Below, in pieces: positions 1 to 64,000 of a stretch of DNA of 64,000 nt. The stretch comes from Ectocarpus siliculosus (taxonomy: Eukaryota; Sar; Phaeophyceae; Ectocarpales; Ectocarpaceae): contig FN649747.1 in NCBI GenBank assembly GCA_000310025.1, forward strand, positions 1,647,452-1,711,451. Reading direction: 5' to 3'. Each line of letters opens with the position of its first letter. Within the stretch, counting starts at the first letter, position 1. The notes beneath the pieces are model-generated. The model was not told the DNA's origin. It was given only the letters and a program-made list of their open reading frames with translations, and made no database searches. The position numbers were made by a program, and so were the translations under genes.

Positions 1-849
1 ATGAAATCTCCCAACCCTTCGGAGACGACCCCGCTGAGTGTGCCGTTAGAGTACCCTCCCACCACCACGCCACCGTCGTCCGTCGCAGCGGCATCGGACA
101 TGGTATCTTCGCCCGTGGTTCCTTCCTTGGAACCCCAGCGGCGAGATTGAGTCGTGTGGCGACAACAAGTCGTGGAAGGTATCTAGGTGAGTGCGAGGGT
201 GCTCCGACCTACTCACAGCAACAGCGCTTGGGGGTTTCTGAGAAAATAGGTTTTAGACATCTAAATTCCAAAAAACAATTTGACACGAGCGCTCAACCGT
301 CTCTCATGCTCGCACTCTCTTGTGCTTTATGAGCAATAACCCTAGCATATGGGGTCAAACCCGCTAATTGTGTCGTTTTTTACTTTGATTCCTCATCCTT
401 CAGCAAGAGAGGTGTTCTAAACCGAGACCATGTTCCGAACACAATATTATTTGGCAGATTAATAAGAAATGGCCTTGCAGATATTTTGATATGACGTGAT
501 TGGTTCGCAAAGCACACGTCACCCGCACCAAAAACAGCAGGGCAACAAGCAGCCACCCTATACGGGCATGAAAGAACCATGCGTGTGGATGCACCGGCTG
601 ATGCTGTTCCAACAGACTGCCTCGGGCGAGACTGCCGCGAGCGAGACTGGTCGGGAGGGAAAAACAAAGCACCTGCCAGGACCACAGGAGAACTCCATCG
701 CTGTCCAACTTGCCCACGGCCATGTCTTCACCTCCCGCGTTCAAGGTTATGCCGTCCAAGCTCCCTGTCGTCTTCCCCGCGAGGAAGAACGACCCCTCGG
801 CATCCGTGGATACTCCGTACACCGCGTCGTCGTCATAGGACGATCCGGC
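1..849 (-). CDS. SBBP beta-propeller repeat protein, partial (leaves the window at the left edge)
   Basis: Two consecutive coding exons are visible on the minus strand, 849-673 and 125-1. Spliced together they read through smoothly: the first ends in LLWSWQ and the second opens with EGTTGEDT. This restores the periodic pattern of seven-bladed beta-propeller (SBBP) repeats, in which a D-rich AxGV segment, a GGxxxVVGxTxGxLxG strand and a closing DGxxxWxWQ recur about every 50 residues. The donor (CAG|GTGCTT at 673/672) and acceptor (CAAG|GAAGG at 126/125) fit. Such repeats occur in secreted or cell-surface proteins; no enzymatic function can be assigned. The start lies upstream of 849 and was not found, and the 3' part is outside the window. 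The repeat family is fairly secure; overall gene extent is unknown. Confidence 0.62.
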
Positions 850-2604
850 CTGGCAGGGAACAGGTTGAAACCGGTGGTGGTGTGGCGGTACCTTGCTCTT
901 AGACACCGATCTATGTACGCTCAAAGCTCCTTCAATCAAGCCCGATCTGCTTCGTAGATGGGGACTAAATAATGGCTACGGACAGAATAACCCTTCACAG
1001 GACGCTCGAGCAGCGAAGCGAAGGGTTAGGGTTCGCGCATCACCGCCGCCGTAGAGAAGTAGCGAGATAACCCACAACAACAAGCTTCGTACAATACAGC
1101 AGCCAAATCCGACGTACGGCAGATAACGGTCGCCGGTTCGAAGCTGGGCGTAGCACAACGTGAAGCTTCGCTTGACCGCGATAAACAGGGTTCGGTCGTC
1201 CCCGTGCTGTACTCCTGTCGAGAAACACACGGGTTGCCCGGTGCCATAGAGCTGTATGGTACCGTTGGACCCACAAAACATCAAGCGACACTTGTGCATA
1301 TTATGCACAATAAGTGGAACGACATCGCACCTGCAATATGCACACCATGGCCGGACGCAGAGAGACGATAGCGAATTTACGCAGCATCGAGAAGCAAAAA
1401 AATAAAAAAAAACGAAGGTGGTCGTACAGCCCGCTGTCGAAGAGAAGTTGAGGCCGGACCTTGTGGGTTCCAGCGAGAGAGTCCAACGGCACAACGTGTG
1501 CGTGCGTGTCCACGGGAGGTCCAACCAGCACCAAAAGAAGGGAAAAAAAGGTACCGACGCCCCGGGGGGTTCTCGCCCCGGGGTGATCATACAAACAATT
1601 ACACACCAACCGGACGAAATTGCTCTCATTGTGTCGGTCTGTCTGCTCTTCACGAGTTTGTCCCAAGCTCACCTGGAAGCGCCAGATCTCGTCTCCCGGC
1701 AGTGACATAGCCTAACCCAGCTGGCAAGCAGGCACGTGGGCTTCTTGCCCCAATGAAAGTCTTGTTCGGCAGCTCCTGGGAATAGTTCAGGATATGACAG
1801 AGGAGGCGAGGTGAGGTTACACCAACAAACGCATACATGTGTTTCATGTTTGCAAATGCGGCACCCGGTCTTGTTCTTTGTTTTCTCTCACCTTGGCAGA
1901 TACAAAAAAGACAAACACGTTCGGCGCGGGCAGAAAGAAGATAGGGGCGGTGGAGATGGGGAGACAAGAACATTATGTTCAAACCAATGCGCCTCACCGT
2001 CGCCTGAGAACAGCTCTCAAGGTACAAGATACGAGACATGGCATACGAGGACACTTTTCATGCACCTGCCCCGTACCAATCGATGATGTTTTGAACGCCA
2101 AGATAGACCTCGTATCGTCGTGGGCAACGAGGGAACGGACCAGCACCCAAAAACTACATGTAGGGCGAAGTTTTTACTCTTGAGAAGCACGATTGATTAC
2201 AGGGATGGCAGCCCTGGGGGAACGAACGTGTTCGTGACTTGAAGCTTGACGGACTCGGGCACTAACTTTTTGCTGAGAAACACGATGAACACTGGACCAC
2301 CAGTCAGCGTTGACTGGTTGTAGTCCTGTGGTCATCGTGCCTCTCAACATTTTCACCCAAAACGCGGGCTGCGTTCCTGATACGATGAGAGAAATGTCGC
2401 ATACGGTGGTGCTCTTCGTATCGGAGGTTAAGAAAAAGTGTGTCGACTCTCTGTCATATATTGATCGATGGTCTCTTTCATAGTAAATACTGGTAGTTGT
2501 GTGTGCCACCGAGCCCCGAAACAGCGTGAAAATGACTCCGCGCCTGATTCCCTTGCGGTGTTGTCTTCCAAAGGTGTTGGGGGGGCGGGGAGGGGGGGGG
2601 GCGT

Positions 2605-2690
2605 ACTCATGGTCGTGTGCATGCCGTACTCGTTAGACCATTGACCTCGCATCCCTGCAAAGCCGGGACGGAGCACGCCGGGTTCTCACC
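2605..2690 (-). mobile_element. Short relic of LINE ORF2 3' end
   Basis: The segment around CCATTGACC / GGGACGGAGCACGC matches, with several differences, the sequence at about 5459-5525, which is the last part of the LINE-like reading frame inside the hAT-like element. Order and spacing of the shared words (GCGTACTCAT, then CCATTGACC, then GACGGAGCAC) are conserved. It is probably a decayed fragment of the same LINE family; it is too short for certainty. Confidence 0.4.
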
Positions 2691-2872
2691 GGACCACGCT
2701 CTCACATCACCAAGCGCAAAATAACCGTGAGGTGTTCGGCGAGTCGCATCAAGTGCGCTGCAACCTGCTTTGGGTGTTCGGCATCTTGTGCTTACTACTT
2801 TCTTGCGTACGGATGACAGCTGCGTATGACTTAATATTTTTTTGGGGAGGGGGCGTACGAGGTGTTGTACCC

Positions 2873-2906
2873 GATGTATTTGCCAGTTCGAACTGGCAAA
2901 TACATC
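2873..2906. repeat. Perfect 34-bp palindrome
   Basis: Seventeen bases ending in GCCAGTTC are followed at once by their exact reverse complement starting GAACTGGC, with no loop and no mismatch. It is flanked by unremarkable sequence. No coding role is apparent. Confidence 0.9.
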
Positions 2907-5032
2907 GTGTGTTTGAGTAAATAAAGGCAAAGTTATCACAACGACCAAAGGTAAAAGGTACTCCTTTGAGAACGGAAGTAATTGTGTAAATGGTGCGACA
3001 AGTACATAAGAGTAGCGCACATAGCATACACGGCTGAAATAATAAGAGCTCAAGACAAATTCGCAAATTGAGTTCGTGGTGTGTAGAATATGCACCTCTC
3101 TCTGTTTCCCTGCCGCGGGTCCGGGCGTCCGGGGTGACGTGCAGTAATTTAGAGAGCAGTCGTGTGTCGTGTCCCCCCTCTTTTTCTGATGGAACGATAC
3201 TTGATGCATTGAAACTTCCTTCAAACAGCACGTACGCATCTGCATCATCATACAACAATATGCATTGCTCGGCCGGTGGTGGTGAGCCAGCCTTGTAGGC
3301 CCTTTTTATTGCGATGGCTCCGACGGCGATCTGGACGACCTCGCATGACCTAAACAAAATTTAAATTTTGCATTTTCTATGCTGTAGTGGACGACTTGCC
3401 TACCCATGTAGGGGGTCGGCACGTAGCGCGAAGTATGTAGCAAGCCCGTTGTGCTAACCCCGTCCAGCTTCCGACATGTTGCGGGGAAATAAGAAACAAA
3501 TGTGCAAGAAGTTTGGTCCACCCCATCCCGCTCTCCAGGCTGTTTCGGAGGGATTCCGCAAAAACCGAGCCGGATCGCAAGAACTCATCCAACAAACAGC
3601 AGTACAGCAGTACAACCCTTGCCCGTGAAAGCTTGGCCCTCCGCTGTGTCCACCGTTACATCAGGGGGTACTACAGCAGTAGTAGACTTGCATGCTGCTG
3701 TACACGGCTGCATCCGTGTATCCGTAGATGATGAGGAGCCACACCCCACAACCATTGTGCGCATCTTGCCAAGCAACCGCGGTATGCATACTAAAAACCT
3801 CCTACCTCGAAGTACATAAAATAGACACGACGAAAGACTTTCTATAGCGCACAGCACATCGGCGCCGGCAGCAGCTAACGGATACACGGTAGCTGTAACT
3901 GTGAGACGTAAACCGCTGTTATAGTCAGTAGTCTTTGTAGGTGCTAGCAAAGTCCGCAGAGCCACAAGTGATGAATGACACGACACGTTTTTCACACATC
4001 TTGCGAAAAAAAAACAGTGGCAAGGTGCAGGTTATGCTAAAAGGAAAACGAAGCACTCGCGCACCAAACCGCCATGGTACCGCTCGCAGAACATCAGTGC
4101 CAGCAACATCTATTGATACACGCATCATCTGAGAGTGTGAGAGGAGTATAGTCCACAGTCTAGATGTTGACCTTGGTGCAAAGGTGATGGCAAACAATAC
4201 CGCGGAAGAGAGGGCCCCGCTCGTGGTCCTCTCTACGCAACTTCAAGGAGGCAGTAATACGACTGGTGTGCCACAGCTGCTGTGCCACAGCAGTACTTCC
4301 TCGACAACAGCTTCGCCGCCAAAGACCAAAAGGCCAGAACACAGGAGATGCACTTGTCAGCATGCAATCGCGAATTTAGGCTCTCACCACCACAGCAAGA
4401 AGAGATGGGACCGGAAGGGCGGGGGTGTGTGTGCTGGTGGCGAACAGAACACCAGAAAGAAGGAAGGAGGAGAAAGGGGGCGCCGAATCAAGAACAGCAG
4501 TGCTGTCAAGTACAGTTCCCAGAAAATTCTTAGCGTGGAATTGCTTGGTGTCGACTGCTGTGTGCGGTAGCTGCTCACAAAACTTTGCCTAGAGGCTGTG
4601 AGCGCGACGGCAGACCTGAGAATCTTCCCGTGTACAGCAACATTTCCTCATTTCTGCGCGCATGATGGACGGAGACCCGCTCGTTAAGTTTAGGTTTTGC
4701 TCCCTTTTCGGCCACACGCTGAACAAAGGGGGCGGTGTGCCTCCAGCATTGAAGGTCGCGGATCCCCAAAGATCCAACCCCGATACCACATTTATTTCAA
4801 GCCAACGGAATCCTGGGAACGTGCACCTAACATGAATGTTCACCAGACAACCAACTCCGCGTTGACTTATGTTATGGGGTATGCGTTTCTGAGCCAGCGC
4901 AGTCAGGTCCTCATCGCGTGTGCTATATGGCCGCACGGAGTCCCGTCTTTTTACAGTCAAGTGGCCAATCTTCCGTTGTTGAACATGCAGCAGTTGCAAA
5001 ATGTGAGCCTTTTAGTCTGTTGCTCGTGCAGA

Positions 5033-5265
5033 TATGCATACCGTATATGACACAAGATAACACGCCCCCTTGGCCGATTTTCAAAGCTCAATTTCTCAAC
5101 AGCAGGAAGAGTCACAGCGCCGAAAACGGCGGCGTTGGAACCGTCTCGTCGAGAGCTGTTCGAAAACGTATTGTTTCGTTTATGCATCCTCTTCGTCGTG
5201 GAGTAATCGAGCTTTGAAAATCGGTCCAGGGGGTGTGTTATCTTGTGTCATATACGGTATGCATA
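5033..5265. mobile_element. MITE copy 1 (about 233 bp, long terminal inverted repeats)
   Basis: Both ends begin with TATGCATACCGTATATGACA (right end read on the other strand) and the inverted repeats continue with few differences for about 60 bases, including the shared core ACCGATTTTCAAAGCTC. There is no coding capacity. Size and structure are those of a miniature inverted-repeat transposable element. The same core and nearly the same length recur at 18731-18962, so the two are probably members of one family. Confidence 0.75.
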
Positions 5266-5349
5266 GTCTACATCCACGAACAGATGATACAGAGCAACAC
5301 ACGTTCGTTCACCACGTGCCTGAAACCTGCTGAAACACAAAAAAAAAAC

Positions 5350-6552
5350 CAGTGATGTCGATAACGGGGTACCGGTTATAACCGGTTACAGGGTTCAGCG
5401 GTAGGTACCCTGGAAATCCCAGGTTATTTTTCAATTCCGGGGGGCCCCTCACTGGGGGCGTACTCATTTGTTGCTTGCCGTAGTCATTTGACCATTGACC
5501 ACGCGTCCCTTTCGAGACGGAGCACCGTTCCTACACCTACTAGAGACACCACCAACATTTGGGAGCTCTTTACGTTTCTGCCACAAACTCCATAAAAATT
5601 TCTTGCACATCTTATCCCCGTCCTCTAGGGCCTCTTGTGCCCACCATCTATCCCCAATTATCGCGATCGTTTTTTCGCTGTTGTCTAATTTACCAAACTT
5701 GTCCATGTCACACCCTCTCTGTCTCATTTCCTCCTCGAGATCCTCGCTTTCCTTCCTGTACAACTCACACTCCCCAACTATGTGGGGTCTACTCTCCTCC
5801 GATTTGCCACATGGACATGTGTGTCTATCCTCCTCTTCCTCTCTCCTACGGCTGGTATACCTCTTCCTCCGTTCTGGCAAGTCCAGATCGCCTACTCGAA
5901 ACTGCAATTTCAGCTTTTTCGCATAGTCCATGGGGCCGTCCAAGTACTTCTTCATCCCTATCCCTTCTTTCAACTTCCCGTATATCTCCAAGTGGTCTTC
6001 GCTTCGTACCTTCTTCCGAAGGGTTGTCTCCTCCCTACTCTCTAGCATCTCCTTGACTTTCGTTCACTGGGGGGGGGTATTTGAACCTGAACGCCTTTTG
6101 TCTTTTTTTTTTCCCACTTGCTGCGCGTTGTTGTGAGATCTATAGGAGGCACATTACGCACTAGCAGATGAGAAGACAAGCTTTTTTGTTTTTCGTTTTT
6201 CTCGGGGCTTTCCTATATTCTCATGGCCGAGAAAAAAAAAATGTATTCATGACAACATTCCAATATTGCACCTGCATTGTAACGTGGTTCAAAGGTTCAA
6301 GGTAGGAAGCTGAAACGATACACACGACTGCGGCAGCAGTGGCAGCAACGCGCACAGAAGTGCACCTTGAACAGCATACAGCGAGCTGCTTCCAAACGAA
6401 CAAAATATCGGACGTATACGTTAAATAACACCCCGGGGATGGGCCGTTTTCGTCCCCGCTATGAGCGGTTATAACCGGTATGTACCGCCGAAGGCTCATT
6501 TCCGGTTATTTCCGGTCAGTACCCTGCTCGAGCCCGGTTATCGACATCACTG
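5350..6552. mobile_element. hAT-like non-autonomous DNA transposon with 8-bp TSD
   Basis: The left end starts CAGTGATGTCGATAAC and the right end is its reverse complement with one extra C further in. Both flanks carry the same eight bases, AAAAAAAC (5342-5349 and 6553-6560). An 8-bp target duplication and CAGTG-type ends are hallmarks of the hAT superfamily. The 1203-bp body has no hAT transposase; instead it contains a LINE-derived reading frame (5464-6048). Subterminal copies of GGTTATAACCGG-type words lie near both ends. It should depend on transposase from elsewhere. Confidence 0.8.
5464..6048 (-). pseudogene. LINE (non-LTR retrotransposon) ORF2 C-terminal fragment
   Basis: An open frame of 194 codons, very rich in Lys, Glu and Arg. 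It holds a CPCG...H...EC...Y arrangement in its middle (CPCGKSEE then HIVGECELYRKE), which matches the zinc-knuckle-like segment following the reverse transcriptase of many LINE ORF2 proteins. Upstream reverse transcriptase motifs are absent, so this is a 3' fragment and not an active element. It sits wholly inside the hAT-like transposon at 5350-6552, so it was either captured or inserted there. The LINE assignment rests on the Cys/His pattern and composition. Confidence 0.6.
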
Positions 6553-6559
6553 AAAAAAA

Positions 6560-7470
6560 CGGCACACGCACATAGTCTACACATCTAGATGGGCCTTGTG
6601 TCTAAGGTATCTAGGTGGGCCTCGCGTCTAATGATATGACGTGCTCCGTCGCCAATTTCCATGTACAGCAGTATTGCCGCCCGTGTGAACGTCCTCCTGA
6701 CTATCCAACAACGCCAACATCGAACGCCTGCCTCTTGTGTGGCGAACGCCTGCCTGTTGTGTGGCGGTCGGTCAACGTGTTGTAGCAGCCGCGCACACGA
6801 TCAAACAATACACATAATACCAGCGGGTCACAAACACGTTCTTCGGGTTAACCAATAAGGTACCGCGTCCATCCCACGAACGACAGAGAAGTCGTGCTGA
6901 TCGAACACAAAAGCAATCCATATCCTACATTTCGAAACTAAAGTGTGTGGGGGGGAAACCGGCCGCAATTTAAACAACACAGCAAGTAGGAGGCGGGCAG
7001 GGCCGTCGCACAATGAGTAAGCTATCTTGTGGCGCTCTCGACTCGCAGATGGCAGAGGGGGGAAGCAGAGCCGTTGGCGGAATGCGTGATGCGAAGCAAC
7101 GCTGGAGCGTGCAACACCATCGATGGCGGGAGGGCAGCGCCAGTACCGCATGAAGACAAAACATCGTAATCGGCACCGACAGAATCATCCAGGGAGCGGC
7201 CCCGCAGGTTCCGAGTCGCCGATGGCGAATCGTAGAGGGACAGGTAGGCTCTCAAGCTGCGAGTCGTTTATTCGAACCCGATCAAATCCAACCCCAGTCC
7301 GGCCGAACATGAAGGCGGCGCGCATTTGGAGGACGGGGACGGGGGGGGGGGGTAAGAGGGATCCGTCAATGAATAGTGACGAGAATATTTGCACGGAGCA
7401 GGGCATCACTTTGTACGCTCCCAGCAGTAGCAACATGCTTTGCACGAAACGAACGCAACCCGCGGGCATG
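6560..7470. other. Spacer with no supportable gene
   Basis: Only short overlapping frames are present. It contains an imperfect tandem duplication at about 6720-6765 (GCGAACGCCTGCCT copied twice, followed each time by TTGTGTGGCG) and an 11-base G run near 7340. Confidence 0.45.
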
Positions 7471-7474
7471 AAAC

Positions 7475-10400
7475 CTACACTGAAGTTCCACGACCAAATA
7501 CGTTGAAACCTACGAACTTCCACGTCGGAAGTACACTCGCCCTTTTCGTGCTTGAAACGCGCCTGAATCTCGAACACGATGGACTACGCAAGACAAGCGA
7601 TCGCCTCACCTTCCGAGCATCGCTTTCGCCTCTGCCTCCGGAATCGGTTCGTCGACAGCAGTACCCGCGCTGCCACTGGTAGCACCATCCGCTGCCCATC
7701 GCAGGTGGGCGTCCGGCCAGTGCTGCGATCTCAACAGCCCCCTCTCCCAGCATAGAAGCAGAACTTCCGGAGCCGTCAGATTCAGTTTCGACCCTTCCTC
7801 CTGCCCGGAAATGCGTGCTTTTGCTTCGTCGTAAAACTGCTTTCTGAGAGCCAGATCGTCGTTGCTGCGACGCGAGGACATCGTGAGCAGCAGCAACAAC
7901 GACAAGAAGTCGAGCAACAAGGGGAGTCACCGTTCAGGGCCCAGGCTACAGCGATTATCGGACGGTGTCCTGGGTCAAGCGCACCTGGCGACAAGCCCAT
8001 CGACCCCTCATTCGCCCTTAGGGTCATTTCTTCTTGTTTGGCTACGACGAACGCACACCTAGCATCTGCTCCTTCAACGTGACGAGGCTTGCCAACTGGG
8101 GTTGGCCTCTCTCTTGTGCGGGACACCCATAGCATTCTTGGGAGCCCTGCGATAGCGGTTCCAGAGGGGCCACACAACCAACACACAACATGCGCGTGGT
8201 TTCAAGACCAACGGGCCCATAAACGCCGATTTCGCGAGTTTCTTTGGAAACTAAAAATAGCAAGGCCGCCGACTGTTCCACCGGTGGTAGGTGTACGGGT
8301 AACGAAGTTCAACAGCAACATCCTGGTACCTGATCGATGTGGCTTCAGTGGTAAGCCAGGACACCAGCGATGACTTGGGAGCAAATCTGGCGGTTGCCCT
8401 TTTGAATGGCGGCACGGTGTTGCAAGACTTTATTAGTTGCAAAAGGTGCTGCCGTGGCAACCTGTCCAAGCTGCCTTCCTTCCAGAACCACCTTGAAGGA
8501 GGAAAACACGTTCACACAGGTGGGTGAGGTACTCGGGGGGTAATTAAAGCCGGAGCAGAGAAGGCCTTGGTAGCCTTCGCCAAGGACAGATTCCTCGTGA
8601 TGCATGCAGAAGGAAGATGGAGGTCGCGCGCATGCGCAGGACGACAAAGCTGCCCAGCCCCAAGGGGCGGCTTGTTCGCTTATATTGTCACTCCCTGCCC
8701 ATGGTGCCATCATCGCCATGAGAATACTGTAGCCCACGTCATGCACAGCCACCCAACACCCCTCCGATGACTGAAACCCCAAAGAGAGGCGCAACAAATA
8801 CAATGGGATAATCTCCTCGTTCCTGCATCATTGGTGACAACGACCGTCCTGCTACGTGCAACGGACAACCCAAGCCGCAGCATACATCACACCACGGCCC
8901 GCGCAACTCTCTGCTGCGATCACTGTCGTTGTGTACGGGGTGCGATCGGTCACAGCAACCAACTCACTTGGCCGAAAACTGCAGCTGTCCTGGGCTGCTG
9001 TTGGGCCGAGGAGACGACGCCATCATTGCCAGGTGCTGCAAAAGCTTTGGGAAAGATGAGACTTCCTGCTTCTTGGCATCCTGCGGGAAGCGCCCCACGA
9101 AAAGCGACAGCAAGAGAGTAGCAGGCGTTCTGAGAGGAGGGTGGCTGTGCTGCGATAGGCTTGGCGGTCCCGGCGTGGGCTATGAAAACGGGCTTCCGTC
9201 GATGCACCCTTTCGACAACAAGCGCATTGAGAACAAGTTGTGTTGTGGCGACCATCGACGTTGCTGATATCATCAGGACAAGCGCTCTCGTGTCTATCAT
9301 TGTCCTTCCCAGATATCCCTTTATCTTGGTTCTGCCAATTCATGTCTCCGAAGGATTTTCCTGGGCAAATGCAAGCACCAGGGACTGCTTTTTTTAGGAC
9401 AACACCAGGCGGAAGTACGGAGTAGCAGAAATACGCCTTCAACATCCTGCAGCACCCGGTTATGGACTTGGCACCACTTCGTCTCCACGTGAACTTTACA
9501 CGTCGCAGCAACAAAATTGTTGTCGTGTACCACCTGACGCTGCAGAGCAGGTTATGCAGCAAACTTTTGCAGCTCTGGGACCCTGCCGTGTTGCGCGTTA
9601 GCAAGGTGCCTCTCCCCCCCCTACATACATACCTCAAGCATGAACCGAAGTCTCTGCGGCGAGGTCCAAAACTGCGGAGGGAGCATCGTCTTGGGGAAGA
9701 TGTATCCGAGTGCAGGCGCCAGGTAGCCCGCGATGGGTAACGAGAACACAGTCAGGACAGGCAAGGCCTTCGCAAGGTCTCGCCCGACCTGTTGCAAACG
9801 AGACCAACACCGGTGGTTATACAAAAAGTGGGCACGTGACAAGCACGGCTAGTAGACTTATCAAACACAACATCAGCGGTACAAGGTGCTTGTGCTGCAG
9901 TGGGGGGCGCAGACGTTGCACTCTCGTTAATGTTCGTGTCTATTCGTCTGGAGGGCTGGAGAACTGTGTAGAAAGGTATATATGGCAAAGTCACGAGGGG
10001 GGAGAAACACCAACGCACTACGGTTTACAATGCATCCAGCAGCAGCACCTGTCAATCCCTGTGACGTCAGCTGGAGCGTGAGACTTCAGCCGAAGAGGGT
10101 GCGAACGCTAAACTTGCAGCACACACAGGTACGTGACTAGGATATTCTCCTCCCCACGCGGATAGGGAACTAAGGCAATACCGTGGCAACTGAGTACCTT
10201 CCGTGCGGTGTATGTGCTACGTTTCAAAAGCACCAAGGGTTTCGGAGCCCTACACTCGCACTGCTGTGTTGTGCATTGCACCACGTGTCGCCTTGCTCTC
10301 CCTGTGAAGTTACTGTATGAGACTGAAAGCACGGAATAAACCACACACAACGTACGGTTCCATAACAGAAGAACGCACTCTCCAGGAGGAACAGGTTCCG

Positions 10401-11263
10401 TTGCGTCTTTCTCTCCCGTCCGGTGATGAAAGCCGAGAGCCATGAACGTGCCTAACTTTGAACCTACCATTTGGGGGTGGTTGGAGAGCCCTCAGAAGCT
10501 CAGAGGCGCCCATCACCCGTACAGTCCCGAGAATCGACAGGGCGGCGCACATATGCATATGCACTGCTGTCACAAACGGATTGGTTCGAGTCGCACCCCT
10601 ATAGAGAGGGGGGGGGGGGGCTCTTGCGTTGAGGCATGCCACTGGCCTGCTTCCGTTCGTGTTCATCACACCCAACGGCCGTGTGTCGGTGCACAGAAGT
10701 ACAGCAGTATTGTAGGTCTGCCTCACCTGACGTAGCTGCCGGTTCTCCTGAAAAGTGAGTACCTGGCCGGCTCTTTTCTTTGCCTTAGTCTGCCTCGACC
10801 CCTTGAAGTCAAGCCAAAGCACCTTGGTTCCTTTCGTGAACTGAGCGATGAGCTCCTTGACACTTCGCCTCACGCTCTTCTTGTCCGCTGCGACCAACTT
10901 CCTGTTGCTATTGCTGTTGCTGTTGCGGTTGCTGTTGCGGTTGCTGCCAGTGCTGCTGGTGCCGCTGGTGCCGCTCGTAGGGCTCTCGGCCGGAGAATCT
11001 GTCCGTCTGTGCGTTTCCTTGGCCAGCTTGTCGTCGCTAGGGCTCGTGGTTCTGTTCAAAGCGCCCGACTCTACTGAACCACTAGCACTGCTGTGGTCTG
11101 GCCGGTTGTTGTGCAAGCCGTGAGCCCGGGCGGCAAATGTCGGCAGGCATCGTCGTCTGCTGCTGGCGAGAACGTACACGAGGATGATTTTCCCGTTGCG
11201 GACGACGTGTCTCACTTGAAGCATTTCAGCTGGCACTGCCGCCGCAGACCCCCACACAACCAA
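7475..11263 (-). CDS. LETM1-domain protein, probably mitochondrial inner membrane
   Basis: Exon A (11263-10727) has a basic N-terminus, a low-complexity Asn/Ser/Arg run, then VKELIAQF...LWLDFK...LTFQENRQLRQ, the start of the LETM1 ribosome-binding-like domain. Exon B (9788-9633, 52 codons, phase 0 at both ends) continues with VGRDLAKALPVLTVF and GYIFPKTMLPPQF, which matches the family's hydrophobic segment ending in P-x-MLPxxF. A C-terminal exon (7864-7610) has NLTAPEVLLLCWERGL, the helical motif near the end of LETM1 domains, and may splice to a last exon 7562-7475. One or more exons between 9.6 and 7.9 kb remain unresolved; 8469-8290 is a candidate. The family acts in mitochondrial ion homeostasis and ribosome association. 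No EF-hand is seen. The start codon and targeting peptide are uncertain. Confidence 0.72.
10905..10960. repeat. Trinucleotide/hexanucleotide repeat encoding Asn/Ser/Arg
   Basis: On the plus strand TTGCTGTTGC and TTGCGGTTGC units alternate. On the coding (minus) strand of the LETM1 gene this gives a run of Asn-Arg and Asn-Ser dipeptides between the N-terminus and the conserved domain, so it is a tolerated in-frame microsatellite. Confidence 0.75.
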
Positions 11264-11510
11264 GGAGCTTATGCAAGGTATATCGGGGTATCAGCAGCTT
11301 GTGGTTTCGACGCCTACACGCGCTTTGCACGTTGTACGCACGTTGCGTGCGCTGCGCACTGTGCGTCTCCGTTACCGGCTGCGCGGGGCACGCTGTTGGT
11401 ACACAGGTACACACAAAATTTGATTTGTGTCATCTGGGTGCCCCCTCAGTTGCGCCAACAAGACAGGCAACAGCAGAAGTAGAGTGGCGTGCTTTCGACC
11501 AGCAGGACCG
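11264..11510. promoter_or_regulatory. Probable shared promoter between divergent LETM1-like and TSPOON-like genes
   Basis: The first recognised exon of the LETM1-domain gene ends its open frame at 11263 (minus strand), and the TSPOON-like start codon is at 11511 (plus strand), so about 250 bp separate the two. No other gene fits in between. No TATA box was identified. The bidirectional-promoter role is inferred from spacing only and would shift if the LETM1 gene has a further 5' exon. Confidence 0.4.
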
Positions 11511-13060
11511 ATGAACAGCGTGCTCATCTGCAACCCGGACGGGAAGCTTCTCCTGTCGAGGTATTTCGAGGCACAGAGTCATGGATCAGAGTGCGCTTTC
11601 GAACCCTCCTCAGGCGGTGAACACACGGCGGCGGGTTCGTTGAGAGATACCGCCAAGGGTCGAAGCTCAACCCTTTCGGAAGTGCTGGGGCAGACGAGGC
11701 ATCTCTGGACGAAGGGCACGTCAGAGTGCCCTCAGGTCGCCCGGGCTAAGGTGTGGATCGTGAATCAGTTGGGACGAACCTGCTGTGTTGGAGTAGCCTA
11801 CTCAGAGATACACACGCGATCATGCCTTGAATAGAGCCAGCCCGAACAGCGGTTCAACATCCGCAACCTGCGACGGCAAGGGTGCCCACTGTCTATGGCC
11901 ACCGTACAAATATAAGAGGGTGGCTCCGTGGACAGCCGCATTCTTGCTTCCTTCCTCGTCCCAGCATTGATACCATAGCAATATAACCAATGTTTTGTTC
12001 CAGGTTTTTCGTTTCGTCCTCGCCAGCCCACCCACAACTCCGTACACCAGTACAGAGCCGGAAAAAAGTAGACTACATCATTCATTGCGCTGCTCAAACA
12101 CGCCACACACGGGACGGCAATGCTTGTGGGTGAATTGCGCATGGCAGGGAGGGCTGATCATTGTGTTTGGAGCAGTAGAAGATCTCCTCCTGTTCCTGTG
12201 CGGCTCTGGGGAATGTGACGAGCTTACTTTGGCTGACATGCTGGCAACGCTTGCGAAGGTCATTGTGGCCTTGTGCAGACAGGGCGGCAAACACCAGAGG
12301 GCCACGGAAACGGTGGGTACTGCAACAACCTGTTCCCCATTTGGCAAGAGCTGAACGTCGGGTTGCACATGGGGCAGCGAGAGCATCGTGTAATGTGTCA
12401 AAGCGGGGGCCCTATCTCACGTTTACTCACAAAGTAGTGCATACACAAGTTTAGTGTTTGCTGCACGATTCTGTGACGCTTTTCAGCGATGGGCACGTGT
12501 GTCTTGCACAAGTATCTCACGATGATCATGGGGGCAAACGTGGAGCGACACCTCGCGGTGAAAACATACCAGTTCAATAGTGCGATTTTCAGTACACAAC
12601 CAAAAGTGCGGCTCTACAGTAGTAGTGCATATGCACCTGTAGGGTTTACCGCGATCGAGCGCAGCTCAATGTGCTAGTATATTTTGGGTGTGTTGACTTT
12701 TTGTGCTGACTCGGTCGTAAAAATCGCAAGCCCTTCGGGCTTACCAAATGTCTATGTACTGTACGCCCCCCATGTTGCTTCCTCCAGCTAGCTCGTTTCC
12801 ACTGAACTCAACGTTGTGCCTCACTCGCTTGCATTGCCGTGTCCGCAATGACAACACGCGACGGTACGACTGATCACGAGCAGGCTTTCCTGTCGAGCAA
12901 CGGCACGAGCAGCATCTACAGCAAGGCCTGCCTCGTCATCGACGAAATGATTCCCGGGGGTATCCTGGAATCCCTAGACTCTGACGCCATCTTGAGTTCT
13001 ATCAAGCTGCAAAAACCCACCTCAGCAGCACCGGTTGCCGGCTCGAAAAAGGGGCGATGA
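11511..13060 (+). CDS. TSPOON: TSPOON/LOLITA-like small subunit of the TSET/TPLATE adaptor complex
   Basis: Three exons with consistent phase-0 junctions, 11511-11750, 12148-12312 and 12884-13060, give 193 residues. The product opens with MNSVLICNPDGKLLLSRYF, the first strand of a longin fold. It continues with LLLFLCGSGECDELTLADML and ends with CLVIDEMIPGGILES...KLQKP. The order D-EL-L-A followed by C-L-x-DE-hydrophobic-GGILE resembles plant LOLITA (D-ELAL, then CLCLDE...G-LE, and RLKPP at the end) more than AP sigma or COPI zeta chains. TSET complexes act in endocytosis at the plasma membrane. An extra Ser/Gly/His-rich stretch of about 35 residues follows the first strand. Sigma-AP or zeta-COP remain possible alternatives. 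Confidence 0.66.
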
Positions 13061-13069
13061 GACATCGTC

Positions 13070-14270
13070 TGGAGATTCCCCCGCGTTTACTTCCGTCAAC
13101 TGGAGCCTAGCTTACGAAGCCGGCTACAGTCAACTTGACGCCGTAGGCAAGGTTACATCCAAGGCTGGTATTCTCGTCATAGCTGGGCAAGTTTGTTTGA
13201 AGTACATATCCTGTACAGTAGTAGCAGTGTGGTTGGTTTGCTAAGGCCTGGGGTAGCAGTTCTTGGGCTGCCAGCTGGGCTGCCGTTCTTTCTCAAGTTT
13301 ACATGCGTCTCTTGGAACAGGCGCGTGATGTGCGTGTTGGTATTGGCTTTCCATCGGGCTAAGGGAGGATAAAGAGTTGGTGGCGTGGATTGTGCACAAC
13401 CCATCGAAAGGGATAAGGGTCCGCCTACGGGGAACTGAAAAGCGGGTACACTTCCTTACTCCACGCAAAGATTCGTGGTCTATTCCGCAACAATAAGGCT
13501 ATGGAGCAGTACATATTTGCACCTCTACTGTAGATGTCAAGGAGCGCAATCAATCGTAAACATAGCACAGCCTGCAGCCCTAACATTGTGACCTGATCGT
13601 ATGGCACAACAGCGAACAAGAACAACACGCCTACTGCCTAGAGCAAAGAGGGTTGCACGTGACCGTTGGACCAACAAAACCTGGTTTGTTTTCACTCTGT
13701 AGGCCCGTCCCTGCCCCGAACCTTGGAGTTGCCACTGGCCTCCTTGATGACAAATGGCATGTAGATACCATGAGGGACACACATTAAAACTGAAATGAAT
13801 GATGCATCAATTCATCATCTGTTGTTTCCCCGCTGGCACACACCTTGTTGCGGACGGTGACTCAAAATCTCGTCAGCGGTATTCAGCACAATGCTCTATT
13901 TACTGCGACCGCGTAGTTTTCCCGACCGCATCGCAGTGCGAAGTCGTGACCTCAACATCTCACGTTTTTAGACTAGCCAAGCAACATGGTCACGAGCTGG
14001 GGTAGAAACGACCAGCCCGTACACGAGCAGAAACAGGTCGAGCGAGTGCGCCTGAAGAAAACAAAGTGGCACTACAGCACGCGTGTATGTAAATCCAACA
14101 AGAGCCATTGTGGAAAAGAGGGAATCGTCCTCGACAGACATTGGGGAGATTGTACCTTTATGAAGGTGGTCTCCACACAAGACAAGAAATATTCACATAC
14201 GCAGACACACACAACACGCTAAAATTCACCGACTCCACAACAAAAGGGGCCACGCTGTGAAAACAAGAAC
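13070..14270. other. Spacer between convergent gene ends
   Basis: This lies between the 3' end of the TSPOON-like gene (plus) and the stop codon of the p24 gene (minus). No credible exon was found; part of it is expected to be 3' UTR of both genes, which is often long in brown algae. Confidence 0.4.
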
Positions 14271-14279
14271 GAAGGCAGG

Positions 14280-17200
14280 CTAGAGAATGCGCTTGGTCTC
14301 GAAGAAGCGGCGAATGTAAGACAGCTGGGTCCAGGACACCCACACCAGCACAGCGGCTTCAACGAACGTACACCACATGAGCCTTGAGCTGGTTTGCTTC
14401 ACGTCTGGTCCGTGGCGTGCATCGCAGCAGCGGAAGGAAAGAGGGTAGCATTAAGACGCGCGTCAAGCGCAAGCGGGCAACAAGGGTGGCATTGCCAAGA
14501 CAACAGAGGGAAGGTCAGTGGATGCTGCGCTAGGAAAAGCAATGGGAACCTCTCAATGTCCCCTTTTGATAGCATGCTCTGGTAGGAGCGTGAAAGAGCA
14601 CAGAGCCACGTCATGCGACAAGCCTGCTTGCGAATGTCTTCCATACTCATCCATATATTCACCACTCAGGAAAACACTGGAAACATTAAGGCCGCGTGAA
14701 TCGAACGGGCCAGGCTCATGCCACCGCACCCACGTGTAGAGCATGCGCGACTATTTCGCAACTACGCCATGGTACATGGAGCGCAACCACCAGGAACAAT
14801 GTACCAGTGAGTGCAAGGCAGATCGCCGACAGTCGGCACCATCACCCTCACTTTCACGGTGGTACTCCTCACGGCCTCGCATGTAGCTCTCGTGGTCGTT
14901 GAACACGGACAGAGTTTCCACGAGGATGTCTGCCTCTTCCGCGAGGAAACTAGCCATCACTGTTGGTGGACGCACGATTCGGACACGAAACAAGGCAGCG
15001 GTAACAGACGAGCACGGGGAAAAACGAAAACAGCGCACGAAAATCAACAACCGGTGCAAGAGTTTCTTCGAAGAGAGGACAGAGAGGCATGTTCAACGAA
15101 TTTATTGTTGCTAGAGCAATGGTAGTGCGTGTACACGAAATCGTATGCGTGCAAACAGGCAGACAGGTTTCGAGATTGGGGGAACTCTGGGCAGCGAACG
15201 TCCAGCCTTTGATTTGACCCCAAAAAACCTTGCGGCGACAATGACGGTGGTACACGAAAAGATGAAACTGGTGCATCACCTTTGTCTTCGACCGACACGT
15301 CCGCCATCGATTGCAGATCTTCCACATCTTTGCCCAGTCGAAGCCCAAACCCTGGAAGCAAGAGGATAACACGAAACGTCCAAGAATTGACAAGACAGAG
15401 CAGCATGACGGGGGCAAATATCATGCGTCCGATGTAGTGTAAAAAGCGGGCATACGTGATGTGCGAGATATTGATAAAAGCGTGAACAGCATCGTCAAAC
15501 GAGAACAATCGACAACAAACACAACCGGGTGAGTGCTCGACGTGACGGACGCCGTGGAGAGCATTCATCGCACCCTACCTACCGTGCAAGCGACAGCGTA
15601 CGTCGTTCATCCATGACACCGAAAATATGGCGCCGCCCAACCGGCCAGTTTCGTTCCAAGAGAAAGACGGCCAAGCGCTTTTTCTCGGCAGAAGTCGTCA
15701 CGGCACCACACCATCCCAGGAAAAAACGAACATGGCATCAACACGGTGACAGTACCGACCGGCAGTACGGGGAACGGCCGTGTTTTTCGTTTACCGCTTA
15801 CCGCTTCCCCCAACAAGTGTGGAAGTGCATATAGGAGCGAACAGAGAAACAATCAACTTTTTGCCCCGTGATGTACCAACCCACACGATGGTTTCATGAA
15901 CTCATCATTTCATGTGGAGGCCCAGGTTCCAATTCTCCAAACCTCCCTAGACTTCTCGGAGCTTCAATGCGACAAAAGGCATGAACATTTAGTGCTTCGG
16001 CACGAGCCATACTTCCAAGAGCGCTGCGGTCCTTCGTACTCGAGGACCCGACATGGAATACGCAAGGGCATCATGTCTGTCACCATGAAACTCAAGGGAA
16101 AAACGGCAACAGGTATTACAGCAAGCTCGACAGAGTGCCAGGAAGTGTACTGTACGTTCCCGCACCTAACAAAACGTAAATGTCGGGTCCAGGCCCAACC
16201 TCTTTGTTGGTCGTCACCGTCTAGCACAGTTAATATGAAGAGTGCAGCGTAGAGATCCACTGCTGAGCTGTGCATCGTACCCCTAAATGCCTTAATGTTG
16301 GTGAAAACTTGAGGCTCTCCTTCTCGACGGAAACATGCATGTCTCTGTAGCAAGCTCACCGAAAGTCTTGTAACCCGACTCCTTGGCGTACCAGGAGGGC
16401 ATGTCGTCTGACAGACCGTCGAGGAGCTCCTCGTCATCCTGCCAAACGCCGCGTGGTGCACATTCCAATCGTCCGTGAGTGTGCGCACCACGCCGCCGGG
16501 AGAAAAAAGGCCGGCAGTCGGCAGGACAGATATTAGATGCAAGGCAAAGCCGCAGGTGGGCGGACAACAGCGCAGGCGAGAGCGCCAGGGGGGTTAAAGT
16601 CACGCGGAAGGCTAGCAAGACAAGGAGCACATTCGTCGCTCTGCAGCACCTGCACGAGGCCTGACCGCGCCAGCACTGCCATGTGGTGTAGTCGGTATAG
16701 ATGGCTGGTAGCGCCCGTCGAAATCTCCAGGCACCAATGGACATCAAGGCAAACCGTCACCAAACGCTCACAGGGAACCTTGCCAGCAGCAGCGTTCATG
16801 ATTCCGCGCTCAGGCGAGGCATCCTCGACCATGCGTCCCGGGATGTATTTACTTGGTCGTGGGCGCCTGCCTACCTTCGTCAACGACCGTCAGAATAAAT
16901 TCTTACCCTATAAAAGAAGGAGTCGTCGTCTTCATCTTCCCGCTGTTGCGCCAGCGCCTTCTTCTTCTTCTCTTGGCGCAGGGCGTTCAGGCCGACGAAA
17001 CTAATATGGCATACAAGAGCGGGAACAAGGCGGGTGGTGATCAAACTATGTGCACTACGCATGACCACCGGCGCTTCACCACCGGAGCAACAGTGTTCAG
17101 AATGCAGCAAAAATGCGGCACCCACTCCCGGTATCGCACAGGCTTCGAGGTTAGGGAGGTTTGAACTATTCGCAGCAGCGCTCCTCCAACGACCTCAGGA

Positions 17201-20200
17201 GTGCAGGTGTGTGTGGCTATAACTGCTGGAGCGTTCACCAGCAAACCCCCGTATAACAGCCGCTACATATCCGACACGAAACACTATGATTCGGAAGATA
17301 GCAGGAACGACAAAAACAAAATCCCAAACTCTTTCAGCAGCACTGCTGTTATCCGGCCCCAGCACGGGTGGTCACCAGCTATGTCGAGACACCGATACAA
17401 CACCAACCAGGTAACGGGAGGCGAAGCGAGTAAGAAGACCACTTCTACGAGGAGACCCTAGGCAGGACAGCAGCCGGATAGCCGCAAAAACAAATACTTG
17501 GGTAGGTATTAGAAAATACACGTACACAGAAAGACTACCTGTGAAACCACGGCAGTCCAAGGGGATGTGTTGAAGTCTTAACAGTGCATGGAAGAAAATC
17601 AGGTATGCACGGCTAGATCATAGGTTTGAAAGTGGTGCAGTACCTGTTCACTTCCGGCACGAGTTTGTTGCGTAGCGATTTGATGCGTTCCTCGCCCCCG
17701 TTGATGAAGCAAAGCTCGTAGTCCCCGTCGTTCGTGGCATCTACCCTGAAGTAATCTTCGCCCAGGTCTGAGTGGGCGGAGGCAACAAAGAGGATATCAC
17801 ACTCTTCCGTTAGAGCAGTGCACGCGCTCGGGTGAAAGAAGAAGAGCAGCTGCTTGAACGAAAAGAGAGAAGGCGCTGCTGACACCGAAGACAAAATCGG
17901 CACGTGTGGACCACAGGAGGTACCAGTCGTGCCATCAACAACAAGTCTTGATCTCGAAATACAGCGACAGTGAGAGCAAGTAGTGTCGAGCAGCAATAGT
18001 TACTTGCTTTTTATTCTGTTGGTTGTCAGTCCCATCGCTTGTCTCCACCAGCCTAGCCTCCGACTACAGCCGCCGTCCTTGGCTCCGCCTGAGCCTGCCT
18101 CCCCACTAACCCCCCGTGGCTTTCCCGCTGTGGTACACCCCCCTTCTGCTCGTGTGGCCAACAGGGCCAAGCAGTTATCTTTGCTCGGTAAAAAAATAAC
18201 TCAACATCCAGCCAGCTCTTTCAAAACGGAGCATGAGGACGAGGAATAGAGCCCACGCACAAACCATCCCACAAGTTCAATGTTGAAACCACAAGGACGA
18301 CGCGTGAATCCGCACTAACAAACGCCCATATGCTGTGTAGGGTGCATTTAACCCCCGAGGCGATGCACCTACCTTCCTTCCTGTAGAGCAGTTTGTTATC
18401 GCCCCTCTTTTGAAGAATAACCATGGTGTTCTTCACAGGGTAGCCCAGGACCTGATATGCAGCGTGTACGCACGAAAACCGCAGACCGACCGGCAGAACG
18501 CAAAAGTAAAGTGTCACAATCAAGAGCCGAATTATCCCACTGACGAGAAACAGCAGTTCAGCGGCTGTGCCTGGGACACGATGTCCCTTTAAGAAGCCTT
18601 TGCAAAGCCAGTCTGTACGGCCGTTCTACGGAATCTCATTTCGGATCGTCGTCGGCGTGCGAACATCAATTCTTTGCTTGCCCAACGAACTCTGTACGAT
18701 ATCCACCGCGCGGTAGCCTGCGTATCCCGGGTACCAGGAGGATGCGAGAGATGGCACCCCGCCTAGACCGACTTTCAAAGCTCGATTGCTCCCAAAACAA
18801 GTGGGTGCGAAAATAGCCCGATAAGTCCACGGAAAGCCCTTGACGAAATGTTTCCAAAGCCACCATTGTTGGTGTTTTCACAAGCTTGGTTGGGGAGCAA
18901 TCGAGCTTTGAGCTTCGAAAATCGGTCTAGCGGGGGTGCCATCTCTCGCTTCCTTACGGTACTTTGAACGGTGGGGCGTGTGTGCCACATCTACGGGTCA
19001 AGAGTTCTTCCCGGGACACGTTCCACTTTCGCCCGACGCCCTGCACTGCACCGATGCCAGTCCTACCAAAGGTGAGACACGTGCAAGCTTATGAATTGTA
19101 CAAGTGGCTGCAGTGTGTGAAAGAGGCGATCTCACACAGCTGAGGATAAACGCGAAGGGTAGACGCGAAGGATAGAAAAGTACAACACACCCGAAACGTA
19201 CTTCCGTGCGCGAGCGCGCTCCTGACAGATTTCGGCATGCAAGGTGTATCATGATGTGGCTTGAGCATCGTCCGGGGCAAGGGCTCGTGGTGTTCGCCGG
19301 TCATTTAGTTGTTGCTTTCGTTGGAAATGTGACCGTGCCAACGCCAACACAGTCGCAAGCGGGCTCATGTCCGTAGCTTATCAGCGAACCCATATTGACA
19401 GCTGCTGTGAAAATACCAACACTCCTGTCTCTAAAAGAGCAAAACATTATTCAATATCAGTAAACTACGGCGGGATACCGCTCACGCACAGCTTGGAATA
19501 AACAGCATCGCGGCTGAATGCGCTGCAGTGTATCAACGTGGGGCAGGCGAGCGTGACGGTTGGTGTCTACTGTAGAACTTCTGAGGTGTGAGGAATACCC
19601 GCGTACACAGGCTACATATGCATTTTTTTTTCTTCTTCACTTAAATCAGCGCTCACAGAACTAGTTGCCGTTTACTCCAACGCGTGGTCACACAGAAGGG
19701 CTCCTCTCTACCCTCCCCTCCTGCGGTACCTTGCCTGCGATTTTTAATGCGAGAAGAGTTCAGCACTCTCTTCCCTCTGTGTACACACCAACTAGCGCTA
19801 TCCACAATATAGGGCAGGAGCGGAAGCGAGAGGAAAACTCACTTTGCAAGAAAAGCTCACTCACGCCGGGATTCGAACCACTGACCTAACCTTCAGAAAG
19901 TTTCGAGGATACCAACTAGACCACCGGGGCGACCGAATGGAATGGCGGCCTCTCGTTGTTCGACGGGAGCGTGACACCGCCCACGGGAAACTACATATAT
20001 ATTTTGAACTAACAGCAACTTGTTGCGTTTATATTTCGTGTCGTGTAAAAAGTAGAAAGCCAATCGCGTTGTCCGCTTCCAAAACAGTATCGCAGCCGAG
20101 GAACATGTCCGAATCCCACCACAAGGTGGGGAGCAGGGAGCAGAATTCTCGATTGAGTTCCCCCGCAAAAATGCCATCTCCCGACTAAACCAATCGAGGA

Positions 20201-20698
20201 TGCAACACTCCGGTCGACGGTTCGCCGCATTTCGTCCCAATTTGTCTTTCGTTGAACCGCTGCTGCTGCTGGCTGCCGTCTGTTTCGCTCGCGTGTTGAG
20301 CTCCAAATGTGCGAGGAGTTCCAAGCTTGTTCTATGAACCGGTCGGTGTCTGTGCGTCTATGTAGAGTCGGGCATGCGGGGGATACGTCCTGCTGCGACG
20401 GATTTCAAGGGGCAGTCTATCGCCAAAGGTGTTTGGGAAATATCTTCTTCCTAACCGAAAGGCGCTGCTTGGTAACCGAAGTGCCTCATACCTCGAAGTT
20501 GGCGTTAATGGTGTTGCCCTGCTTGGCAACGACGATAGCACAGGCGATGCTCCCGTCGTCCACATCCATCGTCATCGAATTGACGCTGGTCACCAGCAGA
20601 GCAACCAAGCACACGGAAGTAACTCGCAGCGGCCCATGCCATCTTGCAACCCGTGCAGCCCCTGGCCCTCCTCTTCGTCCCATCATGGCGCAGCACAC
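14280..20698 (-). CDS. p24/TMED-family (emp24/GOLD) cargo receptor
   Basis: Five exons, 20698-20492, 18451-18373, 17803-17644, 14949-14852 and 14404-14280, have splice sites and phases that all agree and give 222 residues, the usual p24 length. Exon 1 has a signal peptide (LRVTSVCLVALLVTSVNS) and the start of the GOLD domain (DGSIAC...NANFE). Exons 2 and 3 hold its middle and end (MVILQKRGDNKLLYRK; DYFRVDATNDGDYELCFING). Exon 4 is the coiled coil, ending SYMRGREEYHRE. Exon 5 is SSRLMW, a transmembrane helix (FVEAAVLVWVSWTQLSYI) and a cytosolic tail RRFFETKRIL with the diphenylalanine COP-binding signal and basic residues. p24 proteins cycle between ER and Golgi as cargo adaptors for COPI and COPII. 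The gene is head to head with DCAF13. Intron 3 is 2.7 kb and may hold other sequence. Confidence 0.9.
14950..17643 (-). other. Large p24 intron with exon-like segments
   Basis: Within this 2.7-kb intron several minus-strand stretches look exon-like and have usable splice signals. One near 17.0-16.9 kb ends EDEDDDSFFYR before GTAAGA, and one near 16.47-16.38 kb reads DDEELLDGLSDDMPSWYAKE between CAG and GTGAGC. Hydrophobic segments lie near 17.3, 16.0 and 15.5 kb. They do not belong in the p24 reading frame, whose flanking exons join perfectly without them. They could be a nested gene, a decayed gene, or chance. No product is assigned. Confidence 0.25.
18731..18962. mobile_element. MITE copy 2 (about 232 bp)
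   Basis: The ends are GTACC...GCGAGAGATGGCACCCC and the corresponding inverted sequence. Further in, both arms carry a GACCGA-TTTC core followed by AAAGCTCGATTGCTCCC. The core and length match the MITE at 5033-5265, but the outer ends and the middle differ. It lies in the first intron of the p24 gene (between 20492 and 18451). No coding content. Confidence 0.68.
19623..19934 (-). repeat. SINE with tRNA-like head (copy B)
   Basis: Read on the minus strand it begins GTCGCCCCGGTGGTCTAG (an A-box-like word), has GGTTCGAATCC (B box) about 45 bases on, then a body of about 230 bases, and ends in an A-rich tail. It is colinear with the copy at 48355-48669 over nearly its whole length. It lies in intron 1 of the p24 gene. 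Confidence 0.85.
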
Positions 20699-20925
20699 AC
20701 AAGCTCTAGCCTATGTTGTCTCTGCTGCTGGAGGCTGGTGGTTCCGTCGAGGAGCCATGCGGAGGAGGGGTCCCCAGAATCGTTTATGGTGGTACGTGGG
20801 ATACTAGGCCGCGGACCCCCTAGCCTTCGCCCCTCTTGTCGATTGTCGACCCTCCCTGCTCCTCCCACCCAGAGCAAAGGCAGAAGGAAGCAGGCCCTGA
20901 GCGGACAAGAGGAAGAGGGATAACC
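20699..20925. promoter_or_regulatory. Probable bidirectional promoter of p24 and DCAF13
   Basis: Only 227 bp separate the p24 start codon (20698, minus) from the DCAF13 start codon (20926, plus), and both genes are well supported, so promoter and 5' UTR elements of both must lie here or overlap the coding starts. No TATA box was seen. This is inferred from geometry. Confidence 0.65.
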
Positions 20926-23844
20926 ATGAAGGTTAAAACTATTAGCCGCGTGGAGGAGTCCTACACTCGTGACTGCAAGGGTGACCGGCTTCAAGTGCAC
21001 CGAAACCGCGACCCCTCCCTGCATCCTTTTGAAAAGGTATGGTTACCCCGCAACTTTGGTAGACCGGGTGGGGGTGCGTTGTGCGTTGGCTGTTGGCTGA
21101 TCAAGTCGGGACTAGCAAGTTCTTGCGTACAAGTATCATGTTTCCCGTTTGTGGCGGTTCCGTGGACCGATCTCTACGTTGATCGTACAGACTGCAAGGG
21201 CCGAGAGAGTTGTAAATCTTGTCAGCACGTCAGCACCACATGATTGCGCGAAAATTAGAGTGAAACGCGTTGACAGTCTCGCCTGTTTGGAGTCCTTTCC
21301 CCCATACCCGCCCAATCACAACCTAGACCTGTCCGCGCATCACAATTCTACCCTATCCAACGCGACTCCAACCTATTTCCTTTGAAGTGAATCAAACACT
21401 CCCCAACAACGCCTTGCACCTTGGCACATGTTTCTGCCTACTACGCGAACCCACGTAGAAGCAGCACCTAACCAAGGGTACACCTTACTGGCACGCGTGT
21501 AGGTTTGCAGGTTCAGGTTTTAGGTTAGATTCGAGGGGGTTATGGCCGATTCACCTTGTGAGTATACGTGCTTTAGAAACACTGCTGTAATCCTGTGACG
21601 AGGACAATCGCGACGAGCAATAAACTTCCCATTCTGCTCATCCATCCGATCTATGCCGTTGACTATTTCGCTGTTTCTCTTTCGCATCGTCAACGCCCTC
21701 TTTCTTCAAGGCAAGAGAGTACACCCGAGCATTACAGTCAGTAAAGCTTGACAAGATGTTTGCGAAGCCTCTGGTTGGGGCGTTGGATGGGCATGGAGAC
21801 GGCGTGTTCTGCTCCGCCTCAAGCAGGAGAAATCTTGTGCAGTTCTTGTCAGGTGTGGTTGTGTGTGTGTGCCCCTGCAATCGCGCTTGGTGCATGCACA
21901 CGGCGAGACGTGTAGGTGTGAAGACGATTCTTGGACGGCATGCCGAAAGTCTAAATACGCTTTGTCTGAGCTGTGCTCCGGAGTCAGCCTACGACAACGG
22001 TTTCGATGGGCTTGGTGGGTGACAAGAGAGGCAAACCGCTACTCCAACCCGGCGCGGTAGATGTGGGCCCACAGCACCGTGGCCGTTTTATCCTTGATCG
22101 ATGTTTCCTGTGATGCGGGTTATACGAAATTGGAGACATCTGAAACGAGGGGCGTGCCGGTTTGGTGTTTGCCGGATGGCTTGGCATGCCCCCGCCCCGC
22201 CATTTGAATACAAAACGTCAATAACAGAACAGTTTGCTAGGACATATGCCACGAGCCGCTGAGCTAGATATACACAGCACGAACGGCTGATGCTATCTTC
22301 GTGTTTCTGCTGCCGTGTGGGCAATGTGTCGGTGCCTCGCTCTGCGGTTTCATTTGTACGGCATCCAACACGATTGTCAATGTGTTGGTGGAGCAGGCGC
22401 CTGTGACGGGGAGATCCGACTGTGGGACCTGTCGCGGCGCAGCTGCGTGTGGCGGGCGGTTGGACACCAGGGTTTCGTTCGAGGTCTGTCGGTCACCCCG
22501 GACGGAGCCAGCTTCCTGTCCGCGGGGGACGACGGGATGGTCAAGCAGTGGGAGCTCGGCGTGGCATCTGATCTCTCGGAGGTCAGGAGGAAAATCAGTT
22601 TTGTTGACGCAGAAGTTGCTGCCTATGCTGTTGTTGTCATACAAGCGGTCGTATCGAAAAGAACCTGCGAGTGTTGCGTTTAAGGGAGGCCATCGTATGG
22701 CGGAGGTCTCCGTTTCTGTCGAGAGCAAGATGGCATATGTTCGTTGCTACACTGCTGCTGCGCGGTCGTTGCCTGAAGACGTGGCGAGGGAGAAAGGCGT
22801 GGTGATTCGTGGTGGTAGCGACAGCAAGTGTTCGCTGGTACAATATTACTGTACCTGTTTTTGTCCTTGTGTCAACAACGATGCGATGTTCACAATCGTA
22901 ATGCTTGTCAAACCATGCTGCAATGCCGCCCCTTGGCGTGCAGACGCCGGAACCCACGGCGACTTGGATGGGCAAGTCGGGCGGCTTTAAGTCCCTCGAC
23001 CACCACTGGACGGACGCGAAGTTCGCCACGGCTGGAGACTCGGTAGACCTTTGGGACCACAGCAGAGCCGAACCAACGCTCTCGTACCAGTGGGGTGCGG
23101 ACAGCAACAACTGCGTGAGGTGCGTCATCATTGGGACAAGCCCGTCTGTGCCCTCCTCCTATAGTGTCACGGCACCGCACAAGAGACGCAGGAGTGTGTA
23201 CTGTAGGCTACATCGTGCACGACTTGCCGCAGCAACCAGCATTTGACCGCGCTGTCGTCGACGTCGACCGTACGCTCGCCACGCGCCGTCCTCCGTCCGT
23301 CGCTGCCTTGTCGCCCTGGCCTGTCCCAGGTTTAACCCCGCTGAGAGATGTTTGCTTGCGAGCACTGGCTCCAGCCGAGAAGTGTGCCTCTACGATACGA
23401 GAGCGACGGTGCCTATGCGCAAGGTAATTGTCAGTGCGGGGCAAACACGCCGTCAGCAATATCTGTCGGTTGAATCCCACTCCCCCCCGCCGAGATTCCC
23501 AAAATAGCGGTACCGAGGTAAAAAGCGCTGCCCAGCTGTTACCTGACCACGCGCTGGACGCTATTTTGCATGTCCAGCGAAATAACTCCTACCTGGTTCA
23601 CGTCTGCACTCATGTAGACGTCGATCACCCGCACTTGCACCCTTTTAAAGGTGTGTTATATATGTGCAGGTCTGTTTCATCTGACTGCTGTGTGCTGTGT
23701 ATTTGATTGTGCTTGAATTGTTCGGCAATGCTGTGTAGAGGGCGCGATACCACCACCAGAGAGGATCTGACCCTGGTACTCTCGCGTATTTGTTTCAAAT
23801 CTGTCCTATACCTTGGCCTAACGCTTTGTTTCTCTCTTCTCTCT

Positions 23845-23882
<38 letters not shown>

Positions 23883-26442
23883 CCCTCGCGGACACTTTGC
23901 TTCTTTGTGTGGAAGGTTGTCTTGCAAATGCGATCAAACGCCGTGGCGTGGAACCCTCAGGAGCCAATGAATTTCGTTTGCGCCAACGAGGACACCAATC
24001 TCTACACGTTCGACCTGCGGAACCTCAACCAGGTGAGTCACTACGGCTGCGCACCCTTCCCTGTGCAAGCAAGGGCATTCTGCATGTATGACTGACTAGT
24101 TGCTGTCAATGAGATAGCTACGAGACAAGGCGCGCAGGTTCATCCCCCTGGTGGTGGCCGCGAAGCTCTGTATGAAACACGCAGGTGTTCCTCACGTTGC
24201 TGTCAGCCTCTCCTTGAACCTCCATTGGCATTGCGCGTTCTCACGACCGAACGAGCAGCATTGATACTCTCCAGACTGGCTCACTCGCACTCGAATCTAT
24301 TCTAAATGACAAATCTAAATGACAACCAACGGAATAGCTTTTCTTCGAAGCTCACGCGTCTGGCTCCACGCACAGATCCATAAGCAGGTTTGCACTGCCG
24401 CGCGTGGCCCCTTTACATCTCGCCCTCTCTGCCTCTCAACGCCAGGCCTTGATGATCCACAAGGACCACGTGTCTGCGGTGATGGACGTGTCCTTCTCGC
24501 CCACGGGGCAGGAGTTCGCGAGCGGGTCGTACGACCGCACGGTTAGGGTCTTCCCGCACCGCGCGGGTCGATCGCGGGAGGTGTACCACACCAAGCGCAT
24601 GCAGCGCGTGTTCTGCGTCAACTTCAGCGCGGATGCGAGGTATCTGCGTCAGCAGGGACTACTGCTGTGTTGTTGTGGAATCCGTTTCTTATGCAGCCCG
24701 TGGAAACCCCGGTTGATCCGGAGAAAGCTATTGAATGATGAGAGGGAGAAGGAGAGGGGTGATGCGCCCGTGAGGCGGCGGCACGCCGCAGAGATCCCGT
24801 AGATTACCTCCAGGAAATTGGTATTGTGCCGTCGAACACCCGCCACTGCAGAGCAGGGGGTGATGAGAGCGAGAACGAGCAGTTGACGGGTACCGTGGTA
24901 CTCTTTGCGGAGCCCCTCCTCCAAATTCAACAAGCCCCCGGCACGGTACACTACAACGATGTTTATTTATTTGCCGAAAATGTTGATATCTTCCGAGGTT
25001 GAACCTGCCCTGCCACCGTTTAGGCGGGAGTTTCGTGGTACGTTCACGCCAAGGTTCTAGTATACCACGCAGGCGTGCTTGTTGTTTTGCCCCGCTCGCT
25101 TCTCGGATCGCCTCGTCGCCGCCGACTGTCGAGGCTTGCTTTGAGCGCGCATTTTGGTTTGCCGGGTGTTGCGCCGCAAAGGCTCTCTCGGCTCGATTTT
25201 TTGCTGCTCCCCCCATCTTGGTGCTCGATGCTCCCATTGCTTGGTCGCGTACCTTTTGTATAACACCGCACCTGCTACCGCTGCTGCTAAAACCCTTGCG
25301 GTGGATACGACAGGTTTGTGATGACGGGCAGCGACGACACGAACCTTCGGATCTGGAAGGCCAATGCGTCGGAGAAGCTGGGGAAGGTGGTGCCGAGGGA
25401 GGCTAGGAAGCAGGAGTACAGGGACAGCCTCAAGAAGAGGTGAGCTCCGTCCTTGCTTGTCGTCCTTGCACGCGGCAGGGTTGGCCGTGCTCGTCTATAC
25501 TGGTGTCTCGTCTTTCGTACCGGTAGGAGGTTGCCGTTAACGGGTATTGTGAACACATTCCGTGCCCAGTCCGAGGACATGGCCGTGTGTATGGGTGGGG
25601 GGGAGCAGCTACCCAAGGCCCACCTCGTTTCCAGCGCACGGCACACTGTTTTTTGTGTGGCCTCCGCACATCTTGAAACCTATTCGTACCGTAGTGGCGC
25701 CGCCTGCGTCTTCGCAGCCATGATCCCATGGCCTAATTCTTGCCGCGCGCACGGGCACGTATACAATTTCCCCCCCGCCACGATCGAGAGCAGGTACGAA
25801 CACATGCCCGAAGTGCGGCGAATTGCGAAGCACCGACACGTGCCGAGAATCGTCAAGAAGGCGGCGGAGGCGGAGCGCGTGCAGAGGGACAAGGAGCGCC
25901 GGAAGGTGAGCGGCGGGTTCCGAACCTCATGAGACGTGACACTCGCGTGCACAATTACATAGTAGTAGGCATACGCTTATGCACACCTCGTGGATCTTGC
26001 TCTTGAATAGGTTACTACTGTGGGCTGTTGGAAGCCATACATGGGGATTTTTTTAACGTCTGTTTTGCCGGTGTCCCTGCCTGGCCCTGTCGTGAAACGA
26101 GGGGGAGGGTAGGAGTCGGGCACTTCCGTTCTTAAAGACCTTTGCATCTTTCGCGAAGAGGAAGCTCGCCATTTGCCTTATCGGCCTCGGGAAAACAGGC
26201 ACAGAGGGGCGGAACGGCGGCTTTTAGTGTCAAGAAATCAATCCTGCCCGGTTTGTGCAATGCGTGCCTACTTTTCATGGACCAAGCTTCTTCAAAATAG
26301 CCGCCACATGGATTCGACTGAGTGGCGTCCCGGTTTTGCCTACTACTCCCGACAGGTGGACAACCGCATCAAGCACAGCAAGGCCGGGACGGTGGAGACG
26401 GTGCCAGAGAGAAAGAAGAAGATCGTCAAGGAGCTCACGTAA
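20926..26442 (+). CDS. DCAF13: DCAF13/SOF1 WD40 protein of the small-subunit processome
   Basis: Ten exons (20926-21036, 21711-21852, 22397-22581, 22944-23119, 23330-23423, 23916-24032, 24446-24639, 25314-25439, 25794-25905, 26356-26442) join without a single phase conflict and give 447 residues, the normal length of this family. The N-terminus MKVKTISR and VHRNRDPSLHPFEK and the following MFAKPLVGALDGH are diagnostic. WD40 blades follow (GEIRLWDLSRRSC, VDLWDHSRAEPTLSYQWG, NEDTNLYTFDLR, HKDHVSAVMDVSFSPTGQEF, YDRTVRVFP). The Sof1 C-terminal domain has SREVYHTKRMQRV, ASEKLGKVVPRE, IAKHRHVPR and VDNRIKHSKAGT. The protein works in the nucleolus in 18S rRNA maturation and, in animals, also as a CUL4-DDB1 substrate receptor. 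The gene appears intact. Confidence 0.96.
23831..23880. repeat. CT-rich microsatellite before DCAF13 exon 6
   Basis: A run of TCTC units about 50 bases long ends 35 bases upstream of the exon 6 acceptor at 23915. It lies where a polypyrimidine tract is expected and probably acts as an over-long one. Confidence 0.7.
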
Positions 26443-26449
26443 AGGCACG

Positions 26450-28440
26450 CTTTTCTAGTCTTGCGCCCGGTCGTGCTCTTCTGAGGACGGGCGTTTCACG
26501 TGTGGCAATTACTGTTGCTGTGTTGGTATTTGTTTTTGGCCGGTGGCCCCGAGAGCGCCTTTTGTGTCTCTGTCGTCTGTTGTTAGGAGCTACCAGACAT
26601 CTCTCTCGAGTTCTCTTGGAAAAACCTCGACTCTGTTATGGCTTCCAATTAGCGAGGGCTTGAGTTATTAAGAGTGCGAAGGGGGGAGCTAGGGAGCACG
26701 CACTGCTGATGCAGTCTGAATTGGGATAAATTGTCGGAAATGTAGCCTCAGCCCGCCTTCGTCCCGAGCTGAGAACGCACAAGAAAGCTGCGTAGGAAAT
26801 TTCTTAGAACGCTCCCCCGCCGATACTGATTCATGGTCTCCCGTGCCGAAGGAATGTTTGAGGGGGGGGGGGGCTTGGCGTGAAAGCATGTGAAACGGTA
26901 CCGATGCATCCGAAAAGTGCAGGCGCAAGACGAGTACGTGCATGCAGAGGAGTCTCGTGGGCTGTTCGGCCGTGTCAGAAGTAACGACGAAGGCGCTAAA
27001 AGCAATGCAACAAAATGAGCTACGATACACACAGGGTGGGTTAGCTGCTCGTTGAGCGGAGTAACACCATTCGCTCTGGTGTCGCAACCGGGCTAACACC
27101 CGGTTCGCGAATCGGGCGAGTGAGTGATAGGATCGCCGCCCTTCAGTTGCTTGTATGACTTAATCCGTTCCACCCCGCTCAGTGGGTGGTTTATTCAGGC
27201 GTAAAGCTGAAACCAGCGATATGTAGCACGTGAGAACCGGAGTGCACCTACAATCAATGCACCACGCATCACGTATTTCGCTCTTGCAAAGGAATTGTAT
27301 TATGGTCTTTTTAGGATCCTCCAGCGAAACATCTAGTTTGCTAAACCCACCAGCCACCCGTGACTATTTTACCACACGTGAAGAAGTAGGACACTTGCAG
27401 CTCCGTTGGTTCAACATCAGTACTATCTACTGCGAAGTGCCCAAATACTAACTCGAGAATTCAGCGTCTGTGATGAGCCTTAGCGTTGCCTTTGTACACG
27501 GGTCAGCCTGCGCGCGGCCGACCTCTTAATTCACTCGAACCTATATTTTTTCAATGATATGACTGCCGGGTACATCCAGCAACCTGGTATATATACCTAG
27601 TGCGTCGTGTCCATCCACCTGACCAACATGCACGACAGGCATGCATACAACGCACACCGCCCAACAGTAAATTGACAAAAGACTATACAAGTAACACTTT
27701 AAAGGCGCGCAATAATCGGAAAACAAAGCACCGGGTCAGAGCAGAGCCTGACATGACACACCACTTGGTTTCGAGAGCGAGAGAGCGCGAGGGCTGAAGA
27801 AGGAACGCGCTACAGCGTTCAGTGCCCCCCGCGCGACCGTCGACTAGCAGCGTGTACCCCTTCCGAGGCTACGGGGCTCAACCACCGTCCTACAACACTT
27901 GCTGCTCCTCTAGCTGAGCTTCTGGAGTCTCAAGCGTGTTAGGTACGAGTTCCCAATGTCCCCGCGGACAGCCTCCTTAAGGAAACTGGATTGACAACAC
28001 ACCCCCGGGAAGGCGGAAGCACCAACGATTCGAAACCTCCTCCCTACCAAAGAGTAAGATATGGTACATGGCATCCCCTCATTCGGATGATAACTTCGGA
28101 CGAACAGCAGTTAAAAAATATGAGAAAAAAGAGCAGAACTATTGTACCTCCCCTTGAATTGACAAAATCAAGGTGGGGCCGGAGAGGGAAACTCCACGGC
28201 CCAACAGCAGTGTTAGTACGACAAGCAGTGTGTGACTACTGCGAACACAACCTTTTGGCTCTTTGGAGCCGAACAAATATTAAAACAAACTATGAAGTGG
28301 GACGAACTATCTTACCACACAGAAAATTCGCGTTCCGAAACAGCTCCACCACCATTTATCGCCGACGATCTACGAGGGTCCTGCGGGCCTCTTACGAATC
28401 CTGCGAAACGACTGCTGCTGTCCCCTGCGCGGCACGCGCG
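26450..28440. other. Spacer between convergent DCAF13 and ankyrin genes
   Basis: No convincing exon was seen. It should include the 3' UTRs of both flanking genes. A ten-base G run lies near 26868. Confidence 0.45.
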
Positions 28441-28443
28441 GCC

Positions 28444-31018
28444 TCACAAAAACTCAATGACGCCCTTCATCAACGCGGGGTCGGCATGCACGCAGAGCTG
28501 CGCGACCAGCCACCCCTGAGAAGGGACGGCCGATGCGACCGACCCGCCAGCTAGGGAACGCCTAAAGCGGCGCTTGGTGTCGCCATGGTCGCGTTCGAGC
28601 CGCTCCCTCCCTGCCAACGCACCCCCGTCGGATGCGCCATCAGCAAGCGCGAGGACAGCGTTAGCCCTCTTGCGGAGAGTCTCGCACACCAGCACCATGC
28701 CCCGCTTCCTCTGCCACCTCTGCGCGCTCGTCAGGGCGAGCCTCACCCGCTCCCCTTCCGCCAGCTTCTTCTCGAACGCCTCCCTGGCGAGCTTGGCCTT
28801 GCCGCTCATCGTCTCGGGCCCGCCCTGGGTGGCGGGGGCGGGGCGAGCGCTGACGGGGATGACGAGGGTACCCACCATGTCCAGCGGCGTGGCGCCGCGC
28901 TTGTTCCTCCTCGAAGGGTCGGCGCCGCGCAGGAGGAGCTCCTCCACGCAGCTCAGCCGCGAGAACCCGGCCGCGAGGTGGAGCGGGGTGGTGCCCGCGG
29001 GGGTGGACGGCGAGTCCACGGCCTCGCCGGCGTCCAGGAGGGCCCTCAGGGCAGTCAAGCGCCCGCACCTTGCCGCCACGTGCAAGGGAGTAAAGCCCTG
29101 CGACAATAGTAGAGGCGAAAAAAACACAGCGTAGGGGGGGGGGGGGCGGGGTGGCCTTCGTCTAGTGGGGGCCGGGGTAAGGGAACTTTTTTCCTGAACA
29201 CGTACATGGGGGGGGGGGGCCTTTCGTACCACAAAATTTCTACTTTTCAAAAAAAAAAAGGCATCCCCTGGTGGGGCCCAAAGCGCCGTCGTGGGAAATT
29301 TCTTCATTTGCGTACCCCCAAAAACGTTTTTTAAAAAAAAACCCCGGGCATGTTTTCCTTTCAACCCCCCCAACCCCCAACCCCTTTTGATTGGTATCGG
29401 GGTTTTACCTCCCCCCCCGGTGGTTTTGAAGCTTGTGTNNNNNNNNNNNNNNNNNNNNNNNNNNNNNNNNNNNNNNNNNNNNNNNNNNNNNNNNNNNNNN
29501 NNNNNNNNNNNNNNNNNNNNNNNNNNNNNNNNNNNNNNNNNNNNNNNNNNNNNNNNNNNNNNNNNNNNNNNNNNNNNNNNNNNNNNNNGGGGGGGGGGGG
29601 GGGGGGGGGGAGGAGCGTCAAAAGACAAAAGGCGCAAAGTAAAACTCCCATGCTCCACCAAGTGCGCCACCCCGCGCATCGGTGTTTGTACGTGGTGCGG
29701 TTACGAATGGTTCTACTTTGTTTGCTTCCTGTTCGGGCATATACGAGCTGGACTTCAAAGACAAATGTGTCGGATAAACGGGTGATTGACGAAGATTTTT
29801 TTCCGGGACATTGGGGGAGGGGGGGGGGCAAACACGTGCATGCATGCCTAATCCCATTGCTCGTCGCGTAATGGCGTTGTTGTGGTGGCCCCACGGCCGG
29901 CTAATACAACCGCTCGCTCCGACATCTTACCGCGTTGTGGAGTGCCGTCGTGCCGAGGTCGGACGCCTTGTTGGGGTCCGCACCGCACGTGAGCAGGGAG
30001 GACACCAACTCCGACTTTCCCGACAAGGCCGCCATGTGCAGCGGGCACCGAGACCTGTGGTCTCTCGCGTGGGAGTCCGCGCCGGCGAGAAGCAGCACCT
30101 TCGCCGCGTCCACCTGAGACGATTGCAACACCCACCAATCCCGGGGACATGCTACGTTAGATCACTTCAACAGACTGCTGTAGTACATTGCTGCCTGCGG
30201 TCCTTGGCCTCAACAAATGCCACACGGAGAGACATGAATGTGTTTGGGTATTTATTTGTCCGACATGTCATGTTGACGGATGCTCTACCCGAGCACGGCG
30301 GCGTGACAAAAAAGCACGCTGAGCGCCACCTACTCCTACGACCATCCAGAGCACACCCACGTGGAATCCCCAACACCATTTTGTCCTTGCAAGTGGACAG
30401 CAGGAGTCTTACTGAAAGTCAATCAAAGGTGTCAAGAATTTACTCACATACAGTAGTAGGCACAACGCTGCCAGCCAAGAATACACGCACCTCTCCAGTT
30501 GAACATGCCAAGTGCAGAGGGGTCATCCCGCGGTCGTTTCTTGTCCGGAGGTCGGTGTTGGACTCCAGCAACGCCCGGGCCACCTCCCAGTTGTCCTGGA
30601 CGGGAGTGTTGAGCGCCTTGGACACGCCCAGCAGCGTCAGACGCGCGCCGTCCAGCGGCGGCGTCGACGTCCTGCGGTGGTGCTTGCCCGTGTAGACGCT
30701 GGCCTCGGCCGACGGTCGTGCCGTCGACGATGCCGGCGCCGACTGCTGTCGCAACAAGACCGGTGGCCGCACATCTCTGCTACTGCCGTGTGCGTAGCAG
30801 GTGGTGTTTCCCCCGCAAGGCCTCCCGCGGCAGGATGCCGCCGCCGCCGTTGTTGCGTCGACGAAGTCTATCGGGGATCGAGCGCCGGGAGTGCAAAACT
30901 CTAGAATCACGTCGCCAACCCCGCATGTTGACGTCGACGACCTCTCGCAAGAGGACCGCTGGGAGAACCCGTCGAAGCCGATGGTGGTGCTCTGCTGCTT
31001 GTTCCTGGGTGGCACCAT
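28444..31018 (-). CDS. Ankyrin-repeat protein with charged C-terminal region; an exon is probably lost in the gap
   Basis: Three exons are visible: 31018 (or 31099) to 30491, 30113-29931, and 29097-28444, all with phase-0 junctions. Ankyrin units include NDRGMTPLHLACSTGE, DHRSRCPLHMAALSGKSEL, LGTTALHNA, GFTPLHVAARCGRLTALRAL and GTTPLHLAAGFSRLSCVEEL with GADPSRRNKRGATPLDM. The last exon then continues into a Lys/Arg/Glu-rich helical region to the stop at 28444. At the exon 2/3 junction LHNA is followed directly by GFTPLH, leaving an ankyrin unit about 24 residues short. An exon is therefore expected in the 29.1-29.9 kb interval, which holds the N run. Ankyrin repeats mediate protein contacts; the specific role is unknown. 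The first Met is uncertain. Confidence 0.8.
29439..29588. other. Assembly gap (150 N) with low-quality flanks
   Basis: A block of 150 N. The roughly 300 bases to its left are full of doubled and expanded homopolymers (for example TTTTTTAAAAAAAAACCCC) and the right side begins with over 20 G, the look of poor-quality read ends. Reading frames that cross it are meaningless. Confidence 0.95.
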
Positions 31019-31104
31019 GCTTGTGTGCTGCGTATTCAAGAGGCTGTGCTGTAGAATGCAGTAAAACGGAAAGCGGACAAGGCAGGAAGAGAGCACCAAC
31101 TCAG

Positions 31105-34100
31105 TCCAGACCCGCGGGGGATTGGCATGAGAAATTGCTGCGTGTGTGTCGATGAATCTTATCGGCCCTGCGCATCAACCGCCGTGGGTTTGGCTTGGGA
31201 GTGCGTGGGAAGCGAGGTAGAGAGATAGGAGAGAGCAACGTGGCCACTGGTACAACCATCCTCACCAACGCAAGACAGACAGGACGCGCGTCATGTTGCC
31301 ACGAACACGTTTCAAACGTGGCATCTACAGCGTTCAAGTCTACTTGGGTAGTAGACTGCACTACACTCACGTTCTTTCCCGACTACATTCCAGCAGTAAT
31401 CTGTATGCAGCTATTTGTACGTGTGCCTAGAAGAGACGTGCTGTACATGCATAGATTCGAAGCTGATGCGGACGGTAAAGGCCCATGACTTGCTGTGCTG
31501 TCTCTCACCCATATTGCATGCCACAAAATCCACAGCAGTAACGGACAGGTTCGACAAAAATGCGGATGTATGTACAGCAGTTGTACGTACGTGACATCAA
31601 ATCAAGAGTCGTCGTATGTCACCGTGTATGTGGGGTAATAGCATTAGTGGTGGCGGCCCGGCGCCAAAACAGCGATGCTCATATAGATACTGGGACCTTT
31701 GCACCGAGCAACCTCCGCTCTTAACGATTGTGTTTGCATGTACGACGTGGTGAATTCATCGAGCAAGTTTTACACGAGCCCGATCCTCTGATCCAAGGTT
31801 TGACCTCCTTTTGCGGACTCAGCAGAAGCAATAGTTGAAGTCATCCAGCAAAAGGGGTTCCTTGCAGAGAGAACGGAGGACAAAGGGAGACAAAGAAACC
31901 GCAAGAGGCACAGCTTCTACGCAGTATAGAGAGTACGAACGTACGGCACGCTACCTCATCGAAGGAGAAAAGGCCGACTGAACCTCTTGAGTGCGGAAGA
32001 AAAGTATCGACGGTCGGCGGGGTGACCGATCGATGTCTGCTGCAGCAGCGACAGAGTGAGAGAGAGAGAGAGCTTCACTAGAAGCTGAGTGTGCTGCTGT
32101 GGTATAGGAATTCCTCTTGATCTGAGCAGGCAGCACGATCCCCTTGCTCACCTTGAACTGCTGTTCAGCGTCTCCCTAAAAACCGCTGCTGCTTGCGTTC
32201 TCTGTTGGCTCCGGTGTGATGCGACAGTACCGAGCGGACCAGTATGGGAGAGAGAGCCTATAACCAAGTGTAAGTGTGCAACAGCAGTAGCCGCGAGAGT
32301 CGTTGTCAATCCGTGCTCGGTTCGGCCGTTGGGTAGAGACGAGAGTGGTAGTGTGTTCGAGAAGGAGGGTTTGGGGTCAGTACCGTTGCAGCCAAAATGA
32401 TGAGAAGCTTGGGTTGTCGGGGGACACGCCTACCTTCTTGGAATCCAGCTTTTCCCAGACAAAATGATTTACAACTTGGATGTTTGTCTTTTACCAAGTT
32501 CTGCTTTTGGTCGGAACAACGGTTCAAAGTCCTCCCGCGTTAGGCAACTAGAGAGCCAGAAAAGAGGCAATGCGGCTCATCCGACGAACGCGTTGACTGG
32601 AAAAATGTATACATACCGAGCCAGAAAAAGATACGCCCCGCGCGCACATCGATGCCAATTCTGATACGCCAAAGAGGGTACAACCTTCTATTGTCAGATG
32701 AATCTTCATCTTATCTGTATGTAGATGAAAATTCCAGAAAAATACTCATGGCACCTCGTATTAACTTCGCTTGTCGGGAAAGTCGCTCTCCTCTTATTGA
32801 CCGATATATATGTCCGCCTTGCATACCTACATACGTACATCCGTTCGGTTCCTTCTGGTCGGAATTCTATGTGGACTCTCGACTCTTCGACAACCGTCAA
32901 CGTCACTGATGGAGCTATGGGGGAGCCAACCTCGTAGATAGAGGTCGTAGAGGGAAATGGGAGAGATCAATCAACTGATGTCTGAGTGTGCGACGGCAGC
33001 GACACGGCATGGCGATGCTCAGCTGTACGGGGCCCGAATTTTTCCTCCGTTCGAAAAAGTTGACGGGAAAGTTTTTTTTGCGCCCGCGCCCCGGAATTTT
33101 TTTACAGGTACCGCCAGGTCCACTTCCATTATTATTATGATGAATCGATGATGAATAACGGGCTAAATAAAATAAAGCTAAAAGATCCGCGCGCGCGCAC
33201 ACTCCGCCACGGAGTTGAGGCTGGCTGTTGATAGCGTTTGATGAGCAAGCAGAGATGGTGTAGGTTGCTGTACCTGCTCGCGTCTCTCTCGTCTACGTAG
33301 CCAAGACCCTGCCGCAGTTTGTTGCTGGTGTCATCTTGTTGCCGTACGGTGCTGCCCTATCCTATTTGATTGACATTTGTAGGATTTGTCGGGGTTTCCG
33401 ACCGAATCCTGACCAGCCGCCTTCCTCGCACCTTGGCATGAACGGGCATGTGCACACGACAAACGACGCGTATGTTATGAGTATCCTAGGATAACTCCGT
33501 TGGTAGCATGGTATCTGGGTATCGTGACAAGGCGCCAAGCACGCGGGAGTATCCTTCTGCTGGCGCTATGGCTGGAACAGCAGTAGTCGTCGAAAAAGAG
33601 AGGCGTATCCGGCTGGAGGCCAGCAATAGAAGAAGGTGAGGGGTGGCGTTGTCTGGTTGGTGCAACCCTCCAGGACACCGGCCGTAGCAGTCTCCTCTCT
33701 ACTACACAACGAAATAGTAAATGTTGTACGGGCTCTCGGAAGTGCAACCCCGGGGGGCTATCAGGCACAACCAATCCTGTAGAGAGTTGTACTGTGGAAA
33801 TTGAATCATCAAGTGAGAGCGAAGAGGCGTAAGTACAGTAGAACTCAGTGTCTTACCACCAACAGGTCGTAGACGAAGCTGGCCGCATCTTCCCTTCTTT
33901 CAGCAGTACTGCTCTAGTACTACAGCAGTATATATGTAGAACAGGGGACAATCTGATCGAAGATGGCGTTCTCACAGGGCACGCAGAAAACAGCCGTAGA
34001 CAATAATAATATTGTCAGGCAAGAGCGCACCCCCACATCTAGCTAGATCTATCTACATATAGATCTGCCCGGAAACGTAGCGGGCAACGATCCATAGTCC

Positions 34101-34680
34101 AATGAGCGCTCGCGCATTCCGTATACCGATGCGGTATCGTCGTACAAAGTCTCATGACGACACTACTCTGAGGCAGAGAGGGATATGTTGCATAGAAATG
34201 GCCACGGCGGCCGCGGAAAGATGGAAAACAGACATGCACGACGACGATGGAAAATTATCTAAACCTTTGAGATATGTTTCCTGCTTCATCGGTCCTAACG
34301 ATGGTAGACGGCGGTGTACTTGCCAGCCGTCACGAATATTGAGGCCAATACTATGTACAGTAGGACGCATAGGTGCCGCAGTACCGGCGGAGCTCTCACG
34401 TACGGAAATCGTATGCCAAAATCAAATTCGAAACCGAGACGTCGACCAATAACTTGCGCTGGTGAGACCGCAGTTTTGTCGCTGCTCAGTATTTTTCTCT
34501 AACAATCCGTGACGACTTACGTGGTCACAGTCGTCTTACGTGGTCACAGCCCATAGGTTACAACCTGGACATATATGCATACAACCAAACGCGGTCGGAG
34601 ATAGGCCAGACAACAGTCAGCCGTCGCTCGTGACACATCGGCCAAAAAAAAGGAGATGTAGACTATTCATATATAGTCTA
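31105..34680. other. Region without a supportable gene
   Basis: Short frames only, on both strands, with no recognisable family and no chain of compatible exons. Several copies of TACAGCAGT/TACTGCTGTA-like words occur (for example near 31571, 33568 and 33900-33930). Confidence 0.5.
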
Positions 34681-34685
34681 CTGTA

Positions 34686-36318
34686 CAGTCGTGGGCCCGG
34701 TTTAGCGGTTCCCTGTTTAGCGGGATGCCCTGAATAGCGGTTATAAAATTTCGTGACACGGCTGCACCCCGGTTTAGCGGTGATACAACCGCTGAACCGG
34801 CCGTGCCCTCAATAGCGGTTATTGGACATGTTTGCAGCCACTAATAGCGGTTATCGGTTCAATTTTTGCGGGGACCTGCATGTAGTGCGCGCTTCGCTTG
34901 CACATACTCACAGCACAGCGACTTGCTCAGCCTGTTAGCTGGTCGATGCTCATAATAAAAAGGACACAGCGAGACACACACACATACACCAAACGACGCA
35001 GGGCCAGAGAAGAATTGCCGAAAAATAGCTGACGAAACGACGGTGAGAGTGATGGTGGTGAATGCAAGGAGGATGATGGTGAAAACACTCCAATACGAAC
35101 TCGAGCCGGTTAGCGCGGTCGATGCTAAAACACCATGCGGCGCATGGATGGAGAACTGTGCAAGCTTCTAGATGCGGCACGAGTCCAAGCGGCGCGCATG
35201 ACTGTAAAGGTTGCTGTGGTGGCCAGATATACGGCATGTGTGTGGGGAGGTGGAGGTTCCGGATGAGAACGAGATGCAACCGACGTACAACCAAGAAGGC
35301 GCAGAGGTACCCTCACTTCTCAACTCCGCCCAAGCGCCAAGAGGTGTTAGGTGGCTTTCTAGCACCAGGCGCGCGGAAAGAAACAACTCGCGCTGCAGCT
35401 ACACGACAACAGTCCCACACGCGGCTCTACTTTGGCTAGAATCTCGAGGTTTTGAAGCTTCTTGACCAGAAGGTAGCGCACGCAGAAATAGTGCGCACAG
35501 GAAGAGATCGCCGAAGCTTTGCGTAAAGGGTGCGAATGACGAGGTTGTTGAAAGTTGTCCGGTATGTACATGGAGGGGGGCCTAACCCCTCCGACGACGA
35601 CACAACGACCTAGAGCTAGGGCTAGATACCACCGCACAATTTGACGGAGCGAAGGGCAGGGGGGTGATGTCGCCGCCACCACACTCGGAGGTATCATCGG
35701 ATTTTGGCCAGCGTGGAGAGCGCGGAGTCGTGTGGCGTAAGCGAAGCAGCACACTATTTCGCAAGGCAAAAATGGCGTTCCTCGCAGCGCACGCCGCTCT
35801 TCCAGCGCGCAAGGCAGATACCAGAGAGATTGCTTTGGGTGAAGAATGATCGATACGCGACACATGTCAGAAATGAGATGCTCAAGCACGTGGTTGATTG
35901 CCATTGCGTTGTCACAAGTTTGTCTCATCACCTACTTCACTTCGTTAGAGACGCGAACGATTTTCCAGTCTTGATGAGGGGCATACAGTCCAGAAGGGAG
36001 AATAATCTTCGTGCTTTGGCGAATTTAAATGCATCATTAATGAATGTGCTTGCGGCGTTGTCCTTCATGGGCTCGTTACTTCTTCATCTGCACCTTCATA
36101 TGACTGCTGCAATGATACGCATGGCCCTATCAATATCAGCTCTCCACGCTGTTATTGTAGGGCAAAAATGGGCTTTTTCCCGGTTTAGCGGTTCATGACC
36201 GCTATTAAGCCTCCTGGTTAAGCGGATAATGACCGCTAAAGTGGTTTAGCGGCGATGCCCTGAATAGCGGTTATAAAAATTCGTGACACTATGGACCGCT
36301 AAACCGGGCCCACGACTG
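34686..36318. mobile_element. pogo-like (Tc1/mariner superfamily) TIR element, TA target duplication
   Basis: The left end CAGTCGTGGGCCCGGTTTAG and the right end are inverted copies extending to about 24 bases, flanked on both sides by TA (34684-34685 and 36319-36320). The subterminal zones carry many copies of TTTAGCGG and AATAGCGGTTAT in both orientations. Ends starting CAG(T) with a TA duplication are typical of pogo/Tigger elements. The 1633-bp interior has frames of 105 and 164 codons, but no transposase motif that I recognise, so it is probably non-autonomous. Confidence 0.8.
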
Positions 36319-36977
36319 TATATGCATGTGCAACTACGTTAATAGAGCTCATCGCTCCCGCTCGGCACGCGAGCCCAAAAACGAGCCCAAACAATAGACA
36401 ACAACGGAAGAACGCGAGATCACCAACCGAGAGAAGAAGCAAATCGTATGAACACTCTGTTCCAGCTAGCCGAAGGGGTAGTATCTGTTTCATTAACGGG
36501 CGACCCTTGTGCGACAATGTGCAGATTGCCCCCCAAATGTCGCGCCCTTGAATTTCCTTACTTTTTGTGGTGAGGCGGGGTGTCATGGGACCAAGCCAAC
36601 ACAATATCGCGATTTCATTCACCTTCAATATCCACGCGCTAAAAGAAACAATTCCGACGTTGACCCGGTGCTGACTAAAAGCGTGGAGGTTTTAGGTGTT
36701 TCCGTCAGGTGCTATTAGGCATTAAAGAAGGCCGTGTCTGCTGCTTGTCTCGGGCATAGCACAATCGAAAGGCTAGTAGGTGCTCATAACATCCTCAGTC
36801 AGTGTTGCGGGATCCCCTCTCTAGCGTTTGGTTTCCTGTGTGGCCCTCCTAAGGCAAAGTAGCACAGGGTACGTGCCACATACATACTCCCGATGAGGAC
36901 ACATGTTACAGACGTGCGTAGCGTAGATCACTCACTAGCCCCGTCGCATCTGATTCGCTGCTGCATGCTTTGTGAAG

Positions 36978-39900
36978 GGCCCACATCCTACGCGCTAAAC
37001 TGAACGAGGAAGCAGAGGAGGAGAAGTACCGTCTTGCCCTATCGAAGCGGCAGCACGAGCAACAGGTACGGTCATAAGTGTTACATCATCCTTAATAGTC
37101 GTCGCATAACGAAGGCGTTGGTGTTGATGTTGATGATGTTCGAAAAGTTGTTTTGTTGTTGCTGTCGGTTGATGCCGTTGCTGGCAAGTTTGAATGCAAC
37201 AACCGCTTTTTCCGCGATCCAGTGTCTCCATGTTTCGTATCACAGCATCTAGGCTTTCTTGTGTTCAGCTAACAATGTCGACGTGGAGCCCTACCTCTAA
37301 CACGGTTGCTGCGGAGCGTGCTCATACCTTATACCGGAGAAGCAGAGCGACGGTCTTGTTGGAGCACGAGCGTGAATGTTGATCGTTGTGTCTGTAGATA
37401 CGTGTTGTACAGAACAAAATACGAACCTCAACAAACCATGTGCGTTTCGTCACATTTTTTCTGGCACCAGTCTACACACTTCTCGGTGCATATGTTTGAC
37501 GTATCAGCCGGGACCACCCAGGAGGAAGGTGACGCTGGAGCTTCCTTTGTTGTGGCCCCACCTTTCCTCCTGCGGTACTGGCCTTAGTTTTTATCGCGAG
37601 AAGGGTTCAGCTGCCTCTTTCCGTCGTCAACCGTGAAGTCGAAGTGTGTTTACTCACGAAATTAGTCCTTTTCACTGCAAGTTGCAGGCAAAGAAGACCC
37701 TCCACAGCGAAAATCGAATTTTTACCATGAAGTACAGTAGGTTTGAGAGGTTATCCACTAGACTAACGGGGCGACCATGGGCGCTCTGTGCTGACCAGCG
37801 GCATGCAGCAGAGAAGTAATCGGAACACGATTGCGTACTGTTAAGCTCGCTTCTCGCAAGCGAGGACCTTAACAAACATTTTGAACATTATTCGTACATG
37901 TTTGCAATTTCAACAGGAGTACGCCCGCTCTGTTCGGAAAAACATCCGTAGCTGGCGCAAACAAGGGAGCCCCGCCCCTGTAGGAGACAGCACCGTCCAA
38001 AAACCGGCGCAACCGTGGGAGCAGAAAAACCGTGGCGGCACCCCGGTCATATCCGGAACTGGACAATCGGCAACGAGACCTGCCAAGCTCACCAGCACGA
38101 GGAAGGGGAACGCCAACGTTAACTGGAGCCCTAGCAACTCTGTCGGCGGCGTCTGTGCACTGGAGGAATGGGAAGATGTCGCAGAGATGACGGGCATCAG
38201 CGCATGGACGCGGCATGAGGCAGCTGGTCGAGGGGAGACGATATCGCCGAAGTTGACGGCGGTGATCGATCGAAGTTATCTTGTCAGCAGCGATGTTGGC
38301 GTTGAGGGGGGTGACGTTGCCGGTTGGGACTCGAGGGAGCAGTCACGAGGTGGAAGGTTAGTTTGGCGTGTTGGTTGAGGGCAGCAATGCCTGAGGCAGC
38401 ACGACGGTACAAAGTGACCCTGCCGGATGCGAGCGCACGAAACATTCGTCTATACTGCTGTAAGACGTTGTTTCTCGGTTCCACTACTTTCATCGCGTTC
38501 GTAGCATGATTTCGACTATATCCGGACGCTCGTTACTGATTTTTCAGTGTAAGAATGACGAGTGAAGGTGTGTTCAGCAGGCTATCGTCTACTCTCCTTC
38601 GTAGCACACCATCCCCACTGTCGGCCCAGGATGACAGTGATTTGTCTCAACATTCGAGAGGGAACTCACAACCTGTATCATGCCCATCAGGAGTGCCGGT
38701 GGTGTCATGGGATCCAACGTTTGCGCGTTTCGTTTAACAACAACATACGTACAAAAATTTCAATGCCTACTCTTTGTGGACGTCAGCACCTTACCGCTGC
38801 TCACGGTAGAGTCTTGTATGATGGGAGCCACAACATTATCCTCGTGAGTCCGATGCAGCAAAGCGTTCGTGCCGAATATCTATATACAATGGTTTTGGTA
38901 AATACTTTCTATGCTGCAATCATCCGTGGTGGACTACTACCGTGAACCGTGCCGCAGGTGGGCCAACTTGCCGCCAGAGCTGAGGGCCATCAAGGATAGG
39001 TGGCTGGGCTCATCAAGCGAGGAAATCACGCCCCAGGCGGCAACGAGTGATATCACAGTCTCCGCCGGTGCCACCATCACGGCACCTGCCCACGGGGGCT
39101 GGCAAGACCAGCATTCATACTTTCAGGTGGTGTAGCACCCAGTCTCTTGGTCTTTCATCTTCCAGATGCCCTCTCCTTGCACCTTGTTAAGAATCAAGCG
39201 AAAACACGCTTGCGGGTCGATTGCGGCGCAGATAGAGGATGACGACACCCACGTGACATATATGCGCATGTGTGCCTTGCCCGTGCCTTGCCCGTGCCCC
39301 TGTTACGCTCAGGAATATCGGTCAAGAGTAGTTCCGCGGGACAAGGATTTTCGTTATGCCCACCCGAACATCTTAGTCGAAGGGTCGGCACCTCACGACA
39401 ACCACGGGCGGCTGGAAGGAGCGGAGACGAAAACGACCAGCGAAATGGTCGACGAAATGGAGAAGCAGGGGCACGGCTGCGGCGAAGACAGCAACAGCAC
39501 TATCAGGTGCGGCGAGGGTCGACTAGCGGAAGCACCGTTATTCAACTACTGTGTGGCCTGTACCCACGTAATGTGGCGAGAAGGTTCGTGGAGATAGGAT
39601 GAAGATGGTTTGGAGCTCTGAACGGGTGTGGGCGATAGCGTCCTTTCTCCTCAAACGGTAGGCAGGCATCCTTTGCATCATCATGCCCGGAAATGTGCAA
39701 GGGGAAAGCTGGTCGTCGATGGCGAGTTCCACTTCGATCATGTTTGGTCCATCTGTGGTAGCAGCAGAACGAAGCTCTTACTCGCAAATCACGTACAAAT
39801 AGTCCATACTTCAGAACACTAACAGACGGTCTATTTTCTCTTGACGTCATTTTCGACGTTTTCCAGGAGAATTTCTTCCGATAGCCTAGAGTGCAGCCGC

Positions 39901-42900
39901 TTGGTAGAAAACGGGCTCCAGGTAACTCGAAGCGCGGAAGGTCGAGATGCGCACCACCCGAGACTCAGGCAAGCAGACGCCGAATCGCTCAAGGATAGCC
40001 CGCAGCACCAGCACCAACAAGAAGGCTTGCTGCATCCCACTGCGAACGACAACGAACTACTTGGCAAGTCGAGCAGGGACGATGTTACCCCTCGAGGTTC
40101 AGGCGAGCCTGGAGATAGAAGACCTCCTGATACACAGGAGGGGAAAGTTAGTGGTTTGGCGGAGGATGCGGCCGCGCCATCGACAGAAGAATGGTTTGGA
40201 GATATCCTTCCGCTACAACGCAGTGAGGTCGTGGGCGACCCGAGGGATGGACACAGACGGGCCAAAGTCAAGTACGTCGTGCCATTTTCTAAAGAACGGT
40301 GTTTGATGTGGGCGAGCTCCACACTAGAGCAACACACGCTAGACCTACGCGTTTCTACATCAATCCTCACCCCGCTCTACGCGTGCCAACTTGTGAGTCT
40401 GTGGTTACTGAAGCCGAGAATCGCAGTTTGTCAAGTGGAGCATTAGGAACCCCGATATAGTGCCGGTATGTGCCCAGACGTCAGACCGGCACTATACCGG
40501 CCACCGGCAATATTTTCAGCACAGTAAGCCAAGCCGGCACTATTCAGGGTCTCAACATCCCTCGATAGTGCCCATTATTGACGAGTACTCGATCTCAGAA
40601 TGCAGAGCTTATGCTTACGGGGCTGACAGAGCGCTAAACGAACGGTATGCGGATCAATTGTGAGGTGGGCGACGTTGGCGAGTTTCGTCATGTTTCGTGA
40701 GACTCCATTCATTCGTCACATCAATACTAACTTGACCAGATAATACATTATGTGTTGCACCGTTGTTTTCTTCCGGCCTCAGCGCACGCACCAAGTTAGT
40801 GAAACGTTGCCGCTGCATTCAAACCGTAGACCGTGCTGCCCATTCAAAGGGCACCTCGCAATTAAATGGTGTAGTGGCAAGAGGGCCGTAGCACCATTCA
40901 GGCAACCTCAAAGGCACCCCTCGATAGCGAAAGAAAGACGCTCATGCACGCACCCGATGTACGGGCAGTTGAAGGACGACATGGACGTAGACCTCCTTAC
41001 ATAAAACAAAACAAAAAATAATATGCAACCCAAAGGAGTGAAGAATAAATCAATCCTTCAGAAGCAAGAAAAACGACCGCTAAAAAATTCGCTATGAAAC
41101 CGCTGTAACTATGCTGATCTACCCCTCGGCCCTCTGCATAGGGCTGGTTTGCATGGGGCCTTCAGCAGCAGCTCGTGCACGCTACCGGTTGTGTGATTCG
41201 TGTGTATGGCATCTGTGTCTCTGTGTGTGTCTTACCATCGACCGCGACAACCGGCTGACCAAGGAAAACACGTCAGTCTCAATGCGGTTTAAAACAGATA
41301 ATAAAAAAACGCTTCTCAAGCCAAGATGTGGGATCCCGTGAGGGGGTGCCATGAGGGAGGCTAAACTATTTTCCGGATTAAAGACAGAACCGATAGCAAC
41401 AGAATACTGCACGTGTCTACCAATGCTGCTGCTTTGTGCACACATTCGTTTGGGATTTCTTTAATCGTTTTCCTTGTAATTACCACCCTTACTCCCTTCA
41501 CTAATGTTTCCACTTTCGGGTGTTCATCTCTGTTCCTGCGGCATTTGTTGTGAGGAAGTCCATCTGGCTCGAAACTCTTGCTCTCTTCAACGCCGAATTT
41601 TCCTCCTCTATCATCACCGCTAATGTCTCTCTCTTCTTCCCTTTCCACCTCCTTCGTCACTACCACCTTCTTGCCTTTCGCCCGCCTCACTACTACTGAA
41701 ATCCCAACCTGTGGTGGAATTTGGTTGATCAGTAAACCATGACGTTTGAACACTGCACGAGTTGGTACCGACAGAAAACGAGCTAGCTCGAAGGTGAACC
41801 GTCTCTGCACCAGGTAAACCGTCTCTAAAAACGAGCTAGCTCGAAGGCTGTGTGTGCGGTCTGAACCAGCACTACTGAGGGGTACGATGGTGCCTGAACC
41901 GACCCTGTAGTGGGAGCCCTCAATTTAGCATTATGGAGACCTTTCGCTGTGTCCAGAAAAAATACGGGCACTATACCGGATTTTGGCACTATTCACCCGG
42001 CACCATGTCGGGACACCTGCAGTATTGGTCATCGTCCTCATGGGTGCCGAACTCAACAACCTGAAACACCATGTTGTGCGGGCTCCAACTACCTGTCGTG
42101 CTTCGCTCACCTCCAGGAATCAGCTGCAAGATCTGAGAAACAGACTGCCCAATGGCGCGACAGGCGAAGTTCCGACTGCTGTTTCACCAAAACCGGTGAA
42201 TGTGAACGACGCGTTATTACCAGCCCAACAAGCTACGAGCTTTGCCAGTGCACGTACCCAGCAACCATGGAAGGGCGGAGCTCAACCAGGGGTTGGTGAG
42301 GCTGAAGAAGTTGGTGACCACGGTAGACGACGAGATATCGACGAAACTTTAGGTGATAACAAAGGGGGTGCTCAAGACACGTTGCGGCCGGCAACGTTAG
42401 TGCAGAAAGTTCCTTCCCACGGAGGAGAAGGGACCGTGAATCAAAGGGTGGACGGCACGCTAACGCTTGACATTGCTCCACTCGAAGAACGTGAACGCGA
42501 GAGCACGGGCGAGCAACAGGGGGCTCAAGAGACGTTGATTACTCGGAGTGATGTGGCTGATGTTGAGGGTCGTAGTGGCCAAGGAAACAACTACGATACG
42601 ACGAATACGAGGAGTCGACCGTCGGAGCTATTCGACAGTCTGGACGTTTCCGCCAGGTAAGCACCCATCAACAAAGCGTGATTCATGAACTTCAGGGCGG
42701 TTGGCTTTATGACGACTTGACGTGGGAACTGATGGGACCGGCTATCGTGATTTTCACTCTTATTTCGCTTTGTCTTACCCGCAAGCAGAGTCGCCGCGTC
42801 ACACCCTATGTCGTCGCCGGTCAAGTCAGTCGCGTGTACGTCTTCGCCAAAGTCTTACTACAATCGCCATCAGATGGCGCTTATCGTTTGGGCCTATCAC

Positions 42901-45900
42901 CATTCCCATACGCACAATAGTAGGCCTTCACCTGCGGTCGCCTCGTGGTGTAACCTCTTACTCCCCATAGGGCATCCCAAGACGGTGGCGGCCTGCTCAC
43001 AAGGGCGGGTGGGCGATCTGACGAGATTGGTGCCCCGGCCATCCCAGCGACAGCTCGATTTGCTCCTGGTACGGAAGTCATCACCCCCCCAAAAGTACGG
43101 TCTCCGGACAAGGGCCCCGAAAATACCAAGATCCGAAATCGAGATCATGTACTTAACGACCAGAATTTTTCGACCATGGCGGCGCTCACAGTAGAAACTC
43201 ATTCGGGGCGATTCACTGCGACATCGGGCGACGCGCCCCCTCCACGTCGAGACAGGCCACTGGTTAAGGTCGTGCCAGAGGAGACAACTGAGCCTATAAC
43301 GAGAAGGCTACCAAATCACGCAACGGAAAGGGTCGCTATTCTACGTCCAGAACGCGCCGTACAGAGTCCACCGACAGTACCTTCAAGAAAATTGACGACC
43401 AAGCCGACCGGTGATGGCAAGTGCAAGCTGCGAGAACCCCCGCATACTTCCAGGCTGAGGGCTCCGGGTTGGGGCCGGGAAGCAGTGATAACCGCCATCC
43501 TACCGGCCAAAGTTACCCCGGGCATGGCGAAGGACGGTAGCTCCCCTGCTACCACCGCCAGTCACAATGGTGTTGCACCCACTGACCCCGCGGTACTCCC
43601 GTGGGATCTGCTGACGCCAGTTACCGAGGCTGCCACTGTGGACGAGCGTTCCGTAATCTCCCACGGAACTCATGGCACGACAAGAATGACACCGGCATCC
43701 TCCGTCACCTCAGGATGCAGGCCACCCCAAGGAGAGGCTTCAGGCGCGATACAAGGTAGAGTCAGCCGTCGATACCCTCATCGCCTGCAGGCTGATGCCA
43801 ACCGTTACGCGGTGGCAGCAGCACCCGTAGTCTGCGCGCTCGAGTCACCGGCAGAGACCAGCGGCTTCGGTGATGGCCGAAACCAGAACGGTAGCGAAAA
43901 GAGGGTGGTGTGGGGTAGCGGCACCGTCGCTAGCGGCGCCCATTCGGCGCCCGGGACGACCTCGGCAAGATCGAGAAGGCGAGACGCTCCTGCTGGTGGT
44001 GCACTTACGTCATCATCTGCGTACCGAGCTTCTCCTCTCTCTAGCACCGCCGACCGCGTAGGTACAGGGGGCTCCGTTTTCTCCAGCGCTAGCGGAGAGA
44101 CAAATCTCGGACGACAATTTGGTGGTGGCTACGTTGCGGCCATGGGTAGACGTGCGAGGTCGATGGCCAGGTGCGAGGCGGCGAGGCGATTGGCGGCGGC
44201 GATGGCAGCCGACAGGGGGAGGCCATCCACGCCGATATCCGAGCGGGCCCGATGGGGGAAGGGAAAGGAGAGCCAGGTGAAAGTGGAGCGGAGGAAGCTG
44301 CTGCAGCGGCGAGCGGAGTATGCCGAGGAACTCCAGAAAAAAGCGAAGGTGGCTCAAGGGGAGGTCGCTGTAGCGCGTGTTGCTCCTTGCTCAGCAAGCA
44401 CGGATGGATTGACCCCTCCGTTGATGTTTAGTGTTCCACTAGGCCATTTAGGTATAGAATGATCCAGTCTATGAAGTACAGGGGGGTGCAGATCATACGT
44501 TTGCAAGCTTGAGGTATGCTCTGGGCCCATTCACCTGCATAGGGAGCGTGTCTCCGTTGCTGCCGCCGGTTACATTGTACATGTGCCGAGCTTGAATGTT
44601 GCCGCTGAGAAGTACACGTGCCGGTGCGCCCGATTGTCAGTCGTCTTGGCAGAGCTCAATGTCTCGGACGAATGAATGTCAGCACCGGCGTTCGTGATAC
44701 GCGCGAAAACGTGCGAGGCAGTGTTGAAGTATCTCCTCGGGGCCACATGTGCATGTCCAATCTCGGCCGCTCTGTCCACCTCATAAACAGGAGGAAGCCA
44801 TGGAGCTCGCGCGAAGAAAGTGCGCAGCCGCTAACACCAGCACCATGCTGCCTGCAGATCCTCGACACGTCAGAGCAGGCGCAACCTCTGCTAGTTCCAC
44901 AGCCTTTCAAAAGGACAGTACTCCGTACGATGCTGATACATCAATGGGAGGTTGCCAAGGGAAAGTCCCAAGTGCGATCGAAGCGAACTTTACCCACGAC
45001 ACCACGCGCCCCGAAGCCATTGACAGCCGCCACAAGGACAAGCCCCCCTGCCTTGCTCCTGGCAGCAAGGCGAACTCACCAGTTTCTTCTCGCCGTTGTG
45101 ATGGGTTGCGTGTAGGAGTCGGGGGTGGCGACGGCGGCTTGCACAGACGGCAAAAGGCAAAAAGGCAAATCGCAAAGAGTACAACGCAGGAGGAAGAGGA
45201 GGAACGACTGACGGCGTCTATCGCTCGCCTGGACACCCTCTTGCGAGAGGGAGATGGCGAGGTCTCTGGCAGGGCTTCCGATGCACCCATGCCGGGAGGG
45301 AGCGGTGGAGTAACGCCGTCATCGAAAAGCGGCGGAAGGGTGGAGCGAAGACCAGTGCGCGCACCGGTAGGGGGAATCGCCAAGACAAGGGTGAGGAGAG
45401 GGGCTACGAAAGAGATCACTAGCTCGGCAGGGCCTGTGGTCAACGTTGAGCCGAAGGCGGGGTTGGTGTCCGTGGCGGCGGCGGTGCCCGTACATACGAC
45501 CGCTGTGGTTGATGCGGGTGCTGCGATCATGGCCAGTCCTGGCTTATTTCCGCCAATTTTCGGCCGAGTACCGGCGCACACGGGTGGTGGGAGAGAAATA
45601 GGACGCTATGAACCTCCCGATGCTGTACAACAAACCTCGAACGGCCCATCACGAGGAGTGGCGTATCGCGAGCCGGCCTCGCACTGTCCCATTGGCAGGG
45701 CAGCATCGCCACTGTCATACAGATATTGCGCTGACGATGAGCAACGGCGGGCAAAACGGGCCGATGGAGGCCCCGTAGATGCGGCACCGGGTCACTACTG
45801 CCAGGAGGGTAGGCGGCCGGCTGGTGCGGCGAGTCGCTGGGTGGGGGACGGCAACGACCACTACGATGCGCGTGCTCCGCCGCGATATCCGGACCAAAGG

Positions 45901-46218
45901 GAAGAACTGCGGGTCCCACAAACCCCATGCTCACCAGCACGGTATCGAGGGGTTGACAACAGCTATGACAACCACCGGGGATGGCACGACCATAGCAGGG
46001 GGGGGTCGTATTACCGTCGAGACGATCTACGCGCGGCCATCGATCCAAGAGATGCGCCAGGGGTCGTGGACCATGCGAGGTGGATTGGAGAGTCACGACC
46101 AGAAGAGTATGGTGACGATAGAGGTGGCGAAACATATTGGATTAGGTACGATGCTTGTCGTAGTATTCCAAAAGTCGCTCGCCAAACCCACCATCCCGAA
46201 GGATCCGATATTGACTGA
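36978..46218 (+). CDS. Large, mostly disordered coiled-coil protein of unknown function
   Basis: Exons supported by matching phases are 36978-37065, 37917-38356, 38958-39126, 39313-39506 and 39867 to about 40392, then 42117-42656, 42971-44348 and 44791-46218. Between 40.4 and 42.1 kb the phases do not match, so an exon or a different donor is missing there. The predicted protein is close to 1600 residues. Charged helical parts appear at the start (KLNEEAEEEKYRLALSKR, then EYARSVRKNIRSWRKQG), in the middle (RRAEYAEELQKKAK joined to EEAMELARRK across an intron) and at EEEEERLTASIARLDTLL. The rest is rich in Arg, Gly, Ser, Pro and Thr, with an RDD/RGG-like tail. The paired EYA...L...K units recall centrosomal or spindle-pole scaffold proteins, but this is only a loose likeness. 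The first exon was not found. Confidence 0.6.
37497..37780 (-). repeat. SINE copy D (related body, different tRNA-like head)
   Basis: On the minus strand it starts near GGTCGCCCCGTTAGTCTAGT (A-box-like), has an imperfect B box near AATTCGATTTT, and then a body containing CTGAACCCTTCTCGCGATAA and GTACCGCAGGAGG, which are shared with the copies at 48.4, 19.6 and 56.5 kb. The limits are approximate. It lies in the first intron of the coiled-coil gene. Confidence 0.65.
40449..42010. mobile_element. Possible TIR element inside an intron of the coiled-coil gene
   Basis: Words of the form ATAGTGCCGG and GGCACTATACCGG occur several times near 40455-40580 and again inverted near 41963-41995, resembling the repeated subterminal words of the pogo-like element at 34.7-36.3 kb. 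Precise ends and a target duplication could not be fixed. A 149-codon minus-strand frame (41810-41361), rich in Val, Lys and Glu, lies inside and has no recognised domain. Confidence 0.4.
41779..41843. repeat. Short tandem duplication with a palindromic core
   Basis: CGAGCTAGCTCG, itself palindromic, occurs at 41779-41790 and again at 41832-41843. Both copies are followed by AAGG and separated by two copies of AACCGTCTCT. It looks like a local duplication of about 53 bp. Confidence 0.7.
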
Positions 46219-46224
46219 AGGCCC

Positions 46225-47610
46225 AAGTTGAAGCAACTTTTCGTACGTCGCCAGTCCCAGGTAGACATACGTCGTGTTGAGAACATATATGCGGTTGTTC
46301 TTTTGGTGTACTGATACCCGAGCATTTGCTTTCCTAGCCGCATATCAGTTTTCAGCAGTATTCCCACTCACTCACGTGAATGGCGAAAATTTGAGTTCAT
46401 TGCGTTGGTTGAGCTGGAGCAAGCTATAGAACGAACGTTGCTTGAACGTTTGAATCCCAGCGGGAGGAGGGGCGTTCCGGTGTCGTTCTCCCGTGCACAC
46501 ACCCTACGTACGACACAACAAGCGTCGCCACGGAGACTCATGCAACGGTAGGGGTGCACGAATCCCTTCTGAGTCTCAAACGTGAGAAACTCCATATCTC
46601 AGCCTGAAATGGACATTGACACAACATAAAAATATGACGTGACAGGTAATCCGATGGGCTAGATGAAACACGATTGAAATTTGAAATCGGAGTTGATATT
46701 CGAAGATTATTGGTTGGTTATTCATCTGAATAACCGAAGGTTCTCGGCCATAATGTGCTATCCCTACCGTTGCATGACTCCGGACAAGTTCCGGGGGCTC
46801 TTCGTCACGGGTTGAAAATGTGCAACTAACTCGCGGCGTCCCTTTCCGCTCCTACCGTCGTCCGTACGGCACCGCTGGGTTACCTCCCGTACCGAACACG
46901 AACTCTCAATCTCAAGGCGGGATGGTGGCACTACCTTCCAGCACGAGGACAGGAAGGGACATTTCTGAAACCGACGGCTGCTCGCTCTTCACGGAATGTA
47001 TTCATACACCTAAAGGGGGCGTTTTCGGGTTGACGCCAGACAGAGTAGACTTCGTCTCACCGCGGCGCCGTCGAGAGAACGGAAAATTGTGGAAGGCAGG
47101 CAATCCCACGACGGTTTGCTTGGTTGCAGCGAATACCATGCGTAGTCCACGATTGACTAGTCTAAACAGGCATTGATGAGAGTGAATAGGGAAGGTGTTC
47201 TACAGGAGTGGAGATTGAAGAGGGAAACTATTCGACGTGGTGGTCGACGAACACAAGACCGCCTCCCATACCCGCCACCGTTTCTCCGAGCCACAGAAAC
47301 GAAGGTGGTGGCAGTATATAAGGCTGCATTCGATGGCACGTGTGCACGTGTGTAGACGGGATTTCATTTTTCTGTCTGTACCGTCGAATCGCCTAGATTC
47401 CTCTATGTCTGGTGCATACCTGCACTAAACGGTTAAAACGAAACGCCTCAAGCCCCCAGTTGGCAAGAACAATCCCTGGGAAATTCTCACTAAGTCTCAG
47501 GACGGGTTGCTATGGGAGCAGCCTAAACGCCACAATGTTGTTCAGTGGTACGTGCCGGCAAAGGCGACTATCCACCCTCCCCCGCACGCACGCCACTATC
47601 CCAGGATGCT
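46225..47610. other. Spacer between convergent genes
   Basis: No supportable exon was found. The longest frame (46820-47176, plus, 118 codons) has no recognised domain and no clear splice partners. The 3' UTR of the coiled-coil gene and that of the methyltransferase gene should lie here. Confidence 0.45.
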
Positions 47611-47613
47611 AGA

Positions 47614-50600
47614 CTACACGTCTCTCTCGGCCACGACGCACCAATTTGACCGATCATAGTAGCTCTCAACTAGTCGCAAACCATCCACTCTCTCCACCAG
47701 TCCTTCTAGTTCCCCCCTTGCGTATACGTGGCAGTACCTTTGGTAGACCACGCTACCAGCCGTGCCCGCCACCCCGTCAACACGAACACCGTGCCGCGGG
47801 GCAGTGGGGGTAGGCGCAACGACACCCCCAGCATGGCTCTTGCTGTCCCCCGCCGCCACCACTCCATCTTCGGCGCCCTTAGCTGGCGCAGACGCCCCAC
47901 TGCGTTCGACGTTGGCAGTCGCCGGCTCTTCGGATTCTTGGCCGCCATCCATAGTGTTGCCGCTGTTGCCATCGTCGCCCGTGTCGCGACCCTGGCTTCG
48001 GTTGTGGTGGTCAGCAAGTTGCCATGGGACGAGGACGTCCTGGGCGGCAAAGCTCCTGCAATCGGTGCAGCCAAAAAGTACCAAGCAGGCAAAACAGCAC
48101 CCACGGGTAGGCGACGTGACAGGCAACGCATGCCCACCACGAAAAAGACACCGTCAATGTCAAAAGGATACCGTATGCATCGATGTGTTCCTCAAGAGAA
48201 ATCAAGGTACACAAGAAAGAAAGATCGGGTGTAACGAGTTCCGACGTGGTATGCTTCGTTCGGTATCGGTACATTGACTTAGTTGCAATTTGACGTAGAC
48301 TCTGGGACGAGAGGGAGAACAAGCATGCATTTTCTCGTCCAACACCCTGACCCGGTCGCCCCGGTGGTCTAGTTGGTAGCCTCGTAACCTTCTAGAGGTC
48401 AGGTCAGGGGTTCGAATCCCGGCGTAGGCGAGCTTTTCTTGCAAAGTGAGTTTTTCTCTCGCTTCCGCTCCTGGCCAAGTGGATAGCGCTAGTTCGTGTG
48501 TACACAGAGGGAAGAGAGTGCTGAACTCTTCTCGCATTAAAAATTGAAGGCGAAGTACCGCAGGAGGGGAGGGTAGAGAGAGGCTCTTCTGTGTGACCAC
48601 GGGTTGGAATAAACGGCACTAGTGCTGTGAGCGCTGATTTGAAGTGAAGGACAAAAAAAAACAAACAATCATTGTCGGGATCCGTCAACTTCCTGTTTCA
48701 ATTACCACTTCCGACCTCCACGGACCTCCACCTCTACCCATTCCGCCCTCCCCTATGATGTCCGAGACAGTCAAGCGTTCTACGCCATCAACGGCATGGC
48801 ACTCTCAGCTCCCGCACTCCCAACGTAACCGCAGTCCAAATGTCAAATGATCACACACATGAGCCAAGAGGTAACGACGACGACAGGATGTTTCAAGCCA
48901 CCGACCGATAAGAGTAGCAAGAACAACGACCGACCTCCTCGAGTCTTGCTCCTGCTCGATGGCCCACGCGTACACCAACAACCTCCCTCCCGGCCTGACT
49001 AGCCGGCAAAGCTCCGTCAAGGCCCTCAGCCGTCGCACCTTCGTAGCGTGATTGGGCAAGGAAATATTTGAAAATCATTCTCCAACAATTGAATAGGCGA
49101 ACAGCACACTTCCGTGTGCAGTTAAGTTTGGTACGAGGTGAGCCGATGCAGCACAGATAAAAATATTTGAATAACCAGACAAAAATGTTTGAAGAAGAGG
49201 GGAGAGAGGCAACAAAAGCACAGCCGTCCTGGTCCCGACCTCATCGCAATGTTGCCAGGTTCAGACCCGAACACGTCCTTGGTCGACTTGAACACTAGAC
49301 TCCCTAGACCCCGTACTGCTTTAGAAAGGATTCACACAAAAGACCTCTCAAAAACTCTCACAGTCCGTTCTCTTGAGACTGAGCGAGCTCGAAACGCGAC
49401 TACGTAGGTGTTGAGTATTAACTGCATATAAGTATTTCGAGTGCCATTGTGGCCGGGAACGCGATAGCTGAAGAAACCACCTCACTATCCCTCGCCATAC
49501 AGTAGTAATTCCAAGCTATACGCACTTCTGAGGAGAAATGGTGCAAGACGGCGATGCTGATGGCCGCGTCGAACACCCCCGATCGGTACGGCAGCCGCAT
49601 GCAGTCGCTAGCCAAGACTTCCGCCTGTAAGGTTTCGCAGCCAAGAGCCATGTGGCACGGTAAGTCCGTAACAAGCACCACCCCCCGCAAGAAGCACCAT
49701 ACGAGGGGTGCTTGAAACCAAACGAACAGCAACGGTACCAAAGATTGGTGTGTGTACTTGCGCACCCCGGCGTCGCTATTTACTCCAGCACATGGCGGGC
49801 TTCAGGGGGGATGTGATCTCAAAGGCAAAAGATTGCTCTGCTCGTGTGTCTTTGGTAAGTATCGTCTGACAATCACACACTTATGCAGCAACGATGAGCG
49901 AGAGAAGACGCATTCCCTTCCAACAGAAATCTTGCCGAAGCCAACGGCGCCACAGCTTCACCAGGCAGTCCAAAACAATCAAAATATACCAAACACTCAA
50001 GGCTGAGAGGAGATCACTTCAGATCTCCTCGTACACAAACATCCCCGAACCAGACAAATTTGTCACTCAACCCCCTGAGCTCACCAAACACGCCTTCCAC
50101 GGCGAGCGCGGACAACAGCGACCCGTGTACTCCCGTTTACCTTCGGTAGGCGTTCTTTGCATACGTGCAAGAGATTCACGCTTGTGTCGCTGCCGACCAG
50201 AAACCCACCGGCCGTGTCGCAGCCAAGGTACTTGCCTGCGCAGCGTCGACAGGAACAACATTACAGTCTCAAACAAGAACAAATGCGCGAGACTGATTGC
50301 AGCTACCCAACACTTTCCGGACAATCGCTAAAGGCCAATGTTGCCTTCAAGAGGCGGGCGTTCTGCGACCCTTTGCTGCGTACGATCAACGCTTTGCCAT
50401 TTCGCGTGGTGGAAGGAAGGTAATGCGCAATCAACCATCCCGTTTTGCTAGAAATTTCCCATCGTACCAAGAAAAAGAATGCTCGTTGCAAACCCAGCAC
50501 GTCGCGAGTGGCATTGAACCGAGATGGCCTGTGTACACGATCGAGTACGCCACATGCTTGCGGGACCCGGAGAACATCAGGAAGTGACGTATGTGACTGG

Positions 50601-51905
50601 CGGGTCTAAGTGCAGGTGCGCAAGAAATGTCCCTTTCAGCAAAGACGAGGAAGTAAAACAAATCTCGATCCACCTTGTCGCCTGAGCCAACCTAATGAAC
50701 ATGGTACGTACCGAAGACGCGAGCCACACTCGCCACATTTCGGAGCAGAATGCTTAATGGTTGGTGGCTGACCCATCCCATGTGTAACATGAGAAGGTAA
50801 CCCCTAGAAATCTCATTGTTGATACAAAAAAATAGAGACTTGGGACGGCGATGTCACCCCTAGCGCCGTGACAATTATTCAGTAGACGGCGCCTTACCGT
50901 TGCCGCAGCCGGCGTCCGCCACGAAGGAGCACGGTTCCAGCTCGCTCAAAAACTTTTCCACCCTTGGCCACGGCTTGTAGCGAGTGTGGCTCCTGAAAGC
51001 AGGCGCGAGAAACCAGGCACACGCGCGAAACATGAGATGACAGAACTCCGCGCAGCCGTGAACCCCGCCCAGTCGTGCAAGTGGCAGCAGACGGATGAAT
51101 AATGATACATATTCCAAATTGGCTCCGTCGAAGTCGTTCCGGGCCGGTGTCGACGAAGGTGGTAATTTTTTCTTGGCAATAAGGGAACGAGACAAGATTC
51201 CTCGCGGGTCTTTTGTGAGGAGCAATGGATTATGCCCGTAACTTCACATGGTCATTAGCCCTCCTCCACCGTATATCCCATATTGTATGGAGAACGCACA
51301 ACACGAAAGTTTGTACACCAAAACAAGGTTTCTGCGACATCTCAAACACACCCTGAATCATGCACATAACATAAGCGCAAAAAAGATACTTTCGCTCCAT
51401 CTGCGCTTTTCAGTCTAGTTGATTGGGATGCTGCACGCACAGTGTTGGTCCGAAACACGATAAACGCGATTGCCATGTGAATATGTTGTATCAGAAAGAA
51501 AGTTCTGTTGTTGCGGAAGAAAAATGACGGCGTGGTCACAGACCAGTGTGGTGCGATGGTGTCGTAGACGGCCTGGACGTGCTCTTTCTCGATAGAAGGC
51601 GTTCTCCCGTCGTCCTCGCCACCCCGTTCAGCATCAGCATTGCAACTGCTGTTCATGTCGTCTTTTTCTGGCCTCCTCCTCGTCCCCCGGTCGCCGTCAT
51701 CATTCCCCTGCTCTTCCCAGTCTGCAACCACGATAGGGGTGCCAGGTATGGGCCCCTTGATTGACGAAGCGAAAAGAACCAGGCGGACGTCAACGGCAAC
51801 AGTCGAATCTGTCAGAGACTCTTCGACGGCAACCTCTTTATTCTTCTTCGTCACAGCAAAGATTACAGCAAAGAGAGAAGCAGTGCCCTTCCGTCTCGAG
51901 ACCAT
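47614..51905 (-). CDS. TRM9: tRNA wobble-uridine carboxymethyl methyltransferase (TRM9 / ALKBH8 methyltransferase domain)
   Basis: Six exons with fully consistent phases: 51905-51544, 50992-50898, 50235-50141, 49624-49526, 49038-48935 and 48055-47614. The order of motifs is exactly that of the family: EKEHVQAVYDTIAPHW, HTRYKPWPRVEKFL, the SAM-binding VADAGCGNGKYLG, DTSVNLLHVCKERLPK, then SDCMRLPYRSGVFDAAISIA followed by VLHHF, RRLRALTELCRLVRPGG, LLVYAWAIEQE, QDVLVPW, and at the C-terminus VVYQRYCHVYARGELEGL and YYDRSNWCVV. It methylates 5-carboxymethyluridine at the tRNA wobble position, normally with a TRM112 partner. An acidic Gly/Ala-rich insert precedes the C-terminal motif. Translation may begin at 51905 (398 residues) or at the inner Met at 51656 (about 315). 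The stop codon of the upstream gene lies only about 8 bp before 51905. Confidence 0.92.
48355..48669 (+). repeat. SINE with tRNA-like head (copy A)
   Basis: It starts GTCGCCCCGGTGGTCTAGTT (A box), has GGTTCGAATCCC (B box), a conserved body with GTGTGTACACAGAGGGAAGA and GTACCGCAGGAGG, and an A-rich 3' tail near 48652-48669. It is nearly identical to copy B over its length. It lies in the last intron of the TRM9 gene, antisense to it. Confidence 0.88.
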
Positions 51906-51912
51906 CCCAAAA

Positions 51913-53438
51913 TTACTTCATCGTGTAACCCAGCAACCTAACTCTGTTGCACGACATTTCCCCTCTTGCTTCCTCGGCAATTCCGATGGTCTGCCCCACC
52001 TTAGCCTCCTTGGCTTCCTTTGCCTCTTTGGCAGCTTTTCGAAACATCTTTGACTTTGTCTTCGCCTCTTTCCGTTCGCGGCGGTTCGCGATAACACGCG
52101 AGCTGGCCTCTGGTGTCAGTGTCTGGAACGACACGAGGATGGCATCCCGAGAAGCGCTCGGAACAGCTACTTGGAGACCTGTACAACAAGGAGGGTGCGC
52201 AGTCGGCGGAAACAGGAACGTACCCAGTTTCGGGGAAACAAACCAAGACAGCCATGCATGACCCACGGGAAAGTCCAACGTAAAAGGGTGTGCTGCTAGG
52301 GATGTTGATCTCTGATGCTGCTGCTGCTGCCAAAAGGCATATTTGGTTATCACCCTTGGTCAAACAATCGAGACTGACTACGCAAGGTGGCGTATCTTTC
52401 TCACTCCTGTATCTTATTGTCAACAGTTGCACTATATTGGTGCTATCGAGACCACGTTTCTTGAGGTGTTTGGGAGATGCGTTAAGCTTTCAAGGTAGGA
52501 CCAAAGCAAGGAATTTGCGGCTTCCCAGTGCAGAGGAAGAACCAAATACCACGACACTTGCTCCATTCTACAGTAGTACAGCTTTAGCAGCGTTGCAGGC
52601 TGTGATCATGTTCTCACCTTGGGCCTGAGCACTGTTCCACATCATCACAGAACCCTGGGGTGCCAATACCCTCTCCATCCCCGGGAATAGCCCTTCCCCC
52701 CTTTCTCTTTCCACTTCTGCGCGTGCCCCTTCCTTCTTCTCTCCGGCCATCTCGATCGGAGGTATTTGTGTGTCTTTGGCGCGTTTCTCTTGGGGGCCCT
52801 TGCTACAGTTGGCCAGCTGGTGTGCGCTCCCGACCACCACTTCTCCCCCGGCCTGTTAGCGCCGACACACCGAAACGGTTCCACCGACAGCGCGATGAAG
52901 GCACTCCCGGGACGTAGTACCCGCAACGTGGTTTGCTTGTTCCTTCTTGGCGATACTTTCAGCCGCCTTGACGAACCGCGTTGCTAGCAAGCTCAAAGTC
53001 GATGCTACCAATAACAGTGAGCATTGGTCGATCTGTGCAATCCTAACCCAAAACGCCCGTGCCGTTATGCAGGGCAAGATCTAGACGAACAATCTTGACG
53101 AAGCTAGTCCAAACAAAACACATTGCTCGCACCTGCAGCCATATCATGCAAACCGCCGCCTCGGTGTCCGAATCGCTTTCTCCAAGAGCCGAGTCGTGGC
53201 AGCTTTTGTCCCCCGTGGTGCCGGCTGCTCGAGCGGATTTGGGCGGAGTTGAAGATGGAGGAACGAACACTGGAGCCGTCGCCGCTAGAGCTGGGGAGTA
53301 GCTCCCTTTGCGGAAAAAGTCCACCGTGGCGGCTGTAACTCGGTTCCCGCGCCCCTCTCCTGCACCTTGGTCGCCTGCCACTACAACTAGTGACGCCAAA
53401 ACAGCGAGGAGCGGAACGAACACATGAATGCCCGACAC
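51913..53438 (-). CDS. Unknown membrane-anchored protein with basic coiled tail
   Basis: Four exons, 53438-53133, 53032-52928, 52852-52618 and 52178-51913, join in phase and give about 303 residues. The N-terminus is a signal peptide or anchor (MSGIHVFVPLLAVLASLVVV). Exon 2 has a second hydrophobic segment (CSLLLVASTLSLLATRF) followed by a charged helix. Exon 3 is rich in Glu, Lys and Arg and ends GSVMMWNSAQAQ. Exon 4 has VAVPSASRDAILVSFQTL and a Lys/Glu/Ala helix with KEA repeats. I do not recognise the family. It lies between an AlkB-like gene start and the TRM9 gene on the same strand; its stop codon is about 8 bp upstream of the first in-frame Met of TRM9, so the two transcripts must overlap or one of the two starts is different. 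Confidence 0.55.
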
Positions 53439-53599
53439 GATGGGCAGTTCTTATCTACCTTTCTACTATCTTGCTCTACCTCTTCCTTAAGGTGATGAGT
53501 TAGACCTACGATACGTGTGATTTCAGGAGAAGCTTCGAAAACGACTTTCACCGGTCAAATTGGTTGCAAGTTAAGCAGACCACCAGGCATCACATCCTG

Positions 53600-54475
53600 T
53601 CACAGTCGCATGTCCACAGCAGTCCCATGTGCATCAGAAACGGGCGCAAATTCAGCCTCGCTAACTAGCTGCTGAGTAGCACAAATTGTCCAAGAGCCAG
53701 GGTGATGTTCTGGCTCTGTGTCGGGGAACCTTGTACCTTGCTGACTGGAAAACTCACGCAAGCCTCGGGCTTCGACCATTCGAAGGACTTCAAGAAGGCA
53801 GGGAGGAATCTCTTCCACCTGGATGTCAAACATTGATAGAAAAACAGTAAGAACATCAACAGCACCGTGTTATCTCTGGTATTTCTATAATTGAGAAGAG
53901 TGAAGACCAACACCGAGGGTCTCAAAACAATTGCTGGCCATATGGTCCTAACCACGGACAGTTCTTCAACGCGTTTCTTGCCGCTACACTGCTGTTGCGC
54001 CGGGATCATCGGTGGATGTTCAGGCTCAGGCTGTAGCACATACCTCGGCACCGACCGCTTTGCCGCCTCTGACGTGTGCCCCGAAGTGCAGCACTTGGCG
54101 CGTCCGGCCCCGCTCCCATTTGCTGTCTTTCTTGGGGTTGAGCAGCGTTTTCCCCGTCACCTGCAGCTGGATGACGAAACACGGGTACCAGCAGATGCGA
54201 CAAGAGATTCAACGATTGTGTTGTGCATTACACGTGAATGCTCCTCTCGATTCGTTCGTTTACATGCGATAGCAGAACCCCGCAACCGACGATTTCTCGC
54301 ACGTCTCAGGGTGTCATGAACTTTATTATCAGGTGGTCTGCCCGGCAGAGATGCAACATGCCCACAACATCTTGCCTTGCCCGTGGTGACGGCAAGTCGA
54401 AGGGCCTCGAGGCAGGCAGAGCTCTCTTCTAGCAGTGCATGTGAGATGGTGCCCTCGTGCATCTCCAAAGCGCCC
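53600..54475 (-). CDS. AlkB-like (2OG-Fe(II) oxygenase family) N-terminal half, possibly truncated
   Basis: Exons 54160-54044 (39 codons) and 53818-53600 join in phase, preceded by a likely exon ending at 54376. The peptide WERGRTRQVLHFGAHV followed by VEEIPPCLLEVLRMVEARGL resembles the stretch of AlkB homologues that comes before the iron-binding HxD motif (R-x-V-x-H-F-G, then IPxxL). The HxD and the distal His/Arg residues expected downstream are not visible before the stop at 53600. The upstream exon would use a GC donor (AAG|GCAAGA at 54376/54375). Lacking the metal ligands, it would not be an active dioxygenase as drawn. It may be a truncated gene, or the front of an ALKBH8-type gene whose other half has been displaced. 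The resemblance is moderate. Confidence 0.42.
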
Positions 54476-54479
54476 GACG

Positions 54480-55775
54480 CTAAAGCAGTGTTGTAGGCAG
54501 CCATGAATCCTGCACCCCTTCTCAACACGCCACTCTGTCCCTCGTCCTCTGCGACGTGCTACGGCTGTCGCTGGCGTGAGTCGCTCTTTCGCAAACCTCG
54601 ACAGTCCCGCCAAAGGCCAACCAATGGAACACCCCACCGCTCCTTGCGAAACGCTCACTTTTCCGCCGCATGTATGCTGCATGTCTCGCGTCTCTCGCCT
54701 CGCCGTCCCTCGGCGAACCTTTATTTGCGCTCGCCTCGCGGGCCAAAGCCAGGCTGAATGGTAAAAAGCAGTCGGTGTCAAGGGGCTTCGCCAAGACGTT
54801 TTTAACCTTGGCGATAAGCTACGCGGCGGCGACGACGCTCGCTGGTTCTTGTCCGTCGATTTCCTTGAGAAAAGTCAACGGAGACGTTTGGCAAGGCGAG
54901 TTTCATGTTGCGTGTGAGCGCCCTACAGTACACCGTCCGTGCTTGGCTACCCCCCTTTTGTCTTCCATTGCTAACAACTATAGCTTTGGGTGTGAAGGAG
55001 GTCACTGTCTCTCTGGAGGGGTAGATGTGGTGCATACAATGCAACACCTACCTGCTGTGTAACAGTAGCCATGCACCTCTTCATCAGTTCGAAAATTATT
55101 TGCGCTAAGCACAAGTTGGGTATACTCGTAGTGTGGAAGTAGGGAGGATCAAGGTCGGTACACCCTGAGTTATGCCTGCTGTGTGAGGTGTCTACAGTAG
55201 TCCAGGAAATAGTTGAGTGCCAGTCTGTGATACAACAGTGGTAATCCCGTGAGAGGCCATATACATGCTAATAACGATACGCCAAGTTTGGTGTCCCAAA
55301 GTTCAAGGTATACAGCTGTAGTCTACTTAGTCTTGTGCGAAGCGATGTCAACAGCGCACTTTTCCCTTTATCCCCTGGGCTCTCCACAATATCGAGATGT
55401 TCATGATTTTGGGGAAGAATTAGCCGCCTTCAAATTGAGGACTTGGAAACAATCGAACACCGGAGACGAGGCAGACCGCTGCTTTCAGTTTCCGGAATGA
55501 GTTGTTGATAAACTACTGCTACAAGTGGTCCATCTCCCTTATTTTGTCCACTTCCGTTGGCCGCACCTCACCCCCTCCTCTGTCCTCTCCTCCTCAGCCC
55601 CGACTGCAATCCGTCTACAATTTCATTTCTGAAACACCGCAAGGGATCAAGGAGAAGCTCATGAACCACGGGCAGCCCTTGTATTTTCTGTGACGATCAG
55701 GCTGGCGGCCACGAGCTCGGTCAACCCTGTGCTAGTTGCTTGACACCAACGCACGTAAGTGTAAACTACAATCGA
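54480..55775. other. Spacer, probable 5' region between divergent genes
   Basis: It lies between the AlkB-like gene (minus) and the Pro/Arg/Gly-C2 gene (plus). Frames at 54670-55062 and 55249-55500 (plus) have no recognised domain and no chained exons. A further 5' exon of the AlkB-like gene may lie near 54.5-54.8 kb. Confidence 0.4.
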
Positions 55776-55778
55776 TAG

Positions 55779-58700
55779 ATGAGTGCTCCATCTGGACCTC
55801 CGCGTGGGCCCCCTCCAAGGGGTCCTCCTCCAAGGGGCCCCCCTCCGCGCGGTCCGCCGCCCGGGGCACCAGGATCTCCACAAGGTGCACCGGCAAGAGG
55901 ACCACCCCCTAGGGGCCCACCACCAAGGTAAATGATGTTGCGAGTGACACTACACTTATACTAAAAACAACAACCTTTTTATGCATACCACATTCGTGTG
56001 GGAGTAATTCGTGTAGGAGTCCGGGTGGACACGAAAAGTGTCTGGTATTCTGATATGCGTTCATTCTTGTGTAAGGACGTCAAATTCTTACACGTTAGAT
56101 CAAGTGAGGAACATAATATTTCAGAGTGACAAACAGCCTCAGCCGATCTCGCATGATGCAACATGTTTTGACACAGACTGCGCGTGTCGGTGCTGATAGT
56201 TTCTGCTTGCCCCGATGCGCCGGATTCAAGCTCTTGGGCAATTTCTTTGCCCACAGCGCTTGCTCCCTCCTATTGTACGTGCTGGAGTATCTCTACCGGC
56301 CTCCTCAATACCAATTGTTTTACTGAACCTACTTGTACTGTCCACTCGAAAGGCACTATAATCTGAATGAGCACTGCCTTTACGACACTGTGGCCCTTGA
56401 AGACGGGGGGGGAAGCATTCACCTAGATAGTGTGTGTGTATATGTCCCATCTATTCTGGAGCCGGTTGACACGCCTTTCGGCGTATATATCTGACGTATC
56501 AGCGGGGGTCACACAAGAGGAAGGTCACACAGGACCTTTCTTGTTTGTTTGTTTTTGTTTTATTGCCCCACCTTTCCCCTGCGGTTCTTGCCGTAGATTC
56601 CATCGCGAGAAGGGTTCAGCCATCCCTTCCCTCGTCAACCGTGAAGCCGAAGTTTGTTTACTTACGACCTAGATCGCGTTCAACCACAGCTTGCTGGAAA
56701 TAAATCCCGGAAAAAAAAATCCGGAGAGAGAATCGAACCCACAACCGGCCTCTAGGGGTGTGTAGACTGACCGTTCGACCACCTAGCTCATAAGCAGATA
56801 GCTCATAAGCAGATAGTGGCACACGAAATGGTTTAATCAACTTGACTGCACAGGAATCTTTTCGAGTAGAGTACCTTCGTGAATGCCTGAACGCCCGATA
56901 CTCGTTCACGTAATGTTCTTCTACATCAGGGCGCCACCACCAGCAGGGGCCCCAGGACCAGGAGCACCACGAGGCCCACCGCCTAGGTATACAGCGCTGC
57001 GTGGTGTAGTGTGTAGCACATTCTGCTCGTAAAAATGATTTATCAATGAGAATAGCACGCATTTTTTTGTTGTGCACAGGTATCGGAAAAGCCTGACTAC
57101 GACAGAGGCAAGTTTTGTTGCTGCGATTAGACTAGTACTGAATATGTCGCTGATATTGATGAAACGGTGTCGTCTTGTGTTGCAAACGCCCATGCCAAGA
57201 CTGCAGAAGTCGGAGCCAGTACCCACCAATGAAATTGTTTTTCTCAAGTACCAGTATCATCCAGTGTAGTTGCCTGGGGCGGTTGCTGACCTTGACCCTC
57301 AGACCAATTCCATCTCGCTGAGGGTGTCCTGGAAAGCACTTGTCGGAATTGCGCAGGTGCCACCAACCAATCGCTTTTTCAGAACAGCCTCGGCTTGCTA
57401 AAGAACAGAGCTGGATCACTTTGAAATAGAGCGGGTGATGTTGAAAGCTATGAACGAAACACTGAATGTAGAGCGAGAAAAGTGAAGCGAGCTGGACTTT
57501 CGCAATACGCCGGGCTCTACGTTCCTTTCCAAACATAACTAGAACATACTTCAAGGCGGCTTCCACCCCGCACAACTACGCGCAACCTCACACGCAAATC
57601 CTGCTCTCAACAGTGTACTTATTCACCTCTATGATTGGGATGTCCAAAAACCAGGGGGGCTCCACCGGGTATGGCTCCAGCACCGGGAGCTCCACAGAGT
57701 CCGCCTCCAAGAGGACCGCCGCCGAGAGGCCCACCACCCAGGTAAATGTCTTGGCTGGACCCACAGTTTTGGCGGACGAGCTGGCGCTATACGGCACGTT
57801 GGCTGGGGGAAACTAGAACTTGGCGTGTGGTACGGAATACTCGAAGTTCCTTGCTGAGCTTCCTGACCGCGGGGCCACGGTGTGCAGCCACGCAGATGAA
57901 TTCCCACCGTCCACTATGCGTATGCTGCTCTGCAGACTTGGACGTTCCTCGGCGCCCTCCCACACCGAAAGCGTATTCTTCTTGGTATTTTTTTTCTGGG
58001 CGCACCCTTTAAACCAACAAACGAGGAACCTCAGTGATCTATCCTTGTCGGCGTGACGCCCATCCATGCCCGTTCCCAGTACACTGCCAATTCCCTTTGC
58101 GTCACCCGTGTCCGTTCCTGCAGAGAGAAAAGGGCCGTGTGCACCATGCCGAGCTACGTGCGAAATGTCTGAGTAGAACGAATATAGGCTTGCTAAAGTT
58201 GACTCAGATCTGCCTTGCTTCAATTATTTCCCGATCAGAGGGCCGCCGCCAACAGGAGCCCCTGGGCCAGGAGCACCACAGAGCCCACCCGCCAGAGGCC
58301 CGCCACCTCGAGGTCCACCGCCAAGGTGAATTGTGCGGCCGTGGCGTATGCATACCATCACGTGTTTCGATTATTTATGGTTTCCTGCCACCCAGATCCA
58401 AGAGGAGAATCATAGTCAACTTCTCTACACGCGCAGACTAGACGTCTAGGGAGGTGGACAAACATATTCTAACGTATGCGAGCGATGTCTCATAGTACGG
58501 GTGTGTCCATTCGAATTTTGGCCCATCCCTGGTACGTCACATGGTACCCAATTTCTAAAACAGGGGACCTCCACCGGGCATGGCTCCCGGCATGGCCCCC
58601 GGCATGGCTCCAGTCAGAGGCCCCCCACCCACGGGGGGACCACCTCGTGGCGCTCCAGGGATGCCCCCGGGAATGCAGGCGCGGGGGCTGCCGCCTGGAT

Positions 58701-61700
58701 CACCCAGGTGTGTGTTGATGACCCACTCCGATAGGTTTGCGAATGCAACATGCCGCACAATATGAAAGCTGAGTTGTTGCAGAAAACCTTGTTGGGCCAT
58801 CTGCCTAACTTTCGCTTTGCAGAATTATAGGCCAAGTTGGTGTTCATTCTCCGCTCGGATTGCAGCATTTGAATTTTGATGTTTGCTCAGCCAATTAATC
58901 ATTGCTTCGGATAGGTTCTCGAAAGACATCACTACACCAATGTTGGTAGAGTCGGACTCAAGACGCTTCAAGCCAATCAGAAAGAAGGTGGGGTGCTTGT
59001 TGTACACCTGTCATTCTTTCTGACAAGATATGAAGTTACAATTGTTAATAATGTTACAGGGGCCCCCCTCCACGCGGACCACCTCCCGGGGCACCCGGGG
59101 CACCCGGAGCACCGCAAGGCCCGCCGAGAGGGCCACCGCCGAGAGGGCCACCACCCAGGTAGACAGAACCGAAGCAGCTCAGGGCGGGTATCTCTAGGCG
59201 GCAGCTGGTGGTTGTGTGCAGTACTGCTACTATGTGGGCTCTTCCTTATGCAAGATATCTCCTGGGCGTAGGCCTGACGGAGGCTGCACAGACAAAAAAG
59301 ACAACAAATTGGAAAAACATCGAGTGCTGTATCAGCAACGTCACAGAAAACGTTCCGTTCACCTTCGCGCCCCCTTCGGGCAAAAATCCCCCAAATGAAG
59401 CTTTGGGGTGATTGGATTTTGGTGCTGATCGCCGTCTGTACCCGTTTCGCGCTCCGGGGAAAGTGTCACCTTGATTCCTCAAGGCATGTCCGTTTTTCGT
59501 AACAACTCCCGAAAACACGACCCCTCGCAGGGGTCTGGTCGCCCCCCCAAAGCACTGATATTCAACCAAGATCATCCAGTTTCACAGCCCTCAGGTGCCC
59601 TCTCCGGCTGCTCCATGCTATTATCGTAGGCTTGTCCGTGCAACCGGAGTCACGGCACAAAATTGACAAATTACTGCATATCAGATACGCTTCACATCTC
59701 ATACGCAGCGTTGATCCCGTCTGACGTACTAAGCGCTTTGGGCTTTCGGGTTTTGGTCCCTGGTTCTAAGCGAAGAAACAACCTGCACGTATTGAAATGT
59801 GGTACAAGAAAAGTACAGAGACTCTCGTTGGAATTTTTGATGCTGTGTGCTCCACGCGCCATTTAAAAGCCTGTCCGGATCAACGACAACCGTGACTTGC
59901 GAAGGGGCCCCCCGCCTGGCATGGCTCCCGGCGCTGCTCCAGCCAGAGGACCTCCGGGGATGCCTCCAGGGATGCAAGCGCGAGGGATGCCGCCTGGATC
60001 ACCGAGGTACTGATTTGTTTGTGGCCCTGGAAACAGCGCATTAGAATGGGAAACTCTACAGGGCGAAGGGCACCAACGCTTCCGGGCAATGTGCCACGTC
60101 TCCCCCCTCTTCATAGTGTCGTGATGTTCCTCAACCCCAACGTGTCCGTCACGTTAATCGGCAAATCCCTTCGAGAGTGACCTGAGGAAGAAAAATCAAG
60201 CTGCAGTTTCGATAATCGATGCTGAATACAAACGCCCGAACAGCTATCGATGCAGCGAAACTCACATCGCAACCATCTCAATTTCTCGGCGCTTAAAAAC
60301 AATTTGCATGGTGCTTGTTGCGGCTATCAACAGAGGCCCCCCGCCAGGGATGGCACCGCCTGGCCCAGGGGCTATGGTTGTGGCGGGTCCCGGGGGTGCG
60401 GGTCGAGGCCCGCCGCCGAGAGGGCCACCGCCGAGGGGCCCGCCACCAAGAGGCCCACCGTCGGGCCCGCCCAGGGGAATGCCGCCAAGAGGGCCCCCGC
60501 CCAGGGGACCTCCGCCAAGGGGACCGCCTCCAGGTTTGCATGTCTTCATGTTGTTGCCTCTCGCTGTCTGTGTGATGGTTAGCCGCAGCACAAATCGTTT
60601 GCCAGGGTGAAATAGTTATATGTGTGACTCAACTCCGTCGTCTCAATAATCGAAGAATCGCTTGCAATAGTTTTCCTCTACACAACGGCGCACCTTGACC
60701 GTGGAAGGCTTGCTCTGCCGACCGCATCCAGGGAAAGCAATCATTTTTATCATCGAGAACGAGACGCCAATATACTGGTGGCATGGAGGTGCAACGTCCA
60801 TGCTTGTTGGGGGAAGTACTGTCGCAACTCGGTATTTCTAGGTACTGTATCTCGCAGATCTCAATGATGAAACTGACGCTATCACCAAAAAGCAACTGTG
60901 GAAGCGATCCGTAACTATGCACCGTACCAGGCGGAATATGAAAGTCCACCTAATCACACCGACAAAGAGGTAAAAGCCGTTTGGTGAACAGCGAATCCAA
61001 CCTTCAGACCATTTTGTGCACCACGACGAAGAAATGCACATCTAATAAATGGCCGAAGATCTGATGAGGCCTCGCCTTTAAGCGGAATCGCGGCAAGATA
61101 GCTACATCATATCCTGCTTCGTTCGATTTTTTTATACATGCGTTCATGTGGTGAAATCGTGATTTTTAAGGGCTTTGGGGATAACCTAGATAGACATGTT
61201 AGGATACGGGCACTTCGTTCGGTCTTTCTAGTCCGATCTGGATGCCACTTTCATCTGCGAGGAAACGAGAGGTTGGTACCTGCCATGGCATACACTATCC
61301 CCCCCGAAATTTCTATGCGCTGTTCTTTTTTGAAAAGTAATCTCATCAGGCGGTGCTATTAACGAATAGAAGAAGATCATCAAGCATTGAGAACGTCGAT
61401 ATGTCGGTCATAATTGTCTGGTATTCCTCGTACAATTACGTTTCGGCTTTTTTTATTCGTGAAGAATGGAATGTACTCTAGGAATATTGGTATTGAGGCG
61501 TGATCTGATCGTCGTGGGGAGCAGAATATCTACCCTTTTGGACTTTATGTTTGTGCGCAGTAAACTGCAAACTACTCTCAACGTTAACCTCGATCCGTCC
61601 ATTACAGGGGCTAGTTGTACGGCATACGGCATGATGCTGAAGCTATTGTTACGCTCTGCGAACATTTGAATACTTGTGTTCAGTGCACACTGTTCCCTCT

Positions 61701-63024
61701 TTGGGCCTCGGGTGATCACCCCAGGGTACTGCATGTGTGCTGAGCACATTGGACGTAAGCATGTCAAACCCCATCGACCCTGAACAACGTTGTCTCGAGA
61801 GCCACGATCTCCAGCAGATTCGACCCTAGCAAGAGAGAGAACGAAGTTGATGGAGTGCGCAGGGGTACCGTTCAGCAAGGAGGCCGTGACAATAGAGTCA
61901 GCTTCCCTGTGCTTATCCTTCGCACGTTAACGGTGGTTTGGTTGCCGTGCAGGGCGAGGCCCTCCCGCCCCACCTCCGGGATCGAAGATGGGATCAGAAC
62001 CACCGAGGCCGGCCGCCGCGCCCAAGTTCGGACACCTCATCGTCAAATGTGTCAAGGGCATCGAGCTCAAGGTGCCTCAGGCTGTCCGATTTTGTCGCTT
62101 TGTAGAGGCGGACCATGATGCGGGTTTTTCTCTCAATTTTGACCGACATATTGCTCATTGAGCGGTCGGTAGCAAATGTGTTCTTGCTCCGATGAACAAG
62201 TTACAAACGGAGGCGGTAGTCTAGCAAGAAGTGACACCAGAGTTCAAAGGACGTTGTATCTGCCTTGCTAAGCTGGTTCCGGGTACACTTGCGAAGGAAC
62301 TGGGTGGGTACGTTCGGCACACCTATCTAATCGGGTGACATGCTGGTCCTGATGTAGTGCTGCGGTGTGGCTTCACAGGAAATTTCCCGCTCGAATCCGC
62401 GCCGCCCTCTCTTTCCGCTCTATCTCGCTTGCTAGAAAGCATGTCCTCTCCGTTCTCCTGTCCCTTTTTTCCCTTCCATCTCGTTCCAACCATCTCCTGT
62501 GTTTCCCGTCAACCTCGTCACTCCGACGCAGGCTGGATCGGGGATGTTCGGTAAGGCAGACCCATACTGCAAAGTCGTCATCGGCACGCAGGAATTCTCT
62601 ACACGCCCACACAAGGTACGATTGGACATAGAAATGTTACGTTCAGGGACGTGCGTGCTCGAAAATGCTATAGGACGGAATCTTGAAGGACGCTCATCCA
62701 GCGGTCCATGCTAAAAAAAAATACTGAGCTCGCGCGGGTCTGGAACCCGAGTCGGAACGCCAAGTGAAACATCGCACATAGATGAAGCAAAGTATTATGA
62801 CCCTTTTGTACGGCTAACGCCATGGCCCCCAACCCAACCTCTCTCCTTCCGCTGGATGTGCCTGTGGCGCACGACACGAATGGCGCAAAAAACGATAGAC
62901 TGGCGGGAAAAACCCGGTGTGGAATGAGGAGCACGCGTTCGAGATCTCATCAGAGAAGGAAGCCATGATCGAGATTTTCGACAAGGAGAACGTTGGCCAG
63001 GACAAGTTCATGGGAGAGCTCAAG
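55779..63024 (+). CDS. Pro/Arg/Gly-rich modular protein with C-terminal C2 domain (3' end not found)
   Basis: Eleven exons are phase-consistent: 55779-55927, 56930-56986, 57655-57741, 58239-58325, 58564-58707, 59060-59158, 59905-60006, 60334-60533, 61953-62071, 62532-62615 and 62899-63024. The first eight encode only PPPRGPPPRG and PGMAPG-type repeats, and six of them start and end in phase 2 with a split Arg codon, so they are interchangeable modules. Exon 9 leads into a C2 domain (KFGHLIVKCVKGIELK). Exons 10 and 11 continue it: FGKADPYCKVVIGTQEF, NPVWNEEHAFEI, AMIEIFDKENVGQDKFMGEL. The Asp residues of the calcium loops are present (DPY; the second loop as FDKEN). C2 domains bind lipids, often with calcium; the repeat part is likely disordered and may bind RNA or SH3/WW partners. 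A last exon with the final C2 strand is expected after 63024. Confidence 0.85.
56490..56795 (-). repeat. SINE copy C
   Basis: The minus strand starts near GCTAGGTGGTCGAACGGTCA (A-box-like), has GGGTTCGATTCTC (B box), an internal A/T-rich link, and then a body with CTGAACCCTTCTCGCGATGG and GAACCGCAGGGGAAAGGTGG shared with copy D. The limits are approximate. It lies in the first intron of the C2 gene. Confidence 0.65.
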
Positions 63025-63029
63025 GTGAC

Positions 63030-64000
63030 CGCATAACGGGGGTAGGAGCGGAAAACGGTGACCGCTCGTACCCGCAATAAGGGGCAATCGTGGCGTCTTC
63101 TTATATCGCTGCTACTTGTTGGCATGCATTTCTTCGAAGCAATACTGTACCACCAGTGCTTAACCAAAGGGTATACACTGCCGGTGGGGGCTTGAAGAGT
63201 TTCTTGGGCATTGGTACACACGTACATTTCGATCCGGTAGGCTCTGGGAAAGAATTACTTTCCGCTCCCGCTCCGAGGAGATGAAAGTGAAGCGTTCCGC
63301 TAGACATCGATCAATTTTACCGGCGCAAGCACTCCATTTCCGTTTGTGTTTGTCGCCGAACAAACATGCCAGCCACTCACCTACATGGACACGCCCGAAA
63401 CGGCTATATGGCCTACTTCGACTAGCTCTGGGGTTGGGGCGACAAAACATTGTATGCTTGGGGCGTTTGTCAAGAAATGGCAACGTACATAGCAAGACTC
63501 AGGCCCCACCGGCGAAGCAACCGTGCGTTGCGCCCATTCTCTCTACTATTCAGACAATTCAAGGCTAGAATTCTGTGGAACGGTTTTGACGGGTGACCAG
63601 CGCTTGGGCTCACTCTGGCAAAATCGGCGCTCATATCCGACACGCTGTTGTTGTTGTTGTTGTTGTTGTTGTTGTCATCGTCGTCTTCACATAAAAAAAC
63701 GCTCCGATCTCTCTATCCAGACCTTCATCTGTCCGTACTAATCTAACGCTTGACGCGGTCGATTCCCGTGGTCACAGGCTAACTTATCCAAAAAATGTTA
63801 AAATATCATGGACCCGAAGCGTCCGCAAATCAATAGAAATCAACGACAGACACGCTGGTATATACTTATTGTTGTTTCTTCTAATCAGGTATTACGCTGA
63901 GTGGATTCGAAGAGATTCTACCTTGACGTGGGGGAGAGGAAAGTTCAGAACATGTCTTGAACATCCACTACGTTTCTCTTGCCTCTACCTTGCTTTGTTC
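63030..64000. other. Downstream of last recognised C2 exon
   Basis: The closing strand of the C2 domain should be coded here or beyond the window. A candidate acceptor (TCTAATCAG at about 63890) precedes a short open stretch, but the frame could not be confirmed. Confidence 0.3.
63643..63676. repeat. (TTG)n microsatellite
   Basis: About ten uninterrupted TTG units followed by TCATCGTCGTC. It lies downstream of the last recognised C2 exon, in an intron or 3' UTR. Confidence 0.85.

Follow-up and report, generated by a model that had tools for sequence, protein, structure and literature searches.

A divergent longin-type adaptor small-chain gene, candidate TSPOON, in the brown alga Ectocarpus siliculosus

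In this study, we examined a stretch of 64,000 nucleotides from the genome of Ectocarpus siliculosus (contig FN649747.1, positions 1,647,452 to 1,711,451 of the forward strand; hereafter the window, with positions counted from its first letter) and closely analyzed a predicted gene for a small chain of an adaptor complex at 11511-13060 (+). The predicted gene consists of three exons (Table 1), which upon joining form a frame of 193 residues that is open throughout, starts with the ATG at 11511 and ends with a stop codon at 13058-13060. Both introns of this join are bounded by GT...AG, and two alternative acceptors of intron 2 are located at 12881 and 12926. Exon 1 sits within an open frame at 11424-11831, and a longin-like hairpin, MNSVLICNPDGKLLLSRYF, lies at the N terminus of the protein. 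The ATG, the three open pieces, the motifs and the stop at 13060 claimed in a first-pass annotation of this DNA are all present, and the joined product indeed has 193 residues. Splicing and expression of the three-exon gene as drawn here are predictions.

Table 1. Predicted structure of the small-chain gene (introns deduced from the sequence)
Feature	Position	Strand	Description
Exon 1	11511..11750	+	Start codon, first two longin strands, insertion, helix; donor AAG|GTGTGG
Intron 1	11751..12147	+	Phase 0, GT...GGCAG, pyrimidine tract weak; predicted
Exon 2	12148..12312	+	Residues 81-135; strand-strand-helix block GGLIIVFGAVEDLLLFLCGSGECDELTLADML
Intron 2	12313..12883	+	Phase 0, ACG|GTGGGT ... 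GAGCAG; predicted
Exon 3	12884..13060	+	Small-chain signature CLVIDEMIPGGILESLDSDAILSSIKLQKP, short basic tail, stop codon

Profile scans indicated that the gene very probably encodes a real, divergent and fast-evolving longin-type adaptor small chain, a type of subunit found in vesicle coats. A combined sigma+zeta profile, made from seven chains of these two families, was compared with 1960 six-frame segments of the window, each at least 20 residues long. The segment with exon 3 came 1st (E 0.0059), that with exon 1 2nd (E 0.36) and that with exon 2 4th (E 7), although these ranks are not independent of the choice of segments, which the first-pass annotation had picked by eye for their small-chain look. 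A zeta-only profile placed exon 3 1st, exon 2 2nd and exon 1 4th; with a sigma-only profile, exon 3 was 1st and exon 1 3rd, and exon 2 lay outside the best six. The joined protein reached 23.2 bits on the sigma+zeta profile and 10.5 bits on the sigma profile, compared to 5.6 and 5.0 bits, respectively, for the top of 20,000 shuffles.

Among Pfam families, Clat_adaptor_s (PF01217) matched residues 147-178 only, with an E value of 0.0037 and 17.6 bits, which is below its cut-off of 22.5. Searched as single exons, exon 3 gave a match at E 0.2, and exons 1 and 2 gave no match up to E 1. The best matches in the PDB were four near-identical zeta-COP constructs (E 0.45-0.83), which aligned in two collinear pieces, namely, residues 3-21 (0.1 bits) and residues 75-174; the second piece, in which exon 2 falls, was aligned to zeta-COP 58-145. 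The protein has the characters of the superfamily (PF01217, sigma/zeta/TSPOON), being of the longin type with collinear strands and helices and a DE-x-x-x-GG signature. Because the pieces agree in order, in strand and in score, a small-chain gene is very likely. The adaptor small-chain identity given by the first-pass annotation is backed by the Pfam, PDB and sigma+zeta profile matches.

The splice sites drawn here, and with them the insertion in exon 1, are provisional. With the start and stop fixed, and with donors and acceptors drawn from four predefined ranges, 1204 stop-free GT/AG joins were obtained as alternative models. By the sigma+zeta profile, the 193-residue model ranked 535th (23.2 bits) and the acceptor-12926 model 152nd (26.6 bits), with 35.3 bits for the top model. 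The respective ranks were 277th and 29th on the zeta profile and 828th and 1040th on the sigma profile. The best-scoring models have a shorter exon 1 or a shorter exon 2/3 junction. Since a profile of sigma and zeta chains rewards removal of an insertion, the low rank of the 193-residue model does not disprove the insertion. In the alignment with sigma and zeta chains, the gap in exon 1 spans 28 residues (about residues 28-55), and a second insertion of 11 residues lies close to the junction of exons 2 and 3; each of the two could be genuine or could consist in part of intron. An insertion of about 35 residues after the first strand had been noted before: the alignment gap exists, but it is shorter than stated and depends on splicing.

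We compared the protein with the profiles of the individual small-chain families. An ordinary zeta was rejected, as the protein scored 18.4 bits on the zeta profile (24.5 bits with the alternative acceptor at 12926) versus 112-116 bits for held-out human and yeast zetas. The same applies to an ordinary AP sigma 1-4 (10.5 bits versus 140-175 bits for held-out sigmas, yeast AP-3 sigma included) and to a mu/delta longin (9.4 bits versus 37-128 bits for held-out members). The best of 3000 shuffles reached 6.5, 4.6 and 4.7 bits on the zeta, sigma and mu/delta profiles, respectively. Members of one family scored 2-49 bits on the profile of another: zetas and mus reached 18-48 bits on the sigma profile, all above the 10.5 bits of the protein studied here, and AP sigmas reached 18.9-32.7 bits on the zeta profile, so that a score of 18.4 reflects no more than between-family distance. 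The protein is at or beyond this distance from zeta, sigma and mu/delta. AP-5 sigma was also rejected, at -1.1 bits to a presumed human AP-5 sigma sequence; Pfam includes an AP-5 sigma family, and PF01217 was the sole family matched by the 193-residue protein.

The small TSET subunit TSPOON, known in plants as LOLITA, is the probable product of the gene, an assignment made by elimination and from the frequency of TSPOON in stramenopiles. Since the zeta, sigma, mu/delta and AP-5 sigma scores are poor, TSPOON remains among the small-chain families considered, and it is favored beforehand because it is common in stramenopiles. Like TSPOON, the protein is a small longin chain, and it scores as neither zeta nor sigma; the longin fold alone would not tell TSPOON from zeta. 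Its C terminus may resemble that of plant LOLITA. The first-pass annotation had judged the fit to LOLITA better than that to AP sigma or COPI zeta. By score the protein is indeed unlike either of them, which fits TSPOON, but it leans toward zeta, and trees joining it to sigma or zeta were not rejected.

The sole measurable affinity of the protein, in PDB matches, profile scores and trees, appears to lean to zeta. In a first tree of 13 rows, the protein was placed beside the zeta pair (human and yeast) at 84/62, unstarred, on an end branch of 2.75. Joining either zeta alone was not rejected (p-AU 0.194 and 0.198), and neither was grouping with sigma (p-AU 0.172). In a tree without ARCN1, the join to zeta was found at 80/79, unstarred. 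The acceptor-12926 protein adjoined human zeta within the pair (50/19), with all three together at 94/97, unstarred, and a placement outside the zeta pair was not rejected (p-AU 0.453). A clade with sigma was likewise not rejected in these two later trees (p-AU 0.202 and 0.15). TSPOON rows were absent from all trees, which therefore only show the least distant family among those offered and cannot decide membership.

These results have to be weighed for a very divergent zeta-COP or a zeta paralogue, acting in the COPI coat or in a derived version of it. The protein shares with COPI zeta (COPZ1/RET3) the order of strands and helices and the series L-x-V/I-V-Y/F ... DL ... GSS/GSG ... NEL/DEL ... 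DE-x-x-x-GG, and zeta gave the best PDB matches, the highest family score and the best tree positions, and positions within zeta were not rejected. However, identity to human zeta is only 24% in the small-chain alignment, the zeta score of the protein is matched by AP sigmas and lies far from that between human and yeast zeta, and zeta may simply be the nearest family offered to the trees. A weak further difference is that the protein ends 28 residues past GGILES, whereas human zeta, whose C terminus is 12 residues longer, ends 40 residues past GGVILES. On balance, we consider a divergent zeta unlikely.

Another small-chain longin, either a paralogue confined to the lineage or an AP sigma, sigma-5 among them, that evolves fast, would agree with a sigma score above all 20,000 shuffles and with the sigma clades that the trees did not reject. 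Also, the C-terminal Clat_adaptor_s signature of AP-1 to AP-4 sigma is present in the protein, although below threshold. With 15% identity to AP2S1 and 22% to AP3S1, and with not only the held-out sigmas but also zetas and mus scoring higher on the sigma profile, such an origin appears distinctly unlikely. We regard it as improbable that the gene encodes not TSPOON but a zeta-leaning small chain of a kind not yet on record, belonging to a lineage-specific coat, with the extra loop after the first hairpin as a candidate new binding site. Least probable of all is that the joined frame is not expressed as a small chain, being either a degenerate copy or a set of open frames that join by chance: the weak acceptors, the 1204 stop-free alternative joins and the Pfam match under the gathering score would suit it, but three collinear, stop-free pieces on one strand that rank 1st, 2nd and 4th of 1960, and a joined score attained by 0 of 20,000 shuffles, argue against it.

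For the TSPOON assignment, the distribution of TSET in stramenopiles is of relevance. The first-pass annotation implied that TSET is rare, which is contradicted by the text of a 2025 survey (PMC12167817) that describes the complex as widespread in stramenopiles, including the Phaeophyte-Xanthophyte group. According to this text, all six TSET components occur in 3 of 13 stramenopile groups, Phaeophytes and Xanthophytes (treated as one group) among them, and TSPOON was detected in 259 of 330 AP1-positive stramenopile libraries, with each of the stramenopile groups represented. A complete six-subunit set in a single stramenopile library is given there for Blastocystis only. Ectocarpus, Saccharina and Undaria are not named in the main text of the survey, and we found no paper that ties a TSET/TPLATE adaptor to Ectocarpus or TPLATE to a brown alga. 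As TSET has already been reported from the Phaeophyte-Xanthophyte group, the small-chain gene is probably a typical example of something already known. Should it prove to be TSPOON, a single gene model would be added, and the known distribution of TSET would stay unchanged. The model would still be useful for annotation, and a divergent small chain that scores below the curated Pfam cut-off (17.6 versus 22.5 bits) is easily missed.

As TSPOON, the protein would be the small longin subunit of TSET. The survey text pairs TSAUCER with TSPOON (PMC12167817); Hirst et al. (PMC4031984) report, with moderate support, that TSPOON lies outside the COPI and adaptin clades, and they describe recruitment of TSET to the plasma membrane and a role in membrane turnover. 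By analogy with the family, the E. siliculosus protein would be expected to pack on TSAUCER, the large subunit, and to help to hold the TSET core together. In known TSET, this core reaches the plasma membrane by recruitment from the cytosol and acts in membrane turnover. For the protein described here, both the packing against TSAUCER and the recruitment to the plasma membrane are predictions carried over from the family.

Searches with the protein in viral and genome collections revealed no relative, and neither did a search of the viral collection with an alignment; TSPOON was not among the PDB sequence matches. The DNA form of the motif GSGE[CY]DEL occurred in 4 stretches of the viral and 28 stretches of the genome collection. 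When all 32 loci were searched by tblastn, the best match had E 0.093 and covered 19 residues, and profiles gave best E values of 1.6 (sigma+zeta), 1.2 (zeta) and 0.29 (the protein as query). One locus (L003) showed a weak match of 93 residues (E 6.9), and no small-chain continuation was present in the three frames read. Within the window, Pfam revealed none of the TSET partner subunits in + 1-23999 and - 8001-22999 (all frames) or in ten long frames.

The surroundings of the small-chain gene contain several further coding candidates. Just 5' of it, on the opposite strand, an open frame of 326 residues at 10313-11290 (-) has no Pfam match and includes a CTGTTG hexamer repeat at 10902-10946. 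Also upstream, a LETM1_RBD match at 9639-9803 (-) (E 1.6e-09) is part of a LETM1-like gene. About 1.2 kb downstream, 14298-14411 (-) matches the C-terminal end of the EMP24_GP25L profile (E 4.8e-07) and represents an exon of a p24 cargo receptor, likewise a trafficking protein. The positions given for the LETM1_RBD and EMP24_GP25L matches were calculated from residue numbers. The adjacent long open frames at 42954-44459 (+) and 44728-46215 (+) comprise 502 and 496 residues, respectively; the former has a sub-threshold DUF1204 match (E 0.064), and the latter has no Pfam match. WD40-repeat matches are located at 22396-22575 (+) (best E 1.5e-06, below cut-offs), and ankyrin-repeat open frames were found at 28447-29700 (-) and 30443-31174 (-), with 418 and 244 residues, respectively.
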